Origin: Paenalcaligenes suwonensis
GTDB taxonomy: Bacteria > Pseudomonadota > Gammaproteobacteria > Burkholderiales > Burkholderiaceae_B
Direction: 5' to 3'
DNA length: 64,000 nucleotides
NCBI RefSeq assembly: GCF_011290505.1
Contig: NZ_JAANPV010000003.1
Span: 124,001 to 188,000 of the forward strand
Every line of letters starts with the position of its first letter. Within the stretch, counting starts at the first letter, position 1. Under the pieces are notes generated by a model. That model saw nothing but the letters and a program-made list of their open reading frames with translations. It did not search any database and was not told the origin of the DNA. Below are positions 1-64,000 of this stretch, piece by piece. The translations under genes and the position numbers were made by a program.

Positions 1-210
1 CTGAGCAGCGTTGTTAAATACGCCACCAGACGATTTTTTCACCACTTCTTCCAAAGAAGCGTTCTCAAATTCTGTGCCAGCAACCAGATTGTTCAGGTTA
101 GTCACATAAGTTTGGTGGTGCTTGCCATAGTGATACTCCAGCGTTTCTTTGGAGATGTGTGGCTCCAGAGCGGACATATCGTATGGAAGAGATGGAAGAG
201 TAAAAGCCAT
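1..210 (-). CDS. sodB: Superoxide dismutase [Fe], N-terminal 70 residues (cut by window edge)
   Basis: Translating the complement of 1-210 gives an open frame that starts [20 protein letters not shown] and is still open at the left edge, so only the N-terminal helical-hairpin domain is visible. The segment [11 protein letters not shown] contains His27, the position of the first metal ligand of Fe/Mn superoxide dismutases. SodB converts superoxide to oxygen and hydrogen peroxide in the cytoplasm. A ribosome site (AGGGAA) lies about 7 bases before the ATG at 210. It is downstream of xseA on the same strand, but a hairpin with a T-run separates the two. Iron rather than manganese is assigned from overall similarity; the residues that decide it are outside the window. 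Confidence 0.9.
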
Positions 211-233
211 GATCTATTCCCTATTGATGTTAT

Positions 234-257
234 AGAAAAAAGGGTGAACACTCACCC
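234..257 (-). terminator. Rho-independent terminator after xseA
   Basis: Read on the minus strand, GGGTGA-GTGT-TCACCC is followed directly by a run of seven T. It sits just past the xseA stop codon and before the sodB start, so sodB probably has its own promoter or depends on read-through. Confidence 0.75.
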
Positions 258-267
258 GATTAGAAGC

Positions 268-1590
268 TCAAAACAGAACCCGAGTTTGTTTCACTTCGGC
301 CTGTAAACTGCCTTGAGCCAGCTGAATATCAAGCTGTTCTTTATTGCTCAAGTCTAGCGCATTTTTTACAATTTGCCCTGCTTCATTGCGAACAATAGCA
401 TAGCCGCGCTCTAAAACATGCATTGGGCTTAATGCTTGCAGGGTTTGTTGTAAGGCCGTTACTCGCTGCTGCTGACGCTTCAACTCAGCAGGCATATGTT
501 GTACCAACCTATTTTCCAATGTGGCCAATAAACGCTGCTGCCACTCCACTTCGGGAGTAGCCTGCTGAAGCTGCTTGTGTAGCTTCGTTATACGCCATCT
601 ATGGGCTTCTAGCTGAGTGTGCACGCGCTGCTGCAACCTATGCTGTAACGCTTCTAAGCGTTGCTGCTGCTGACGTAGCTTTTGCTCTGGCGAGATCAGC
701 CCAGCCCGCGTGCGATCCAATCGTAACCACGCGCGTTCCAAAATACGACCTTGCCTATGCTGCAACGCACTCAGTAGTCCTTGCAACTGCTGCAAACACT
801 GCGCCTGACTGTGTCCTGCCAACTCCGCTGCTGCCGTAGGTGTGGGTGCTCGTAGATCGGCGACAAAGTCAGCAATGGTGAAATCTGTTTCATGCCCCAC
901 CCCACTGATAATCGGTATAGGTGCTGCTGCGATAAGTCTCGCCAACGCCTCATCATTAAAACACCACAAATCTTCTAGGCTACCGCCCCCACGCACCAGC
1001 AATAAGGTATCCACCTCATTGCGCTGCACGGCTGTTTCTAGCGCTTTACACAAACTCGCTGCCGCCGCATCCCCCTGCACTAACGCAGGATAAATAATCA
1101 CTTCCACATGCGGTAACCGGCGCTCTACCGCAGTCAACACATCTCGCAGAGCCGCCGCTCCCAACGAGGTAATCACCCCCAGTTTACGCGGCATACTTGG
1201 AATGGCTTTTTTACGCTCAGGATCAAACAAACCTTCATCTTGCAATTTTTGCTTACGCTGCAAAAAGGCCTCATGCAAGTTCCCAACCCCCGCCCTGCGC
1301 ATGGCCTCTACTTGCAACTGAAAATCGCCACGCGGTTCGTATAGACTGGCGGCAGCTAATAGCTCTACCTTCTCACCCACTACTGGCGTAAAGGAAACCA
1401 TAGAAGCTCGGCCCCTAAACATTACAGCTTTCACGGCGGCCTGATCATCTTTAATCGTGAAGTACCAATGCCCAGACGCGGCTCTCGTAAAGTTGGAAAT
1501 CTCCCCCTTTACCCATACCCGAGAAAAATATTCGCCCAAAAGCGTACTAACTTGACGTGCCAACGCCCCTACCGTAATGACGGATTCCAT
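268..1590 (-). CDS. xseA: Exodeoxyribonuclease VII large subunit
   Basis: The protein is about 440 residues, the usual XseA size. It begins with an OB-fold DNA-binding domain ([10 protein letters not shown] through the WVKGEISNF and GHWYFTIKD segments, roughly residues 5-100), continues into the catalytic core ([57 protein letters not shown]) and ends in a long Gln/Leu-rich coiled coil (about 260-390). XseA with several XseB subunits degrades single-stranded DNA. I chose the ATG at 1590 rather than 1596 because the AAGGAT ribosome site touches the upstream ATG and is properly spaced from the second. xseB is not in the window. Confidence 0.95.
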
Positions 1591-1993
1591 ATACATATCC
1601 TTTTCATTCAGAGCTTGACAGATGCCGCTTTTTCCACATGTAGCCTCTTGCTCATTATTTTCTTATGTTGCGCTTAGATGACCCATCATTTGCAGAACTC
1701 GCCACAATTATCAACCACAACCTATTGATATAAAACAAAAAAACGAAAATATAAAAAAATGGGACTTTTTTGACCACTGAACTTCTAAGCCTTGTCGCAG
1801 CGGCCTTTGAATGCTCTTATGCACATAATTATCCACAGATTTTGTGGATAGTCTGGCTAAGCTACTGAACTCAAAACACTTCTTCACAAAATGCAGAGAT
1901 CTGTACCAAAACACCCCCACTAGAATAGCCTCTATTATAATAAAAAGAGTTTTGGGCTTCATGGCCCCGCCACCGTTACGCAGGGAAATTAAC
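1591..1993. other. Divergent intergenic region with an inverted pair of DnaA-box-like sequences
   Basis: About 400 bases separate xseA from the exbB start. They are AT-rich and contain a TATAAT element at 1936-1941, a candidate -10 for the exbB-lpxK-kdsB-adk operon, with no good -35 at the expected distance. At 1829-1851 is TTATCCACA, then 5 bases, then TGTGGATAG. The first arm matches the DnaA-box consensus exactly and the second is its inverse with one mismatch. I see no gene here; the reading frame upstream of 1994 shows no protein-like conservation that I recognise. Confidence 0.55.
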
Positions 1994-2599
1994 GTGTCTT
2001 CTATTCTGGCTGCCGCTGGCTGGCCTATCTGGTTGCTCATTGCCACATCCGTTATAGGTGTAGCACTGATTTTTGAACGCAGCTTGGCTTTGCGCCATCG
2101 CTACTATCTGTCTGAGCGCTCCTTACAGCGCGCGTTCGACTTGGCCTCTCAGCCCATCGTGGCGCAAAACCAGTTAACAGAACTGCAACAAGACAGCGGT
2201 TTTGGCATGCTAAGCGCCCAAATCCTAAGCTTACAAAACCAACCCGCCAGCACCAGACAAGAAGCCGCCGAGCAAGTAGGTCGCGACCTAGCGTTCAGAC
2301 TACACCGCTACCTAGGCGCACTTGCTACAGTTGCCGTCATCGCCCCGCTATTAGGTTTATTCGGTACGGTTATAGGCATGATTGAACTCTTTGGCGCCTA
2401 CCAGCCCCAAGGCAGCGATCCATCCCAACTCGCACAAGGGATATCCATCGCCCTGTATAACACCGGCTTTGGTATTTTGATTGCCATCGTGGCATTGATC
2501 GCACACCGTTTCTTTAGCGCACGCGCCGACTTTATTTTGCATAGACTGGAATACGAAGCCAGCCGACTTAACCGCTTAATAGAGTCGCGACAAACATGA
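1994..2599 (+). CDS. exbB: MotA/TolQ/ExbB proton channel family protein
   Basis: The protein is 201 residues, with three membrane segments: about 9-30 (WPIWLLIATSVIGVALIF), 105-130 (VAVIAPLLGLFGTVIGMIELF) and 150-175 (ISIALYNTGFGILIAIVALI). The last two carry the typical small-residue and Thr motifs that line the proton path. Proteins of this family energise outer-membrane processes with an ExbD/TolR partner, which is the next gene with an ATGA overlap. I chose the GTG at 1994 because AGGGAA precedes it at good spacing. The frame stays open to 1844, but that extension has no ribosome site and runs through the inverted repeat at 1829-1851. No TonB gene is adjacent; the co-transcribed genes are for lipid A and Kdo, as in other betaproteobacteria. 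Confidence 0.85.
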   Translation: MSSILAAAGWPIWLLIATSVIGVALIFERSLALRHRYYLSERSLQRAFDLASQPIVAQNQLTELQQDSGFGMLSAQILSLQNQPASTRQEAAEQVGRDLAFRLHRYLGALATVAVIAPLLGLFGTVIGMIELFGAYQPQGSDPSQLAQGISIALYNTGFGILIAIVALIAHRFFSARADFILHRLEYEASRLNRLIESRQT

Positions 2600-3003
2600 A
2601 CTTCAAGCGCCGTTTTTCCCCTTCAGCATCCCCCATAGACATCAATCTTATTCCCTTGATTGATGTCTTGCTGGTGGTATTGATTTTCTTAACGGCTACA
2701 ACGACATTTACACAAATACAAAAACTAGACGTAACACTGCCTCAAGTCACACAAGCCGCCGCACTTGAAAACAGCAACATTTTGGCGATCAGCCAAGACG
2801 GTTTGTACGCCTTGAATGGCCAAAGCATTGATGGCCACTCTGCCCAAGCCCTAGAACAAGCACTGCAAGCGCTATCTGCACAACAGCCACTGCTGATTTA
2901 TGCGGACAGCGCCACCCCACACGCATCAGTAGTGCGCGTGCTAGAAGCTGCGCAACGTTTGCAGCTTGCCAAAATCAGCTTTGCCACACAAGCCACGCCA
3001 TGA
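2596..3003 (+). CDS. exbD: ExbD/TolR biopolymer transport protein
   Basis: The 135-residue protein has a short basic cytoplasmic start, one membrane helix (about 17-38) with the essential family aspartate at Asp23 (NLIPLIDVLLVVLIFL), and a periplasmic domain. It partners the ExbB-like channel encoded immediately upstream (4-base ATGA overlap) and overlaps lpxK by 4 bases downstream, so the three are translationally coupled. Without tonB here it is unclear whether it serves TonB-dependent transport or a Tol-like role. Confidence 0.88.
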   Translation: MNFKRRFSPSASPIDINLIPLIDVLLVVLIFLTATTTFTQIQKLDVTLPQVTQAAALENSNILAISQDGLYALNGQSIDGHSAQALEQALQALSAQQPLLIYADSATPHASVVRVLEAAQRLQLAKISFATQATP

Positions 3004-4043
3004 GTATTCACAGCTTTCTTAGCCAACACATACACAAAGCGTGGCAACGTAAAGGCTTGCTCAGCACCCTTTTATTTCCGCTTTCCTGTATCACCCAATG
3101 CATTGTGCAGCGCAAGCGGCGCTATTACCAACAGCACCCTGACGCCGTCTATACCAGCCACACTCCTGTGATTGTGGTGGGAAACTTAGTCGTAGGTGGC
3201 GCAGGGAAAACGCCGGTGGTGCTAGCACTAATCACCGCCTTACGTCAGCACGGCTATACACCTGGCGTCATTAGTCGCGGCTATGGTGTACGCATAGGCG
3301 AGCACGCCCACCTCTCGGCACAAAACACGGAAGCCAATTACTTAGGTGATGAACCCTCGCTAATCGCTAAAGAGACCGGCGTACCCGTAGCTGTACACCC
3401 TAAACGCATACTCGCACTGCAAGCACTGAATCAGGCTTTTCCTCAGATCGATGTGGTGATTGCCGACGATGGCCTACAGCATCTGCAGTTAGGGCGTGTC
3501 GCACAAGTCGTGGTGCAAGATGCACGCGGCCTAGGTAATGGCAGACTCATTCCCGCTGGCCCACTGCGCGATTTGCCTTCGCAATTACAACATGCCGACC
3601 TAATTGTGACGCAGCAAACAGGGAGTGACATCAGCACATCGCCTGAGTACATACAGGGAGTACCTCATGTAGGTATGCAACTTTGGCCTACTGCGTTTCG
3701 CAACCTAGAAACTGGGCAATGCCTCTCCCCCGACGAAGCGCTGTCCCTATTTAGTGGCAAAACGGTGAGCGCCGTCGCCGCAATAGGACAGCCTCAGCGG
3801 TTTTTTTCCATGCTACAGAAATTTGGGGTAAACCCTCAGTCCCCATTGTCTTTACCAGACCACTACGACTATAGTTACAGCCCTTTTGGGAAAATTGACG
3901 CAGATTTCATACTAATCACCCCAAAAGATGCCGTAAAATGTAAAAAGTTTGCCGATAAACGCATCTGGATCACCGAAGTTTCTGCGCTTTTTTCCAGAGC
4001 TGACTGGCACACCCCCCTGTTAGAAATACTGCAACGGCATTAA
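3000..4043 (+). CDS. lpxK: Tetraacyldisaccharide 4'-kinase
   Basis: The enzyme phosphorylates the 4' position of the lipid A disaccharide at the inner face of the inner membrane. The 347-residue length fits the family. A hydrophobic N-terminal segment (about 18-36) is followed by the P-loop GNLVVGGAGKTP at 61-72 and by the downstream catalytic segment VVIADDGLQHLQL. It overlaps exbD by ATGA. The operon continues with a Trm112-type protein and kdsB, so lipid A and Kdo activation genes are expressed together. Confidence 0.96.
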   Translation: MSIHSFLSQHIHKAWQRKGLLSTLLFPLSCITQCIVQRKRRYYQQHPDAVYTSHTPVIVVGNLVVGGAGKTPVVLALITALRQHGYTPGVISRGYGVRIGEHAHLSAQNTEANYLGDEPSLIAKETGVPVAVHPKRILALQALNQAFPQIDVVIADDGLQHLQLGRVAQVVVQDARGLGNGRLIPAGPLRDLPSQLQHADLIVTQQTGSDISTSPEYIQGVPHVGMQLWPTAFRNLETGQCLSPDEALSLFSGKTVSAVAAIGQPQRFFSMLQKFGVNPQSPLSLPDHYDYSYSPFGKIDADFILITPKDAVKCKKFADKRIWITEVSALFSRADWHTPLLEILQRH

Positions 4044-4113
4044 TATGCTCATTGCCAGCATTACTGCTGGGTCACTGTTTGATTACTTGTTTTGCTGTAT
4101 AGCCGGAGCCCAT

Positions 4114-4296
4114 ATGGAACGCCGCCTCTTCGATATTCTGGTCTGCCCGCAATGTAAGGCCCAATTGCGGTATCAACCCGAGGATCAGGAATTGATCTGC
4201 GATGCTGATCAATTGGCTTTTCCCGTACGTGATGGCATACCCGTCATGTTGATCAACGAAGCTCGCCCTCTGGATACCCAGACTGATAACGCATGA
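4114..4296 (+). CDS. Trm112/YcaR family small protein
   Basis: A 60-residue protein beginning MERRLFDILVCPQC, the signature of the Trm112/YcaR family that usually sits between lpxK and kdsB in proteobacteria. It has a single CxxC (Cys11, Cys14) and an isolated Cys29, so a full four-cysteine zinc site is not obvious. The frame is open from 4045, but the family start is the ATG at 4114 and the extra 23 codons look spurious. It overlaps kdsB by 4 bases. In eukaryotes and archaea Trm112 activates methyltransferases; the bacterial role is poorly defined. Confidence 0.9.
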   Translation: MERRLFDILVCPQCKAQLRYQPEDQELICDADQLAFPVRDGIPVMLINEARPLDTQTDNA

Positions 4297-5057
4297 GCTT
4301 CATTGCCGTTATCCCCGCTAGACTTGCCTCTACGCGCCTTCCCAATAAAGCACTGCTAGACATAGGTGGCAAAGCTATGGTGGTACGCACCGCCGAGCAA
4401 GCACTGAAATCTGGCGCCAGCCGCGTTATTGTCGCCACCGACGCTGAAGAAATCGCACACGTCACGCGATCAGCCGGCCTAGAAACCGTACTCACCAGCC
4501 CAGACCACCCCACAGGCACAGACCGCCTGTCCGAGGTTGTGCGCACACTTGCTGTAGCACCTGAGCAAATTGTTGTGAACGTACAAGGCGACGAACCGCT
4601 CATTAATCCCTCGCTGATCGATCAGGTTGCCCACACACTGGCGCAAACCCCCAGCGCCAGCATTGCCACACTAGGCGTGCCCATCACCGAGGCAGAGACC
4701 CTTTTCAACCCCAATACCGTCAAAATCGTGGTGGATCAGGCTGATCACGCCCTGTATTTTTCTCGCGCCCCTATCCCATGGGCACGCGAGGCATTGTCTG
4801 ATGGAAAACAACGTTTAGCGGATGGGCTACCCGCCCTTCAGCACATTGGTCTTTACGCATACCGCACCAGCTTTCTACAAGTGTTCCCCACCCTGTCTAG
4901 AGGCAGCTTGGAGCAAATAGAATTGCTGGAGCAATTGCGTGCACTTGAGCATGGTTACCGCATTGTGGTTAGCCGTTCAGCTCACCCACCAGCTCCGGGC
5001 ATTGATACTGCCGAAGATCTGGAAAAAGTACGGAATATCGTGAGGAATAGCCTATAG
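4293..5057 (+). CDS. kdsB: 3-deoxy-manno-octulosonate cytidylyltransferase (CMP-Kdo synthetase)
   Basis: KdsB activates Kdo with CTP to make CMP-Kdo for the inner core of LPS. The 254-residue protein has the nucleotide-binding start VIPARLASTRLPNKAL (residues 5-20), the VNVQGDEPLINP segment around 95-106 and the IETAEDLE-like end (GIDTAEDLEKV). The start overlaps the Trm112 stop as ATGA. It is the fifth gene of the exbB-adk cluster. Confidence 0.97.
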   Translation: MSFIAVIPARLASTRLPNKALLDIGGKAMVVRTAEQALKSGASRVIVATDAEEIAHVTRSAGLETVLTSPDHPTGTDRLSEVVRTLAVAPEQIVVNVQGDEPLINPSLIDQVAHTLAQTPSASIATLGVPITEAETLFNPNTVKIVVDQADHALYFSRAPIPWAREALSDGKQRLADGLPALQHIGLYAYRTSFLQVFPTLSRGSLEQIELLEQLRALEHGYRIVVSRSAHPPAPGIDTAEDLEKVRNIVRNSL

Positions 5058-5071
5058 GGCCTTTCCGTTAG

Positions 5072-5806
<735 letters not shown>

Positions 5807-5827
5807 ACCAGAGAACGTTACATTCAT

Positions 5828-5858
5828 AAATCCGGCACTGGCAAAGCCGGATTTTTTT
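5828..5858 (+). terminator. Rho-independent terminator after adk
   Basis: AAATCCGGC and GCCGGATTT form a 9-base stem around a short loop, followed by a T-run. It lies 22 bases past the adk stop and ahead of the SDR gene. Confidence 0.85.
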
Positions 5859-5877
5859 GTAATTAACGGAGACTTTC

Positions 5878-6636
5878 ATGCAGGTAAAAAATCATACTTT
5901 TGTTGTAACGGGCGGAGCATCCGGTCTGGGAGCAGGCACGGTTAGAAAGCTTTGCGCACAAGGCGCCCGAGTAGTGATTGCAGACGTACAAGATGAAGCC
6001 GGCGAAGCACTGGCTAAAGAACTCAACCAACACTTCGTGCATTGCGATGTCACTAGCCCTGACGACGCACAACGCGTGATTGATAAAGCAGTAGAACTGG
6101 GCAATTTCTACGGCTTGGTTAACTGCGCTGGCATTGCACCCGCATCACGCACCGTGGGACGCGAAGGCGCTCACGACTTAGCACTATTCCAAAAAGTGAT
6201 TGGCATTAACCTGATCGGTACATTCAACATGAACCGTCTGGCAGCCCAAGCCATGAGCAACAACGAACCACTGCCTACCAAAGAACGCGGCGTGCTCATC
6301 AACACCGCCTCGGTTGCCGCCTACGAAGGCCAAATTGGTCAGGCCGCTTATGCCGCATCCAAAGGTGGCGTAGTAGGCATGACACTGCCTATCGCACGCG
6401 ACCTCGCCAAGTTAGGTATTCGTTGCGTCACGATTGCTCCCGGTATTTTTGGCACCCCAATGATGTTCGGCTTCCCTCAAGAAGTACAAGACTCTTTGGC
6501 GGCTAGCGTTCCGTTCCCATCCCGTCTGGGCACACCGGAAGACTACGCAAAACTGGCGTTGAGCATTATTGACAACGATATGATTAACGGTGAAACCATT
6601 CGATTGGATGGCGCTATCCGCATGGCTCCGCGCTAA
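5878..6636 (+). CDS. SDR family NAD(P)-dependent oxidoreductase (3-hydroxyacyl-CoA dehydrogenase-like)
   Basis: A 252-residue classical short-chain dehydrogenase. It has the cofactor motif TGGASGLGAG at 11-20, NCAG near 82-85, the catalytic serine in NTASVAAYEG and the YxxxK pair in AAYAASKGG. The central region (IGINLIGTFNMNRLAA) and the C-terminal segment (PFPSRLGTPEDYAKL) resemble human HSD17B10 and bacterial 3-hydroxy-2-methylbutyryl-CoA dehydrogenases. The exact substrate is inferred from that resemblance. The stop overlaps the murJ start by one base (TAATG), so the two are probably co-translated although unrelated in function. Confidence 0.85.
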   Translation: MQVKNHTFVVTGGASGLGAGTVRKLCAQGARVVIADVQDEAGEALAKELNQHFVHCDVTSPDDAQRVIDKAVELGNFYGLVNCAGIAPASRTVGREGAHDLALFQKVIGINLIGTFNMNRLAAQAMSNNEPLPTKERGVLINTASVAAYEGQIGQAAYAASKGGVVGMTLPIARDLAKLGIRCVTIAPGIFGTPMMFGFPQEVQDSLAASVPFPSRLGTPEDYAKLALSIIDNDMINGETIRLDGAIRMAPR

Positions 6637-8189
6637 TGGGTTTACTTAAATCAGCAGCAACGGTCAGCAGCTTTACGCTGCTGTCCCGCATTACCGGCCT
6701 CGCCCGCGATATTCTTATTGCTCGCACCTTTGGGGCCGGGCCACTCACTGACGCTTTTTGGGTGGCATTTCGCATCCCTAACCTGCTACGCAGGTTATTT
6801 GCCGAGGGTGCATTTTCACAAGCATTTGTGCCCATCCTAGGCAATGCACGTAAGAACAACAGCCACGACGAAGTACGCACGCTATTAGATCAAGTAGCCC
6901 TGCTACTGACAGCCATACTGATGCTTGTGAGCCTACTAGGTATTTTAGCCGCCCCGTGGGTGGTAAGCCTTATGGCCAGCGGCTTACGCGCCGCAGAGCG
7001 ACAAACTGAATTTAATGCAGCCATCTGGATGACGCGCATGATGTTCCCCTACATCTTGTGCATGTCTTTAGTGGCCTTCGCCTCGGGTGTACTAAACACA
7101 TGGAGCCGGTTTGCCATACCGGCTTTCACCCCAATCTTGCTCAATATCAGCATGATTGGTGCCAGCCTACTGCTGTCCTCATACTTTGAAACCCCCGTTT
7201 ATGCGCTCGCAGTAGGGGTAATGATAGGTGGCGTATTGCAACTGGCAGTGCAGTGGCTAGCCTTACATCGCTTAGGGCTACTGCCTCGCTTTAGCCTAAA
7301 CATACGAGGTGCCTGGCAAAACAGCACTGTGCAACACATCATGAAGCAGATGATTCCCGCCATCGTCGGTGTATCGGTTGCGCAGATATCTTTGCTGATT
7401 AACACCAACATTGCGACATGGCTTACGCCCGGTAGCGTAACGTGGCTATCTTTTGCTGATCGCTTGATGGAATTCCCCACGGCCTTGCTTGGGGTAGCGT
7501 TAGGTACCGTGTTATTACCCAAACTATCGGCTGCCTATGCCGGTGACTCCACACAACAATACCAGCAGCTATTGGACTGGGGGTTAAAGCTCATTATTTT
7601 GTTTGGCTTACCCTGCGCACTCGCCCTCGCCTTAATTGCAGATGCTCTAGTCGCGAGCCTCTTTCACTACGGCGAGTTCAGCAGTTTCGACGTTGCGCAA
7701 ACACGTACAGCCGTAGCAGCCTACTCTGTAGGTTTATTAGGCTTATTGGCAGTGAAAATTCTAGCTCCTGCCTTTTATGCACGCCAAGACATACGCACCC
7801 CGGTTAGAATTGCCATTGTGGTGCTCATTCTGACGCAACTATTGAACGTGGTGCTGGTTCCTGCATTTGCGCATGCTGGCTTAGCGCTCTCTATTGGTAT
7901 AGGTGCCAGCATTAATGCCTTGGTACTATTAACCTTGCTGCATAAGCGTGGTTTGTACCGCCCAGGCCCAGGTTGGGGACTGTTTATTGCTCGTGTACTA
8001 CCCGCCTTACTGATTCTAGGGGCGGTACTGTGGGCTGGTTCCCACTACATAGACTGGACAGCACTACGCGCACAACCCGCCGTACGCTTACTTTATCTGC
8101 TAGGGCTCATGTTTGCATGCGCCATTAGCTATTTCGTCCCGCTACTACTGTGCGGATTCCGGCTTAGACACTTTACAAGGCCTCATTAA
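6636..8189 (+). CDS. murJ: Lipid II flippase MurJ
   Basis: The 517-residue polytopic protein, with about 14 membrane segments, begins with the MurJ/MviN signature (TLLSRITGLARDILIARTFGAG, then DAFWVAFRIPNLLRRLFAEGAFSQAFVP). It moves lipid-linked peptidoglycan precursor across the inner membrane. In related bacteria it lies directly before rpsT, as here. Confidence 0.96.
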   Translation: MGLLKSAATVSSFTLLSRITGLARDILIARTFGAGPLTDAFWVAFRIPNLLRRLFAEGAFSQAFVPILGNARKNNSHDEVRTLLDQVALLLTAILMLVSLLGILAAPWVVSLMASGLRAAERQTEFNAAIWMTRMMFPYILCMSLVAFASGVLNTWSRFAIPAFTPILLNISMIGASLLLSSYFETPVYALAVGVMIGGVLQLAVQWLALHRLGLLPRFSLNIRGAWQNSTVQHIMKQMIPAIVGVSVAQISLLINTNIATWLTPGSVTWLSFADRLMEFPTALLGVALGTVLLPKLSAAYAGDSTQQYQQLLDWGLKLIILFGLPCALALALIADALVASLFHYGEFSSFDVAQTRTAVAAYSVGLLGLLAVKILAPAFYARQDIRTPVRIAIVVLILTQLLNVVLVPAFAHAGLALSIGIGASINALVLLTLLHKRGLYRPGPGWGLFIARVLPALLILGAVLWAGSHYIDWTALRAQPAVRLLYLLGLMFACAISYFVPLLLCGFRLRHFTRPH

Positions 8190-8244
8190 GGCTTTAGAAT
8201 ATTAGTCTTTGCCAATTAAACTTACTAATCAATTTATTATACAT

Positions 8245-8511
8245 ATGGCTAATTCCGCACAAGCTCGCAAACGTGCCCGCCAAGCAGTGGCACGTAACAA
8301 ACACAACTCCAGCATCCGCTCCATGCTGCGCACATCCATCAAACGTGTGCGTCAAGCTGTAGAAGCTGGCGATCAGACAGCTGCTAACGAAGTGCTGCGC
8401 AAAGCATCCAGCGTGATCGATCGCGTTGCTGACAAAAACATCATTCACAAAAACAAGGCCGCTCGTCATAAAAGCCGCCTGGCTGCTGCCGTTAAGGCAA
8501 TGGCTGCCTAA
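8245..8511 (+). CDS. rpsT: 30S ribosomal protein S20
   Basis: An 88-residue, Lys/Arg- and Ala-rich protein that starts [20 protein letters not shown] and ends in an Ala/Lys helix, typical of S20, which binds 16S rRNA early in 30S assembly. The ATG at 8245 gives the canonical MANS start; the upstream in-frame ATG at 8209 is not credible. No ordinary Shine-Dalgarno sequence precedes the ATG, and S20 is often translated from weak signals. It is followed by a strong terminator. Confidence 0.97.
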
Positions 8512-8550
8512 TGATTGAAAGTTGGGTTTAATTGGCAGCGACCTGGTCGT

Positions 8551-8580
8551 AAAAAAGGGTGCTTAAGCACCCTTTTTTTA
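8551..8580. terminator. Bidirectional rho-independent terminator between rpsT and the DUF3579 gene
   Basis: AAAAAAGGGTGC-TTAA-GCACCCTTTTTTT is a perfect hairpin with A-run and T-run on opposite sides, so it could work in both directions. It is placed between convergent genes. Confidence 0.85.
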
Positions 8581-8679
8581 TTGCCGAATATTTTCTAAAC
8601 CCAACTTTTTTCTTTGCTGCTGTATATATTTATAGCGCCACTTTTTACCAAAAACAAAGAGCCACTTATTTTGGCCGTA

Positions 8680-8970
8680 TTAGTCCGTTGGCATACCGGA
8701 CGTTTTTAAATTGTTGTCTTGCGCAAAGCCCACAACAAATTTCCACGCCAGTGGTTCTAAGTCCCTTAGTCGTGCATCCACAACCACGCAGCGCACCCCA
8801 TCAATCAATCGGGGTACCACATAAGGGGAATAGGTTAAATGACCACCAGCAGCACCTGCTGGCCTAAATTGAGACATCACGCCCGCCAAACGCTCCGCCC
8901 AATCGCTGGGTCTGAAACGCTGACCTTCATTAGTTGTTCCGTGAATCGTAAGCTGGAGTTGCCCTGTCAT
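8680..8970 (-). CDS. DUF3579 domain-containing protein
   Basis: A 96-residue soluble protein whose sequence (LTIHGTTNEGQRFRPSDWAERLAGVMS, then a VDARLRDLEPLAWKFVVGFAQDNNL end) matches what I know as the DUF3579 family of betaproteobacteria. It is typically encoded divergently next to argF, as seen here. The family has no established function. It shares the roughly 200-base region 8971-9166 with argF, which carries an ARG-box-like sequence. Confidence 0.8.
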   Translation of the reverse strand: MTGQLQLTIHGTTNEGQRFRPSDWAERLAGVMSQFRPAGAAGGHLTYSPYVVPRLIDGVRCVVVDARLRDLEPLAWKFVVGFAQDNNLKTSGMPTD

Positions 8971-9060
8971 GCTAATTCAAAATGCCCAATAGCCTTTAGC
9001 TTAATCATAAAAAATTTTCGTCATCGGCATTGTATCGCATTGCATGCAACACTACACCTT

Positions 9061-9078
9061 TATGAACATAATTTCATA
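9061..9078. promoter_or_regulatory. ARG box (ArgR operator) upstream of argF
   Basis: TATGAACATAATTTCATA agrees with the 18-base ARG-box consensus TNTGAATWWWWATTCANW at 16 positions by my count. It lies 88 bases before the argF start codon, in the region shared with the divergent DUF3579 gene. ARG boxes usually occur in pairs; I do not see a second good copy 3 bases away, although a perfect TTGCATGCAA palindrome lies just upstream near 9040. Confidence 0.6.
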
Positions 9079-9166
9079 AGGCATGGTTTTATAGCTGTCA
9101 TACACAGCAAATTTTGCTCAATAGGCGACTACAGGGTAATATGTTTTCTTTTGCCTAGGGTTTTTT

Positions 9167-10108
9167 ATGAGTACCACGGTTCAAGCAGCGCCGATACGGC
9201 ATTTCCTACAGTTTAGTGATCTGAACAAAGAAGAAATCCTTTATCTTCTGCACCGAGCTCGCGTCATCAAAGACCACTTCAAAAACTACCAGCCCCACCA
9301 CACACTGCACGACCGTACTCTGGCGATGGTGTTCGAGAAGGCCAGCACCCGCACTCGCGTCTCGTTTGAGGCGGGTATGTATCAGCTAGGCGGCGAAGTC
9401 ATCAACCTAACAGCCAATGACTCTCAGCTAGGCCGCTCTGAGCCCATAGAAGACACCGCACGCGTAATTTCACGCATGGTAGATATCGTGATGATCCGCA
9501 CCTTTGAACAAAGCCGCCTAGAGCGTTTTGCTGAGTTCTCTCGTGTGCCCGTCATCAACGGTTTAACCAATGAATATCACCCCTGCCAAATCTTGGCCGA
9601 TATCTTCACCTACATAGAACACCGTGGCAGTATTGCAGGCAAAACCGTGGCATGGGTAGGCGATGGCAACAACATGGCCTACACCTGGCTGCAAGCTGCT
9701 GAGTTACTAGGCTTCAAACTGCATATCTCAGCCCCGCAAGGCTACACACTGGATCAAAACCTTATCGGCACCCCTGACCCTGCTGTGTTCCAAGAATTCA
9801 CTGACCCCATGGAAGCCTGCAGAGGCGCTGACCTCGTCACCACCGATGTCTGGACCAGCATGGGCTTTGAAGATGAAAACGAAGCACGCCGCAAAGCCTT
9901 TGCCGACTGGTGCGTAGACAGCGACATGATGGCCGAGGCCAACGCAGACGCCCTTTTCATGCACTGCTTGCCCGCTCACCGCGGCGAAGAAGTTAGCGCT
10001 GACGTGATAGACGGCGACCAAAGCGTTGTATGGGATGAAGCTGAAAACCGTATGCACGTACAAAAAGCGTTGATGGAATTCTTGTTGCTGGGCCAGTTGG
10101 ACGACTAA
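9167..10108 (+). CDS. argF: Ornithine carbamoyltransferase
   Basis: The enzyme joins ornithine and carbamoyl phosphate to make citrulline in arginine biosynthesis. The 313-residue protein has the carbamoyl-phosphate loop STRTR at 60-64, the HPCQILAD motif, and HCLPAHRGEEV near 270, all diagnostic. A purine-poor AGGG element precedes the ATG at 9167. The next step, argG, lies immediately downstream in convergent orientation, so the two are not co-transcribed. Confidence 0.97.
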   Translation: MSTTVQAAPIRHFLQFSDLNKEEILYLLHRARVIKDHFKNYQPHHTLHDRTLAMVFEKASTRTRVSFEAGMYQLGGEVINLTANDSQLGRSEPIEDTARVISRMVDIVMIRTFEQSRLERFAEFSRVPVINGLTNEYHPCQILADIFTYIEHRGSIAGKTVAWVGDGNNMAYTWLQAAELLGFKLHISAPQGYTLDQNLIGTPDPAVFQEFTDPMEACRGADLVTTDVWTSMGFEDENEARRKAFADWCVDSDMMAEANADALFMHCLPAHRGEEVSADVIDGDQSVVWDEAENRMHVQKALMEFLLLGQLDD

Positions 10109-10131
10109 GGCCACACAACGTGTTCATCCAC

Positions 10132-10160
10132 AAAAAAGCCACCCATTGGGTGGCTTTTTT
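10132..10160. terminator. Bidirectional terminator between convergent argF and argG
   Basis: AAAAAAGCCACCC-ATTG-GGTGGCTTTTTT forms a perfect stem with A-run and T-run on either side, suited to stopping both argF and argG transcripts. Confidence 0.85.
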
Positions 10161-10215
10161 ATTGCTGCATAGGATAGTAAGTAGAGCAACCCGATTTAGG
10201 CTGCTCACTTAACCA

Positions 10216-11580
<1,365 letters not shown>

Positions 11581-11697
11581 TCATTATATCGCCCCCACAG
11601 TTATACGGGGGCTTCTACTTACCGGAAGATGCGAAATCAGGCGATACACGGCATAATGTGCACTTGTCACAACTTTCACCGTAATTTTGATCACCCA

Positions 11698-12192
11698 ATG
11701 AGCACCCTCTCGGCCTCCTGTACCCTGCAATCTTTTACTTTGCCACAATTGCGTGCTGCCACCCAAGCTGGCGGCGTGACCAATGTCATTGTGAAAGGGC
11801 AAGGTGACGCATTTTTTATTCAGATTCAAATGCGTTCTACTCAGACGGCTATATTGATCACCAGCAAAAGCCGCCAACCACGCCAATTTCGTAATCCCGT
11901 GCAAGCCTTTGCTGTATTACGTGAAATAGGCATTATGACTGGGCAATTTGATGTCGCCAATTATTCGCCTGAGCAAAAACAAACCCCATCGCGTGCTCTG
12001 CGCAAAGCGCCAGAAGCCCCCAAACCTGCCTCGCAGCCTTGGGAGAACTTTCTGCAGAAAATGGCGAGTAGCCCTCAGGCCACCTTTGATGATCCCAACT
12101 TTAAACTGGACTCTACGCAAGCTCAGCAACTCTATGAGCGCAGCAGCCCAGTTGATACAACAACTGCCCCAAACGAGGCAGTTGTTAAGTAA
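11698..12192 (+). CDS. Conserved hypothetical protein, 164 aa
   Basis: I do not recognise the function. The first about 85 residues look like a compact mixed fold (TLPQLRAATQAGGVTNVIVKGQGDAFFIQI, then an ILITSKSRQPRQFRNPVQAFAVLREIGI segment), followed by a proline/alanine linker and a polar acidic tail. There is no signal peptide or membrane segment. The layout (a partner-binding-like domain plus a disordered tail) vaguely recalls plasmid partition accessory proteins, but that is only an impression. The ATG at 11698 starts the recognisable domain; the frame extends to 11629 without support. It ends 2 bases before the stop of the convergent gene on the other strand. Confidence 0.6.
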   Translation: MSTLSASCTLQSFTLPQLRAATQAGGVTNVIVKGQGDAFFIQIQMRSTQTAILITSKSRQPRQFRNPVQAFAVLREIGIMTGQFDVANYSPEQKQTPSRALRKAPEAPKPASQPWENFLQKMASSPQATFDDPNFKLDSTQAQQLYERSSPVDTTTAPNEAVVK

Positions 12193-12194
12193 GG

Positions 12195-13361
12195 TTAGGC
12201 GTGGGCAGGAATGCCTACGCGCACAGCTTGCAATAAGTACTCCATCAAGTCGCGCACGGATCCAATTTGTTCCCCCAGCGGTAATCGTTCTGAACTACGG
12301 AAAAACAAGCCTCGATCCACATCACCCTCTAGGGCATATGCCAATCGTCGGTCTATACAAAACTGACCACTACGGGCTACGCCATCGCGCAAGCCGCAAT
12401 GTGCCAAGCAATCAAAGCCCTCGGAACACGCTCGTTCTTGCGCCACGGCTTGCAGTTTAGATTCTTTATGCAAGTAAGAATCTAACCATGGTGTACGTAC
12501 TGCTCGCGCAGGCAAGCCCGCCACACTCATAAAGGTTACGATATCCTCAGGCTTAGCCTGCGCCAACACTTGCTTGAAACGTATATTGGCATCACCCTCT
12601 TCTGTGACGGCAAAAGCAGTACCCAACTGAATCGCATCTGCACCCTGCCCCAATAGCGTTTTCACCTGATCAGGGTTGTTAATCCCACCCGCCACAATCA
12701 GGGAAATATTTTCTTTTTCCAAATCCAGTTTTTTGAACACCTCACGCGTTTCCTCTAACACACGTGGGAAGGCGTACATGGGATCGTTCATTTGTTCTAA
12801 ATCGGCCAAGCCCAAGTGGCCTGCTGCAAATTTAGGGTTCTCAATAACGATGGCATCCGGCAAACGGTTTTTACGCATCCATTTACGCAACACCAACTGA
12901 ATACCCCGGGCATCCGACAAAATCGGGATCAAAGCCACATTAGGGTGATCCGCAGTAAGCTCAGGCAAATCCAAAGGTAAGCCCGCACCCACAACGACTG
13001 CATCTGCGCCGCTTTCGCAGGCCTGCTTCACATACGCTGCATACTGGGACACAGCACGCATGATGTTCACCGCCACAGCACCGCACCCTTTTGCCAGCGC
13101 CTTCGCCTTTTGGATTTCTCTATCCAACGCTTCCAGATTCACTCTATCAATTAGGCTGCTGTCTTTGCTTTTATGAGTGCGCTCCATCAAATCAGGATGG
13201 TGCCTACGTAAGTCCACACTGGAGATAGTTCCCATTGCTCCCAGCGCTGCTACGCTGCCAGCCAAGCGGTGCGCAGACACGCCCACACCCATCCCACCCT
13301 GAACTACAGGCAGCAACTCCTTACCCTTTAACCGTAACCGCTCAACAATGGTTTCTAACAC
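12195..13361 (-). CDS. Nitronate monooxygenase / FMN-dependent flavin oxidoreductase
   Basis: A 388-residue TIM-barrel flavoprotein of the 2-nitropropane dioxygenase family. It has PVVQGGMGVGVSAHRLAG at the start, AVAVNIMRA, VVGAGLPLDLPEL, the FMN-phosphate segment LIVAGGINNPDQVKTLLGQGADAIQLGTAF, and a C-terminal extension with CDCLAHCG-like cysteines (GFDCLAHCGLRDGVARSGQFC). Family members oxidise nitronates or act as quinone reductases; the true substrate cannot be read here. The gene is followed upstream by hemN on the same strand, with 24 bases between them, so they may share a transcript. Confidence 0.8.
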   Translation of the reverse strand: MLETIVERLRLKGKELLPVVQGGMGVGVSAHRLAGSVAALGAMGTISSVDLRRHHPDLMERTHKSKDSSLIDRVNLEALDREIQKAKALAKGCGAVAVNIMRAVSQYAAYVKQACESGADAVVVGAGLPLDLPELTADHPNVALIPILSDARGIQLVLRKWMRKNRLPDAIVIENPKFAAGHLGLADLEQMNDPMYAFPRVLEETREVFKKLDLEKENISLIVAGGINNPDQVKTLLGQGADAIQLGTAFAVTEEGDANIRFKQVLAQAKPEDIVTFMSVAGLPARAVRTPWLDSYLHKESKLQAVAQERACSEGFDCLAHCGLRDGVARSGQFCIDRRLAYALEGDVDRGLFFRSSERLPLGEQIGSVRDLMEYLLQAVRVGIPAHA

Positions 13362-13385
13362 AGGGAGTCCTTTAACTTTTAGTCA

Positions 13386-14816
13386 TCAAATAAGCCGCGA
13401 GTAAGTCGCGGTTGTACGTTTATGCAGGTGGGCATCAAACACCATGCTGATACCTCGCACAAACAAACGCCCCGTGTCGGTAACACGCAGCATACGCTCA
13501 TCAACAGTGATTAGCCCTGCTTCTTCAAACTGGCTCAACCGCTGCAGCTCATCGGAAAAATACTCATCAAACACGATACCGTGTCGTTGCGCGACTGCCG
13601 CTTTATCTACCGGCATACTGCACATTAACTGCATGATGACCTCTGCACGCAGTTCATCATCAGCCGTCATTTGTATGCCGCGACTTACCGGCAAACGATT
13701 ATCGTCCAAACAGGCGTAATAGGCTTTAAGCGACCTATCGTTTTGTACATGGGTGCCTTGCACCTTCCCTATCGCCGATACCCCAAACGCCACCAAATCG
13801 CTGTCTGCGCGTGTGGTGTAACCTTGAAAGTTTCTATGTAAGCTTTGATCCAAACGCGCACGGCTTAGCTCATCACCTGGTAAAGCAAAGTGATCCAAGC
13901 CTATGTAGTCATAGCCCGCATCCAGCAAACGCTGCGTTGCCATCAAAAAGATTTGCAAGCGCGTTTCCGCATCGGGCAAATCTTGCTCGTTAATTAACCG
14001 CTGCGCCTTAAACCGCTGTGGCAAATGCGCATAGTTATATAAGGCAATACGGTCGGGACGCAGTGCTATCAACTGATCCAGCGTCGCGCTAAAACTTTGC
14101 ACGCTTTGTTTAGGCAAGCCATAAATCAAATCGGTATTAATAGACTCAAAACCCACTGCCCTACTGGTTTCAATCGCTTTGGCAACCATGTCGTAAGGCT
14201 GTATGCGATGTATGGCCTCTTGCACAGCCACATCAAAGTCCTGCACGCCGAAGCTAGTACGGTTAAAGCCCAAACTCGCCAAATGCGCCAACATTTGGTC
14301 ATCTATAGTGCGAGGGTCAATTTCCACACTGATTTCTGCATCACCCGTGAAATCAAAGTGCTTTCTTACCTCTTGCATCAGCAACGACATTTGCTCGTTG
14401 GACAAGAACGTGGGCGAACCGCCACCTAGGTGCAACTGCCCCGTTTTGCGATCGTCACCCAAATGAGGGACCACCATCGCCATTTCTTTAAACAAATACC
14501 GTAGGTACTCTTCTGAACGCGATTTGTCTTGTGTGATGATTTTGTTACACGCACAGAAATAGCACAGCGATGTACAGAATGGCAGGTGGAAGTACAACGA
14601 CAAGGGCATGTGCTGCGTGCTACTAGCGCGCATCGCTAACGCGTCTAAATAGTGTTGCTGTGCGAACTCGTCTAGAAATCTGTCTGCAGTCGGGTACGAG
14701 GTATAACGTGGGCCCGAACTATTGAAACGCCGGATCAATGCCTCTGGAACTTGAAACGAAGCAGTTGCCTCTTTAGTGGCACGCTGCTGTGGGGTTTGTG
14801 CCAGTGCAATATCCAT
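13386..14816 (-). CDS. hemN: Oxygen-independent coproporphyrinogen III oxidase
   Basis: A radical SAM enzyme that decarboxylates coproporphyrinogen III for haem synthesis under low oxygen. The 476-residue form has Cys81, Cys85, Cys88 and Cys90 (CTSLCYFCAC), which equal the E. coli HemN cluster pattern, preceded by the RYTSYPTADRF substrate segment and followed by the GGGSPTFL SAM motif. I use the ATG at 14816, which follows GGAGAG, not the upstream ATG at 14873. An FNR/ANR-type box lies 73 bases upstream, consistent with anaerobic induction. Confidence 0.95.
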   Translation of the reverse strand: MDIALAQTPQQRATKEATASFQVPEALIRRFNSSGPRYTSYPTADRFLDEFAQQHYLDALAMRASSTQHMPLSLYFHLPFCTSLCYFCACNKIITQDKSRSEEYLRYLFKEMAMVVPHLGDDRKTGQLHLGGGSPTFLSNEQMSLLMQEVRKHFDFTGDAEISVEIDPRTIDDQMLAHLASLGFNRTSFGVQDFDVAVQEAIHRIQPYDMVAKAIETSRAVGFESINTDLIYGLPKQSVQSFSATLDQLIALRPDRIALYNYAHLPQRFKAQRLINEQDLPDAETRLQIFLMATQRLLDAGYDYIGLDHFALPGDELSRARLDQSLHRNFQGYTTRADSDLVAFGVSAIGKVQGTHVQNDRSLKAYYACLDDNRLPVSRGIQMTADDELRAEVIMQLMCSMPVDKAAVAQRHGIVFDEYFSDELQRLSQFEEAGLITVDERMLRVTDTGRLFVRGISMVFDAHLHKRTTATYSRLI

Positions 14817-14888
14817 GAAACTCTCCAGAAACCTACGAAATCTTTTGCTAGCTATCAAGTATTTTGACCGCAATAGGACAATTCCTCA

Positions 14889-14902
14889 TTGACCTTTATC
14901 AA
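14889..14902. promoter_or_regulatory. FNR/ANR-type box upstream of hemN
   Basis: TTGAC-CTTT-ATCAA matches the FNR/ANR consensus TTGAT-N4-ATCAA with one mismatch. It is centred about 80 bases from the hemN start and about 127 bases before the divergent mrp operon. hemN control by FNR-type regulators is well known in proteobacteria, so hemN is the likelier target. Confidence 0.65.
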
Positions 14903-15022
14903 GCACGTTCAGAGCAATTTCATTTTTTTTAGCAGATTATGTGTGGAAATTACCAGTAATATCGTATTATTAGAACATCACCCGTTATTAGGTTCTATAC
15001 ATCTCGTCTTCCCCGGAGCCCG

Positions 15023-17974
15023 ATGTCTTTGCTTGTCATCCTAGCCCTCCCATTCGTTGGTGGGCTGATCTCATCGTTATTATCTGCCGACTCCCGAAAA
15101 CTTCAGGCTCCGCTTGCCGGGATGGTTGCCTTAACCTGTGCCCTCTTTACTTTAGCCAACTTTCCGGCTATCTCGCGTAATGAGGTGTTACTGTTTTCCT
15201 CCGACTGGATTCCTGCGTATAACATCTACTTCAATTTACGCATGGATGGTCTGGCTTGGTTGTTCAGTATCATCATCACGGGGATGGGTGCATTAATCGC
15301 ACTTTACGCCCACTACTACCTTTCCGCCCAAGAGCCTGTACGCCGATTTTTTGCCTTTTTGCAAATTTTCATGGGGGCGATGCTGGGGGTAGTGCTATCC
15401 GGGAACGTCATCCAGTTAGTGGTGTTCTGGGAGCTAACCAGTCTGTCTTCCTTCATGCTGATTGCCTACTGGTATCACCGACGAGACGCGCGCCGTGGTG
15501 CTCGCATGTCGCTGATTATCACGGGCGGCGGCGGTCTGTGTTTGCTGGCGGGCGTGCTCATGATGGGCCAAGTAGCCGGCACCTACGACTTAGGTGAAAT
15601 TCTCATTTCGGGTGACCGCATACGCCAAAGCGCGTGGTACCCCGTGCTGCTGCTGATGGTAGCAGCCGGCGCATTAAGTAAAAGCGCCCAATTCCCCTTC
15701 CATATTTGGCTACCTCGAGCCATGGCCGCACCGACGCCGGTATCGGCCTACCTGCACTCGGCCACCATGGTGAAAGCAGGCGTATTCTTGTTGGCACGTT
15801 TCTGGCCCGTCTTGGCTGGCACCACAGAATGGGCCATCTTAATTGGTGGATCGGGGCTCATTACCCTGCTGCTAGGGGCTTACTTAGCCACCTTCCAGCG
15901 AGACATGAAAGGTGTCTTAGCCTATTCCACCATTAGCCATCTTGGCTTGATCACCCTGCTGCTGGGCATGAACAGTGCCATGGCACTGATTGCCGCCATC
16001 TTCCACATCATTAACCACGCCACCTTTAAAGCATCGCTGTTTATGGCGACAGGGATTGTGGACCATGAAACAGGAACTCGTAATTTAAATAGGTTGTCTG
16101 GCTTGCGCTATGCCATGCCTATTACAGCCTTACTAGCCAGTGTAGCCGCCGCGGCGATGGCTGGCGTGCCCCTGTTAAACGGCTTTCTCTCTAAAGAAAT
16201 GTTCTTTGCCGAAGCCGTGGAAACGGCTAACGGGAGTTCGTGGGATTACGTGATTCCGCTGATTGCCGTGATTGCTAGTGCCTTTAGCGTGGCCTATTCC
16301 TTGCGCTTTATTATGCAGGTGTTCTTTGGGCCTCCCGCTAAAAACTTGCCGCGTGAGCCACACGAGCCGCCTATACAGATGCTTATTCCTAGCATCATCT
16401 TAGTGTTGATCTGTTTAGCCGTAGGGATGATCCCTGGTTACACCGTTGCCCCCTTCCTTGATGTAGCGGCGCACTCTATTCTGAATCTTAAAATGCCAGA
16501 CTTCAGTCTGCGTATTTGGCATGGGTTTAACCTGCCTTTGGTGATGAGCATTATCGCCATGCTAGCCGGTGTGATGTTGGTGTTCCTGCTGGACAACTAC
16601 CGCCAAGGACGCTCAGACCGTGCACCTATTTTGTACCGTGTAGATGGTCAGCGTATTTTTGAGGCCTTCCTTGGGTGGACTGAAACCGCAGCAGACTTCA
16701 TCATCGACAAAACCTATTCGCCGCGCTTACAACGCCAAGTTCTGTTGATTCTGCTGGCCACCTTAGTCGTAACCGCCCTGCCCTTATTCCGTGGCACCTG
16801 GTTTATTCCGCAGCAGTCCACCACCATGGATCCGCTTTTTGCGTTGATGTGGATTGCAGGGGCTGCGTGTGCTATTGGTGCTGCGTACCAAGCGAAATTC
16901 CACAGACCAGCAGCGCTGCTGCTCTCTGGCGCTGCAGGATTAATTACCAGCTTGACCTACGCATGGCTGTCGGCTCCCGACTTGGCCTTGACTCAGTTGG
17001 CTGTTGAAGTGGTTACCGTCGTACTAATTCTTCTAGGTTTACGTTGGTTGCCTAAACGTTTGCCTACCGACGAAGACGACATTTCGCCACTCTCGCGCTT
17101 TAAGGCACTACGACGTCGTGGTCGAGACTTAACCATTGCGGTACTGTCCGGTGCTGGCTTATCGGTACTGGCCTATACCATCATGACACGCCCACCGGTT
17201 GAAGATGGCGTCTCGCCCTTCTTGGTACAACAAGCCCTACCTTTAGGCGGTGGCGCCAACGTGGTGAACGTCATTCTGGTGGACTTCCGTGGTTTTGATA
17301 CCTTTGGTGAAATCACGGTACTGGGTATTGTGGCCCTCAGTGTTTATGCACTGCTGCGTCGATTCCGCCCACCGGTCGAAACCATTACCACACCACTTGA
17401 AATTCGCCATAAATATGGCCAGCTAGTACAAAAAGCTGAAGTACTGTCTCCACTAGAGTCCGCGACGTTTGAAGAGCCTGACCCCAACCAAGCTGTGCCT
17501 TATGGGGTCACCAAAGTGCCTGCCATACTGATGCGAGTCTTGCTGCCTATTGCTGCACTGATCTCCATCTACTTCCTGCTGCGTGGCCACAACCTGCCTG
17601 GCGGCGGTTTTGTGGGCGGCTTGATTATGGCCACCGCCATTTTGATACAGTACATGGTGAATGGCATTGTGTGGGTAGAGTCCCGCCCCTTGCTGCACCC
17701 GCAAACGTGGATTTCTCTGGGCATGTTGCTGGCCGGCTTTGCCGCCATGATCGTATGGTGGTTTAACCGCCCCTTCTTGGCTGCATTGGAATGGCACATT
17801 ACGCTGCCGTGGGTAGGAGACGTGCATGCCACTAGCGCCCTGCTGTTTGATATAGGCGTTTACATGCTGGTGGTAGGTTCCACTATTTTGATGTTGCTGG
17901 CACTGGCTCACCAGTCTCTGCGTTTCTACCGCAAATTGCCTGCTCCCCAAAACTCACTACGTACCGAAGAATAA
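15023..17974 (+). CDS. mrpA: Mrp-type monovalent cation/H+ antiporter, fused subunits A and B
   Basis: A 983-residue polytopic protein. Residues about 1-790 are the MrpA/NuoL-like proton-translocating subunit. FWELTSLSSFMLIAYWY near 136-152 holds the conserved membrane glutamate, and KSAQFPFHIWLPRAMAAPTPVSAYLHSATMVKAG holds the conserved lysines. Residues about 835-975 (VTKVPAILMRVLLPIAALIS through DIGVYMLVVGSTILMLLAL) are a complete MrpB domain. The A-B fusion is typical of six-gene (Pha-type, group 2) operons. The complex exchanges Na+ or K+ for protons at the inner membrane. It starts the operon and overlaps mrpC by one base. Confidence 0.95.
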   Translation: MSLLVILALPFVGGLISSLLSADSRKLQAPLAGMVALTCALFTLANFPAISRNEVLLFSSDWIPAYNIYFNLRMDGLAWLFSIIITGMGALIALYAHYYLSAQEPVRRFFAFLQIFMGAMLGVVLSGNVIQLVVFWELTSLSSFMLIAYWYHRRDARRGARMSLIITGGGGLCLLAGVLMMGQVAGTYDLGEILISGDRIRQSAWYPVLLLMVAAGALSKSAQFPFHIWLPRAMAAPTPVSAYLHSATMVKAGVFLLARFWPVLAGTTEWAILIGGSGLITLLLGAYLATFQRDMKGVLAYSTISHLGLITLLLGMNSAMALIAAIFHIINHATFKASLFMATGIVDHETGTRNLNRLSGLRYAMPITALLASVAAAAMAGVPLLNGFLSKEMFFAEAVETANGSSWDYVIPLIAVIASAFSVAYSLRFIMQVFFGPPAKNLPREPHEPPIQMLIPSIILVLICLAVGMIPGYTVAPFLDVAAHSILNLKMPDFSLRIWHGFNLPLVMSIIAMLAGVMLVFLLDNYRQGRSDRAPILYRVDGQRIFEAFLGWTETAADFIIDKTYSPRLQRQVLLILLATLVVTALPLFRGTWFIPQQSTTMDPLFALMWIAGAACAIGAAYQAKFHRPAALLLSGAAGLITSLTYAWLSAPDLALTQLAVEVVTVVLILLGLRWLPKRLPTDEDDISPLSRFKALRRRGRDLTIAVLSGAGLSVLAYTIMTRPPVEDGVSPFLVQQALPLGGGANVVNVILVDFRGFDTFGEITVLGIVALSVYALLRRFRPPVETITTPLEIRHKYGQLVQKAEVLSPLESATFEEPDPNQAVPYGVTKVPAILMRVLLPIAALISIYFLLRGHNLPGGGFVGGLIMATAILIQYMVNGIVWVESRPLLHPQTWISLGMLLAGFAAMIVWWFNRPFLAALEWHITLPWVGDVHATSALLFDIGVYMLVVGSTILMLLALAHQSLRFYRKLPAPQNSLRTEE

Positions 17975-18321
17975 TGGAAATCGTTCTCTCTTTAGCTATA
18001 GGGATTTTGGCAGGCTCAGGCGTCTGGCTGCTGCTGCGTCCACGTACGTTTCAGGTCATCATGGGGCTGTCCTTGTTGTCCTACGCGGTGAACTTGTTCA
18101 TTTTTTCCATGGGGCGCATCACGCTTAATGCGCCTGCAGTGATCAACCCTGAACTGGGTGCAGACCCTAGCAGTTATGCTGACCCCCTTCCCCAAGCGCT
18201 GGTGCTTACTGCCATTGTGATTGGCTTTGCTACCACCGCCCTTTTTCTAGTAGTACTACTGGCTAACCGCGGCTTAAGCGGCACTGACCACGTAGACGGT
18301 CGCGAGGATAATGAGCTGTGA
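17974..18321 (+). CDS. mrpC: Mrp cation/H+ antiporter subunit C
   Basis: A 115-residue NuoK-like subunit with three membrane helices. The family signature PLPQALVLTAIVIGFATTALFLVVLL is near 65-90. The start overlaps the stop of mrpA (TAATG) and its stop overlaps mrpD by 4 bases, so it is translationally coupled within the antiporter operon. Confidence 0.95.
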   Translation: MEIVLSLAIGILAGSGVWLLLRPRTFQVIMGLSLLSYAVNLFIFSMGRITLNAPAVINPELGADPSSYADPLPQALVLTAIVIGFATTALFLVVLLANRGLSGTDHVDGREDNEL

Positions 18322-19952
18322 TGCTGTTGAAACACCTGCCCATTTTCCCCATTATTATTCCGTTGATTGCAGCAGGTTTAATGCTGCTGCGTCAGGATAA
18401 GTTTCGTCGTTACAAGATAGTCATCAGCGTTATCTCGTTTGCGCTGCAATTGCTGGTTGCCGTGCTGCTGTTAAATATGGCCGATGGCACCATCGAAACC
18501 TTGTGGCCTGACGGTGTTGGCGTCTACCTGCTTGGCGACTGGCCTGCCCCCTTCGGTATTGTGGTGGTGGTTGATAGACTATCAGCCCTCATGCTGTTGC
18601 TGACTGCCGTATTGGGTGCTACCACATGGGTATATGCCACTGCACGCTGGGATCGCTCGGGCGTGCACTTCCACCCGTTGTTTCAATTGTTGTTAATGGG
18701 TTTGAACGGCGCTTTCCTCACTGGCGACTTGTTTAACCTGTTCGTATTCTTTGAGGTGCTGTTAGCCGCCTCTTACGGTCTAATGCTGCATGGCTCAGGC
18801 AAAGCCCGCGTCAATGCTGGATTACATTACATTGCCGTTAACCTGATTGCCTCGTTCTTACTGCTGATCGCCTTGGCACTGATTTATGGTGTGACTGGCA
18901 CACTGAACATGGCACATTTGGCCGTGATAGCGGGCCATTTGTCGGGGCCCGATCGTTTGCTGTTTGAAAGTGCAGCCGCCGTTCTGGGCATTGCCTTCCT
19001 TATTAAAGCAGCAGCATGGCCACTGAACTACTGGTTAATTGATGGCTATGCCAACAGCAGCCCACCGGTTGCTGGCATGTTTTCCATCATGACCAAAGTA
19101 GGTATTTATGCCTTATTGCGTATAGGTACACTGTTAGAACCTACAGGTGCTCCCGCTGCCTTTGGTGGAGCATGGATGTTCCCTGCAGGTGTGGCTACTC
19201 TAATCTTTGGTGCGGTAGGTACGCTCGCAGCCCACAACACCCAACGTATGGCGGGCTACTGTGTAATTTTATCGTCCGGCACACTGTTGGCCGCACTGGG
19301 CATGCCCGGTGTGATTCTAACTGGGCCTGCTCTGTATTACATGATCAGTTCCGTGCTGGGCTTAGGCGCATTTTTCATGCTGCTAGAAATGGTAGACCGC
19401 GCTCAAAGTTTTGGTTCCGACTTCTTGGCTGCCAGTGCGGAAGCCTTTGCGCTAACCGATAACGACGACGAAGATGACAGCAGCGATGTAGTCGGTAGAG
19501 CCATTCCCGCCGCCTTGGTGTTTTTGGGTATGAGCTTTATTGCCTGCGCCTTGATTATTATTGGGCTGCCACCACTCTCTGGTTTCGTCGCTAAATTCTC
19601 GTTAATTCTGGCAGCGCTGCAAGCGTCTAGTTATACGCCAGACCCACTTAACGCGTGGATTTTTACAGCCACCTTGTTGTTGGCTGGCTTCATCGGCATC
19701 ATTGCACTGTCTCGTACCGGTATCCGACTGTTCTGGAGCCATAACAATATCAGTGTGCCGCACTTGCGCCCTACCGAAGCATTCCCCGTTACTGTACTGA
19801 TCACCATCTGCGTCTGGCTAAGTATTCAGGCAGGTCCCATTACTAGCTACTTAGAAGACACGGCCCGCTACTTAGATAGACCCAGCGCTTACATTAATGC
19901 CGTGCTCATGAAAAACTCCGACCGCCCCGTCAACACAGGAGAAACATCATGA
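18318..19952 (+). CDS. mrpD: Mrp cation/H+ antiporter subunit D
   Basis: A 544-residue NuoM/N-like membrane subunit with about 14 helices. The conserved glutamate is in FNLFVFFEVLLAASYGLML (near 135-153) and the conserved lysine in PPVAGMFSIMTKVGIYALLR. A hydrophilic acidic insertion (DNDDEDDSSD, near 380) sits between membrane segments. It overlaps its neighbours on both sides by 4 bases. Confidence 0.95.
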   Translation: MMLLKHLPIFPIIIPLIAAGLMLLRQDKFRRYKIVISVISFALQLLVAVLLLNMADGTIETLWPDGVGVYLLGDWPAPFGIVVVVDRLSALMLLLTAVLGATTWVYATARWDRSGVHFHPLFQLLLMGLNGAFLTGDLFNLFVFFEVLLAASYGLMLHGSGKARVNAGLHYIAVNLIASFLLLIALALIYGVTGTLNMAHLAVIAGHLSGPDRLLFESAAAVLGIAFLIKAAAWPLNYWLIDGYANSSPPVAGMFSIMTKVGIYALLRIGTLLEPTGAPAAFGGAWMFPAGVATLIFGAVGTLAAHNTQRMAGYCVILSSGTLLAALGMPGVILTGPALYYMISSVLGLGAFFMLLEMVDRAQSFGSDFLAASAEAFALTDNDDEDDSSDVVGRAIPAALVFLGMSFIACALIIIGLPPLSGFVAKFSLILAALQASSYTPDPLNAWIFTATLLLAGFIGIIALSRTGIRLFWSHNNISVPHLRPTEAFPVTVLITICVWLSIQAGPITSYLEDTARYLDRPSAYINAVLMKNSDRPVNTGETS

Positions 19953-20437
19953 GGAAAAAACTCAGTTTCCTGATTCTTCCTGTCTTTTTATTGGTTTTTT
20001 GGCTGCTACTCAATAGCTCGCTATCGCCCGGTAACATTGCCTTAGGTGCGGTGCTCGCCATTTTATTGTCATTGGCAGCCATTCCTTTCCGTCCTGTACG
20101 AGCCAGTTTACGCCACCCCTTTATTGCCTTGCGTTTGATGTGGCACGTGTTTGTAGACATTGTGAACTCAAATATAGACGTAGGCAGAATCGTGCTTAAA
20201 GGCGATAAATCCGGCGCCACTCCTGGCTTTCTGGACATCCCGCTTACCATCACTGACCCACACGGACTCAGTGCGTTGGCCTGCATTGTGACCTACACAC
20301 CAGGTACCGTATGGTCTGGCTTTAATGAAGAAAAAAATATCCTGACACTGCATGTGTTGGATCTCAAAGATGAACAGCAGTGGCTAGATACCATACAGAA
20401 ACGCTATCAACAGCCACTTATAGAGATTTTTGAATGA
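19949..20437 (+). CDS. mrpE: Mrp cation/H+ antiporter subunit E
   Basis: A 162-residue protein with two N-terminal membrane helices (LSFLILPVFLLVFWLLL, then LGAVLAILLSLAAI) and a cytoplasmic domain holding the family motif ACIVTYTPGTVW (around 110-121). MrpE is needed for assembly or expression of the antiporter complex. ATGA overlaps occur at both ends. Confidence 0.93.
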   Translation: MRKKLSFLILPVFLLVFWLLLNSSLSPGNIALGAVLAILLSLAAIPFRPVRASLRHPFIALRLMWHVFVDIVNSNIDVGRIVLKGDKSGATPGFLDIPLTITDPHGLSALACIVTYTPGTVWSGFNEEKNILTLHVLDLKDEQQWLDTIQKRYQQPLIEIFE

Positions 20438-20715
20438 ACAGCATCATTTATTGGTCTAGCCTTTTTGCCTTGGCATGCTTTGTCATTGGTATGAGTGTGG
20501 CGGCTTATAGAATATCTACAGGCCCTACTGCCTGTGATCGCGTACTTGCACTGGATACCATGTATGTAAACGGCATGCTGGCCTTGCTAGCATTGGGCAT
20601 GCGTTTTGACTCGCGTTTGTATTTTGATATTGCTTTGTTGATTGCCTTGTTTGGCTTTGTAGGCTCTGCCGCTATGGCCAAGTTTTTGCTACGTGGTGAG
20701 GTCATTGAACCATGA
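20434..20715 (+). CDS. mrpF: Mrp cation/H+ antiporter subunit F
   Basis: A 93-residue subunit with three membrane helices. It contains the conserved RISTGPTACDRVLALDT segment (about 26-42) with the functionally important aspartate, then two further helices. It overlaps mrpE and mrpG by 4 bases. Confidence 0.93.
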   Translation: MNSIIYWSSLFALACFVIGMSVAAYRISTGPTACDRVLALDTMYVNGMLALLALGMRFDSRLYFDIALLIALFGFVGSAAMAKFLLRGEVIEP

Positions 20716-21113
20716 ACGACATTCCACTCTGGATTAGTATCCCCACAGCCCTACTGCTCGTGTTAAGCGGCATTGTTACGCTGGTGGGATCTTTAGGCCT
20801 TATTCGATTACGGCACTTCTTTAGCCGTATGCATGCACCAACATTGGGTAACACCTTAGGCGTGTTTTTTATGTTGTTGGCAATGGTGTTGATGTATTCT
20901 TACCTCAGTGATCACGTTATTGTTCACCCCTTATTGATTACCTTACTATTGGTTATCACATCACCTGTTACCGCTATTTTGCTGATGCGCGCTGCCATCA
21001 AACGCGAACTTAGCCAACGTACTGTTACCTATGCCCCCAACGAGCCCGGTCACATGGATTTACCGCATAAATCCCCTCCTCTAGAGGAAACTGATGCAGA
21101 ATCTAAGCTCTAA
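20712..21113 (+). CDS. mrpG: Mrp cation/H+ antiporter subunit G
   Basis: A 133-residue subunit with three membrane helices and the family segment GLIRLRHFFSRMHAPTLGNTLG (about 30-51), followed by a hydrophilic C-terminal tail. It is the last gene of the six-gene operon. I see no strong terminator before the next gene, 58 bases on. Confidence 0.93.
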   Translation: MNDIPLWISIPTALLLVLSGIVTLVGSLGLIRLRHFFSRMHAPTLGNTLGVFFMLLAMVLMYSYLSDHVIVHPLLITLLLVITSPVTAILLMRAAIKRELSQRTVTYAPNEPGHMDLPHKSPPLEETDAESKL

Positions 21114-21171
21114 TGACATTGCTGTCATATAAAGACCCTATTATTTTTTCTTTTTCGCTTCACACATAATC

Positions 21172-22767
21172 ATGGAATGGCTTGCAGACCCGAACATATG
21201 GGCGGGCTTGGTTACACTAATTGTCCTTGAAATCGTTCTGGGCATAGACAACCTTATTTTTATCGCCATCTTGGCCGATAAACTGCCACCGCATCAGCGT
21301 GACCGTGCTCGCATCATCGGTTTATCTCTCGCGCTGGTGATGCGACTGCTGCTGCTCAGTGTGATCTCATGGCTAGTGACGCTTAAAACCCCCTTATTTT
21401 CCATAGGCCCTTTCAGCTTATCGGGACGCGACCTGATCCTGCTACTGGGGGGGATATTCCTGCTTTTTAAAGCCACCAGCGAACTACACGAACGCTTAGA
21501 AGGCCCACCGATAGTACGTGAGAAAAACAAATCCTACGCAAGCTTCGGTATTGTGGTCGCCCAGATTGTGGTCTTAGACGCCGTATTCTCGCTAGACGCC
21601 GTGATTACCGCTGTTGGTATGGTAGACCACCTGCCCGTCATGATGGCGGCTGTAGTGATCTCTATTGGCTTGATGATGTGGGCATCCAAGCCACTCACAC
21701 GCTTTGTGAATGCTCACCCCACCGTGGTCGTACTGTGTCTGAGCTTCTTGCTCATGATTGGTTTAGCGTTGGCTGCCGAAGGTCTAGGCCTTACCATTCC
21801 TAAAGGCTACCTCTACGCTGCCATTGGTTTCTCCATTGTTATTGAGTTCTTTAATCAATTGGCTAGGCGCAGCGTGCTGCGTCACCAAGAGCGCATTCCT
21901 ATGCGCGACAGAACCGCCGATGCCGTGATGCGCTTGCTCAGCAACAAACCTGTTGACGACGAAATCGAAGGCTCTGCCTCTAGTGATGACATTCATGACG
22001 CCCTAGACTCATCAGCTTTTAAAGCAGAAGAGCGCAAGATGGTCAGTGGCGTACTGAATCTGAGCCAACGCCCTATTCGGTCGCTGATGACACCCAGAAA
22101 TGAAATCACCTGGGTGAACACAGAAGACTCTTCGGATGACATACGCCAGTTGCTACGCGACACACCACACAGCTTCTTACCTGTCTGTAATGGCCAGCTA
22201 GACCACATTATTGGTGTAGCGAAAAGCAAAGACTTGCTGGCTGACCTAAAAGATAACGATGGCGTCACCCAATGGTCTGAATTACGCGCCCCTATTATTG
22301 CGCACGAGCACACTGACCCACTGATGGTGATTCAGATGCTTAAACAGTCCAAAGGGCAGTTTGTCTTGGTCGCTGATGAGTATGGCACCATCGAGGGGCT
22401 GCTTACCCCTATCGATATTCTAGAAGCCATTGCAGGCGAATTCCCCGACGAGGACGAGCAACCCGCTATACGTAAAGTTGCTGATAACGAATGGCTAGTG
22501 GAAGGCAGCACAGACCTCTTTCACTTAGCGCAAGAGCTGAACCTACCCAACCACTTGAGCATTGCCCGCAACTTTAACTCCGTTGCTAGCTTTATGCTGG
22601 AAAGCTTAGATGCGCTACCTAAGGTAGGCGATGTGGTTGAAAGCGAAGGTTTACGCTTTGAGATCGTAGAAATGGTAGATCGCCGCGTAGGCGAAGTACG
22701 CATCAGCCGTATAGACACTGACGACGATCACGAAGAAGAGTCTGAACCCTCTCAGTCCTCAGACTGA
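21172..22767 (+). CDS. TerC-family membrane protein with CBS pair and CorC domain
   Basis: A 531-residue fusion. Residues about 1-225 are a TerC-type membrane domain with seven helices and the acidic motifs [13 protein letters not shown] and [15 protein letters not shown]. Residues about 300-430 are two CBS domains ([12 protein letters not shown], then [19 protein letters not shown]). About 440-520 is a CorC/HlyC transporter-associated domain. TerC proteins are linked to metal-ion export, notably manganese, and CBS domains usually sense nucleotides. The architecture equals E. coli YegH/YoaE. The 3' end overlaps the 3' end of the convergent kinase gene by 16 bases. Confidence 0.9.
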
Positions 22768-23872
22768 AAACGTTGACGACGTAAACGTGTACCAATACGG
22801 GGACCTGGAAAAATAACCATAATCTGGGTTCCCGGAAACTGCGGTCGGCTGTTTAACTTCACCCATGCACCATGCACGACGGCTATTTCTCGCACAATAG
22901 CTAAGCCCAAACCTGCACCACGCCCCTTATGAGCCTGTGACGGCGAACGGTAAAAAGCCTCGAACACCTGCTGCGCTTCTTGCTCTTGTATGCCAGCGCC
23001 ATTGTCTTCCACTGCCAGTGATGGGGGATTGGCATTAATACGTATGGAAAGCTGATTATTTCCGCCCACACCGTAGTTCAAGGCATTATCAATTAGGTTA
23101 GATAACAACTCACCCAACAAGATAGGATCGGCATCTATCCACACCGGCTGATCGGGTGCAATCAGTTGCAACTGCATGCCCTTGTCTCGGGCAGAAGTAA
23201 ACCACTCCCCTCCCGTATTCCTAGACCACTCACAAAGGTCCAAGCGCTCTAAACTATCGCGCGGACTGGTAGAGGCATCTGCTTTCGCCAACACCAGCAA
23301 TTGCTCGCCCAACCGTATCATACGATCTGAAATGCGTTTAATGCGCTCAGCTCGCGTACGTACTTCTTCGGGCAAGTTCTGAGCCAACATTAACTCAGAC
23401 TCCAAACGCAAGCTGCTTAACGGTGTACGGAACTGGTGCGCCGCATGGCCTATAAACCGTTTTTGAGCTTGCAGCGTATCATCCAATTGCGCCAGCAACG
23501 TGTTCACGTGCAAGACCAAAGGCAACCCTCTTTAGGTACACCCGCCACATTCAACGGGCTAAGCGTTTCCTCTTCGTCGCGTTCAGTAATTTGTTCGGCT
23601 AAGTCGTGGATAGCCGCTAGCCCACTGCGTACACCACGTATTAACACCCAGGTAAATAACCCTACCAAGATCAGTTGGGTCAGCGCCATCGTCCAAAAAA
23701 TGTCACGCAGCATCCATTCTTCAATCTGCATTTTGCGTGTCAGCATCCAGGTGACAGCCAAATCCAGAATCACCAGCATGACGATGGGCGGCATCAGCCG
23801 CACCACCAAGTGGCGCGCTAAGCTATTTTGTTGCCAAAATGCGGGGATACCCTTCGCTTTTCTACGCGTCAC
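22752..23872 (-). pseudogene. Sensor histidine kinase, frameshifted and without a periplasmic sensor domain
   Basis: Two adjoining frames make one kinase. The upstream part (23872 to about 23525) encodes two membrane helices and a HAMP-like linker, and the downstream part (to 22752) the catalytic half. The latter shows the phospho-acceptor region HAAHQFRTPLSSLRLE, N-box LLSNLIDNALNYG, VEDNGAGI and GAGLGLAIVREI. The frame changes near 23524-23530, where GAGGGTTGCC lacks one base; adding one G or T would restore a continuous frame reading KEGLPLVLHVN. The two membrane helices are separated by only a few polar residues, while TctE/QseC-type kinases carry a periplasmic domain of about 100 residues. 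A sequencing error at the G-run is possible. Confidence 0.8.
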
Positions 23873-24536
23873 TGGACAGCTCTAGCGAATACCCAAAACC
23901 GCGCACCGTTTGAATTTGCAAAGGCAAACCCTCTAAACGCTTACGCAACCTGTACACATACACCTCTACGGCGTTTTCACTGAAGTCAGCATCATTGGCA
24001 GACAGCGACGCCACAATCTGCTGCTTAGTCACTACCTTACCTACTCTGGCCATCAGCATTTCTAATACAGAAAGCTCACGTACCGACAAGGCCAAGCGCT
24101 GGTTATGCACGCGCAGTTCGCGGCTCACCATATCAAATAGCAGAGGCCCTACCTCTAGCACAGACTGCGCTTGCCCTACACTGCGTCGTGCGAACGCACG
24201 TATACGCGCGGCAAGCTCAGCCAGTTCAAACGGTTTCACTACATAATCATCAGCACCGGCATCTAAACCCGCTACCCTATCTTCCAACTCATCTCGCGCC
24301 GTCAGAATAAGCACAGGCACCGTCATCGCTTTTTGACGTATGTTTCGCAGCCAATCCAAGCCACTGATATCAGGCAAGTTTAAATCCAGAATCACCAACT
24401 CGTATTCAGCCGCCGACAAGGCGCTAAAGCCTCCCGCTCCATCAGCCTGTAAATCAACGGCATAGCCTTGACTCATTAAGTACTCCTGCAATGCAGGCCC
24501 TAAACTGACATCATCTTCTATAAGTAATAGACGCAT
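23862..24536 (-). CDS. OmpR-family response regulator (TctD/QseB-like)
   Basis: A 224-residue regulator. The receiver domain (1-115) has the acidic pocket EDD at 7-9, the phospho-acceptor Asp51 (VILDLNLPD) and Lys101 in VVKPFEL. The winged-helix DNA-binding domain (about 125-220) ends in VEVYVYRLRKRLEGLPLQIQTVRGFGYSL. It overlaps the start of the kinase gene by 11 bases, as cognate pairs do. Because the kinase frame is broken, this regulator may be unpaired or driven by another kinase. Its target genes cannot be read from the sequence. Confidence 0.92.
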   Translation of the reverse strand: MRLLLIEDDVSLGPALQEYLMSQGYAVDLQADGAGGFSALSAAEYELVILDLNLPDISGLDWLRNIRQKAMTVPVLILTARDELEDRVAGLDAGADDYVVKPFELAELAARIRAFARRSVGQAQSVLEVGPLLFDMVSRELRVHNQRLALSVRELSVLEMLMARVGKVVTKQQIVASLSANDADFSENAVEVYVYRLRKRLEGLPLQIQTVRGFGYSLELSSDA

Positions 24537-24568
24537 ACGCGGATTTCACCGTGACTGGTAGGTGCTAA

Positions 24569-24607
24569 AAAAGAAAAACCCCGCTGAGGCGTAAGCTTCA
24601 ACGGGGT
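24569..24607 (-). terminator. Rho-independent terminator after the tonB-exbB-exbD operon
   Basis: On the minus strand, ACCCCGTTGA and TCAGCGGGGT form a stem followed by TTTTTCTTTTTT. It lies between the exbD stop (24649) and the response regulator start. Confidence 0.8.
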
Positions 24608-24648
24608 GAATGCTGCCGCTGCTCTGCGGCTTAACAGCATAACGGATT

Positions 24649-25128
24649 TTACGGCGCAGCGGTATTACCTACTGGCTTATCCGTGGCCGTAGCAGGAGCC
24701 GTTGCAGCTTGCTCTGCACCAGGGCGCGTCACAAAACCTAAGCGCACCATACCAGCCGCTTTAGCTTTGCTCATTACCTGCGCCAAAATTTCATAACGTG
24801 TTTCTTGGTCTGCACGAATACGAATTTCTGGCTGTGGTTTTTCCTGAGCATAAATAGCCAAGGTTTGAGTCAGGTCTTCCAAAGCAACCGGGTCATTGTT
24901 CAAGAACAACGCACCATCAAGAGTCACCGCCAAATCTAAGGACTTAGCATCTTTCTCTATAGGCTGAGCGGTAGCCTGAGGCAATTGCACTTTGATGCTA
25001 TGCGTGAGCAACGGTGCGGTAATCAGAAAAATCACCAGCAGCACCAGCATCACGTCAATCAGCGGCACCATGTTAATTTCGGCGGCTGTCTGTGATGAGG
25101 AACGGCTATCAAAGCTTCCAAAAGACAT
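24649..25128 (-). CDS. exbD: Biopolymer transport protein ExbD/TolR (TonB system)
   Basis: A 159-residue protein with one membrane helix (about 20-42, INMVPLIDVMLVLLVIFLIT) that includes the essential aspartate, followed by a periplasmic domain and an Ala/Thr-rich tail. With ExbB upstream (2-base gap) and TonB it forms the proton-driven motor that energises outer-membrane iron and cofactor receptors. It is the last gene of a Fur-boxed operon. Confidence 0.92.
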   Translation of the reverse strand: MSFGSFDSRSSSQTAAEINMVPLIDVMLVLLVIFLITAPLLTHSIKVQLPQATAQPIEKDAKSLDLAVTLDGALFLNNDPVALEDLTQTLAIYAQEKPQPEIRIRADQETRYEILAQVMSKAKAAGMVRLGFVTRPGAEQAATAPATATDKPVGNTAAP

Positions 25129-25130
25129 GA

Positions 25131-26150
25131 TTATTCACCCCCTGCAGGTACAGGTGCTACTGATGCCCCTACGCCTACAGGTTCATCAACGCGAGGCGCT
25201 GTACCTATAGCACCGCGACCGTTTGAATCAGGACCTTGCTGCCCCGTAGTCAAGAAGGTAAACAAATCATGGGCAAACGCATCTAGTTTGGCCAAGTACA
25301 CACGGTTTGTACGTACAAAGGCGTTGTAGGCCAATACCGCAGGAATCGCTACAGCCAGACCCAAACCCGTCATGATTAGCGCTTCACCCACTGGGCCAGC
25401 GATTTTGTTCAAGGCGACTTCTTCTGACAAACCAATATTGATCAACGCATGGTATACACCCCACACCGTACCGAACAGACCCACAAACGGTGCAGTAGAA
25501 CCCACGGATGCCAACAGCGTTAAGCCATTTTCTAGGCGTGCTGTTTCTTCATCAATGACTTTACGCATAATACGCATCACAAATGAATCCGTAGAGCCTT
25601 TTTCTTCCAGCTTCAGGGCACCGTAACGCGCATGGTGGTTACGGGAATGAATAGCGTGACTCGCCAAGTGCGCAAAAGGTTCATTTGCACCATGTGTAGC
25701 GATTTCATTTTCCACTTGCTCTAACGAACTAGCGGCCCAAAACTCGCGCAGAAAGTTGTTAGAACGACGTTTTAAACGGTAAGACACAAAGGCTTTGGCA
25801 AAAATCAGATACCAGCTCGCCAACGACATCACCAGCAAAATCACAAATAGGCTTTTACCTACCATGTCACTTTGCGCGATGAAGTGCAGCATACCGGTAG
25901 AAGCAGCTTCTTGTGTCATCACAGGAACGTTGGCAGCACCAGCCAACGCTGGGGCAATCATTTCTGTGGTTTGGGACAACTCTACCGCTGCACCAACTAG
26001 CGGTTGTGCAGCCTGTGCTGCAGCATCTACTGCAGGTTGGGCTACATTCTGTGTCTGTATTGCCGCATCAACAAGGGGTTGAGCATCTGCTGTCGCTGCG
26101 CTCACCTGCGCCAGTCCTAGCAGAGCAGCCTCAAGAAGCTCCTGCATCAT
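25131..26150 (-). CDS. exbB: ExbB/MotA/TolQ proton channel protein with long N-terminal extension
   Basis: A 339-residue ExbB, longer than the E. coli protein because of an Ala/Gln/Val-rich N-terminal stretch of about 85 residues with repeated AAxQxxQPLVxAA-like segments. This would lie in the periplasm before the first helix (LFVILLVMSLASWYLIFAKAF). The second and third helices (LTLLASVGSTAPFVGLFGTV and ALIMTGLGLAVAIPAVLAYN) are typical. Some ExbBs carry a cleaved signal peptide and such an extension. It sits between tonB and exbD. Confidence 0.92.
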   Translation of the reverse strand: MMQELLEAALLGLAQVSAATADAQPLVDAAIQTQNVAQPAVDAAAQAAQPLVGAAVELSQTTEMIAPALAGAANVPVMTQEAASTGMLHFIAQSDMVGKSLFVILLVMSLASWYLIFAKAFVSYRLKRRSNNFLREFWAASSLEQVENEIATHGANEPFAHLASHAIHSRNHHARYGALKLEEKGSTDSFVMRIMRKVIDEETARLENGLTLLASVGSTAPFVGLFGTVWGVYHALINIGLSEEVALNKIAGPVGEALIMTGLGLAVAIPAVLAYNAFVRTNRVYLAKLDAFAHDLFTFLTTGQQGPDSNGRGAIGTAPRVDEPVGVGASVAPVPAGGE

Positions 26151-26159
26151 ATTTACGTC

Positions 26160-26969
26160 CTATAAAACAAAGTCAAATGGGATATCGGCCATAGCACGAT
26201 ATGCCACGCCATTTTCGGTATAAGGTTTGAATTGCGCACGACGTACCGCACTAATCGCGGCATCATCTAATCGGCTATGCCCTGATGAAGTACGCACACT
26301 CACATCAATCACCGACCCTTCGGTGGAAATCAGTACGCGTACAATCACACGCCCCTGTTCACGTCTGCGTTCTGACGCTCGTGGGTATACAGGCTGAGGC
26401 GGTGGGCCTAAGTAATTCACTTGGCTAATTACTCTAGGTCTATTCGGGTCTACAGTTTGCGCTGCTTGCTGACCGCCTGACTGCGTCGTTGCCGGTGTTT
26501 CTGTGGCCACATTACGTGTTGCAGGCGCTGCTGGCTGCTCCACTGGCTCCGGTCTAGGCGTAGGCTCAGGACGTGGCTGCGGTTTTGGTTTAGGCTTTGG
26601 TTTGGGTTTAGGCTGAACAACTGGCTCAGGAATCACAGGGTCTTCAACCACGGGTTCAGGCTCAGGTTCCGGCTCTACTTCTTCCGGCTCGTGTTCAGGT
26701 TCTTCTTCCACAATTTCTTCGGGTTCTGGCGGCTGTTCTATTTCCGCTTGTGCCAATTGCGGTTCACCTGGATCAGGATCCGGAAACTCTAAGAGGTCCA
26801 CCCCAACAATTTGCTCCATGGCTGGCTCACCAACCATTTTGGGCTCATCACTCATGAACACGGTGGCCAAAACACCTGCATGTAAACCCAGAGCTATAGC
26901 GAGCGCTGTGCCTTTAAGGATCCAGCGGGAGCTACCGGTATAGGAGGTGTGAAGCTGCTGCATAATCAA
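26160..26969 (-). CDS. tonB: Energy transducer TonB
   Basis: A 269-residue protein with an N-terminal anchor helix (about 17-38, LKGTALAIALGLHAGVLATVF, including the functional His), a long Pro/Glu then Pro/Lys spacer (about 70-145) that would span the periplasm, and a C-terminal TonB domain (YPRASERRREQGRVIVRVLIS through FKPYTENGVAYRA). It links ExbB/ExbD to outer-membrane receptors. A Fur-box-like sequence lies about 65 bases upstream, implying induction by iron limitation. Confidence 0.95.
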   Translation of the reverse strand: MIMQQLHTSYTGSSRWILKGTALAIALGLHAGVLATVFMSDEPKMVGEPAMEQIVGVDLLEFPDPDPGEPQLAQAEIEQPPEPEEIVEEEPEHEPEEVEPEPEPEPVVEDPVIPEPVVQPKPKPKPKPKPQPRPEPTPRPEPVEQPAAPATRNVATETPATTQSGGQQAAQTVDPNRPRVISQVNYLGPPPQPVYPRASERRREQGRVIVRVLISTEGSVIDVSVRTSSGHSRLDDAAISAVRRAQFKPYTENGVAYRAMADIPFDFVL

Positions 26970-27030
26970 TTCAGGAAATGTTAGCCCACTAGGTTGGGAA
27001 CATGCTTAAAAGCAAAACGCCATAATAACA

Positions 27031-27052
27031 GTAATGCTAACTATTCTCAATA
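27031..27052. promoter_or_regulatory. Fur-box-like operator upstream of tonB
   Basis: ATGCTAACTATTCTCA (27034-27049) agrees with ATGATAATNATTATCA at all but three defined positions. The 11 bases AACTATTCTCA recur exactly in front of the siderophore-interacting protein gene (38482-38492), which supports a shared iron-responsive site. Confidence 0.55.
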
Positions 27053-27063
27053 ACAGAATAAAG

Positions 27064-27099
27064 AAAAGCGAGAACAGTCCTTCACCTATTCTCGCTTTT
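27064..27099 (-). terminator. Rho-independent terminator after cysA
   Basis: AAAAGCGAGAA and TTCTCGCTTTT are perfect 11-base inverted repeats around a 14-base loop, ending in a T-run on the minus strand. It lies just past the cysA stop and ahead of the tonB promoter. Confidence 0.8.
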
Positions 27100-27109
27100 G
27101 AACTACTGC

Positions 27110-28171
27110 TTACGCTGGAAAAACTTTAAATTTCCGTGGCCTAGCAACAGCCTGCATACCTTCTTTTAACGCCAAACCCGCCCACGTCAGTTGATCGAAC
27201 TCTACTTCCCACGACTGATCTTGATGTGGCAATTTCAATTCAGCACGCACCATTCCACCTAAAGGAATGACTCTATCTATATGTACTGACACACCCGGTG
27301 CCGATGTAGTGTTAAGCAGCTCAATATCATGTGGGCGCACAAAACCCACCACATTGCCTTCTTTTTGAGCAGGATCTAATGCCACAGAAAACTGACCTAA
27401 ATCAGGATCCGCTTTAAAGGTCCCCGATTGCAACACTCCCGGTAGTCTATTGGCTGCACCCAAAAACTCATACACAAAGGGCGAGGCAGGATGCTCATAC
27501 ACATCTTGCGGGTTACCTTGCTGCTCCACATGGCCTTTATTTAGCACCACAATACGGTCAGCCACTTCAATGGCTTCCTCTTGGTCGTGTGTGACAAATA
27601 AGGTACTGATGTGTAACTCGTCATGTAACCGACGTAACCAGCTACGCAATTCTTTGCGTACTTTAGCGTCCAATGCACCAAAAGGCTCATCCAACAGCAG
27701 CACTTTAGGCTCAACCGCCAACGCGCGCGCCAAGGCAATACGCTGACGCTGACCGCCCGACAACGCTGCTGGATAGCGATCGCCCAGCCAGTCCAGTTGC
27801 ACTAACTCTAACAGCGCTTTTACACGGCGTTTAATCTCGGCCTCATCCAAACGTTCTTTACGTGGCTTTACCCGCAGACCAAAGGCTACGTTATCAAACA
27901 CTGTCATGTGTCTAAACAACGCATAATGCTGGAACACAAAGCCCACTTGGCGCTCGCGTGTACCTACTGATGCCATATCTTGACCGTTAATCACCACCTG
28001 ACCTGCGTCAGCGTGTTCTAGGCCAGCCACAATGCGCAATAGCGTGGTTTTACCGCAGCCAGATGGGCCCAACAATGCAACGAGTTCGCCATCTGGAAAA
28101 TCCAACGAGACATCGTGCAACGCGGTAAATGAACCAAACTGTTTACGTAAATTCCGTACTTCTATACTCAT
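27110..28171 (-). CDS. cysA: Sulfate/thiosulfate ABC transporter ATP-binding protein
   Basis: A 353-residue ATPase. The Walker [10 protein letters not shown] is near 36-44, the signature [16 protein letters not shown] near 135, Walker [12 protein letters not shown] follows, and a C-terminal TOBE-type domain includes [14 protein letters not shown]. Order and similarity fit CysA, which powers sulfate and thiosulfate import with CysT, CysW and a periplasmic binding protein. None of those is adjacent, so it must act with partners encoded elsewhere. I use the ATG at 28171 ([13 protein letters not shown]), not the upstream frame start at 28213. Confidence 0.85.
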
Positions 28172-28442
28172 GAGTACATCTCGGTGAGCGTGATCAAAAG
28201 CCAAGTCTATCAAGGCCTTTCATATTCAAGAACGAATAAATTAATTTTTACTTATTACTTTTAGGTATTTAAAAACCATAAAAAACACAGCAAGTAAAAG
28301 AAAAAACTCTTAACAACACAAAACGAACAGCGCGTCGCTTTGCAGCATAAAACACGGTAATATAAGAACGCTACGATACAGAGTGTGGCAGCCTAGATGC
28401 TTTGCCCTCTGCCTATCATCACTTACCAAATTCTTATTTATC

Positions 28443-29216
28443 ATGTCTGTCTATTCATTTGCGCGCAAAACACTGCTGTGCTCCACCGCAGCACTAACAC
28501 TAGGTCTTGTATCCACTGGGCTATACGCTAAAAACACCATTGGTGTCGGTGTAGGTTTTATTCCCAAGTACGAAGGCGCAGAAGATTACCGCGCACTCCC
28601 CTCTCCTATCATTGACTACAAAAACGGGAACTTCTTCATTTCCCCACGCGCAGGTTTACCTAGCGCAGGCTGGCAAACTGCCATTACCAATGACTGGACT
28701 GCCGGCGTGTTTCTAGGCATGGGCTTGGGACGTCGCGCAAGCATGTCCTCCCATTTGACAGGTACTGATCGCATTAAATTCCACGGCAACGCTGGTGTGT
28801 TCACAGAATGGCGTCCTGGCGACTGGGCTTTGGGCGCAGCCTACTACCAAGCTTTGCATAACGGTTACGGTGGTGTAGCCGAGTTCCGTGGCTCCTACCA
28901 AGTATGGTCAGCAGCGGGCACCACATTTCGTGTGGGTGCAAACACCGAATGGGCGAGTGGCGACTCCATGAAAACCTTCTTTGGCGTGAAGCAGCATGAA
29001 GCCAATGCTAGCGGTGGCCGTTTAACACGCTACAACCCCTCTTCTGGTTTTAAATCAGCCTCCATTTTTGGTACATGGAACCAAGAACTGAGCCAAAACT
29101 GGAATCTGGTTGGTGTACTAGGCTTTAAACGTTTGTTAGGTGATGCTGCAGATAGCCCCATCGTAGAAGACAAATCTAGCGTGTTTGGCAGCGTAGGCGT
29201 AACCTACTCGTTCTAA
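28443..29216 (+). CDS. MipA/OmpV family outer membrane protein
   Basis: A 257-residue protein. It has a signal peptide (about 1-29, LLCSTAALTLGLVSTGLYA), the family start (NTIGVGVGFIPKYEGAEDYRALPSPIIDYKNG), alternating strands consistent with a small beta-barrel, and a terminal Phe (VTYSF) required for outer-membrane insertion. E. coli MipA interacts with MltA and MrcB, but many family members are simple porin-like proteins, so no specific role can be assigned. The ATG at 28443 gives the signal peptide; an in-frame ATG at 28383 lies further upstream. Confidence 0.88.
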   Translation: MSVYSFARKTLLCSTAALTLGLVSTGLYAKNTIGVGVGFIPKYEGAEDYRALPSPIIDYKNGNFFISPRAGLPSAGWQTAITNDWTAGVFLGMGLGRRASMSSHLTGTDRIKFHGNAGVFTEWRPGDWALGAAYYQALHNGYGGVAEFRGSYQVWSAAGTTFRVGANTEWASGDSMKTFFGVKQHEANASGGRLTRYNPSSGFKSASIFGTWNQELSQNWNLVGVLGFKRLLGDAADSPIVEDKSSVFGSVGVTYSF

Positions 29217-29270
29217 GCGGCAACCTAGTCGCTTTGCTATGCAAAGCGGCCTGTAGAATTTGCCCTACTT

Positions 29271-29297
29271 AAAAGAGCCTCTGAATGAGGCTCTTTT
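29271..29297 (+). terminator. Rho-independent terminator after the MipA-family gene
   Basis: AAAAGAGCCTC and GAGGCTCTTTTT form a tight hairpin with a T-run. A second, T-less hairpin (GCTTTGC-TAT-GCAAAGC, 29231-29247) lies just upstream. Confidence 0.8.
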
Positions 29298-29375
29298 TAC
29301 GTATACCCATCTGAAGACAGCACGCTTATCGCGCACTCCTACGAACTACGCCATGAATTATTAATAGGCACAGAA

Positions 29376-29412
29376 AACAAAAAAGCCCTGACGCTTTCAC
29401 GTTAGGGCTTTA
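29376..29412 (-). terminator. Terminator after the first tRNA-Val
   Basis: On the minus strand AAGCCCTAACG and CGTCAGGGCTT form a stem followed by TTTTTTGTTTT. Nearly the same hairpin follows the second tRNA-Val copy. Confidence 0.7.
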
Positions 29413-29439
29413 CTGTGTTTGGTTAGTCGTCAAATCAAA

Positions 29440-29515
29440 TGGTGGGTGCTGAGGGGATCGAACCCCCGACCTACGCCTTGTAAGGGCGCCGCTCTACCAG
29501 CTGAGCTAAGCACCC
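29440..29515 (-). tRNA. tRNA-Val(UAC), copy 1
   Basis: The minus strand reads GGGTGCTTAGCTCAGCTGG at the 5' end, an anticodon loop CTTACAA (anticodon TAC), a T-arm GGGGGTTCGATCCCC and an encoded CCA. It is 76 bases with perfect acceptor pairing. It is identical to the copy at 29814-29889. Confidence 0.97.
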
Positions 29516-29753
29516 ATTTGGTTTGCTTCGTACTGAACCAAGAACATAACTATAGTATAGATTTGTAATCCCTGTCAAGCGAAAAACACAATTATCTTAA
29601 AAAATCTTTTAAGCACTAAAAATGTAGCTCTCTTGAGAGTTTTGCATTGCACTCGCCTAGCCACCACCCACTTTTACAGTCGATGCGGCTAGCGCACTCC
29701 CCCTCATTTAGGGTAGCCAAACAGCTATACAAAAACCCGCTCTACAGAAACAA

Positions 29754-29783
29754 GAAAGCCCTGACGCTTTCACGTTAGGGCTT
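29754..29783 (-). terminator. Terminator after the second tRNA-Val
   Basis: GAAGCCCTAACG and CGTCAGGGCTTTC on the minus strand form a stem like that at 29376-29412, with a weaker T-tract. Confidence 0.55.
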
Positions 29784-29813
29784 CACTTTGCTTGGTTTTC
29801 ACATCAAATCAAA

Positions 29814-29889
29814 TGGTGGGTGCTGAGGGGATCGAACCCCCGACCTACGCCTTGTAAGGGCGCCGCTCTACCAGCTGAGCTAAGCACCC
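29814..29889 (-). tRNA. tRNA-Val(UAC), copy 2
   Basis: This is the same 76-base sequence as the first copy, with anticodon TAC and encoded CCA. The flanks are also similar (CATCAAATCAAA-type sequence downstream and TTTGGTTTG upstream), showing that a unit of about 150 bases was duplicated. Confidence 0.97.
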
Positions 29890-29970
29890 ATTTGGTTTGT
29901 TGTGTTCCGAACCAGAAACAGAAGTATAGGATCGATTTACAAACCTTGCAAGTACTTTTTGAAAGATTTT

Positions 29971-30243
29971 TTAATTTACTGCATCTTTCAGTGCTTTGCC
30001 TGGACGGAACTTAGGCACAATAGCTTTTTCGATCTCGATTGTTTCGCCTGTACGTGGGTTACGGCCTGTGCGAGCAGCACGCTCGGACACAGCAAAAGTA
30101 CCGAAACCAACCAGCGTTACGGTGTCCTTTTCTTTTAATGTGGTGGTAACCGCATCGATGAACGCATCCAATGCGCGTCCAGCATCTGCTTTGGACAGGT
30201 CAGCCTTGTTAGAAATGAAGTCGATAAGCTCGGTTTTGTTCAT
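29971..30243 (-). CDS. hupB: DNA-binding protein HU
   Basis: A 90-residue histone-like protein. It has the [10 protein letters not shown] start, the hydrophobic helical body and the DNA-contacting arm with GRNPRTGE (about 61-68), followed by the [12 protein letters not shown] end. It bends DNA non-specifically and compacts the nucleoid. The copy symbol (hupB) is by convention. Confidence 0.95.
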
Positions 30244-30546
30244 TTAAGGAATACCCCTGATGTTTGTAATTGCCGCCCACAAAATTCGGAACAGCTTAAG
30301 CTAAAAAATAGCCACGCCTTTCAAGTGCACATAGCGCCCTAAAAACTTGAGCGCTGTACCTGACGGTTCATGATGTGTCTCGTAGCGAGCTAAGCCGTAT
30401 TAAGCCTTTGAATCAGTACCCTGTCAAGCAATTAATGCTCTGTAACCCGCATATTTACTGATGTTTTCATATTTCTCATATTCATGGAACGATTTTTAAG
30501 GTCAACCCTTAACTCTAGTCCGAAAATATGCTAAAAGCCCCAACCG
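30244..30546. other. Intergenic region between HU and the PLP enzyme gene
   Basis: About 300 bases without a plausible gene on either strand. Its left part must hold the HU promoter (minus strand). I see no terminator hairpin, repeat or known RNA element in it. Confidence 0.5.
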
Positions 30547-31776
30547 CTATGCTAGAGCCTGCGAAAAATCACCTTCTAGGTCGGCGTAATCCTCAATACC
30601 AACCGAAATTCGCAATAAATTATCGGCAATTCCCATCAAAGCACGCTGCTCTGCTCCCATCTCGTAATAAATAGTATGGGCCACTGGAAGGGTCAAACTA
30701 CGGGTATCGCCTAGGTGTGTAGCCAGCGCCAGCACGCGCAAGCGATTCAAGAAATCGAAGACATCGATATCCGCAGCCAGCTCTACCGCCAACAACGCCC
30801 CAAATTGCCCATTAAACAGCTGCTGGGCACGTGCATGCTGCGGATGCGAGCTAAGCCCTGGGTACTTCACTGCCGTTACTCGTGGGTGCTGTGAAAGGAA
30901 GTGTGCCAGTCGGTTGGCGTTATCACAGGCCTTCTGCATACGCAAAGGCAGCGTTTCCGCCCCGACTGAAATACGATGCGCCGCATCAGAGGACAAAGTT
31001 GCCCCCATGTCACGCAACCCTTTCTTCTTGATTTGAGTTAAGCCCCACGACTGCGGATTACCTTGTCTATAAACGTCGGCAATGTTGGGATAGTCAGTCC
31101 AGTCAAACAAGCCGGTATCCGTTACCATGCCACCCAATGCCTGCCCATGGCCCGCTATATACTTGGACAGCGAGTTCATGACCAGACCAGCCCCCACACT
31201 GCGCCCTGTTAACAAGCACGGTGTAGAGAGCGTGTTATCCAGCACATACAGCAAGCCCTCTTGTGCGCACCACTCTCCTATGCCTTGCAAGTCAGCAATT
31301 TGCGTACCGGGGTTAGCAATCGTTTCGGTAAACACCATGCGAGTATTCGCTTTGCGTGCTGCCTTTACCTGCTCTACGTCAGTTGCATCCACTAAGGTGA
31401 CTTCCACACCAAAGCCTTGCAATGTCAAAAACAAGCTATTGGTATTGCCAAAGATATACTTACTGGAAATCAGGTGGTCGCCTGCTTTAAGCAGGGTTAA
31501 GAAAATAGCACTCAACGCAGCCATGCCCGAAGCAAAGCTGACACTGGCTGTGCCCTTTTCCATTTTGGTGACTTGTTTTTCTAACGCCGCTGTAGTGGGC
31601 GTGCCTTGACGAGCGTAACTAAACCCCGCCTTTCCTTGAAACACCGCCGCCAGCTCTCGCGCATCAGAAAAAGCATATTCGGTAGAGGGGTGCAGTGGTT
31701 GGTGTACTGCACCGCACTCACTACCTTGGCGGCGATCGGAATGAATTACTTCTGTGGTAAACCCATTTGCAGACAT
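30547..31776 (-). CDS. Cys/Met metabolism PLP-dependent enzyme (cystathionine gamma-synthase family)
   Basis: A 409-residue fold-type I PLP enzyme. The cofactor-phosphate segment SFASGMAALSAIF is near 80-92, YVLDNTLSTPCLL near 178, and the PLP lysine lies in NSLSKYIAGHGQALGG (about 207-222). The family covers cystathionine gamma-synthase, O-acetyl- or O-succinylhomoserine sulfhydrylases and methionine gamma-lyase. The sequence does not let me pick one with confidence; the divergent active-site surroundings (TLPVAHTIYYEMG) favour a sulfhydrylase or synthase subgroup. An inverted repeat lies 22 bases upstream. Confidence 0.8.
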   Translation of the reverse strand: MSANGFTTEVIHSDRRQGSECGAVHQPLHPSTEYAFSDARELAAVFQGKAGFSYARQGTPTTAALEKQVTKMEKGTASVSFASGMAALSAIFLTLLKAGDHLISSKYIFGNTNSLFLTLQGFGVEVTLVDATDVEQVKAARKANTRMVFTETIANPGTQIADLQGIGEWCAQEGLLYVLDNTLSTPCLLTGRSVGAGLVMNSLSKYIAGHGQALGGMVTDTGLFDWTDYPNIADVYRQGNPQSWGLTQIKKKGLRDMGATLSSDAAHRISVGAETLPLRMQKACDNANRLAHFLSQHPRVTAVKYPGLSSHPQHARAQQLFNGQFGALLAVELAADIDVFDFLNRLRVLALATHLGDTRSLTLPVAHTIYYEMGAEQRALMGIADNLLRISVGIEDYADLEGDFSQALA

Positions 31777-31797
31777 ATATGTACTCAGCCAATATAT

Positions 31798-31820
31798 GTA
31801 GGCACACTCTATGCCTACAC
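31798..31820. repeat. Perfect inverted repeat upstream of the PLP enzyme gene
   Basis: TGTAGGCA and TGCCTACA are separated by 7 bases, 22 bases before the PLP-enzyme start codon. There is no T-run, so it looks like an operator or a 5'-leader hairpin, not a terminator. Nearby ATATATGT repeats occur at 31776-31800. Confidence 0.5.
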
Positions 31821-31908
31821 ATGAACGTCATCAAACTATTTATTATGACGGCTTATCTGCATAGGGAAAGTTAGTTACTTATACATTATGGCTATATATT
31901 ATAGCCGG

Positions 31909-32658
31909 TTACACACTCACCTGACGCTGACGCACCGTCTCGTACAAGCATACCGCACTGGCCACACTCACGTTTAAGCTCTCTACCGAACCTAACATAG
32001 GGATAGAAACCAGTTCATCACAGGTCTCACGCACTAGACGACGCATACCCTCGCCCTCGGCTCCCATCACCCACGCCATGGCCGAACGCGCATCCACCGC
32101 ATGCAAACTATGCGTAGCTTCGTCGTCAGTACCTACTAACCAAATATCACGGTCTTTTAGTTCGCGCATCGTGCGAGCCAAGTTCGTCACCGTCAGATAC
32201 GGCACGGTTTCTGCTGCCCCACACGCTACACGACGCACCGTTGCGTTCAGGCCTACCGCACGATCACGAGGCGCAATCACGGCATGGCAACCTGCCGCAT
32301 CTGCCGTACGCAAACATGCGCCTAAATTATGCGGATCAGTTACGCCATCCAACAGCAACAAGAATGGCTTTTCTTTACGATCCTCTACTTGATCTAACAA
32401 CTCGTCTAAATCTAAAGCCAGTGCTACTTCCTTAGCCAACGCCACCACACCCTGATGGCGCACACCTTGGCTAATACCATCTAGGCGTTTCTTGTCCACG
32501 AACATCACACGCAACCCACGCGCTTGAGCTTGGTCTACAAAAGCCTGCATCCGCTTATCGCGTCTACCCTCTTCTACGTAGAGTTCTTGAATAGACTCAA
32601 GCGCATGACGCATGCGCGATTGTATGGCATGAAAACCCGCCAATACCTGCAATGACAT
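31909..32658 (-). CDS. rlmB: 23S rRNA (guanosine(2251)-2'-O)-methyltransferase RlmB
   Basis: A 249-residue SpoU-family (SPOUT) methyltransferase. It has an N-terminal RNA-binding domain ([17 protein letters not shown]), then the knot domain with [41 protein letters not shown] and [22 protein letters not shown], the three SPOUT motifs. It methylates the ribose of G2251 in the P-loop of 23S rRNA. It is 14 bases downstream of rnr on the same strand, the common rnr-rlmB arrangement. Confidence 0.95.
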
Positions 32659-32672
32659 ACTGTTCCTTCTTA

Positions 32673-35144
32673 CTAGCGTTTAACCCGCTTTTTGGCTGCG
32701 CGGGCTTTAATGTTTTTATCGCGTGCGGCCGCTTTAGCTGCTTTACGCGCTGTAGCACGCCGCTCACTGGACGTACCTTTTAAGGCTTTGGGTTTAGCTG
32801 GAGCTGCTTTTTTCTGGGGCTTGCCGCGTGCGTTTTCGTTAGAGGGCGACATTAAGGCCTCGTAGCCCGTGCCTTTCACCAACCTAAAATCAATACGTCG
32901 CGCTTCTAGGTCTACCCTCGCCACCTGCACTTGCACTGCATCGGTAAGCTTGTAGCGTATGCCTGTGCGTTCGCCGCGTAAGTCGTGGCTAGCCTCGTTA
33001 AAGACAAAGTAATCTGCCCCCAACTCGGAGATATGCACCAAGCCCTCTACGTACAACGCATCCAGCGTAATAAACAAACCGAAGTTTGCCACACCCGTAA
33101 TTTTCCCGCTGAACTCTTCGCCTATATGCTCTTTAACGAAGTAGCATTTCAGCCATGCCTGCACATCGTACGAGGCCTCATCAGCACGTCGCTCACGCGC
33201 CGACAACATTACGCCCAAGCGTTCCCACTTAGCCTGTTGACGCTTGCTGGCACTAAGCGATGCATCGCCCGCCTCGTCAGGCAAGTCTGGCTCGTAGGGC
33301 TTGCCTTGCAAAATGCTTTTGATGACACGGTGCGTCAACAAATCAGGGTAGCGTCGGATAGGCGAGGTGAAATGGGTGTACGACTTATAAGCCAAACCAA
33401 AGTGACCCAAGCGCTCTGGGCTGTATACAGCCTGCTGCATAGAACGCAGACACATGGTCTGAATAATTTCAAAGTCGCTACGACCACGCACACTTTGTAT
33501 GAGCTTGGCGTAATCTTCTGTACCCGGCTCATCACCACCTTCCAAGTACAAACCTAGCGTACGTAAGAAATCGCGCAGTTTTTGCAGCTTCTCGGGGGTA
33601 GGACCCTCGTGTATACGGTACAGGCCCTGCCTACGGCTACGGCTCATAAAGTCAGCCGCACACGTATTGGCGGCCAACATAAACTCTTCAATCAACTTAT
33701 GGGCATCATTACGCACCATAGGCTCAATGCGCTCAATACGACCCAACGGATTGCAAACGATTTTGGTCTCTACGGTATCGAACTCAATAGCACCACGTGT
33801 TTTGCGCTGCTCAGCCAGCTTGCGATACAACTCATAAGCTGTATGCAACTGAGGCACAATAGCTGCCATGTCTTGTGCGGCAGGACCATCAGGCTGCTGC
33901 AACGCCCCCCAGACGCCGGTGTATGTCGTACGCGCATGCGAATGAATAACCGCCTCATAAAACTGATAAGCAGTCACCGTCCCCGCCGTAGCACCGTCCG
34001 CTGGAATAATCATGTCGCACACCAGCACTAAGCGGTCTACGCCAGGATTCAGCGAACAAATACCGTTGGATAACGATTCAGGCAACATAGGAATAACGCG
34101 CCGCGGGAAGTACACACTGGTACCACGCTCTAAAGCATCGCCATCCAAGCCATCGCCGGGGCGTACATAGTGGCTCACATCGGCAATCGCAACCAATAAA
34201 CGCCAGCCCGCGCGGGGGCGCTTACCCAAACCTATATCGATGGACTCACAATACACCGCATCGTCAAAGTCACGAGCATCTTCGCCATCAATAGTAATAA
34301 ACGGCAGATCGCGCAGATCCACTCTGCCTTTAAGGTCGTTAGGACGCACTTCGTCCGGCAGGCGCTTTGCTTGATGGCGTGCAGCATCACTAAACTCAAA
34401 CGGCACATTGAATTTGCGTACCGCAATTTCAATTTCCATACCAGGATCATCCACCTCACCTAGCACCTCTACCACTTTCGCCATAGGCTGAGTGTGGCGC
34501 GCAGGTTGGCGGGTAATCTCGACCACAACCACTTGCCCGGGTTTCGCATTCGCCAATTCGTTAGGCGCTACGTAAATATCATGCTTAATGCGCTGATCTT
34601 CTGGCACCACGGTGTAATTACCGTGCTCCATCACCAAGCGACCCACTAACCTATTCGTGTGACGCTCCAGTACCTCGACAATGACGGCCTCGGGCTTGCC
34701 GCGATATTCGCCATCCGCACGCACCAATACACGGTCGCCATGCAGCACCCGCAGCATTTCACGTTGCGACAAGTAAAGATCCGGGCCGCCGTCGTCTCGA
34801 ATAAGGAAACCAAAACCATCTCGGTGTCCCTGTACTACGCCCTCTATAAACTGTGAGCGCGTATTCAGAGAAATATGACCTGAATCATCAATCATAATCT
34901 GCTCATCACGTTGCATAGCAGCCAAACGACGCTCTGCACCTACAGGTAAAGGAAAACTCATGCCCAGTTTTTTTGCCAACGCCGTGACAGAAATACCTTT
35001 GGGACATGTTCGCAAGAACTGCAAGAAATCTTCCCGACTGGGAATATGAGGATCGAAATCAGGAGGTGGCGCGTAAGCACCCTGCTCTGACACAGACTCA
35101 GGGGCTTTGCCCCGGTGAGGAGTTTTTTGATTTTTTTTCAGCAA
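32673..35144 (-). CDS. rnr: Ribonuclease R
   Basis: An 823-residue 3'-5' exoribonuclease. It contains a winged-helix-like N-terminus ([23 protein letters not shown]), two cold-shock domains, the RNB catalytic domain ([19 protein letters not shown] with the metal-binding aspartates; [16 protein letters not shown]), an S1 domain ([20 protein letters not shown]) and a Lys/Ala-rich basic tail. It degrades structured RNA and takes part in RNA quality control. The frame begins with TTG, preceded by GGGAAG, and a run of eight A follows directly after the second codon. It is upstream of rlmB. Confidence 0.95.
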
Positions 35145-35307
35145 AAGGCTTCCCGTTCAAATTAAGCACTGGAAGGCGGATGCAGCGTATGACTCACCCA
35201 GCTTCCTCGCGATGAAGTCGCTCATCAAAGTGATAGCATACAATGGTTATCCAGCCTAGTCGGTGAAATTTGCATGGCAATCACACCCGCTAACAGGAAG
35301 TTCAATG

Positions 35308-35346
35308 CAAAAAAGCCGACTGTTATTTAAACAATCGGCTTTTTTT
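35308..35346. terminator. Terminator downstream of the tRNA-Leu pair
   Basis: AAAAGCCGACTGTT and AACAATCGGCTTTT form a long stem with A-run and T-run at the two ends, suited to stopping minus-strand tRNA-Leu transcription. Confidence 0.75.
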
Positions 35347-35352
35347 GGAATT

Positions 35353-35437
35353 TGGTGCCCAGAAGAGGACTCGAACCTCCACACCTTGCGGCACATGGAC
35401 CTGAACCATGCGCGTCTACCAATTCCGCCACCTGGGC
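35353..35437 (-). tRNA. tRNA-Leu(CAG), copy 1
   Basis: The minus strand is an 85-base class II tRNA. It has acceptor GCCCAGG, a D-arm GCGGAATTGGTAGACGC, anticodon loop TTCAGGT (anticodon CAG), a long variable arm, T-arm GGTTCGAGTCC and an encoded CCA. Confidence 0.96.
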
Positions 35438-35514
35438 ATTTTTACTACACTACCTCTTTGAAATAAAGCAAATGAAATAACGTTGTTATGCGGCCAAAAG
35501 ATTGCTCTTTTGAT

Positions 35515-35599
35515 TGGTGCCCAGGAGAGGACTCGAACCTCCACACCTCGCGGCACATGGACCTGAACCATGCGCGTCTACCAATTCCGCCACCTGGGC
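35515..35599 (-). tRNA. tRNA-Leu(CAG), copy 2
   Basis: An 85-base tRNA-Leu nearly identical to the one at 35353-35437, with anticodon CAG. It differs at single positions in the variable arm (CTCGCGG against CTTGCGG on the plus strand) and near the 3' acceptor strand. The two copies are in tandem, 77 bases apart. Confidence 0.96.
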
Positions 35600-35708
35600 A
35601 AATCTTTGCTTTACCAAAGAAGAAAAGATTATAGCGACACTCTTTATGCAAAGCAAGAACTATCCCTCTATGCATTCACAAATTTGTCATACGAATTAAA
35701 ATGAACAA

Positions 35709-36506
35709 ATGCTTACAGAAAACCATCCTCTTGCTAAAGCGTTAATCGCTCAAATTGCACCCTTACAGCAACAGAATCCCGTTAGACCTAAGTTGCTGCA
35801 TTACGAGGGTGTGGATTATGTGGTCAAGTTTGCTCGCAAAGAGGCAGGGCGCACATGGCGAGAAATTTGCAGTGCCCTATTTGGTTCGCTGCTATTTAAA
35901 ATATGGATTAACCCCAAGCACCTACGACTTGGGGGCATTTCGTATGAAGCCCAACGGCTTATCGAGCTTAAGCAGCACAATATCGCTGTACCCGACGTGC
36001 TACTACTCACACCGGATTACTTGGTCATGACTCACACGGGTCAATCGGTACAGAGTCGTCTAAACCAAGAACCCAAAAACCCCACCCTGCTGCACAGCAT
36101 TGTTGAGTCACTCGTAGAACTGCATACCCGCGGCCAATGGCACGGCGGCGCTCAGGTACGTAACCTGACAATTCAAGAACAAAAAATCTATCGCATTGAT
36201 TTCGAGGAAAACACTGGCAATGCCATGCCGTTGCACATAGCCCAAGCCTATGATGTCTTGCTGTGCTTTAACTCACTACTGCACTACTTACACGACGACC
36301 TCAAAACAGGCAGTGACCTGCTTAAGCACTACCTGCTCTCTGCGCCCAACCCTTTAGTTATTCATGCACTACAACAGGTGAATCGTCACCTGCATCGACT
36401 GCAACGCCTACTACTGCCATTGATGTCACGCAAAATGCGTAACGGTAAAGACGTACGTCGTACTGTATTTTTCGCACAAATACTGCAACAAGCTCTATCT
36501 AACTAG
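35709..36506 (+). CDS. Protein kinase-like / LPS core kinase-like protein
   Basis: A 265-residue soluble protein with an atypical kinase layout. A lysine in VDYVVKFARKEAG (near 40) could bind ATP, an alpha-C-like region follows (GGISYEAQRLIEL), HGGAQVRNLTI (near 145-155) resembles the catalytic HGD-x4-N loop with the aspartate replaced, and YRIDFEEN resembles the DFG-type metal-binding motif. This is like the RIO/Bud32 or WaaP/InaA sugar-kinase families. The changed catalytic loop makes activity uncertain. It stands alone between tRNA-Leu and a permease gene. Confidence 0.55.
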   Translation: MLTENHPLAKALIAQIAPLQQQNPVRPKLLHYEGVDYVVKFARKEAGRTWREICSALFGSLLFKIWINPKHLRLGGISYEAQRLIELKQHNIAVPDVLLLTPDYLVMTHTGQSVQSRLNQEPKNPTLLHSIVESLVELHTRGQWHGGAQVRNLTIQEQKIYRIDFEENTGNAMPLHIAQAYDVLLCFNSLLHYLHDDLKTGSDLLKHYLLSAPNPLVIHALQQVNRHLHRLQRLLLPLMSRKMRNGKDVRRTVFFAQILQQALSN

Positions 36507-36559
36507 GCCCTCCTTCCTATACACTTAGCAGATCTTATTTATACTCAAAGTGAGTTTAT

Positions 36560-37582
36560 ATGTCTGTAGCGGCTTTTCTACGTTCACGGAACATTGAGTT
36601 TTCCCTGCAACGATACGGTATCCAAACCCTCAATTACATGACTCTGGGGCTGTTTAGCTCGCTAGTTATTGGACTGATTTTAAAAACCGTGGGCAGTTGG
36701 ATGGATCTGCCTTGGTTGATAGAAGTGGGAGCCATGGCTCAATCCGGTATGGGGGCCGCTATTGGTGTAGGGATTGCCTATGGCTTACAAGCTCCGCCCA
36801 TGGTGCTGTTTGCTAGCGCCATCGTGGGTACCTTAGCTGTCAAAGTAGGCGGCGGCCCTGTGGGCTGCTTTGTGGCGGTAGCCATCAGCACCGAGCTCAG
36901 CAAACTGGTACACAAAAGCACGCCTATAGATATTATTGCCACCCCAGCCAGCGCGTTGATTAGTGGCGCCCTCATCGCATCATGGGTAGCACCTTGGCTG
37001 GGCGATATGATGCGCACCACTGGTGAAACCATAGAGTGGGCCATTACTCTGCAACCCTTCTTCATGAGCATTATTATTGCGGTAGTGATGGGCATTATTC
37101 TGACCAGCCCCATGTCTAGCGCCGCACTCGCTATCTCATTACAGTTAGGGGGGCTTGCCGGCGGTGCTGCCACTATTGGCTGCTGCGCTCAAATGGTAGG
37201 CTTTGCCGCCATGAGCTACAAAGAAAATGGTACTTCGGGGCTATTAGGCATAGGTTTAGGCACCAGCATGCTGCAACTACCTAATATAGTACGCAACCCC
37301 TTTATTCTGATTCCACCTGTATTGGCCTCGGCCATTCTGGCTCCCATCGGCGCCTTAGTCTTTGACATGCGCAACATCCCCACCGGATCGGGGATGGGCA
37401 CCAGCGGCTTGGTAGGCCAAGTGGGAACCTTAGAAGCGATGGGATACAGCAGCTCAGTATGGATGTCCATTGCCCTACTGCACTTCATTTTGCCAGCCGC
37501 GTTGTGCTTGCTATTTGCTTGGTTTGGCAGACGCCTAGGGTGGATTAAGGCAGGTGACTTAACCTTGCATACCGACAAATAA
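36560..37582 (+). CDS. PTS EIIC-like membrane permease (PTS_EIIC_2 family)
   Basis: A 340-residue protein with about nine membrane helices and several glycine-rich re-entrant-like segments (VGGGPVGCFVAVAIS, GLAGGAATIGCCAQMVGF, PTGSGMGTSGLVGQVG). I recognise it as the EIIC-like family found without EIIA or EIIB partners. Nothing around it encodes phosphotransfer components or sugar enzymes, so its substrate and mode of energy coupling are unknown. It lies 53 bases after the kinase-like gene on the same strand and may share its transcript. Confidence 0.75.
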   Translation: MSVAAFLRSRNIEFSLQRYGIQTLNYMTLGLFSSLVIGLILKTVGSWMDLPWLIEVGAMAQSGMGAAIGVGIAYGLQAPPMVLFASAIVGTLAVKVGGGPVGCFVAVAISTELSKLVHKSTPIDIIATPASALISGALIASWVAPWLGDMMRTTGETIEWAITLQPFFMSIIIAVVMGIILTSPMSSAALAISLQLGGLAGGAATIGCCAQMVGFAAMSYKENGTSGLLGIGLGTSMLQLPNIVRNPFILIPPVLASAILAPIGALVFDMRNIPTGSGMGTSGLVGQVGTLEAMGYSSSVWMSIALLHFILPAALCLLFAWFGRRLGWIKAGDLTLHTDK

Positions 37583-37609
37583 GCCCCCCCCCTTATACTG
37601 GCGTCAGCG

Positions 37610-38398
37610 TTATGCTTCGCGGCGCCAGTAGCTAGACACTTTCACTCTAGCGTTATCCAATGAAAAGCGCTGCATCAGCACTTCACGTACAGGCGTTACT
37701 TGCGCATACTCTACAGCCCCCCATGCAAAACCTTCGCCTTGCGCAGGCACGGTTAACGCTTGCAAGGTTTGCAGCATTTTTTGCGTAGCCGCATCGGCAT
37801 CTGCCTCTACCACCCAGCGCACATCTATAGCGGCATCACTTGCCAGCGGCAATGCGGCATCTGCATGATTAAGCTGCACCACGACAGTAACCTGCGTTCC
37901 GGCCTTAAGCTCACGCAACCGGCGACTGATCGCAGGCAATGCTGTTTCATCGCCCACTAGAACCTGCCAGTCAAATACGGTGGGAATCAACATTGAGCCG
38001 CGCGGGCCAGCCATAACAAGGCGATCGCCCACTTTAGCGTGCTCGGCCCACGTAGAGGCCACCCCTGTACCATGCAACACAAAATCAATCACCATTTCGC
38101 GGCTTTGATTGTCGTAAGACAAAGGCGTGTAATCGCGCATAACCGGTTTGACTTGCCCCTCTTCAAACACCAAACCACGCTCACCTACGAGTGGCACCGT
38201 AAACTCTTGACCCGCCTGCTCTGAAAACAAGAGTTTGACGTGATCATCAAAGCCAGGAGAGTGGAAATCTTGCAGATCATCGCCCTGCAACGTGATGCGT
38301 GCCATGTGAGGCGTAGGCCTAGCAATAGCCTTAACCCATGCGCTACGTACTTTAATGGGATGGATCTGTTTTTCGATGTGATACGATGATTCTTGCAC
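37610..38398 (-). CDS. Siderophore-interacting protein (FAD-dependent ferric reductase)
   Basis: A protein of about 262 residues of the SIP/ViuB family. It has an FAD-binding barrel (RITLQGDDLQDF, then VMRDYTPLSYD, close to the family RxYT flavin motif) and an NAD(P)H domain with GDETALPAISRRLREL and the C-terminal VSSYWRREA. It reduces ferric siderophores in the cytoplasm to release iron. The GTG at 38398 has a good AAGGAAG site 6 bases away. The frame stays open to an ATG at 38431, which lacks one. A Fur-box-like site lies about 75 bases upstream. Confidence 0.88.
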   Translation of the reverse strand: MQESSYHIEKQIHPIKVRSAWVKAIARPTPHMARITLQGDDLQDFHSPGFDDHVKLLFSEQAGQEFTVPLVGERGLVFEEGQVKPVMRDYTPLSYDNQSREMVIDFVLHGTGVASTWAEHAKVGDRLVMAGPRGSMLIPTVFDWQVLVGDETALPAISRRLRELKAGTQVTVVVQLNHADAALPLASDAAIDVRWVVEADADAATQKMLQTLQALTVPAQGEGFAWGAVEYAQVTPVREVLMQRFSLDNARVKVSSYWRREA

Positions 38399-38473
38399 AG
38401 TAATCTTCCTTACAAATCGCAGCATGCACAATCTGCTTGCCGCTATCTCTTTCTAGTCCTTGATCGTGATTAC

Positions 38474-38499
38474 AAATAGTAAACTATTCTCATTCTCGA
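38474..38499. promoter_or_regulatory. Fur-box-like operator between the SIP gene and dtd
   Basis: On the minus strand GAGAATGAGAATAGTTTACTATT resembles Fur boxes, with overlapping GAGAATG/TGAGAATAG repeats. It shares 11 identical bases with the site before tonB. The SIP gene is the obvious target; the divergent dtd gene starts 35 bases away. Confidence 0.6.
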
Positions 38500-38533
38500 T
38501 TCAAACCCATTCCCGTTTTATGGAGCACACCGC

Positions 38534-38974
38534 ATGCTAGCGCTGGTACAACGCGTAAAATCGGCCAGCGTCACCATAGCCAATACTGAAGTTGCCCGCA
38601 TTCAAGCTGGCATGATGGTATTAGTATGTGCCGAACCCACCGACACTCCTGAAACCGCCGACCAACTGCTAAACAAATTGCTCAAACTGCGCATCTTTGA
38701 TGATGACGAAGGCAAGATGAACCTGAGCCTACAACAAACACAAGGCGGTTTGTTATTAGTCAGTCAGTTCACCTTAGCTGCCGACACCAGCCGGGGCAAT
38801 AGACCTAGTTTCATGCGTGCCGCACCACCAGAGCTTGGACGCTTTCTTTATACCTATTTAGTAGACAAAGCCAAAACCATGCACCACACCGTGGGTGCTG
38901 GCGTATTTGGCGCTGACATGCAGGTGACCTTAGTCAATAACGGCCCTGTCACCCTTCCCTTGCATATTCAATAG
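38534..38974 (+). CDS. dtd: D-aminoacyl-tRNA deacylase
   Basis: A 146-residue DTD family protein beginning MLALVQRVKSASVTI. It has the active-site segments LLLVSQFTLAADTSRGNRPSFMRAAPPE (about 73-100) and GVFGADMQVTLVNNGPVTLPL (about 121-141, with the GxP cis-proline motif). It removes D-amino acids, and glycine mischarged on tRNA-Ala, from tRNA. A GGAG site lies 9 bases before the ATG. The HIT gene follows after 12 bases. Confidence 0.95.
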   Translation: MLALVQRVKSASVTIANTEVARIQAGMMVLVCAEPTDTPETADQLLNKLLKLRIFDDDEGKMNLSLQQTQGGLLLVSQFTLAADTSRGNRPSFMRAAPPELGRFLYTYLVDKAKTMHHTVGAGVFGADMQVTLVNNGPVTLPLHIQ

Positions 38975-38986
38975 AGCAACTGAATC

Positions 38987-39394
38987 ATGTTTACCCTACA
39001 CCCCACACTGGCTGCCGACACACTGGAAATTGGAGACCTGCCCTTATGCAAGGTTCTACTTATGAACGACCAGCACTACCCGTGGGTGATTCTTGTTCCC
39101 AGACAAGCCGATATTCGTGAGATTTTTGACCTAAGCACTGCAGACCAACAGAAGCTATGGCAAGAAACCAATCTGGTTGCGCAACGCATGCACGACTACT
39201 ATCAAGCTAACAAGATGAATGTAGCCACGCTAGGCAACATGGTGCCGCAATTACATATGCACGTGATTGCACGCCATCACCACGATCCAGCGTGGCCTAG
39301 CCCTGTTTGGGGTAAACAAGCCGCCTTACCCTACCCTCCTTCAAACCACGACAACATACTCAGTACCTTGCGTAATCTTTTGCTGAAATCCTGA
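38987..39394 (+). CDS. HIT domain-containing protein
   Basis: A 135-residue histidine-triad protein. The nucleotide-binding core has PWVILVPRQADIREIFDL and the triad-like QLHMHVIARHHHDPAW. The third triad position differs from the strict HxHxH pattern, as in the proteobacterial subgroup found near dtd. Family members hydrolyse or transfer nucleotides; the substrate is unknown. It is probably co-transcribed with dtd. Confidence 0.85.
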   Translation: MFTLHPTLAADTLEIGDLPLCKVLLMNDQHYPWVILVPRQADIREIFDLSTADQQKLWQETNLVAQRMHDYYQANKMNVATLGNMVPQLHMHVIARHHHDPAWPSPVWGKQAALPYPPSNHDNILSTLRNLLLKS

Positions 39395-39777
39395 TTTTTT
39401 GCTGCAACGCAATAACGCATTCTGTAATTTTTTTTATATTTTCATAACTTTTTTTCTTGATTAGAGAAAAGAGCCACTTTATAAAAATTGTACGGAACCA
39501 GTGTCGTTTTAACGCTCTTCTCACAGCGTGACGGCTAGCTACAACCACAGAAGTTTGCTACGCCCAATCAAAACCCATAAAATTCATAGATAACAGATAG
39601 TTATATATACAGACCGCAACTTATTTACATGGCTTTTGTCTATGCTTTACGTTGTACCCGCATTGCCGAGGGTAGTCCCTCTGTATTCCGCTAATCATTC
39701 CTGTATATACTTTATTTTCTGTATCGTAGATTCACCAAAACCGCTGTAAATTTACTAGGAAGCTTGGAGCTTTTTTC
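39395..39777. other. 383-base AT-rich intergenic region
   Basis: No plausible gene on either strand. The left part has long T-runs near 39427-39455 on the plus strand that could end dtd-HIT transcripts, though without a strong hairpin. The right part must hold the promoter of the glutamate synthase-like gene, with GGAG before its ATG. I recognise no known RNA element. Confidence 0.5.
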
Positions 39778-41508
39778 ATGCATCGCTTACTGACGCGCTA
39801 CACCGCCCTTTACGTCGTATTCTTGGGCACCGTCGTGTTCACTATTTTGTCTATCACCAATACGGCATGGTGGCTTATTTTGGCCCTGCCTTTTATTGGT
39901 CTATCCATCCTAGGTCTGGTCGACCTAAAACAAACGCGTCATGCCATTCGCAGGAACTATCCTGTTATTGGTAACTTGCGCTTCCTATTCGAATTCATCC
40001 GTCCGGAAATACGCCAGTACTTTATTGAGGGTGATAACCAAGAGTCCCCCTTCTCGCGCGCCGAGCGCTCGTTGGTGTACCAACGCGCCAAGCAACAAGA
40101 AGATAAGCTCCCCTTTGGTACGCAACAAGAAATCTATGGCAGCGGCTACGAGTGGATCAACCACTCCATGCAGCCCTGTCAGATTCCGGACAGTAACTTC
40201 CGCACACTAGTGGGCGGGCCTGATTGCACCAAACCTTACTCCATGTCGGTATTTAATATCTCGGCCATGAGTTTTGGTGCCCTGTCTGCAAACGCCGTGA
40301 TGGCACTAAACAAAGGCGCAGTGATTGGTAACTTTGCTCACGACACCGGTGAAGGCGGTATCAGCCGTTACCACACCATGTACGGTGGCGACTTGGTATG
40401 GAACATTGGTTCTGGCTACTTTGGCTGTAGGGACGACAAAGGCAACTTCTCGCCCGAGCGTTTTGCCGAACGCGCCCGCCAAGACAACGTCAAAATGATT
40501 GAGATCAAGCTGTCTCAGGGTGCTAAACCTGGCCAAGGTGGTATTTTGCCTGGCGCTAAAGTTACCCCCGAGATTGCTGCTGCACGTGAAGTACCGGTAT
40601 GGCAAGACTGCTTGTCACCTGCTAAACACAGCGCTTTCTCTACTCCTATTGAACTACTAGAGTTTGTTGCTAAGCTGCGTGAACTGTCTGGCGGTAAACC
40701 AGTTGGCTTCAAACTGACCATTGGCCACCCATGGGAGTGGTTCGCCATTGCCAAGGCCATGCTGAAAACAGGCATCACCCCTGACTTCATCGTGGTTGAC
40801 GGTGCCGAAGGTGGTACGGGTGCCGCACCGGTAGAGTTTATTGACCACGTGGGTACACCCCTACGCGAATCCCTGCGTTTGGTGCATAACACGCTAGTAG
40901 GTATTGGCCTGCGTGAGCGCATTCGCATTGGTGCATCCGGTAAGATCATTAGTGCATTTGATATGGCCCGTATCATGGCCTTGGGCGCAGACTGGTGTAA
41001 CAGTGCTCGTGGTTTCATGTTTGCGATTGGCTGTATTCAAGCGCTTACGTGCCACACAGGTCGTTGCCCAGTAGGCGTGACTACCCAAGACCCACGCCGA
41101 CAAGAAGCTCTGGTGGTATCTGACAAATCACGTCGTGCTGCTAACTACCACAACAATACACTTAAAGCCTTGGCCGATCTGCTTAAAGCCGCAGGCCTGC
41201 ACCACCCTAACGAACTGCGCCCGCACCACATCGCTAAGCGTATCCCTAACGGTGAGATTCGTGTGTTGTCTGCCATGTTCCCTGATTTGGAAAAAGGCGA
41301 ACTGTTAGAAGAGAAATACCGACAAACCATTTTCCGAGTGGGTTGGCCTATGGCACAAGCGGAATCCTTTGAGCCGCTGTACAGCCTAAGTGCTGCACTG
41401 TCTGGCCTAGGTCAAAAACACCGCCCTGCCAGCACACATGCCAACGCAGAAGGCCCCACAGTAAAGCCTAGAGACGTAGACAATAGCGCCGAAACTGAAC
41501 AAGCCTAA
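39778..41508 (+). CDS. FMN-binding glutamate synthase family protein
   Basis: A 576-residue protein. Two N-terminal membrane helices (about 12-50) are followed by a glutamate-synthase central/FMN barrel: MSFGALSANAVMALNKGA, DTGEGGISRYH, KLSQGAKPGQGG, VDGAEGGTGAAP. The cysteine cluster CIQALTCHTGRCPVG (about 420-434) can ligate a 3Fe-4S centre. It lacks the glutaminase domain of GltB, so it cannot be a complete glutamate synthase on its own. Similar stand-alone proteins are common in proteobacteria and their substrate is unsettled. It is a single-gene unit with its own terminator. Confidence 0.85.
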   Translation: MHRLLTRYTALYVVFLGTVVFTILSITNTAWWLILALPFIGLSILGLVDLKQTRHAIRRNYPVIGNLRFLFEFIRPEIRQYFIEGDNQESPFSRAERSLVYQRAKQQEDKLPFGTQQEIYGSGYEWINHSMQPCQIPDSNFRTLVGGPDCTKPYSMSVFNISAMSFGALSANAVMALNKGAVIGNFAHDTGEGGISRYHTMYGGDLVWNIGSGYFGCRDDKGNFSPERFAERARQDNVKMIEIKLSQGAKPGQGGILPGAKVTPEIAAAREVPVWQDCLSPAKHSAFSTPIELLEFVAKLRELSGGKPVGFKLTIGHPWEWFAIAKAMLKTGITPDFIVVDGAEGGTGAAPVEFIDHVGTPLRESLRLVHNTLVGIGLRERIRIGASGKIISAFDMARIMALGADWCNSARGFMFAIGCIQALTCHTGRCPVGVTTQDPRRQEALVVSDKSRRAANYHNNTLKALADLLKAAGLHHPNELRPHHIAKRIPNGEIRVLSAMFPDLEKGELLEEKYRQTIFRVGWPMAQAESFEPLYSLSAALSGLGQKHRPASTHANAEGPTVKPRDVDNSAETEQA

Positions 41509-41514
41509 GCACCC

Positions 41515-41550
41515 AAAAAGCCCCTTCACTAGCTCGAAGGGGCTTTTTTT
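41515..41550 (+). terminator. Terminator after the glutamate synthase-like gene
   Basis: AAAAAGCCCCTTC and GAAGGGGCTTTTTTT form a perfect hairpin with an 8-base loop and T-run. Confidence 0.88.
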
Positions 41551-41630
41551 ATATCTTTTTTCATCTTTTGTAATATTTCCTCAAAAAGTGCTTGCCAAGA
41601 TGAAAGTCATGGTGCTATATTAACGTTCTT

Positions 41631-41707
41631 GGCTCATTAGCTCAGCCGGTTAGAGCGACGGAATCATAATCCGCAGGTCCCCTGTTCGAATCAGGGATGA
41701 GCCACCA
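41631..41707 (+). tRNA. tRNA with CAU anticodon (elongator tRNA-Met, less likely tRNA-Ile2)
   Basis: A 77-base cloverleaf. It has acceptor GGCTCAT pairing with ATGAGCC, anticodon loop ATCATAA (CAT), T-arm CCCTGTTCGAATCAGGG and encoded CCA. The paired acceptor start rules out the initiator type. CAU could also be lysidine-modified tRNA-Ile; I prefer Met on general similarity but cannot exclude it. Confidence 0.88.
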
Positions 41708-41712
41708 AGATA

Positions 41713-41746
41713 CAAGACGGCCTACAGCAATGTAGGCCGTTTTTTT
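41713..41746 (+). terminator. Terminator after tRNA(CAU), with GCAA tetraloop
   Basis: ACGGCCTACA-GCAA-TGTAGGCCGT is a perfect 10-base stem with a GNRA loop, followed by seven T. Confidence 0.9.
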
Positions 41747-41775
41747 ATGCCTGCGTAGACTTGCTAGCCATAATG

Positions 41776-41806
41776 AAGCCACCCCACACTCATGGGTGGC
41801 TTTTTT
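41776..41806 (+). terminator. Second terminator-like hairpin
   Basis: GAAGCCACCC and GGGTGGCTTTTTT pair around a 9-base loop with a T-run. There is no gene between it and the previous terminator; it may be a back-up. Confidence 0.7.
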
Positions 41807-41943
41807 GTTTTCCGTCATACGCGGCAAGCTCATGAGCAAAGCAAGCAACAGGAGTAGAATTTACCCTCTAGCCCTATCAGCAGCACAGGGCCACACTTCA
41901 CCGCTATTAGCATCAGCCAGAACACACCAAGAAAGATCACCAC

Positions 41944-42450
41944 ATGAGCCCGTCATTCAAACAACGGTTTTGCGCGGGACTGCCGCAAACACCGCCAGAG
42001 CTAGACCTACAGCTTGATGCTTTCATTACGTTCGAACGCGAGGCATTAACAGAGCTTGATGCCGAGACCACACAACTTTTGTTAGAAGAAGGCCTACCAG
42101 AAAGCGCTCCACCTTTTCTGAATTTTTCTTGTTATGCGGCTGAAGACATAAACAGCCTGCGAGAGTTTGGTGATATACCCGCACAATTCTTTCCGCTAGG
42201 GCAAACTTCCTATGGGGATTTACTAGGCATTGATACCACCACCAAGGAAGTCATCTACTTCAATCACGACAATAACAACCAACGCATTTTGATTAACTCT
42301 AGCTTGGCCCAGTTCCTAGAGTGCTTGTGCATCTATCAGGAACACTTGCACTCCGACGCCACCGTTTCCCCGCTGAGTGCTATCCAGAAAGTAGACCCTA
42401 GCGCTGCCAAACCTGGCACTATGTGGCACACTGAAACGCTGCCTGATTAG
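41944..42450 (+). CDS. SMI1/KNR4 (SUKH)-like protein
   Basis: A 168-residue acidic soluble protein. The central part (FPLGQTSYGDLLGIDTTTKEVIYFNHDNNNQRILINSSLAQFLECL, described here in pieces) has the pattern of SUKH-superfamily domains: an aromatic/Gly turn before a GD-x-D strand, then VYxxxH and an LxxSLxxFL helix. SUKH proteins are mostly immunity proteins to secreted toxins. No toxin gene lies beside it, so it may be an orphan immunity gene or have another role. The start at 41944 is the first good Met; no clear ribosome site is visible. Confidence 0.55.
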   Translation: MSPSFKQRFCAGLPQTPPELDLQLDAFITFEREALTELDAETTQLLLEEGLPESAPPFLNFSCYAAEDINSLREFGDIPAQFFPLGQTSYGDLLGIDTTTKEVIYFNHDNNNQRILINSSLAQFLECLCIYQEHLHSDATVSPLSAIQKVDPSAAKPGTMWHTETLPD

Positions 42451-42499
42451 CCTCCAAGCCACCTATACTCTCACCACGCCCACATACTAAAAATGCACC

Positions 42500-42802
42500 A
42501 TGCCAAAAATCGTGTTGACGTTTATCCCCTATCTTGTAGCGCTGCTTTGCGGCTTGCTGGTTATTCCTTGGGTGCTAGGCATACCCGGCAACTTCACACC
42601 TAGAACACAACTTGGGTGGACTACCGGCCTCATTACAATGGCCTCGTATCTACTGCTATACCAAATCGCCAAATCCACCAGTAAGCGGTCTTCATCCAAT
42701 AAGCCATCGCTACGCTCAAAAATGGATAAGATTTTGGTAGTTGCTGCCTGCTGTGTACTACCTAGCATGGCTGCATCTATCGCACTGTTAGTGTGCGAGT
42801 AA
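42500..42802 (+). CDS. Small hypothetical membrane protein, 100 aa
   Basis: I do not recognise it. There are three predicted membrane helices (about 5-27, 40-57 and 78-98), with a basic Ser/Lys-rich loop between the second and third (SKRSSSNKPSLRSKMDK), placing that loop in the cytoplasm. It lies 49 bases after the SUKH-like gene on the same strand. Confidence 0.5.
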   Translation: MPKIVLTFIPYLVALLCGLLVIPWVLGIPGNFTPRTQLGWTTGLITMASYLLLYQIAKSTSKRSSSNKPSLRSKMDKILVVAACCVLPSMAASIALLVCE

Positions 42803-42888
42803 GTATTACGCCCCCAGCTTCGTTGTAAACTCCTAATAGTGCGGCGTTTAATAATTTCAAATAACACGACAACAAGCAACGACCCCTC

Positions 42889-43419
42889 ATGACTACTCTA
42901 CGCATACGCGAACTGCGGGAGCACAAAAAACTCTCGCTACGCAAGCTCGCTGAATTAGCTCAGGTCTCTCCCGGTTTGATTAGCCAAGTGGAGCGCGGGC
43001 TGACGCAACCTAGCTTAGATACGTTACGTCAAATCGCTAAGGCCTTAGACACACCTATTTTCTCGTTGCTAGGCGATAGCCTGCAGCAAGTGTCTGTGGT
43101 GCGAGAAAGTGAGCGTATGCGACTGCAATCCGCCTCTGGCGTGCAGTACAGCCGCATATCACCGGGGCTAGGAAAAATTGAAATGCTAGAGGGCTTTCTG
43201 CCACCAGGTGGAGCTTCGGTTGGCGAACGCTGGAGCCACCCTGCCGAGGAATGCGTGGTAGTGACGCAAGGCCGTTTATTGGTGGATGTGGATACGCAAA
43301 CCCATTCGCTAGAGTTGGGGGATAGCTGTTATTTTGACTCCAGCCTACCCCATGCCTACCGCAACCCCTATGATGCGGATGTGCGGTTTATTGTGGCTAT
43401 CACACCCCCTAGCTACTAA
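42889..43419 (+). CDS. XRE-family regulator with C-terminal cupin domain
   Basis: A 176-residue regulator. The N-terminal helix-turn-helix (RELREHKKLSLRKLAELAQVSPGLISQVERGLTQPSLDTL, residues 5-45, described as one domain) is followed by a short linker and a cupin fold (about 100-170, with HPAEECVVVTQGRL and DSCYFDSSLPHAYRN). This architecture is common in regulators of amino-acid or polyamine catabolism, such as PuuR, where the cupin senses the ligand. Its stop is 6 bases from the end of the convergent SRPBCC gene, so the neighbouring operon is a possible target. Confidence 0.88.
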   Translation: MTTLRIRELREHKKLSLRKLAELAQVSPGLISQVERGLTQPSLDTLRQIAKALDTPIFSLLGDSLQQVSVVRESERMRLQSASGVQYSRISPGLGKIEMLEGFLPPGGASVGERWSHPAEECVVVTQGRLLVDVDTQTHSLELGDSCYFDSSLPHAYRNPYDADVRFIVAITPPSY

Positions 43420-43425
43420 AGCAGC

Positions 43426-43848
43426 TTAGCGACGCCAACCGCTATGCAGTTGCGCCTGGATCATATCCAACTCGGTTTCATGACAACGCTGTAACCGCTG
43501 CCAGCGCTCTTCACTCATGTCGTCGCTACGCGTAGCCATCATCACCAGCACACACGACTGCTCAGCTACGGCTTGCACCCATGCACTGATACGTGGGCTG
43601 CGCTTTTCTGCACCACCCACCCAATAACGTAGTAAGCCCTGCTCTGGCAGCACCTCCACGCTGACGTGGGTTTGCCCGCCATCAAAGAGAGACGTGCCCA
43701 CCACTACGCCATCCGCTACCGGTTTAGTATCAAAGCACCCTAACGACCACTGACCTAATAACTGCAAGTCAGCCATAAAAGCCATTACTTCAGAGGCTGG
43801 TTTTTCTATACGGCGACTGGCTTGGTGTGCCCATGTTTTTTCCATTAT
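43426..43848 (-). CDS. SRPBCC family protein
   Basis: A 140-residue START/polyketide-cyclase-like protein (SRRIEKPASEVMAFMADLQLLGQWS, then GVVVGTSLFDGGQTHVSVEVLPEQGLLRYWVGG). The fold binds hydrophobic or aromatic ligands; the function here is unknown. The ATG at 43848 follows CAGGGA. An in-frame ATG at 43860 overlaps the stop of the upstream aminotransferase (TAATG), so the two are coupled. It is the third gene of the transporter-aminotransferase operon. Confidence 0.75.
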   Translation of the reverse strand: MMEKTWAHQASRRIEKPASEVMAFMADLQLLGQWSLGCFDTKPVADGVVVGTSLFDGGQTHVSVEVLPEQGLLRYWVGGAEKRSPRISAWVQAVAEQSCVLVMMATRSDDMSEERWQRLQRCHETELDMIQAQLHSGWRR

Positions 43849-43859
43849 TGATCCCTGCA

Positions 43860-44972
43860 TTACCAGCCCGCCTGTAAGGTATCGCACAAGCGCAGCACAT
43901 CTTGTTCAAGACACACATTACCTGGCGATAAACGCAGCACGGCATCACGGTGATCACAATACAGTTCTTGCTCACGCAGCGCATCCACCAAGGCTTTAGC
44001 ACGCGCCGCACTACTAGCTTTAAGCATGACACTACCGCCCCGCTCTGCCGCTGAAAGTGGCGTGAGCACCTGCCATCCTTGTTGCTTCGCTCGCTCAAAG
44101 ATAATACGGGTTAGCGCTTGATTTTGTTCCCATAAGCTATGCACGCCCGCATTTAACACAAACTGCAGGCCAGGCAACGACGCAATGCTAGCCAATACTG
44201 ACGGCGTACCATGATCAAAACGACGCGCATCAGGGGCATAGCTAAACTGATCCAAATTCCAATTAAAGGGATTGCCTTGGCTAAACCACCCACGGAACTC
44301 GGGTTCGCACTGCTCTATTAAATCAGGTCGCACGTGCAGCAAACTCGCCCCCGCCACGCCGCACACCCATTTCAAGGAAGCCGATAAGGTAAAAGCCACA
44401 TCATCGTGCACTGTGAACGGTACTAAGCCTGCTGCTTGCGTAAGATCCAACGCCATTAAGCTGCCATGGTCACGCGCGCACTGCGCCATGCGGTCTACAT
44501 CCACGCGGTGCGAGGTAGTAGAGCTTACCCACGTTACTAGCGCCAGGCCTACCGAGTCATCCCATGCCTTGATGAAATCATCATCAGTCACGTAAGCACA
44601 CCCTTGGCTTAAAGGCACAGTACGCAAACTAAAACCTAAGCGCTGTGACAGCTTTTGCAGCAGAAAATGCAAGCTAGGAAAGCAATCACCCGCCACTAAC
44701 AACGTACGCCCTTTTAGCACCTGATCGGGCAAGGAACCCAAAATACTGTACAGCCCACCGGTCACGTTTTCACTCAAGGCTATATCTTGCGGACGCGCAC
44801 CAATTAGCTCTGCCCAGCCATTAATAAAGGCTTGTTTTTGACCTAATGCATAGCCCCACTGCCCATCATCCAGCGCCGACCAGCTTTTAGTGAATTCATC
44901 CAACTGCGCTTGCATGGCAGCATGCTTGCCCTCAAACATGCCAATGGAGTGATAGAGAAAATAACCTGACAT
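43860..44972 (-). CDS. Aminotransferase class V-fold PLP-dependent enzyme (kynureninase-like)
   Basis: A 370-residue fold-type I PLP enzyme. It has SENVTGGLYSILGSL near 67-81, the PLP-contacting VTWVSSTTSHRVDVD near 145-159, LMALDLTQAAG near 172, and the Schiff-base lysine in SASLKWVCGVAG (about 198-209). It most resembles the kynureninase/isopenicillin-epimerase branch. Neither anthranilate nor NAD genes surround it, so the substrate is unknown. It is 19 bases downstream of an MHS transporter that could import its substrate. Confidence 0.8.
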   Translation of the reverse strand: MSGYFLYHSIGMFEGKHAAMQAQLDEFTKSWSALDDGQWGYALGQKQAFINGWAELIGARPQDIALSENVTGGLYSILGSLPDQVLKGRTLLVAGDCFPSLHFLLQKLSQRLGFSLRTVPLSQGCAYVTDDDFIKAWDDSVGLALVTWVSSTTSHRVDVDRMAQCARDHGSLMALDLTQAAGLVPFTVHDDVAFTLSASLKWVCGVAGASLLHVRPDLIEQCEPEFRGWFSQGNPFNWNLDQFSYAPDARRFDHGTPSVLASIASLPGLQFVLNAGVHSLWEQNQALTRIIFERAKQQGWQVLTPLSAAERGGSVMLKASSAARAKALVDALREQELYCDHRDAVLRLSPGNVCLEQDVLRLCDTLQAGW

Positions 44973-44991
44973 CGTTGCACTTCCTTAATAA

Positions 44992-46290
44992 TCAATCAGC
45001 CAATGCGCGGCCGGATGTTTCTTGCACGCTTCGCAGCGCGATAATGCCCACCAGTGCAGCTGCCATCACATAGAAAGCTGGCGCCATACTAGAACCTGTT
45101 TGCGTGCTTAACCATGACGCAATAAAAGGAGCTGTCGCACCACCCAAAATAGTGGCGATATTGAACCCCAGCGATACCCCGCTGTAGCGCACTCGCGTAG
45201 TGAACAACTCGGCATACAGCGGATAGCCCACTGACTGCACAATAATGAAGGGAATAATAGAAATCGCCACAGCCATAGCCGCCATCACAAAGCTACCCCA
45301 CGATGCCACCCACATAGTTAATGGCACCAACAGCATATAGCCCAGCAAGCCTATGGTTAATAGCGGTTTACGCCCAAAACGGTCCGACAATCCGCCCGCA
45401 AACGGCATTAAAAAAGCGGAAATCAATGTCACTACCGACACCAGCCAAAACACGGCCGAAGCGTCATATTTCAAGGTACGCGTCAGGTGCGTACTTAAGT
45501 ACACCACCCCCACATAGCCAGCCGCATTTTGCGCAAAACCAATGGCAATCACCTGCAGCAAGGGGCGACTATGCTCACGAAAAATCACCGATATGGGCGA
45601 GTGCTCCGGTTTATGCGCTTTAAGCAGCTCTTGAAATCGTGGAGAGTCCTCGATACGGGAACGCGCCCATACGCATAGCAAAATTAACGGTATAGAGAGC
45701 AAAAAAGGAATGCGCCACGCCCACTCTTGCATCGCTTCTTTACCAAAAACAGTGCTCACCAAGCCCGCCACACCCGTTGCTAACGACAAGCCCAAGGTAG
45801 CAGCGGCGGGGTTAAACGCACCAAAAAAACCGCGCTTATTTGCTGGAGAGCATTCGGCCACATAGGTCGCTGCACCGGTAATCTCACCACCCGCAAAAAA
45901 GCCCTGTAGCAATCTACACAATAGCAACAAGGCAGGAGCCATTAACCCTAAGGTGGCATACGTAGGCAACATTCCCATCAATGCACTGGCTATACCTATA
46001 CCGATGATCGTGACCATTAAGGCAGCGGTACGTCCATGCCTGTCTCCAAACCAGCCAAAGAAAATGCCACCTAAGGGCCTAGCCAAAAAAGCACCACCAA
46101 AAATAGCTAAGGTAGACAACAAGGCGGCATTTTCATTCTCTCCCACAAAAAACAGCATGCTTAGCATCACCGCCAATACACCGTAAAGTTGGAAATCGTA
46201 GTATTCAATCATCGTGCCCAAGCCTGCGGCACTGGCCGCCCGCCAGGGCGACACCTCTGACTGCACAGAGGCTGTGTGAGGGTTCTGCAT
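44992..46290 (-). CDS. MFS transporter, metabolite:H+ symporter (MHS) family
   Basis: A 432-residue, 12-helix permease. It has the MHS start GTMIEYYDFQLYGVLA (about 25-40), the loop motif GWFGDRHGRTAAL, RLLQGFFAGGEITGAATYVAECSP, and AGGLSDRFGRKP in the second half. MHS members import organic acids and zwitterions such as citrate, proline/betaine or shikimate. It heads an operon with the aminotransferase and SRPBCC genes and is divergent from a LysR gene across a 206-base gap. Confidence 0.9.
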   Translation of the reverse strand: MQNPHTASVQSEVSPWRAASAAGLGTMIEYYDFQLYGVLAVMLSMLFFVGENENAALLSTLAIFGGAFLARPLGGIFFGWFGDRHGRTAALMVTIIGIGIASALMGMLPTYATLGLMAPALLLLCRLLQGFFAGGEITGAATYVAECSPANKRGFFGAFNPAAATLGLSLATGVAGLVSTVFGKEAMQEWAWRIPFLLSIPLILLCVWARSRIEDSPRFQELLKAHKPEHSPISVIFREHSRPLLQVIAIGFAQNAAGYVGVVYLSTHLTRTLKYDASAVFWLVSVVTLISAFLMPFAGGLSDRFGRKPLLTIGLLGYMLLVPLTMWVASWGSFVMAAMAVAISIIPFIIVQSVGYPLYAELFTTRVRYSGVSLGFNIATILGGATAPFIASWLSTQTGSSMAPAFYVMAAALVGIIALRSVQETSGRALAD

Positions 46291-46496
46291 GTCTCGTCCG
46301 TCCTGTCGCGCTTTTGCGCTTTGTTGTTTAGTGTGACTAAACAGAGTATACGGAGGAATGCTTTAGCCCTCAACTACGCATTTACACTAGGTAAACCGCA
46401 CCATCTTACCCAAAGCCTCCTCCTAGCTCTCGTGATAGCATTCAACGAATACTCAAAATAACTCCCACAACAAATACGAGACATTGCGTTAATGCT

Positions 46497-47399
46497 ATGA
46501 AAGACAATAGGCTAATCGAAATACGTGTATTTAAAACAGTAGCAGAAACGGGAGGCTTTACAGCTGCTGCCAATATTCTGGGCGTTAGCCAATCATTTAT
46601 CAGTCAAAAAATTTCAGCCTTAGAAAAACGTTTAGGAGTATTGCTACTGCGCCGCTCCACACGTACTCAACGCCTCACAGCTGAAGGTGAACACTTCCTG
46701 AACTCATGCAATACGATACTAAATGACCTTGATTCTGCAGAGTCACAGTTCACCACCACAGAACCCAGTGGCGTCTTACGCATTAGCGCACCATTAGCAT
46801 TTGGCACAGATCAGTTGGTCCCGAATTTGCCTGAGTTTTTAGAGCGCTATCCTCGTATCAAACTACAGCTCTCACTCTCTGATTCATTATCCAACCTAAT
46901 AGAAGACGATATTGATGTAGCTATCCGAATGGGAACTCTGCGCGACTCTTCGCTAACCAGCCGAAAACTCTGTAACTTACAACGCATTGTCATCGCCTCT
47001 CCACGCTACATAGAACAATTTGGCCAGCCTATCACCCCTCATGGGCTCAAACACCACCGATGTTTAGCCTGGCACGGCCCACAAAGCCATTTGAATCGCT
47101 GGCCATTCATGATCAATAGCAAGCGTGAAGAGTTCCTAGTCAATGGCAACTTCAGTAGTATCAGCGGAATGGCCATTTTTCAAATGTGCTTAGCTGGAGT
47201 AGGTATCATGCGTTGTGCTGAACACTTGGCACTACCCGCTATACGCTCAGGGCTTTTAATCCCTCTACTAACGGATTATTTAGCTCGTGATGAAACAGCA
47301 ATCCACGCCGTCTTTCTGCCTGAGCGACGTCTCGTTCCCCGTATTCGAGTTTTTGTAGAGTATTTTAGGGGCATCTTTGGCACCCCACCCTGGGAGTAA
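46497..47399 (+). CDS. LysR-family transcriptional regulator
   Basis: A 300-residue LysR protein. The N-terminal winged helix (VFKTVAETGGFTAAANILGVSQSFISQKISALEKRLG, one domain at about 10-46) is followed by a periplasmic-binding-like effector domain (GVLRISAPLAFGTDQLVPNLPEFLERYP). It is divergent from the MHS-aminotransferase operon and 126 bases upstream of the aldolase-TRAP genes on its own strand, so it could control either. The effector cannot be deduced. Confidence 0.92.
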   Translation: MKDNRLIEIRVFKTVAETGGFTAAANILGVSQSFISQKISALEKRLGVLLLRRSTRTQRLTAEGEHFLNSCNTILNDLDSAESQFTTTEPSGVLRISAPLAFGTDQLVPNLPEFLERYPRIKLQLSLSDSLSNLIEDDIDVAIRMGTLRDSSLTSRKLCNLQRIVIASPRYIEQFGQPITPHGLKHHRCLAWHGPQSHLNRWPFMINSKREEFLVNGNFSSISGMAIFQMCLAGVGIMRCAEHLALPAIRSGLLIPLLTDYLARDETAIHAVFLPERRLVPRIRVFVEYFRGIFGTPPWE

Positions 47400-47525
47400 A
47401 TATAGCCCCCTCTAATTTATTACCCCTTGTAATAAGTCTTATCCCGAGGGGTCTATTGTTCCCTCCTCAGCCACACTCCTATTATTGAAACATCAATTAT
47501 TGATACATCAAAAATAGGAGCCCGC

Positions 47526-48356
47526 ATGAATACCTCTACTTCCCATATTGATCTGAATGGACGTGAGTCCATATATCAACCTACACAATCAGGTTTGATT
47601 TACCCTGAGGTCCCCACCTTCTCTTCTTTCGCAGAAGAGCGTCAATACCGTAAGGAACGCCTTGTTGCTGCCTGTAGAACATTTGCATTACATGGCTTTG
47701 ACTATGGTTTTGCTGGACACCTTACTGTACGTGACCCTGAGCATCCAGAGCTATATTGGACCAATCCAATGTGTGTACATTTTTCACAAGTACGCATATC
47801 CAACCTCATTCTTGCCGACCATAGCGGTAAAGTAATTGAGGGAGATTATGCTCTTAACCGTGCCGGTTTCGTCCTGCACTCTGCCGTACATGAACGACAC
47901 CCTGATATTGTGGCTATGTGTCATGCCCATACCGAATACGGCACGGCCTTTGCATCATTAGGTAAACCCCTAGCCCCCATTAGCCAAGATGCTGCCGCTT
48001 TCTTTGAGGACCATGTAGTAATCCGTAATGAGGCAGGTCAAGTCGCGGTTGAGGAAAAAGCAGGCTGGTCCGTTGCAGATTATTTCAAAGACGTCAAAGC
48101 AGCTATTCATCAAAACCACGGTTTATTAACTGCCAGTCGTCACAGCATTGACTCAGCAGCTTTCTGGTTTATTGCTTTAGAGCGCTGCTGCAAACAGCAG
48201 CTTGCAATAGAAGCTACTGGCCAACCCCCTCTTCTTGTCCCCCCAGAAAAAGCACGCTATAGCCGTGAGCATGTTGGCAGCGAATACATAGGTTGGCTGC
48301 ACTTCCAAGCACTATACGAACACGTTGCTGCAACACAGCCAGAAATGTTTGAGTAA
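47526..48356 (+). CDS. Class II aldolase/adducin family protein
   Basis: A 276-residue protein. The zinc-binding histidines appear in VAMCHAHTEYGTAF (about 138-151) and in IHQNHGLLTASRHSID (about 197-212), the usual His triad of class II aldolases. The N-terminal part resembles the subgroup annotated as adducin-like hydrolases or aldolases of short hydroxy acids. A good AGGAG site precedes the ATG. A TRAP transporter follows, so the protein probably acts on an imported organic or sugar acid. Substrate unknown. Confidence 0.88.
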   Translation: MNTSTSHIDLNGRESIYQPTQSGLIYPEVPTFSSFAEERQYRKERLVAACRTFALHGFDYGFAGHLTVRDPEHPELYWTNPMCVHFSQVRISNLILADHSGKVIEGDYALNRAGFVLHSAVHERHPDIVAMCHAHTEYGTAFASLGKPLAPISQDAAAFFEDHVVIRNEAGQVAVEEKAGWSVADYFKDVKAAIHQNHGLLTASRHSIDSAAFWFIALERCCKQQLAIEATGQPPLLVPPEKARYSREHVGSEYIGWLHFQALYEHVAATQPEMFE

Positions 48357-48358
48357 CG

Positions 48359-48400
48359 AAAAGAGCCCGATCAGAGCGCTAAGATCGGGCTCTTATTCCC
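48359..48400 (+). terminator. Hairpin after the class II aldolase gene
   Basis: AAGAGCCCGATC and GATCGGGCTCTT are perfect 12-base arms around a 10-base loop. The T-tract is short (TTATT), so it may attenuate rather than end transcription into dctQ. Confidence 0.65.
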
Positions 48401-48484
48401 CTCGCAAACATCTCGCCACACCAGCTGGTAAAAACCCCTCAACAATAGTTATAAATTCAGAGGGGTTAAGAAAAAGGAGACACG

Positions 48485-49027
48485 ATGAAAAGACTGAGCG
48501 ACCTCTGGTTTTCTCTCTTAAAAATTACCGCCATCACCTGTTTGGTTTTGATGGTCATCCTTGTATTTGGCAACGTAGTTCTTCGCTACCTATTCAACTC
48601 TGGCATCACCTTCTCGGAAGAAGCTTCACGCCTTTTGTTTATTTACATCACCTTTCTTGGGGCTGCCATAGCATTACGTGAACACCTTCACTTAGGGATT
48701 GATTCTGTGGTGTCACGCCTTAACCCTAAACAACGTCGAACCTGTTTAGTACTTTCTCAACTTCTAATGCTTTATGTCACTTGGTTATTACTCATCGGTA
48801 GTTGGGAACAAGCCAGCATAAATCTGGCCACACTAACCCCCGTTATCGGCCTTTCAATGGCAGCAGTCTATGGCGTTGGCGTGCTATTTAGCGTTACCAC
48901 TGGAGGCTTATTACTCTGTAGTCTGATTCGCTCGCTTACAGGAAAAATGGATGACCGTGAGGTCAGCCTTGCGGTTGGAACCCTTCCTCCTGAGCAGAAC
49001 CCCCTCCCTCCTTCCACTCCAGCATAG
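48485..49027 (+). CDS. dctQ: TRAP transporter small permease (DctQ)
   Basis: A 180-residue protein with four membrane helices. It has the DctQ pattern FGNVVLRYLFNSGITFSEEASRLLFIYITFLGAAIALREHLHLGID (about 28-72, one conserved domain) and a hydrophilic proline-rich tail. AAGGAG precedes the start. It is the small membrane subunit of a sodium-driven tripartite transporter whose other two genes follow. Confidence 0.92.
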   Translation: MKRLSDLWFSLLKITAITCLVLMVILVFGNVVLRYLFNSGITFSEEASRLLFIYITFLGAAIALREHLHLGIDSVVSRLNPKQRRTCLVLSQLLMLYVTWLLLIGSWEQASINLATLTPVIGLSMAAVYGVGVLFSVTTGGLLLCSLIRSLTGKMDDREVSLAVGTLPPEQNPLPPSTPA

Positions 49028-49035
49028 GAAGTCTC

Positions 49036-50316
49036 ATGGTTATTACAATCTTCCTAAGCTCATTACTAGCATCAATGGCGATAGGCATTCCCATTGCCTA
49101 CGCTCTACTTCTATCCGGCATAGCGCTAATGGCGCATTTGGATCTTTTTGATGCACAAATCATTGCTCAAAACCTCATTAATGGAGCCAACAGCTTTGCC
49201 CTAATGGCTGTTCCCTTTTTCTTGCTCGCCGGTGAAATCATGAACACCGGAGGGTTATCAAGAAGAATCGTTAATATTGCTATGGCGCTTTTAGGCCACA
49301 TCAAAGGAGGCTTAGGCTATGTAGCTATTTTGGCTGGATGCTTAATTGCCGCCCTATCAGGCTCTGCTGTAGCTGATGCAGCAGCCCTCTCAGCCTTGTT
49401 GTTACCCATGATGGTAAAAGCTGGCTACGACAAAAGCACCTCTGCTGGGCTCATTGCAGCCTCAGGCTGCATTGCTCCCATCATCCCTCCCTCTATTGGC
49501 TTTATCGTATTCGGAGTCGCTGGTGGGCTTTCCATTACCAAACTTTTTCTAGCAGGCATCGTACCAGGCATCCTCATTGGCCTTGGCCTAGCATTCGCAT
49601 GGTGGCTGAAAATCCGTAACTCAAGCATGATAATGCCGCCAAAACGCTCACGTGCCGAGCTACGTTCGGCATTAGCCGATGGTATATGGGCAATGATGTT
49701 GCCTGTAATTATCATCGTAGGACTACGTTTCGGTGTTTTCACACCCACTGAAGCCGCTGTAGTTGCTGTGGTGTACTCCTTGTTCGTATCCATCTGCGTT
49801 TACAAGGAGATGTCATTACATGATCTTTATGAGGTACTAAACAGCACGATTAAAACAAGTGCCATCGTCATGTTCTTAATTGCCTCGGCTTTAGTATCTG
49901 CATGGATGATCACAATTGCCGATATCCCCGGAAGCCTAATCAGCCTACTTGAGCCCTTCATGGATCACCCCCTACTCTTGACTGCCGTCATCATCGGTTT
50001 AGTGATTGTGGTAGGCACATCTATGGACATGATCCCAGTCATTCTGATCCTAACCCCTGTATTGCTCCCTGTCGTGAAAGAAGCAGGAGTAGACCCAATT
50101 TATTTTGGTGTTTTATTTATAGTCGCCTGCTCTATCAGCTTGATTACACCGCCAGTAGGCTCTGTTTTAACAGTTGTAAGAGGTGTGGCAAAGATAGGTA
50201 TGGATGACATGTTAAAAGGCGTTTTCCCTTTCATTCTGGCTCAGCTAACCATTTTATTACTCATGATTATTTTCCCTTGGTTAGTAACCGTTCCCGCTCA
50301 ATGGTTTACGGGCTAA
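49036..50316 (+). CDS. dctM: TRAP transporter large permease (DctM)
   Basis: A 426-residue, about 12-helix permease. It has AVPFFLLAGEIMNTGGLSRRI, GCLIAALSGSAVADAAALSALLLPMM and CIAPIIPPSIGFIVFGV, then ILTPVLLPVVKEAGVDPIYFG and SLITPPVGSVL, the DctM family motifs. It couples substrate uptake to a sodium gradient and starts 8 bases after dctQ. Confidence 0.94.
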   Translation: MVITIFLSSLLASMAIGIPIAYALLLSGIALMAHLDLFDAQIIAQNLINGANSFALMAVPFFLLAGEIMNTGGLSRRIVNIAMALLGHIKGGLGYVAILAGCLIAALSGSAVADAAALSALLLPMMVKAGYDKSTSAGLIAASGCIAPIIPPSIGFIVFGVAGGLSITKLFLAGIVPGILIGLGLAFAWWLKIRNSSMIMPPKRSRAELRSALADGIWAMMLPVIIIVGLRFGVFTPTEAAVVAVVYSLFVSICVYKEMSLHDLYEVLNSTIKTSAIVMFLIASALVSAWMITIADIPGSLISLLEPFMDHPLLLTAVIIGLVIVVGTSMDMIPVILILTPVLLPVVKEAGVDPIYFGVLFIVACSISLITPPVGSVLTVVRGVAKIGMDDMLKGVFPFILAQLTILLLMIIFPWLVTVPAQWFTG

Positions 50317-50363
50317 TCATTTTACTTTTCATCTCACACTTACAATAAATTTCGGAGTTGACA

Positions 50364-51380
50364 ATGAAATCCTCAATCAAAAAATCACTGCTATCCTTAG
50401 CTCTACCAGTGATGATGGCCTGTTCCCCCCAAGTCTTAGCTAATGACATACAAGAAAGAACTTTTAGATTTTCTTTTGTACAACCCATTGAAAGTCACAT
50501 GGGTTATGGTGCTCAGAAATTTGCTGAGCTAGTTAAAGAAAAAAGCGATGGAAAAATGACCGTTAGACTATTTCCTAACGGCACTTTGGGGGGCGACTTG
50601 CAAACAGTCTCATCACTCCAAGGAGGCACATTAGATATTACTACCATGCCTCCTGGCTTACTGGTTGGTCTAGATGCCAAATACAGTATTTTTGATTTAC
50701 CTTTCCTCTTTCAAGACTCAACTGAAGCAGATGCTGTCTTAGATGGCCCTGTAGGCAATAAGTACCTAGAAGCGTTGCCAACGGGCTTAGTTGGCCTAGG
50801 CTACTGGGATCACGGCTTTCGCAACATCTCCAACAGCAAACACCCTGTCAATAAGCTAGAAGACTTAAAAGGATTAAAAATTCGGGTGCTAGAAACACCT
50901 TTAGTACTGGATTCCTTCTCAGCCCTAGGCACAAATGCCGTTCCAATGGCATTTACCGAACTCTACACAGCGATGGAAACTGGTGCTGTAGACGGCCAAG
51001 ATAATCCGGTGGTCGCTTTTGAAACCAATAAATTTGACGAAGTACAAAAACATTTGGCTCTGACCCGCCATATTTACAATCCTCTGATTCTGCTCTTTAG
51101 TGAGCGAACTTGGAACAAACTTTCAGACGCTGAGCGCCAGGTTTTGATGGATGCTGCACGTGATTCTAAAGACGAGCAACGTAGAGTTTCTCGTGAAATG
51201 GAAGCCAAAGCACTCACTACCATTCAAGCAAATGGCACTCAGGTTACCTCCATTTCCCCAGACGAAATCAACAGAATGCGTGAGGCAACACAAACCATCA
51301 CCGACAAATACACTCCTCAAATCGGATCAGAGGCAGTGACAGAGATAATGACCGAAATCACCAAAATTCGCAGTAAATAA
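50364..51380 (+). CDS. dctP: TRAP transporter substrate-binding protein (DctP)
   Basis: A 338-residue periplasmic binding protein. A signal peptide of about 27 residues ends in QVLA-ND; a MMAC sequence inside it is a poor lipobox. The mature part has GYGAQKFAELVKEKSDGKMTVRLFPNGTLGGD, FRNISNSKHPVNKLEDLKGLKIRVLETP with the conserved substrate-carboxylate Arg, and DGQDNPV. I use the ATG at 50364 after CGGAG rather than the TTG at 50358. Base composition is low: I count 21 and 22 G+C in the 60-base lines from 50461 and 50521. Confidence 0.92.
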   Translation: MKSSIKKSLLSLALPVMMACSPQVLANDIQERTFRFSFVQPIESHMGYGAQKFAELVKEKSDGKMTVRLFPNGTLGGDLQTVSSLQGGTLDITTMPPGLLVGLDAKYSIFDLPFLFQDSTEADAVLDGPVGNKYLEALPTGLVGLGYWDHGFRNISNSKHPVNKLEDLKGLKIRVLETPLVLDSFSALGTNAVPMAFTELYTAMETGAVDGQDNPVVAFETNKFDEVQKHLALTRHIYNPLILLFSERTWNKLSDAERQVLMDAARDSKDEQRRVSREMEAKALTTIQANGTQVTSISPDEINRMREATQTITDKYTPQIGSEAVTEIMTEITKIRSK

Positions 51381-51403
51381 CTACCCAATAATGAAACAGC
51401 AAC

Positions 51404-51436
51404 GATAAGGAGTAGGCTCAAAACCCACTCCTTATC
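51404..51436 (+). terminator. Hairpin after dctP
   Basis: AAGGAGTAGG and CCCACTCCTT pair with one bulge around a 7-base loop, followed by a modest ATCCTTAT tail. It separates the TRAP genes from nicE. Confidence 0.6.
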
Positions 51437-51602
51437 CTTATATGAAACCAATAAGAAGCCAGCCCAACTTTTCACAACCATCGTGCCAGACCACACTTCC
51501 ACCATCGCCATTTGCGATAGCACGTTGACCGAATGGCGCTTTACCCCGGTGCCCCGCCCTCGCAAAATAGAACCATAACTATTCATCTAGTCGAGGCACA
51601 AT

Positions 51603-52358
51603 ATGAAAACCTACCGCATCGGACAAGTCGTTCCTAGTTCTAACACCACCATGGAAACCGAAATTCCAGCGATGCTGCAAGCGCGCTATGCTGAGTTTCC
51701 TGATGAGCGCTTTACCTTCCATTCATCGCGTATGCGCATGATGAAAGTAACGCCCGAAGAACTCAAAGCCATGGACATTGCTAGCGACCGCTGCGTGCTA
51801 GAACTTAGCGATGCCCGCATGGATGTAATGGCCTACGCATGCTTGGTTGCCATCATGGCGCAAGGCGACGGTTACCACCGCGTATCCCAAGAGCGTCTGC
51901 AAAAAGTCGTTACCGACAACGGCGTGGATATTCCTGTGCTCAGTTCCGCTGGCGCCTTGGTTGAAACATTGAAAGAGTTCAACTTCAATAAGGTATCCAT
52001 TATCACGCCTTACATGAAACCTCTAACGCAGCGCGTAGCCGATTACATCCGCGCCGAAGGGGTTGAAGTGCTGGATACCATCAGCCTAGAAGTAGCCGAT
52101 AACTTGGAAGTTGGCCTACTAAACCCAGAGAACCTGCTGGAACACGTTAAACGCTTGGATTACAAAGACGCAGATGCCGTCGTGCTGTCCGCTTGCGTAC
52201 AAATGCCATCGCTAGCAGCTATTCAGCGCGCCCAAGACATGATTGGCAAACCCGTGTTGTCAGCCGCCGTATGTACGGTTTACCAAATGCTGAAAACGCT
52301 GGGCTTAGAAACTCGCGTACCTAACGCAGGCCACATTTTGTCTGGCGTTAAACCGTAA
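51603..52358 (+). CDS. nicE: Maleate cis-trans isomerase
   Basis: A 251-residue Asp/Glu racemase-fold enzyme that converts maleate to fumarate, the last step of nicotinate degradation. The two catalytic cysteines expected for maleate isomerases are visible as Cys80 (AYACLVA) and Cys198 (LSACVQMPS), and the N-terminal GQVVPSSNTTMETEIP is the substrate-binding start. GAGG precedes the ATG. It is separated from nicD-nicX-nicF by a regulator and the hydroxylase genes. Confidence 0.93.
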   Translation: MKTYRIGQVVPSSNTTMETEIPAMLQARYAEFPDERFTFHSSRMRMMKVTPEELKAMDIASDRCVLELSDARMDVMAYACLVAIMAQGDGYHRVSQERLQKVVTDNGVDIPVLSSAGALVETLKEFNFNKVSIITPYMKPLTQRVADYIRAEGVEVLDTISLEVADNLEVGLLNPENLLEHVKRLDYKDADAVVLSACVQMPSLAAIQRAQDMIGKPVLSAAVCTVYQMLKTLGLETRVPNAGHILSGVKP

Positions 52359-52389
52359 CTTCCAACACTGAATACGGCGAAAAAACGCT

Positions 52390-53292
52390 ATGATGTCATG
52401 CATGAAACTGGACTTGCTGACATTAAAGCTATTCGTTCGTGTTTTAGAGGAAGGGACCATCAGTAAGGCGGCAGAACTTGAGCACATCGCTAGTGCAGCC
52501 GTCAGCCGCCGCCTTGCTGACCTAGAGCATCATCTAGACACCCCTCTGCTTTATCGCACCAACAAAGGTATTAGCCCCACCCCTGCCGGGGTAGAGCTGT
52601 TATACCGTGCGCGTGCATTATTAAATAATGCCTATGATTTAGAAACCCGCCTACACGCTTACGCCAAAGGCCAGCATGGCCAAGTACACATCATGGCGAA
52701 CACCTCGGCGGTGACGCAGTTTTTACCTGCTGTACTCGGGCAGTTTGCTCAGCAGTTTCCGCAAGTGCAGTTGCAGCTAGAAGAAAAAAACAGCTTGGAT
52801 ATTATCAATGCACTGTCTGAAGGCAAAACTGAACTAGGCATTTTCACTCGCCTACCTTTTCAAGCCAGCATCGAAACCTTCACCTTTAGGCATGATGAGC
52901 TGGTCGTACTAGTGCCGCAATCGCACCCGCTAGCCCAGTACACTGAAATAGACTTCATCCAAACACTGGATTACGCCCATATTTCGCTGTTCGCAGGCAC
53001 GCACATCCATTATCAGATCAGCAAAATTGCGATGGAACACAACCGTGCGTTATCCATTCAAACTGAAGTATCGGGCTACGATGCCATGTGTTTACTGATT
53101 AACGCAGGCATAGGTATTGGGATTTTGCCGCGTGAAAGTACGCAGATTTACCATATACCCAATACTCGCACCATTGCCCTACGCGATGCGTGGCGCTCGC
53201 GCGAACTACTGGTGGGGGTGCGTAAGCAAAGCGAACTATCACCCAGCGCGGCTAGTCTACTCGCCTTACTCTTGGCCGAAGCACCTAAGTAA
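52390..53292 (+). CDS. LysR-family transcriptional regulator of the nic cluster
   Basis: A 300-residue LysR protein. The DNA-binding helix is at about 5-65 (LKLFVRVLEEGTISKAAELE, AVSRRLADLEHHLDTPLL) and the effector domain follows from about 92. It starts 31 bases after nicE on the same strand. The true start may be the Met at 52402 (MKLDLL). Its place suggests control of nicE or the catabolic genes. In Pseudomonas the nic genes are controlled by MarR- and TetR-type repressors, so a LysR regulator would be a different scheme. Confidence 0.88.
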   Translation: MMSCMKLDLLTLKLFVRVLEEGTISKAAELEHIASAAVSRRLADLEHHLDTPLLYRTNKGISPTPAGVELLYRARALLNNAYDLETRLHAYAKGQHGQVHIMANTSAVTQFLPAVLGQFAQQFPQVQLQLEEKNSLDIINALSEGKTELGIFTRLPFQASIETFTFRHDELVVLVPQSHPLAQYTEIDFIQTLDYAHISLFAGTHIHYQISKIAMEHNRALSIQTEVSGYDAMCLLINAGIGIGILPRESTQIYHIPNTRTIALRDAWRSRELLVGVRKQSELSPSAASLLALLLAEAPK

Positions 53293-53314
53293 ACACCCAG
53301 CTCGTGACTAGCGT

Positions 53315-53923
53315 TTAACGTGGCCGGTATAGGCCAAAAAGTGTGTCGTCGGTGATTTCGTAATAGTCTTTAGGACCACCACCACGCAATACCGGGTGCG
53401 CCGAAGCACAGTGATACACCCCATCGCGTATATGCTCAGTAGCAATGTGTACGCCCACTACTTCGCCAAACACCATCCACGCCCCTGCCCCCTTACCATC
53501 GCTACCAGTAAGTTCAAAGTGCTGCGACACTCTACACTCTAACGACACCGGACTTTCTGACACATAGGGTGCAGTCACTTTATCGCCCATACATGGCGTA
53601 AGCCCCGTGAAGGCAAACTCATCCACGGGCTGTTCTATGCTGCTTAGGTTCACTTGCTCGGCCAGTGCTCTAGTAGCCAGATTCCACGTAAACACACCTG
53701 TACTGATTGCATTACGCGCACTGTCTTTGTAGCCCACGCTGGAAAAACCAATAATGGGTGGCCGGTAGTTAAACATCGTACAGAAGCTATAAGGTGCTAA
53801 ATTCAGTACCCCATCGGTAGACTGCGTACCAATCCAACCAATCACCCGTGGCCCCACTATAGCGCTCATAGGATCGTGCTTTAGCCCATGCCCTTGGCTA
53901 GGCTCATAAAAATGCGTAGTCAT
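53315..53923 (-). CDS. Flavin reductase-like / FMN-binding split-barrel protein
   Basis: A 202-residue flavin-reductase-domain protein. It has RVIGWIGTQSTDGVLNLAPYSFCTMFNYRPPIIGFSSVGYKDSARN (about 26-71, the FMN-binding domain), then TGVFTWNLAT. Such proteins supply reduced FMN to two-component monooxygenases or bind FMN themselves. Its place in a pyridine pathway suggests it could serve a ring hydroxylase, but no oxygenase component lies in the window. It is the most distal gene of the minus-strand arm of the nic cluster. Confidence 0.8.
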   Translation of the reverse strand: MTTHFYEPSQGHGLKHDPMSAIVGPRVIGWIGTQSTDGVLNLAPYSFCTMFNYRPPIIGFSSVGYKDSARNAISTGVFTWNLATRALAEQVNLSSIEQPVDEFAFTGLTPCMGDKVTAPYVSESPVSLECRVSQHFELTGSDGKGAGAWMVFGEVVGVHIATEHIRDGVYHCASAHPVLRGGGPKDYYEITDDTLFGLYRPR

Positions 53924-54039
53924 TTGTACCTAACTTATGCCCTGTAGATAATGTTGCGCCCCGCTTAGCTACTCAGCATAGTAGCAAGATGCGCAGCAGT
54001 TGCGCACCTTGCACTACCAGCACCGTAGCCTTTAGCTGT

Positions 54040-56871
54040 TTACAAATGCCCAGGTTGCTGACGAATGTGCTGTACTTTTTCAGTGATGTTTTGCCATGGC
54101 TGCTTATCTGGCGCATATTGCCTGCGTAGATACTGCAGTAAGTCGGTGACCTGCTGATCATTCAAGCTATGCTTAAACGCTGGCATATTCCCCAACGCGG
54201 GCGCAGAGGGTCTAGTAATGCCATGCAAAATCACCTGAATCACATTATCTGGCGAATCACTGTGCAGCGAGGTATTCACCGCTAGCGATGGCCTAGCCCC
54301 AAACAACGCAGGCCCAGACTGGCTATCATGGCACACCATACACGCCCCCTCGTAAATGCTTCTACCCGGCATTAGCCACACATCTGTAGGCGGCATTTGC
54401 GCTTGCTGCTCCAACTGCTGGACCTGCGTAGCTGCCACTGCTGGCAAAGACGCTGCGGGGGCCGTGTCGGTACGCCCAGTCAAATTCAACAAGTAGTGCG
54501 ACATAGCCCTTACATCGTATTCGGGAAGCTCAGCCAAACCCTCAATAATAGGCCCCATCGGCCCAGCCGCCACACCGTGCTCCACAGATTGCCCGGTACG
54601 TAGATAGGTAAACAAAGCGTCTTCCGTCCATGGCACCTTGGCATTAGCCAATGCATTCAAGGCAGGGGCCTCCCAACCATCCACTTCACCGCCCGCCAAA
54701 AAGTATTTACCTTTTTTCTCGCCACCTAAGCTATTTCGCGGGGAATGACAGGCCATGCAATGTCCACTGCTATTAACCAAATAGGCACCACGATTCCACA
54801 ACTCCGTTTGCCCCTCGTCATACTGATACGCCTGTCTATCGGTATGAAATAACGCATTCCACCCCGCTAACGCCGGCCTAACGTTAAAAGGGAAACTCAG
54901 CTCGTGCTGCTTGTTGGGAGCGTGCACAGATTCTTGCGTCATTAAATACGCATACAGCGACTGCAAGTCTTCATCGCTAAGTTTGGCATACGAGGTATAC
55001 GGAAACGCCGGGTACAGATGCGAACCATCGCGGTGAATCCCATCGCGCATGGCACGCTCAAAAGCCTTATACGACCATGTACCTATACCTGTTTCAGGGT
55101 CGGGGGTGATGTTTGTGGTAAAGATTTTCCCAAAAGGGGTATCCAAGGCCAAACCACCTGCATTCGTTGGCTGTCCATCAGCGGTATGGCACACCATACA
55201 ATCACCCGCCAACGCGACCAAGCGCCCTCGCTCTATGGCTATATCCGAAAAAATAGACGTATCAATTCTAGGTACGGGGGGAATAGCAGGTCGCCACGGC
55301 GATGCCACCACCAACAAGCCCGCTGCCGCACTGGCTGCTCCCGCCAACCAACCCAACCATCTCTTAGAGGTCGTAGATTTGGCAGCCGCCTTGTTGTCTA
55401 AGGCCCATCGCTGCGAAGCAAGAGACAAATCTAACGGTGCGTGATGCAACCTAATCTGCGTTGCATCTTTAACGGCATTCGCAATTGCCGCAGCGGCAGG
55501 CAACTCTGCTGTTGTACTCCACGCCAACGCCTGCCCCACCACCGCACTTTGGTTGATCACCTGTATTTCAGTAGCAGGGGGTTCTGCTGCCTCTCGCGGC
55601 GTGGCAGTAGATGAGCCAGAAGCAGGCGGCGTTGCATTCCCCAATAATCGCTGCGTCCACTGCGAGATGCGATGTTTAATCTGCACTTGCTGCGATGCCT
55701 CTTGTGGCACATGCTGATCACTATCAAATGCCACCGTCACTTTTTGCAGGTTTAACTGCTGTGACTGCGTATCCACAGCCAGCTCTACCGCCCACGCTGA
55801 CCACACGGCTTGCGCCGGTTTCTGCTCGTAATCATAGGCTTTCACGTAAGCAAAACCATAACCGTGGTTTTGCTTCTGGGGCGTACAAGGCAGACCTTCT
55901 GCATCCACCCAACCCGCTTGTTCCGCGGCTCGCTGTATGAGGCGTCGCCCACGCTCATCATCGATTTTCGATAAGCGCTCTTGCAGGGGGTCTGCACCAC
56001 TGGCACGCAGGCTTTCATCAAACTCGGATTCAGCAGCAAACGTTAAGGCTGCCGCATAATTACGCTGCGCGCCCACAGGAGCCAACCATTCAGCTTGAGC
56101 ATATTCGCGCGCGCCTAGGTAGTCGGTTGCCACCTGCACACCATAGTCCGGTGAACCATGCCAGCCTAATAACCTCGCTGCTACCGAACAGCCTAAGCCC
56201 GGCACCACATTACTCTGCCAACTACCGTCTTGCTGATCACGCCAAACCAACTTGATGGTTTGCAAACCTGTTTCTGCCCGCACCACCACTGGCTGTGTGA
56301 CCTGTAGGGCCAACAGTGCCGCTTGTACCGCTTCGTCATAGGCTTCTGTTAACGCTTCCACGCACTGATAAAGATGTATGCGTTCAGCCGGTAACGCCGT
56401 TAAGGCTGCTAGTTCATCGCGTAATTGATGCGGAAAAGCAGTACTCACCCATACACGCAATTGTTCTTGCTCGTACTGTGCAACAGACCATGCCAAGTCG
56501 TTATCAACCGAGGCATCCCAGCTATAGCCAGAGGCCCTGTCATCGGCCGTAGTCGTAGCACGAGTGTCTACCCACTCTATCCGCACTAACGCCCTAGCTT
56601 GCTTGGCTGTACTTTCTTGAGAGGCAAGCACCGCCACGAAATTTTTTTGAGCCACACACTTCACTACACCGGGTACACGCTCAGCCGCCGACCAATCTAT
56701 GGCGCTGTAGAAATGCCCCTGCCCTGCTGTAAGAGGCTGTTGTAATAGCGACAGCGGAGGATACACCACCGCTGCATACAATGCGTATTGCAACGAGGGT
56801 AAAGCCACCGCTTCAGGCTCTGTGGTTAACGCGGAGTCGCCGTGCTGTACTACTGAATAGAGTGCCCGCAT
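54040..56871 (-). CDS. NicB-like protein: degenerate molybdopterin-binding domain fused to three-haem cytochrome c
   Basis: A 943-residue fusion. Residues about 20-480 align with the C-terminal two-thirds of xanthine-dehydrogenase-type molybdenum subunits, but lack the GCYGRNCADD motif and end in VVGQALAWSTTAELPAAAAIANAV, where GAGES with the catalytic Glu is expected. A membrane anchor (about 505-525) follows. Then come three cytochrome c domains with CMVCH at 558-562, CMACH at 705-709 and CMVCH at 844-848. In P. putida NicB one protein carries catalytic and cytochrome parts. Here this subunit probably passes electrons from NicA to the respiratory chain. The ATG at 56871 is one base past the nicA stop (TAGGATG); an ATG at 56895 is also in frame. 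Confidence 0.85.
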   Translation of the reverse strand: MRALYSVVQHGDSALTTEPEAVALPSLQYALYAAVVYPPLSLLQQPLTAGQGHFYSAIDWSAAERVPGVVKCVAQKNFVAVLASQESTAKQARALVRIEWVDTRATTTADDRASGYSWDASVDNDLAWSVAQYEQEQLRVWVSTAFPHQLRDELAALTALPAERIHLYQCVEALTEAYDEAVQAALLALQVTQPVVVRAETGLQTIKLVWRDQQDGSWQSNVVPGLGCSVAARLLGWHGSPDYGVQVATDYLGAREYAQAEWLAPVGAQRNYAAALTFAAESEFDESLRASGADPLQERLSKIDDERGRRLIQRAAEQAGWVDAEGLPCTPQKQNHGYGFAYVKAYDYEQKPAQAVWSAWAVELAVDTQSQQLNLQKVTVAFDSDQHVPQEASQQVQIKHRISQWTQRLLGNATPPASGSSTATPREAAEPPATEIQVINQSAVVGQALAWSTTAELPAAAAIANAVKDATQIRLHHAPLDLSLASQRWALDNKAAAKSTTSKRWLGWLAGAASAAAGLLVVASPWRPAIPPVPRIDTSIFSDIAIERGRLVALAGDCMVCHTADGQPTNAGGLALDTPFGKIFTTNITPDPETGIGTWSYKAFERAMRDGIHRDGSHLYPAFPYTSYAKLSDEDLQSLYAYLMTQESVHAPNKQHELSFPFNVRPALAGWNALFHTDRQAYQYDEGQTELWNRGAYLVNSSGHCMACHSPRNSLGGEKKGKYFLAGGEVDGWEAPALNALANAKVPWTEDALFTYLRTGQSVEHGVAAGPMGPIIEGLAELPEYDVRAMSHYLLNLTGRTDTAPAASLPAVAATQVQQLEQQAQMPPTDVWLMPGRSIYEGACMVCHDSQSGPALFGARPSLAVNTSLHSDSPDNVIQVILHGITRPSAPALGNMPAFKHSLNDQQVTDLLQYLRRQYAPDKQPWQNITEKVQHIRQQPGHL

Positions 56872-56872
56872 C

Positions 56873-57343
56873 CTACACCGCCTGAGCGGCTGCACGTGCT
56901 GCCGCTAAAATTTCCATATGCGTGCCACAACGACAAAGATTGTGACGCAACTCGTTGCGTATTTCTTCTTCCGTAGGGTGCGCATTGCGCAGTAATAGCG
57001 CTTGCACTGTCATGATCATGCCATTCATGCAGTAACCACACTGGGCAGCCTGATGATCAATAAACGCTTGTTGCACCTTGTTGGGCTCACCATCGGGCGC
57101 TAAACCCTCAAGTGTAGTAATGGCATAGTCTTTCACCGCTGCACACGTCACCACACAAGAGCGTGCCGCCACACCATCTACCAGCACCGTACAGGCCCCA
57201 CACTCACCTAAACCACAACCAAATTTTGGACTTTTAAAACCAAGATCATTACGCAATACGTATAGCAACGGTGTGTCAGGGCTGACCTGTACCTCCCGCT
57301 CTTGATTATTTACCCTTAACCGCATTGAAACCGGACTAGACAT
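56873..57343 (-). CDS. nicA: Nicotinate dehydrogenase small subunit, 2Fe-2S
   Basis: A 156-residue ferredoxin subunit of a molybdenum hydroxylase. The plant-type cluster ligands are Cys43, Cys48, Cys51 and Cys63; the second cluster uses Cys102, Cys105, Cys137 and Cys139 (QCGYC and CRC). It relays electrons from the molybdenum centre to the cytochrome subunit. The gene is directly upstream of the cytochrome fusion and divergent from the catalytic subunit. I start at the ATG 57343 (MSSPVS); a GTG two codons earlier is possible. There is no clear ribosome site. Confidence 0.93.
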   Translation of the reverse strand: MSSPVSMRLRVNNQEREVQVSPDTPLLYVLRNDLGFKSPKFGCGLGECGACTVLVDGVAARSCVVTCAAVKDYAITTLEGLAPDGEPNKVQQAFIDHQAAQCGYCMNGMIMTVQALLLRNAHPTEEEIRNELRHNLCRCGTHMEILAAARAAAQAV

Positions 57344-57564
57344 TCGCACACCAAAAAAGTCTATACGCTCTAAAAAAACCGTAAACTATAAAATTGCTTA
57401 AAATATAAACAATCTAGTGGCGCATGGATACTTAATGCAGATAAGGGTTTATACCTAAAATAATTTTTATAGACACCACAACCCAAAGTTTTCCCTATAA
57501 TCAATATCAAGCGTATACGCTCTAATTTACAGATATGAGCACAGTTTCAATTGTAGGATCCCTC
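57344..57564. promoter_or_regulatory. Divergent nic promoter region with two 16-bp operator-like repeats
   Basis: AGTCTATACGCTCTAA (57358-57373) and AGCGTATACGCTCTAA (57510-57525) match at 14 of 16 bases. The second includes the perfect palindrome AGCGTATACGCT. On the plus strand TATAAT at 57496-57501 precedes the second site by 8 bases. On the minus strand TTGTTT-16-TATAGT (promoter-like) ends just before the first site. Both sites therefore sit where a repressor would overlap the start of transcription. Confidence 0.65.
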
Positions 57565-59841
57565 ATGCTTGAGCACTCCCCTCGGCTTCTGCAGCAACAT
57601 CTACTCAACAGCCAAGATTGTTTGTTGATTTTGCGCGCGCCCAGCTTGCCGCCACAACCCGTTGCCGGCCAACCCGGAGTGATCTCAACGTACTTACAAG
57701 AGCACGACGATATTTTTGTCGCCATCACCTCTGAACACATTTATGCCTTTAACGGGCATGTGGATCTAGGCACCGGCATTCAAACAGCCCTAGGCCAAAT
57801 TGTGGCCGACGAGCTAGATATACAAACCACCCAACTACGCATGGTGCTAGGTCATACCGAGGCCTCGCCCAATCAAGGCCCTACTATTGCTAGCGCCTCT
57901 ATACAGATTTCGGCCATCCCCTTACGTAAAGCAGCAGCACAAGCTAAACAATTACTGCTGCAGCACCAAGCAACCGCTTGGCACGTAGATGCACAGCAAT
58001 TGCAGGTTAAAAATGGCCACATCCTAGGCCCCAATGGTTTGGAGGTGTCATATCAGGACGCCGTTAAAGGCATACAGCTACACGCCTATTTGGACATGGA
58101 TACCACCACCAAACCGCGCGAGCTGCTTACTATAGTCGGCACCTCATCACCGCGCGTGGATATCCCTAAAAAAGCAGTGGGTCAGTTTACCTACGTGCAT
58201 GACGTAGAAGTACCCAACATGTGGCACGCACGCGTTATACGTCCACCTTATGCCGGTCGGGACAGCGGTGACTTTATCGGCCATAGCCTGGTGTCTGTAG
58301 ACGCTACCTCGGTTCAACACATTAGCCCTACCATACAGGTCGTTGCTGAAGGTGACTTTGTAGCAGTGGTAGCAGAACGAGAAGAGCACGCCATTCAAGC
58401 TGCCCGCATGATAAAGGTGAACTGGCGCGATATTCCTGCCCTGCCCTCATTAGAGAACGTAAGCAGCGCACTAAAAGCGAATCCACAAACGGCTCGCCTC
58501 TTAAAAGACACCACCCACGAACATACAGACCCCGCCCCTACCGGCAGCATCACGCTTAGTAATGAGTACGTATGGCCATTTCAGTTGCATGCCTCTATTG
58601 GCCCTTCGTGTGCTGTGGCCGAATTTACCCCGCAACTGTCGCGCATTTGGTCTGGCACCCAAAACCCGCACATGCTGCGCACACAACTAGCCGAACTGTT
58701 TGAACTAGAAGAAGGCAGCATAGAAATTATCCGACACGAAGCGTCGGGCTGCTATGGCCGAAACTGTGCGGATGACGTGTGTGCAGATGCCTTGCTGATC
58801 TCTAAGCTCATCAACAAACCTGTACGTGTACAACTGAGCCGCGAACAAGAACACGCCTGGGAACCAAAGGGTGCTGCACAACTGATGCTCAATACGGCAT
58901 CCGTTAGCCCAGACGGCGAGCTACTGCATTATGGCTTCGCCACACACTACCCATCTAATGACGCACCCTTACTCGCTGCATTACTCATAGGGAAAACAGC
59001 CGCCAACCCGCGTACGCTACAAATGGGAGACCGCACTGCCGTCCCACCCTACCATTACCCTAGCCAACATATTGTGTGCAATGACATGCCACCTATTGTG
59101 CGGGCCTCGTGGCTGCGTGGCGTGTCTGCTCTCCCCAATAGTTTTGCGCATGACTGCATGGTGGACGAATTAGCGAGCGCCGTAGGCCACGATCAAGTCG
59201 CCTTTAGGCTGAAGCATTTGCATAACGACACCCGCGCTCAAGAACTATTGTCTAGCATTGCCGAGAAAGCCCAATGGGTACCCTTTGCACAAGGCTCACG
59301 CGGGCACGCCGATAACGACGGTTGGATGCACGGCCGTGGTGTGGCATACGCCCGCTACATACACAGTAAATTCCCCGGGTTTGGAGCAGCGTGGTCAGCA
59401 TGGGTACTAGACCTGAAGGTACATGCCACCAGCGGGAAAATTGTGATCAAACACATTGTAGTTGGGCAAGACACTGGGCAAATGGTGAACCCCGCCGGTG
59501 TACAGCATCAACTGCACGGCAACATTATTCAATCGCTTAGCCGCAGCCTATTTGAGTCAGTGCGCTTTGATGAAAAAGGTGTCACCACCTTGGAATGGGG
59601 CTCATACCCCATTCTGAAATTCACCGATTTACCACCCATAGACATTGTTCTGATGGATAGGCAAAACGATGACCCTTTAGGGGCTGGCGAATCTGGCTCA
59701 TTACCGTGCGCACCCGCTATCGCGAACGCACTTTTTGACGCTACCAATATACGTTTTTACGAGGCGCCTTTCACGGCACAGCGCGTCAGCCAGCGCCTGC
59801 AGTCATCACTTATAAATTCTAGAGGAGCAATTACGCAATGA
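57535..59841 (+). CDS. nicB: Nicotinate dehydrogenase catalytic molybdopterin subunit (NicB-like, without cytochrome part)
   Basis: A 768-residue molybdenum hydroxylase large subunit that would hydroxylate nicotinate at C6. It carries GHVDLGTGIQTALGQ at 74-88, GCYGRNCADD at 405-414, VRASWLRG in the second half, and GAGES at 716-720 with the expected catalytic Glu719. Unlike P. putida NicB it has no cytochrome domains; these are on the divergently encoded protein. The frame opens with ATG at 57535, 10 bases past the operator-like repeat, but the ATG at 57565 (MLEHSPR) has a better AGGA site. It overlaps nicD by 4 bases. Confidence 0.88.
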   Translation: MSTVSIVGSLMLEHSPRLLQQHLLNSQDCLLILRAPSLPPQPVAGQPGVISTYLQEHDDIFVAITSEHIYAFNGHVDLGTGIQTALGQIVADELDIQTTQLRMVLGHTEASPNQGPTIASASIQISAIPLRKAAAQAKQLLLQHQATAWHVDAQQLQVKNGHILGPNGLEVSYQDAVKGIQLHAYLDMDTTTKPRELLTIVGTSSPRVDIPKKAVGQFTYVHDVEVPNMWHARVIRPPYAGRDSGDFIGHSLVSVDATSVQHISPTIQVVAEGDFVAVVAEREEHAIQAARMIKVNWRDIPALPSLENVSSALKANPQTARLLKDTTHEHTDPAPTGSITLSNEYVWPFQLHASIGPSCAVAEFTPQLSRIWSGTQNPHMLRTQLAELFELEEGSIEIIRHEASGCYGRNCADDVCADALLISKLINKPVRVQLSREQEHAWEPKGAAQLMLNTASVSPDGELLHYGFATHYPSNDAPLLAALLIGKTAANPRTLQMGDRTAVPPYHYPSQHIVCNDMPPIVRASWLRGVSALPNSFAHDCMVDELASAVGHDQVAFRLKHLHNDTRAQELLSSIAEKAQWVPFAQGSRGHADNDGWMHGRGVAYARYIHSKFPGFGAAWSAWVLDLKVHATSGKIVIKHIVVGQDTGQMVNPAGVQHQLHGNIIQSLSRSLFESVRFDEKGVTTLEWGSYPILKFTDLPPIDIVLMDRQNDDPLGAGESGSLPCAPAIANALFDATNIRFYEAPFTAQRVSQRLQSSLINSRGAITQ

Positions 59842-60668
59842 GCACCTATCTCTATGGCGGCAACGTGCACGCCAACGGCATACGTCAACACTACTTACGC
59901 TACGGCAACCCCAGCGATGCCGCACAACAGCAGCGTGAAGCCATCATTATTATTCCCGGCATTACCAGCCCAGCCGTAACCTGGGGGTTTGTCGCCGAGC
60001 GTTTTGGCCAATACTTTGACACCTACGTACTAGACGTGCGCGGTCGTGGCTTAAGCTCTGCCGAAGACGGCCTAGACTACGGCCTTACAGCCCAAGCCGA
60101 GGATGTGATCGCTTTTGCTAACGCGCTAGGGCTGAAAAAATACAGCCTAGTAGGACACTCTATGGGTGGGCGCATTGGCGCACGCGCTGCTGCGCTTCAT
60201 CCCGATGCTGTCACACGCTTGGTCATGGTAGACCCCCCCGTATCCGGGCCAGACCGTCGCCCATACCCCGCCAAACTACCATGGTATGTAGATTCCATGG
60301 CAATGGCCCGCAAAGGCTGCAACGCTGATGACATGCGCGCCTTCTGCCCCACATGGACAGAAGAGCAGTTGCAATTGCGTGCCCAGTGGCTGCACACCTG
60401 CAACGAAAGCGCCATCATCCAAAGTTTTAACGACTTCCAAAACGATGACGTACACGCCAACTTTGCTGCACTAACCTTGCCCACCATGCTGATGATTGCA
60501 GAGCGCGGCGATGTTGTACGCCCCGAGGACGCCGAGGAAATCCAAGGCCTGATCAAAAACCTAACCATTAGCCACGTTGCTAACGCAGGCCACATGATTC
60601 CTTGGGACAACGAGGAAGGCTTTTACCAAGCCTTTGGTGACTTCTTGGGTACCGCCCTTAACCCTTAA
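59838..60668 (+). CDS. nicD: N-formylmaleamate deformylase
   Basis: A 276-residue alpha/beta hydrolase that splits N-formylmaleamate into maleamate and formate. The nucleophile elbow GHSMGG places Ser108, an acid lies in ERGDVVRPEDAEE, and His is in NAGHMIPWDN near 250. The start overlaps the end of the hydroxylase gene (ATGA). Family assignment rests on overall similarity plus its place directly before nicX and nicF. Confidence 0.92.
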   Translation: MSTYLYGGNVHANGIRQHYLRYGNPSDAAQQQREAIIIIPGITSPAVTWGFVAERFGQYFDTYVLDVRGRGLSSAEDGLDYGLTAQAEDVIAFANALGLKKYSLVGHSMGGRIGARAAALHPDAVTRLVMVDPPVSGPDRRPYPAKLPWYVDSMAMARKGCNADDMRAFCPTWTEEQLQLRAQWLHTCNESAIIQSFNDFQNDDVHANFAALTLPTMLMIAERGDVVRPEDAEEIQGLIKNLTISHVANAGHMIPWDNEEGFYQAFGDFLGTALNP

Positions 60669-60680
60669 CAGAGACTCAAC

Positions 60681-61727
60681 ATGGCCGTAAGTGATTACCA
60701 ACTGATTAATGCTTGGCTAGAAGTCTTAACGCTATCCAAGCTAGAGAAAAACCAAGTCGTTACGATTTTGACCAGTAACTCCACCAACGAACAAACCATG
60801 CGGTGCGCCACCATTGCTGCACAGTTGAAAGGCGCAATTGTGAACCGCCTTGATTTGCCACCAGTCAATGCTGAAAAAGCGCTGAGCCGAGATTCGTTGT
60901 CGTACTTGGGCACAACGCCCATTACCAACAACCCTGCTGCCATCGCCAACCTTAAAGCCAGCGACTTGGTGCTGGATTTGATGACGCTGTTGTTCTCTCC
61001 CGAGCAAGGCGAAATTCTAGAGGCTGGCACCAAAATCTTGTTGGCGGTGGAACCGCCTGAGATTTTGGTACGTACCGTACCTAGCGCTCAAGACCGCACC
61101 CGCGTGCTCAAAGCTGCTAAGTTGATTGAACAAGCCAAATCCATGCGCGTTACCTCGCCCGGCGGCACAAACTTGTACTGCCCTATTGGCGACTTCCCTG
61201 CGATTAGCGAATACGGCTTTGTGGACGAACCCGGTCGTTGGGACCACTGGCCTAGCGGTTTCGTGCTGACCTGGCCTAATGAAGGTGGCGCCTCAGGCAC
61301 CATCGTGATCGACAAAGGCGACATTCTGCTACCACAGAAAAGATACGCCACTGAAGCCATTACGCTAACGGTAGAAAACGGCTATGCCACCAAAATCGAA
61401 GGTGGCATAGATGCTGAGCTATTGCATGAATACATGCTTAGCTTTAACGACCCCGAAGGCTTTGCTATTTCGCACATAGGCTGGGGGCTACAGCCTCGCG
61501 CCCACTGGTCTACGCTAGATCTGTACGACAAAGAGCAAACCATAGGCATGGATGCCCGTGCGTTTGAGGGTAACTTCTTGTTCTCATTAGGCCCTAATAA
61601 TGAAGCAGGCGGTGACCGCACAACGGCCTGCCACATTGATATACCTTTGCGTCGCTGCGATGTTTACCTAGACGACCTTTGTGTAGTCAAAGCCGGCAAA
61701 GTACAAGACGGAGAATCCCATGAGTAG
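60681..61727 (+). CDS. nicX: 2,5-dihydroxypyridine 5,6-dioxygenase
   Basis: A 348-residue iron-dependent extradiol-type dioxygenase that opens 2,5-dihydroxypyridine to N-formylmaleamate. The three iron ligands known for P. putida NicX (His265, His318, Asp320) are present at exactly those positions (AISHIGW and ACHID). It starts 12 bases after nicD and overlaps nicF by 8 bases. Confidence 0.95.
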   Translation: MAVSDYQLINAWLEVLTLSKLEKNQVVTILTSNSTNEQTMRCATIAAQLKGAIVNRLDLPPVNAEKALSRDSLSYLGTTPITNNPAAIANLKASDLVLDLMTLLFSPEQGEILEAGTKILLAVEPPEILVRTVPSAQDRTRVLKAAKLIEQAKSMRVTSPGGTNLYCPIGDFPAISEYGFVDEPGRWDHWPSGFVLTWPNEGGASGTIVIDKGDILLPQKRYATEAITLTVENGYATKIEGGIDAELLHEYMLSFNDPEGFAISHIGWGLQPRAHWSTLDLYDKEQTIGMDARAFEGNFLFSLGPNNEAGGDRTTACHIDIPLRRCDVYLDDLCVVKAGKVQDGESHE

Positions 61728-62334
61728 TAATGATGTATACGCCAAACAAGGCTTTGGTGCCACGCTAGAACCTGTAGCACCTTTTGGTTTATTGATTATC
61801 GACTTAGTAAACGGCTTTGCTGACCCCGAGGTATTTGGTGGCGGGAATATCCCTCAAGCCATCGAAAAAACCCAAGAGCTGTTAGCCATTGCACGCGAGA
61901 AAAACTGGCCAGTTGCCCACACTCGTATCGTGTTTGCTGACGATCAATCTGACAACAACATCTTCAGCATCAAAGTACCCAGTATGTTGACCTTGTTAGA
62001 AGATGCCGAGATCAGCCATATTGTTCCTGAGCTTACGCCCGTAGCCGGTGAGTTAGTCGTACGCAAAACCGTACCCTCTGCCTTCTTTGGCACATCACTG
62101 GCCGCATGGCTAACCCAACGCGGCGTGCAAACCCTGGTCGTTGCTGGTGCGGTTACCAGCGGTTGCGTACGCGCTTCGGTAGTCGATGCGATGCAGTTAG
62201 GCTTTAGACCCTTGGTGGTATCAGATTGCGTAGGCGACCGCGCCATTGATCCGCACAACGCCAATCTGTTCGACATGAAGCAGAAATACGCTTACGTGGC
62301 TACCTTAGAAGAAACCAAAGCCTTGCTGGATTAA
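61720..62334 (+). CDS. nicF: Maleamate amidohydrolase
   Basis: A 204-residue isochorismatase-like amidase that converts maleamate to maleate and ammonia. The catalytic triad is visible as Asp28 (LLIIDLVNGF), Lys116 (VVRKTVPSAF) and Cys149 (AVTSGCVRAS). It overlaps nicX by 8 bases and ends the plus-strand operon with a strong terminator 25 bases on. Its product is used by NicE, encoded at the other end of the cluster. Confidence 0.95.
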   Translation: MSSNDVYAKQGFGATLEPVAPFGLLIIDLVNGFADPEVFGGGNIPQAIEKTQELLAIAREKNWPVAHTRIVFADDQSDNNIFSIKVPSMLTLLEDAEISHIVPELTPVAGELVVRKTVPSAFFGTSLAAWLTQRGVQTLVVAGAVTSGCVRASVVDAMQLGFRPLVVSDCVGDRAIDPHNANLFDMKQKYAYVATLEETKALLD

Positions 62335-62358
62335 ACTCCACACTGCTAGGTTAGGCAT

Positions 62359-62397
62359 ACAAGAAGCCCAGAGCACTGACTCTGGGCTTCTTGTTTT
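62359..62397 (+). terminator. Terminator after nicF
   Basis: ACAAGAAGCCCAGAG and CTCTGGGCTTCTTGT are perfect 15-base arms around a 6-base loop, followed by TTTT. Confidence 0.9.
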
Positions 62398-62482
62398 CCA
62401 ATGCAACAACACCTTCTTTGTGCTGTGCTCCCTATTTTCTAAATTCCTTATACACTGTGCACCCCTACACAACGAGATATGA

Positions 62483-63373
62483 ATGATAGACAACACGCGT
62501 GGCACCATAGAGATGACTGCAGCAATGGTGATTTCCGGTACCATCTGCTGGTTCGTCGTACTATCGGGGCGCCCAGTAACCGAAGTTGTATTCTGGCGCT
62601 GCTTATTTGCCATCGCCATATTGCTGCCGGTCTGTGCGGCCATGGGGCTACTGCGACGCGAACACGCCACCAACAAACAATTACTACTTGCTGCACTGGG
62701 TGGCGTCGCTATTGTCATTAACTGGCTCTTACTGTTCGCCGCCTACTCTCGCTCGTCCATTTCCATTGCCACAGCGGTTTACAACACACAGCCATTCATG
62801 TTGGTAGGGCTAGGTGCGCTACTGCTACGAGAAGAGCTCACACGTTCTAAAGTAGGTTGGCTACTGCTTTCCTTTGCTGGCGTACTGCTGATCGTTTTGG
62901 CTAAACCCGATACCTCCGCCAGCGGCAACAGTTATCTAATTGGGATTTTGATGTCTCTGGGCGCAGCATTCTGCTATGCGGTGGCCGCACTCATCACCAA
63001 AAAACTTAAAGGCATGCCACACCACCTTATCGCCCTAGTACAAGTGCTAGTGGGAACACTACTGCTGCTACCCGTTGTACTAGGCAATCAAGACGCCATT
63101 GCTCCCGCCAGCTGGACCTTTTTGATTACCTTAGGTGTCGTACATACAGGATTAATGTATATCTTGCTCTATAGCGCCATACAACGATTACCCACTTCGC
63201 TAACTGGTGCCCTGTCGTTCATTTATCCAGCAGTCGCCTTTCTGGTGGACGCCTTGGCTTTTGGGCACCGATTGCACCCCCTGCAGATTCTTGGCATCAC
63301 AGCCATCTTACTTGCTGCTGCAGCAATGGTCTTGGGATGGAAATGGCCACTCATTGCCACACGCAGACAATGA
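62483..63373 (+). CDS. DMT superfamily (EamA) transporter
   Basis: A 296-residue permease with ten predicted membrane helices and two EamA repeats (about 10-140 and 150-285). The first includes FWRCLFAIAIL, and the second GALSFIYPAVAFLVDALAFGHRLHPLQILGI. EamA proteins are mainly exporters or importers of metabolites. It has its own upstream region after the nicF terminator, so it is not clearly part of the nic operon. Substrate unknown. Confidence 0.85.
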   Translation: MIDNTRGTIEMTAAMVISGTICWFVVLSGRPVTEVVFWRCLFAIAILLPVCAAMGLLRREHATNKQLLLAALGGVAIVINWLLLFAAYSRSSISIATAVYNTQPFMLVGLGALLLREELTRSKVGWLLLSFAGVLLIVLAKPDTSASGNSYLIGILMSLGAAFCYAVAALITKKLKGMPHHLIALVQVLVGTLLLLPVVLGNQDAIAPASWTFLITLGVVHTGLMYILLYSAIQRLPTSLTGALSFIYPAVAFLVDALAFGHRLHPLQILGITAILLAAAAMVLGWKWPLIATRRQ

Positions 63374-63390
63374 AGCCCGTATCAATGCCA

Positions 63391-63428
63391 ATAAAAAAGC
63401 CCAGAGTGATTACTCTGGGCTTTTTTTA
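63391..63428. terminator. Bidirectional terminator between the EamA and MFS genes
   Basis: AAAAAAGCCCAGAGT and ACTCTGGGCTTTTTTT form a perfect stem with A-run and T-run, suited to both convergent genes. Its CCCAGAG core equals that of the nicF terminator. Confidence 0.88.
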
Positions 63429-63446
63429 CAGCGTAGTTCCACACTA

Positions 63447-64000
63447 TTAACGGTTCACCACTTTCGCAGGAAAGACTAGCGCTAACAAACCACTACCCAC
63501 CAAACACACCGAGAAGAACCACAGTGCTGCATGGCTAGTACCGGTTAGGTCAGTCGCCACACCAATTAAGGAGTTACTGACTAGACCAGCGATATTTGCC
63601 AACGAACACGCCAGTGCAAACCCGGTTGCGGCAGCGGTACCTTTAAGGAAGGTTGCAGGCACACTAAAGAATACCGGCACAGCCCCTAACAACACACCCG
63701 ATGCAATAGTAAACATCAGCACCGTTAAGATCAGGTTGTCGGCCACAAAGGTACTGGTTGCCAAGGCAGCCGCCCCCACCAACAACGGAATACATAAGTG
63801 CCAGCGTCGCTCACGATGACGGTCTGAACTTGCACCAATCGCCAGCATACCAATCACCCCAGCAATGCTAGGAATGGCCGACAACAAGCCAATATGGAAG
63901 GTATCCACCACTCCGGTGTTACGAATGAAAGTGGGCATCCAGAAGCCAATCGCATAGGCCCCTAACAAAATAGAGAAGTCGATGGCACCCAGCATCCAAA
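63447..64000 (-). CDS. MFS transporter, C-terminal part (cut by window edge)
   Basis: The visible 184 residues form about six membrane helices. WMLGAIDFSILLGAYAIGFW is followed by ASSDRHRERRWHLCIP, the central loop motif of the anion:cation symporter (ACS) family. The frame is open at the right edge, so the N-terminal half is missing. ACS members import organic anions, and nicotinate clusters usually include one (NicT), so a role in nicotinate or hydroxynicotinate uptake is a fair inference from location. Confidence 0.8.
   Translation of the reverse strand, partial: WMLGAIDFSILLGAYAIGFWMPTFIRNTGVVDTFHIGLLSAIPSIAGVIGMLAIGASSDRHRERRWHLCIPLLVGAAALATSTFVADNLILTVLMFTIASGVLLGAVPVFFSVPATFLKGTAAATGFALACSLANIAGLVSNSLIGVATDLTGTSHAALWFFSVCLVGSGLLALVFPAKVVNR

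Follow-up and report, generated by a model that had tools for sequence, protein, structure and literature searches.

A degenerate molybdopterin half of NicB2 as a possible membrane dock for the catalytic subunit of a three-subunit nicotinate hydroxylase

Introduction

Why should a nicotinate hydroxylase be encoded with two molybdopterin-type (Mo) chains, of which one has lost its active site? The question is raised by a locus of Paenalcaligenes suwonensis, which we analysed within a window of 64,000 nucleotides, the whole stretch of DNA under study. The P. putida NicB is a single chain that bears a Mo domain, an anchor and a three-haem cytochrome. The P. putida-type pair NicA + NicB and the enzyme of the window share the same parts, namely a [2Fe-2S] subunit, a Mo domain, an anchor and a three-haem cytochrome. 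In the window, however, the catalytic Mo domain forms a chain of its own, and the Mo domain that is linked to the cytochrome no longer has its site, such that the P. putida-type combination of a working Mo domain and a cytochrome in a single polypeptide is absent.

Organization of the nic locus

The genes form a cluster for nicotinate catabolism: nicA and nicB2 are encoded on the minus strand, nicB1, nicD, nicX and nicF in this order on the plus strand, and the three genes of a tripartite NicA/NicB1/NicB2 enzyme are present within it with the expected domains. The coordinates and lengths given in the initial annotation are correct: nicB1 (57535–59841, plus strand) encodes 768 residues, and nicB2 (54040–56871, minus strand) encodes 943 residues from an ATG, or 951 residues from an alternative GTG located 24 bases upstream. 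Between them lies nicA (56873–57349, minus strand), which encodes a [2Fe-2S] subunit of 158 residues and probably starts at the ATG at 57343. The divergent gap between nicA and nicB1 (57350–57534) contains two copies of TATACGCTCTAA, at 57362–57373 and 57514–57525, which are the only exact copies in the whole genome, and the palindrome AGCGTATACGCT, with two mismatches allowed, is not more frequent in the window than expected by chance. Homologues of nicD, nicX and nicF, named after the nicotinate pathway, lie immediately downstream of nicB1 (59838–62334, plus strand). In addition, a nicE (maleate isomerase) homologue is located at 51603–52358 (plus strand), and a nicC-like FAD monooxygenase is encoded ~0.8 kb beyond the end of the window.

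NicB1, the predicted catalytic subunit

The motifs of a molybdenum hydroxylase, including Glu719, had been ascribed to the 768-residue protein together with a lack of haem, and both hold: GHVDLGTG (residues 74–81), GCYGRN (405–410) and GAGES (716–720) are present, and a search of all 768 residues for CxxCH found none. MoCoBD_2 and MoCoBD_1 both score above the curated Pfam cut-off, which together with the catalytic Glu in GAGE places NicB1 in the xanthine-dehydrogenase family. Overlooked in the first reading of the sequence was the permutation of this subunit. Judging from its domain order, NicB1 is a circularly permuted chain, with one piece of MoCoBD_2 at the start and the remainder at the end, in agreement with 8gy3_C of a free three-subunit Mo hydroxylase/aldehyde dehydrogenase, with which it is collinear (E 2.8e-36).

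NicB1 is complete on its own. Nicotinate dehydrogenase of Eubacterium barkeri (3hrd) likewise belongs to the xanthine-dehydrogenase family, hydroxylates nicotinate and has its Mo part on two chains, which reportedly form one working site jointly, whereas in the window a complete chain is accompanied by a second one that is a broken copy. Since NicB1 is complete alone, we rejected the idea that the Mo half of NicB2 complements it in the manner of NdhL/NdhM of 3hrd. The motif rows of NicB1 and fused NicB relatives include conservative changes, such as GSGES and WMRGVS.

Architecture of NicB2

NicB2 consists of a pseudo-Mo half (residues 1–505; 55357–56871, minus strand), a hydrophobic stretch (residues 506–523; 55303–55356, minus strand) with a K/R-rich segment in front of it, and a cytochrome c domain with three haems (54040–55302, minus strand). 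The CxxCH sites at residues 558, 705 and 844 (55186–55200, 54745–54759 and 54328–54342) and the hydrophobic stretch agree with the three haem sites and the membrane anchor initially assigned to the protein. The stretch itself would be an internal signal anchor with an N-in, C-out orientation. With three CxxCH and similarity to 8gy3_A of the free three-subunit type across the domain (E 2.6e-100), the cytochrome part belongs to the AdhB/8gy3_A type.

The N-terminal half is homologous to the xanthine-dehydrogenase family, its best matches in a profile search of PDB chain sequences being PaoC (1.4e-28) and then 8gy3_C (2.5e-28), and it reaches 17.1 bits against MoCoBD_1, for which the Pfam cut-off is 27. 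Profile–profile alignment (hhalign) matches this half to NicB1 residues 228–760 over 490 columns (probability 100, E 7.2e-85). Because the alignment starts at NicB1 residue 228, the first ~200 residues are truly missing from NicB2, as had been noted at the outset. NicB1 begins with the MoCoBD_2 piece of the permuted chain, and the piece missing from NicB2 is therefore that first part of MoCoBD_2.

Loss and retention in the molybdopterin half of NicB2

None of the five pocket motifs (GHVDLGTG, IASASIQ, GCYGRN, WLRGVS and GAGES) is kept in any of 38 NicB2 rows, whereas all are kept in 26/26 NicB1 and 3/3 fused rows. Glu occurs in the E719 column in 4 of 32 NicB2 rows, never in a GAGES context. 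The N-half of NicB2 thus lacks both the pocket motifs and the catalytic Glu, and the alignment by which a complete molybdopterin site in the 943-residue protein was to be sought bears out the initial annotation, which had reported the loss of GCYGRN and of the GAGES glutamate. In annotation, the name "catalytic nicotinate dehydrogenase subunit" should be avoided for NicB2.

A second alignment set of 32 NicB2, 32 NicB1 and 22 fused sequences contains 112 positions after position 205 that are invariant in NicB1 and fused NicB. Of these, 51 survive in no more than three of the 32 NicB2 rows, including C406, Y407, N410, R523, W526 and S720, a further 49 show intermediate retention, and 12 are kept in at least 29 rows, for example F537, G602, W623, A732, R740 and P745. 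The positions named in one survey were picked by hand, partly for their conserved look; the count over 112 positions is free of that choice. Retention also varies along the chain. In each of the four lineage groups, the MoCoBD_2b part is >90% filled; six Burkholderia-type NicB2 have lost most of the hammerhead (23% filled), so much of the pseudo-Mo half is dispensable, and in Burkholderia, Pandoraea and some Paraburkholderia the half is shortened to ~370–405 residues. The half is under purifying selection: of 17 pairs compared, 12 have dS <1, and these give dN/dS values (Nei–Gojobori) of 0.07–0.24, about four times those of the NicB2 cytochrome (0.02–0.09). In the pair L040–L042, the Mo half and NicB1 share a dN/dS of 0.071; the NicB1 value of 0.235 for the pair L134–L149 stems from an over-extended frame.

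We consider it fairly probable that the locus encodes a three-subunit nicotinate 6-hydroxylase in which the N-half of NicB2 is a retired Mo subunit that docks NicB1–NicA at the membrane. NicB1, as apparently the sole subunit able to hold the molybdenum cofactor, would carry out the hydroxylation chemistry, NicA would bear the [2Fe-2S] clusters, and NicB2 would supply three haems as well as the anchor in the membrane. The N-half would then represent a pseudo-protomer, its cofactor pocket gone and the core of its fold retained, and by docking the NicB1–NicA pair it would replace the covalently joined Mo domain of single-chain NicB. Motif loss, kept core positions, selection, co-occurrence and gene order are observed; the dock, like the scaffold first suggested to tether NicA and the catalytic subunit, is inferred, as are the topology, the path of the electrons and the sequence of events. 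Among the observations that count against such a dock are the survivors in the pocket region of NicB2 (D646 in 21/32, G648 in 15/32 and R409 in 8/32 rows), the largely lost hammerhead of the Burkholderia-type NicB2 and the free-subunit nicotinate-type loci, which have no pseudo-Mo half.

The same free-subunit loci, the fourfold higher dN/dS and the shortened halves would fit an evolutionary leftover that merely spaces the anchor or aids its insertion, with NicB1–NicA reaching the cytochrome unaided. We regard this as unlikely, since dN/dS does not exceed 0.24 in the 12 unsaturated pairs, the 12 best-kept positions persist in NicB2 and the MoCoBD_2b part is filled in every lineage group. A new ligand or maturation role, such as sensing of nicotinate or 6-hydroxynicotinate, or help with insertion of the cofactor into NicB1, would also be compatible with a fold that is conserved around an empty pocket; no new conserved pocket motif could be seen in those columns of the NicB2 alignment that are invariant, however, which makes such a role appear very improbable.

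Origin of NicB2

Trees were computed from 55/98 Mo rows and 46 cytochrome rows. The N-halves of NicB2 form one clade (100/100, 12 rows). The cytochrome parts group with those of fused NicB (95/88), with three free cytochromes outside, and do not form one clade of their own in the cytochrome tree (4 changes). The cytochrome tree thus supports descent of NicB2 from a fused Mo–cytochrome ancestor; the fused NicB relatives retrieved have at least 1171 residues, in some cases in over-extended frames, and three CxxCH. The branches of the NicB2 Mo half are very long, and its placement relative to fused NicB and NicB1 gives AU p values of 0.07–0.39 for four alternatives, none of them decisive; this and the lack of a single NicB2 clade in the cytochrome tree count against our best explanation. 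Duplication followed by division of labour, as originally envisaged, therefore stands in part: the division is borne out by the motif counts (0/38 against 26/26), co-occurrence and selection, but the AU values do not bear out duplication as such. Most likely, NicB2 arose from fused NicB, and its Mo half would have become non-functional after a second, free-standing Mo subunit was present. If true, one enzyme family would display a graded series from free subunits through a fused chain to a pseudo-subunit half with a separate working copy, and would allow complementary loss to be tested at the domain level.

Tat signals and membrane topology

In the free-type loci retrieved, the cytochrome is encoded by its own gene and has no Mo-like half, and a Tat signal is carried by most Mo subunits (of 12 free or paralogue rows scored, L194, L195 and L203 do not pass the numeric rule); both features differ from the window. 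A Tat-like signal is found in 0/32 NicB1 and in 0/21 scored fused chains; 1/22 fused and 4/16 free or paralogue rows lack a start motif and were left unscored. At the corresponding place in the window, the N-terminus of NicB1 (57583–57642, plus strand), the Tat relic is not significant by itself (p 0.216), but it is significant in many relatives. The presence of Tat signals on the free-subunit relatives and their absence from NicB1 and fused NicB suggests a move of the Mo half into the cytoplasm. In addition, K/R residues are more numerous before the anchor than after it in 28/32 NicB2 and 22/22 fused chains, and the Mo domain of NicB2 should stay inside because it is N-terminal to an internal signal anchor whose N-terminal flank is the one with K/R.

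These features make it distinctly improbable that the entire complex is periplasmic, as in the free-subunit relatives, with an unseen export route and with the Mo half of NicB2 as an ordinary subunit contact, even though the [2Fe-2S] clusters would then adjoin the haems and no electron would have to jump across the membrane. The Tat-like matches in 1/32 NicB2 and 3/135 NicA are read as internal or as lying in over-extended frames. With the Mo half in the cytoplasm and the haems in the periplasm, no transmembrane electron route is visible, which counts against our best explanation. Tentatively, and with more doubt than confidence, we suggest that fusion upstream of the cytochrome signal anchor shifted nicotinate hydroxylation from the periplasm to the cytoplasm, with a Tat signal persisting as a fossil at the start of NicB and NicB1. 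In the tripartite enzyme, the anchored copy would then have quit catalysis, with a single origin, and become a cytoplasmic receptor for the soluble Mo subunit, electrons passing from cytoplasmic Fe–S clusters to periplasmic haems. If true, this would settle the membrane side of nicotinate hydroxylation in these bacteria and pose the question of the electron path to haems on the opposite side.

Known systems and distribution among relatives

The titles and opening lines of abstracts listed in literature searches contain nothing on a degenerate NicB half and describe no loss of a Tat signal in nicotinate hydroxylases. We found in print neither the motif loss in the Mo half of NicB2 alongside kept core positions and low dN/dS, nor Tat signals on free-subunit relatives that are missing or relic on NicB1 and fused NicB. 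The most complete account of the Bordetella locus is probably that of Brickman and Armstrong (2018). The three-part NicA/NicB1/NicB2 layout is already known: PMC10269826 calls the enzyme tripartite in Burkholderia gladioli and Bordetella, and describes the single-chain NicB type as two-component (NicA + NicB). For Delftia, PMC4572682 lists nicB2/nicA/nicB1, with the order nicD-nicX-nicF and nicB1 after nicF. The window has these three genes within a nic cluster and adds another member to the tripartite system, and its nicD-nicX-nicF order matches Delftia; its nicB1, however, is transcribed divergently from nicA-nicB2 and lies ahead of nicD-nicX-nicF rather than after nicF. The degenerate Mo half and the missing Tat signal found here are not mentioned in these passages of the two papers.

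Among the best 80 of 577 confirmed relatives, 45 loci are tripartite, 23 have a single fused NicB and 12 are unplaced (L076, L085, L091, L094, L100, L101, L103, L104, L110, L112, L113 and L128) because the contig or locus ends or NicB2 is missing nearby; a match to the NicB2 Mo half is present in L091 and L103. The 45 tripartite loci include L141, truncated where its locus ends, and L132, which has only two CxxCH in frame. The split is thus less novel than initially supposed, since the three-gene form is widespread and already named in PMC10269826, a possibility that the initial annotation had itself allowed for. Together, nicB1 and nicB2 occur in at least 40 of 151 sampled family genomes, one of the two genes being partial in G092, G098 and G124, in part at contig ends. 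All 40 NicB2-bearing genomes also have a separate NicB1 among the matches listed, as read by eye, and the other 10 family genomes with a match comprise five with fused NicB, three with free subunits and two with only paralogues (<40%). NicB2 was told apart from other Mo paralogues by a boundary set by hand, between a weakest accepted match of ~1e-87 and a strongest excluded match of 1.6e-82, the latter from a genome without NicB1.

Local decay or an assembly error as the source of the 943-residue NicB2 was rejected, since close relatives and the 45 named loci share NicB2 and selection maintains it. Gene fission was likewise rejected for the split nicB2 of L057 (G119), where the frame shifts at an A-run and the break may be a sequencing error.

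Loss of the molybdenum site in NicB2

The [2Fe-2S] subunit NicA (158 aa) carries Fer2 and Fer2_2 domains that exceed the cut-off, as do MoCoBD_2 and MoCoBD_1 in the separate Mo subunit NicB1 (768 aa, plus strand), where the domain order is permuted such that a first MoCoBD_2 piece is followed by a weak hammerhead match, MoCoBD_1 and a second MoCoBD_2 piece. NicB1 is collinear with chain C of the aldehyde dehydrogenase structure 8gy3, and chain A of the same structure is matched by the cytochrome half of NicB2 (943 aa, minus strand). NicB2 contains the three CxxCH sites and the membrane anchor ascribed to it in the initial annotation, the latter as a hydrophobic stretch at residues 506–523. As a single sequence, the preceding Mo-like half lies below every Mo-domain cut-off; a profile of 46 NicB2 rows aligns residues 1–505 (hereafter the pseudo-Mo half) to NicB1 228–760 and, when searched against PDB sequences, finds PaoC and 8gy3_C, and with the rows taken singly at E 0.01, MoCoBD_1 is matched in 20/46 and MoCoBD_2 in 13/46. 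In a same-genus genome (L057, 8128–8336), nicB2 comprises two overlapping frames that switch at an A-run, reflecting a sequencing error or a real frameshift.

Within the own-family set, all five pocket motifs are kept in 26/26 NicB1 and in 3/3 fused NicB (single chains with Mo domain, anchor and cytochrome, as in P. putida), allowing for conservative substitutions (GSGES, WMRGVS and IASATIQ, for example), and none of the five is kept in any of the 38 NicB2 rows. A broader comparison covered 32 NicB2, 32 NicB1 and 22 fused chains; there, the region of the first MoCoBD_2 piece (NicB1 1–205) is 1–6% filled per lineage group in NicB2, and the column of E719 holds Glu in 4/32 NicB2 rows, never within a GAGES context. 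The earlier claims that NicB1 has the Mo-hydroxylase motifs, and that NicB2 lacks about 200 N-terminal residues, GCYGRN and the GAGES glutamate, thus hold across relatives. Beyond residue 205, 112 positions are invariant in NicB1 and the fused chains, of which NicB2 keeps 51 in at most three rows, 12 in at least 29 (A419, F537, E545, D553, W581, G600, G602, W623, A732, A736, R740 and P745) and 49 in between. Since 51 positions are nearly absent and 12 nearly always kept, NicB2 has lost the pocket but retained a fold core. The loss is incomplete in places, with D646 remaining in 21/32 rows, G648 in 15/32 and R409 in 8/32. The erosion is also graded among lineages: Halomonas-type NicB2 still displays GLGRHCGDDAAVDAAL as a remnant of GCYGRNCADDVCADAL, which is absent from NicB2 of the window's lineage. 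The hammerhead is also mostly gone in six Burkholderia-type rows.

The pseudo-Mo half is under relaxed but clear purifying selection, unlike the pattern of a pseudogene. Among 17 pairs of relatives, which share members and are not independent, its dN/dS exceeds that of the cytochrome half in 16/16 pairs with computable dS. For the 12 pairs with dS < 1, values are 0.07–0.24 for the pseudo-Mo half, 0.02–0.09 for the cytochrome and 0.04–0.12 for NicB1, excluding one value (0.235) from an over-extended NicB1 frame. For the window's own sequences dS is saturated or nearly so, and comparison with the relative L037 gives a pN/pS of 0.35 for the Mo half, 0.20 for the cytochrome and 0.24 for NicB1.

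Distribution and evolutionary history

The NicB1/NicB2 split is itself already known. Its occurrence in relatives, which the initial annotation said would lower the novelty if frequent and of known function, proved widespread, and the available text of PMC10269826 calls the B. gladioli and Bordetella hydroxylase tripartite (NicA, NicB1, NicB2), while that of PMC4572682 lists the Delftia genes nicB2, nicA and nicB1. Of 151 genomes drawn from the family, 50 had a NicB1-like match at E 1e-120; among the matches listed, read by eye, NicB2 accompanies a standalone NicB1 in 40 genomes (one of the two genes being partial in three of them), five genomes have a fused chain, three have the Mo subunit and the cytochrome as free proteins, and two have only paralogues of <40% identity. 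No NicB2 without NicB1 was seen among the matches listed for these 151 genomes, with the NicB2/paralogue cut set by us. The best 80 named loci, out of 577 confirmed relatives, comprise 45 tripartite loci (Alcaligenaceae, Burkholderiaceae, Comamonadaceae, Herbaspirillum, Halomonas, Vreelandella, Cobetia and Endozoicomonas), 23 fused loci (Paraburkholderia, one Burkholderia, Bradyrhizobium and Afipia) and 12 not assigned. With 40 of 50 genomes and 45 of the best 80 loci tripartite, the split is ordinary in these groups. Three family genomes (G017, G091 and G011; loci L217, L218 and L219) hold a free-type system, with Mo subunit and cytochrome as separate genes and a Tat signal, beside the tripartite one, possibly for a different substrate.

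In the best Mo tree (55 rows, including 12 NicB2), the Mo halves of NicB2 form one clade (100/100) inside the nicotinate group, on very long branches; the tree program issued a warning that long branches meet. AU tests rejected neither their placement outside the catalytic nicotinate domains (p 0.34, or 0.21 when free subunits are omitted) nor their union with NicB1 (p 0.39) or with fused NicB (p 0.07). The cytochrome tree (46 rows) groups NicB2 and fused cytochromes (95/88), with three free nicotinate-type cytochromes outside, and does not recover a single NicB2 cytochrome clade. The simplest reading is that free subunits gave rise to a fused chain, which then lost Mo function in the presence of an independent Mo subunit. 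Duplication of the fused gene, as first proposed, is one possible source of this independent subunit.

Membrane orientation and proposed mechanism

Free-type Mo subunits carry an N-terminal Tat signal in 9/12 scored rows by a numeric rule; L203 fails the rule yet reads LSRRNFLKAGGVLLV, and the paralogues L194 and L195 have none. Six further free-type nicotinate-like loci have (S/T)RRxFL by eye in 6/6 (L214 and L215 being alike), giving 9/9 free nicotinate-type subunits with a signal by eye (L203–L205, L214–L219). By the numeric rule, the signal occurs in 0/21 fused and 0/32 NicB1 chains, the N-termini of which often have Tat spacing without the uncharged core, for example RTRKDFLESAGVLLVVRE and SMRRELLARDGCLVVVRQ. 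Compared with shuffles, this relic reaches p 0.05 in 29/53 fused and NicB1 rows, which are related and hence not an independent count, and in 1–6/53 for five internal control stretches; the window's own NicB1 gives p 0.216, above this threshold. K/R residues are more frequent before than after the anchor in 28/32 NicB2 and 22/22 fused chains, and c-type haem attachment is periplasmic. Together, the absent Tat signal, the relic, the K/R bias and the site of haem attachment suggest a Mo half on the inner side of the membrane, haems on the outer side, and loss of the Tat signal once fusion had occurred; from these sequence features, a cytoplasmic location is reasonably likely. A weakness of this orientation is that the analysis reveals no path by which electrons would cross the membrane, although hypothetical mediation by quinone is conceivable.

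We propose that NicB1 would hydroxylate nicotinate at C6 and NicA would be the next electron carrier, whereas the pseudo-Mo half would hold the NicB1–NicA pair at the membrane, probably in place of the covalently joined Mo domain of fused NicB, and the three haems would hand electrons onward. Such a division of catalysis is highly probable, and docking by the pseudo-Mo half is slightly favoured. The available text of the review PMC10331938 describes an enzyme of Yang et al. with subunits of 21, 82 and 46 kDa, the last labelled a flavoprotein. These sizes are consistent with a free-type enzyme whose cytochrome has 442–443 aa (as in L204/L205), an assignment that is our reading rather than that of the review. 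If correct, nicotinate hydroxylation itself needs neither fusion nor the pseudo-Mo half, and the role of the latter must be location or assembly. In the literature searched we found no description of the site loss in NicB2 or of the Tat-signal loss, although an earlier mention is possible; a retired yet selected Mo half and a likely fossil export signal are the part worth pursuing.

The nic cluster and its surroundings

Within this 3.54 Mb genome (28 contigs), window positions 51603–62334 encode homologues of nicE, nicB2, nicA, nicB1, nicD, nicX and nicF, the functions of which we partly assume, together with a LysR regulator and a flavin reductase. The nicX frame gave no match in a Pfam search. 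The genes are named after the pathway described in the available text of PMC10269826 and PMC4572682. The cluster appears to continue beyond the window end, as seen in the fetched locus L220 (G000:C4:186500-191500), with a complete MFS transporter (437 aa) that spans the end (3' part at 63447–64000) and an FAD monooxygenase (383 aa), a nicC candidate, ~0.8 kb past it. Directly before nicE, positions 47526–51380 hold a class II aldolase gene and then an operon for a transporter whose binding protein is of the DctP type. The stretch 42889–44972 includes a minus-strand gene (370 aa) resembling class V aminotransferase/kynureninase, close to a cupin HTH regulator.

The divergent nicA/nicB1 gap contains TATACGCTCTAA at 57362–57373 and 57514–57525, one copy by each start. 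These are the only two exact copies in the whole genome (reversed-pattern control, 0), the pattern having been chosen for counting only after the gap had been inspected. The pair is a candidate operator pair, and a palindrome, AGCGTATACGCT, at 57510–57521 overlaps the second copy.
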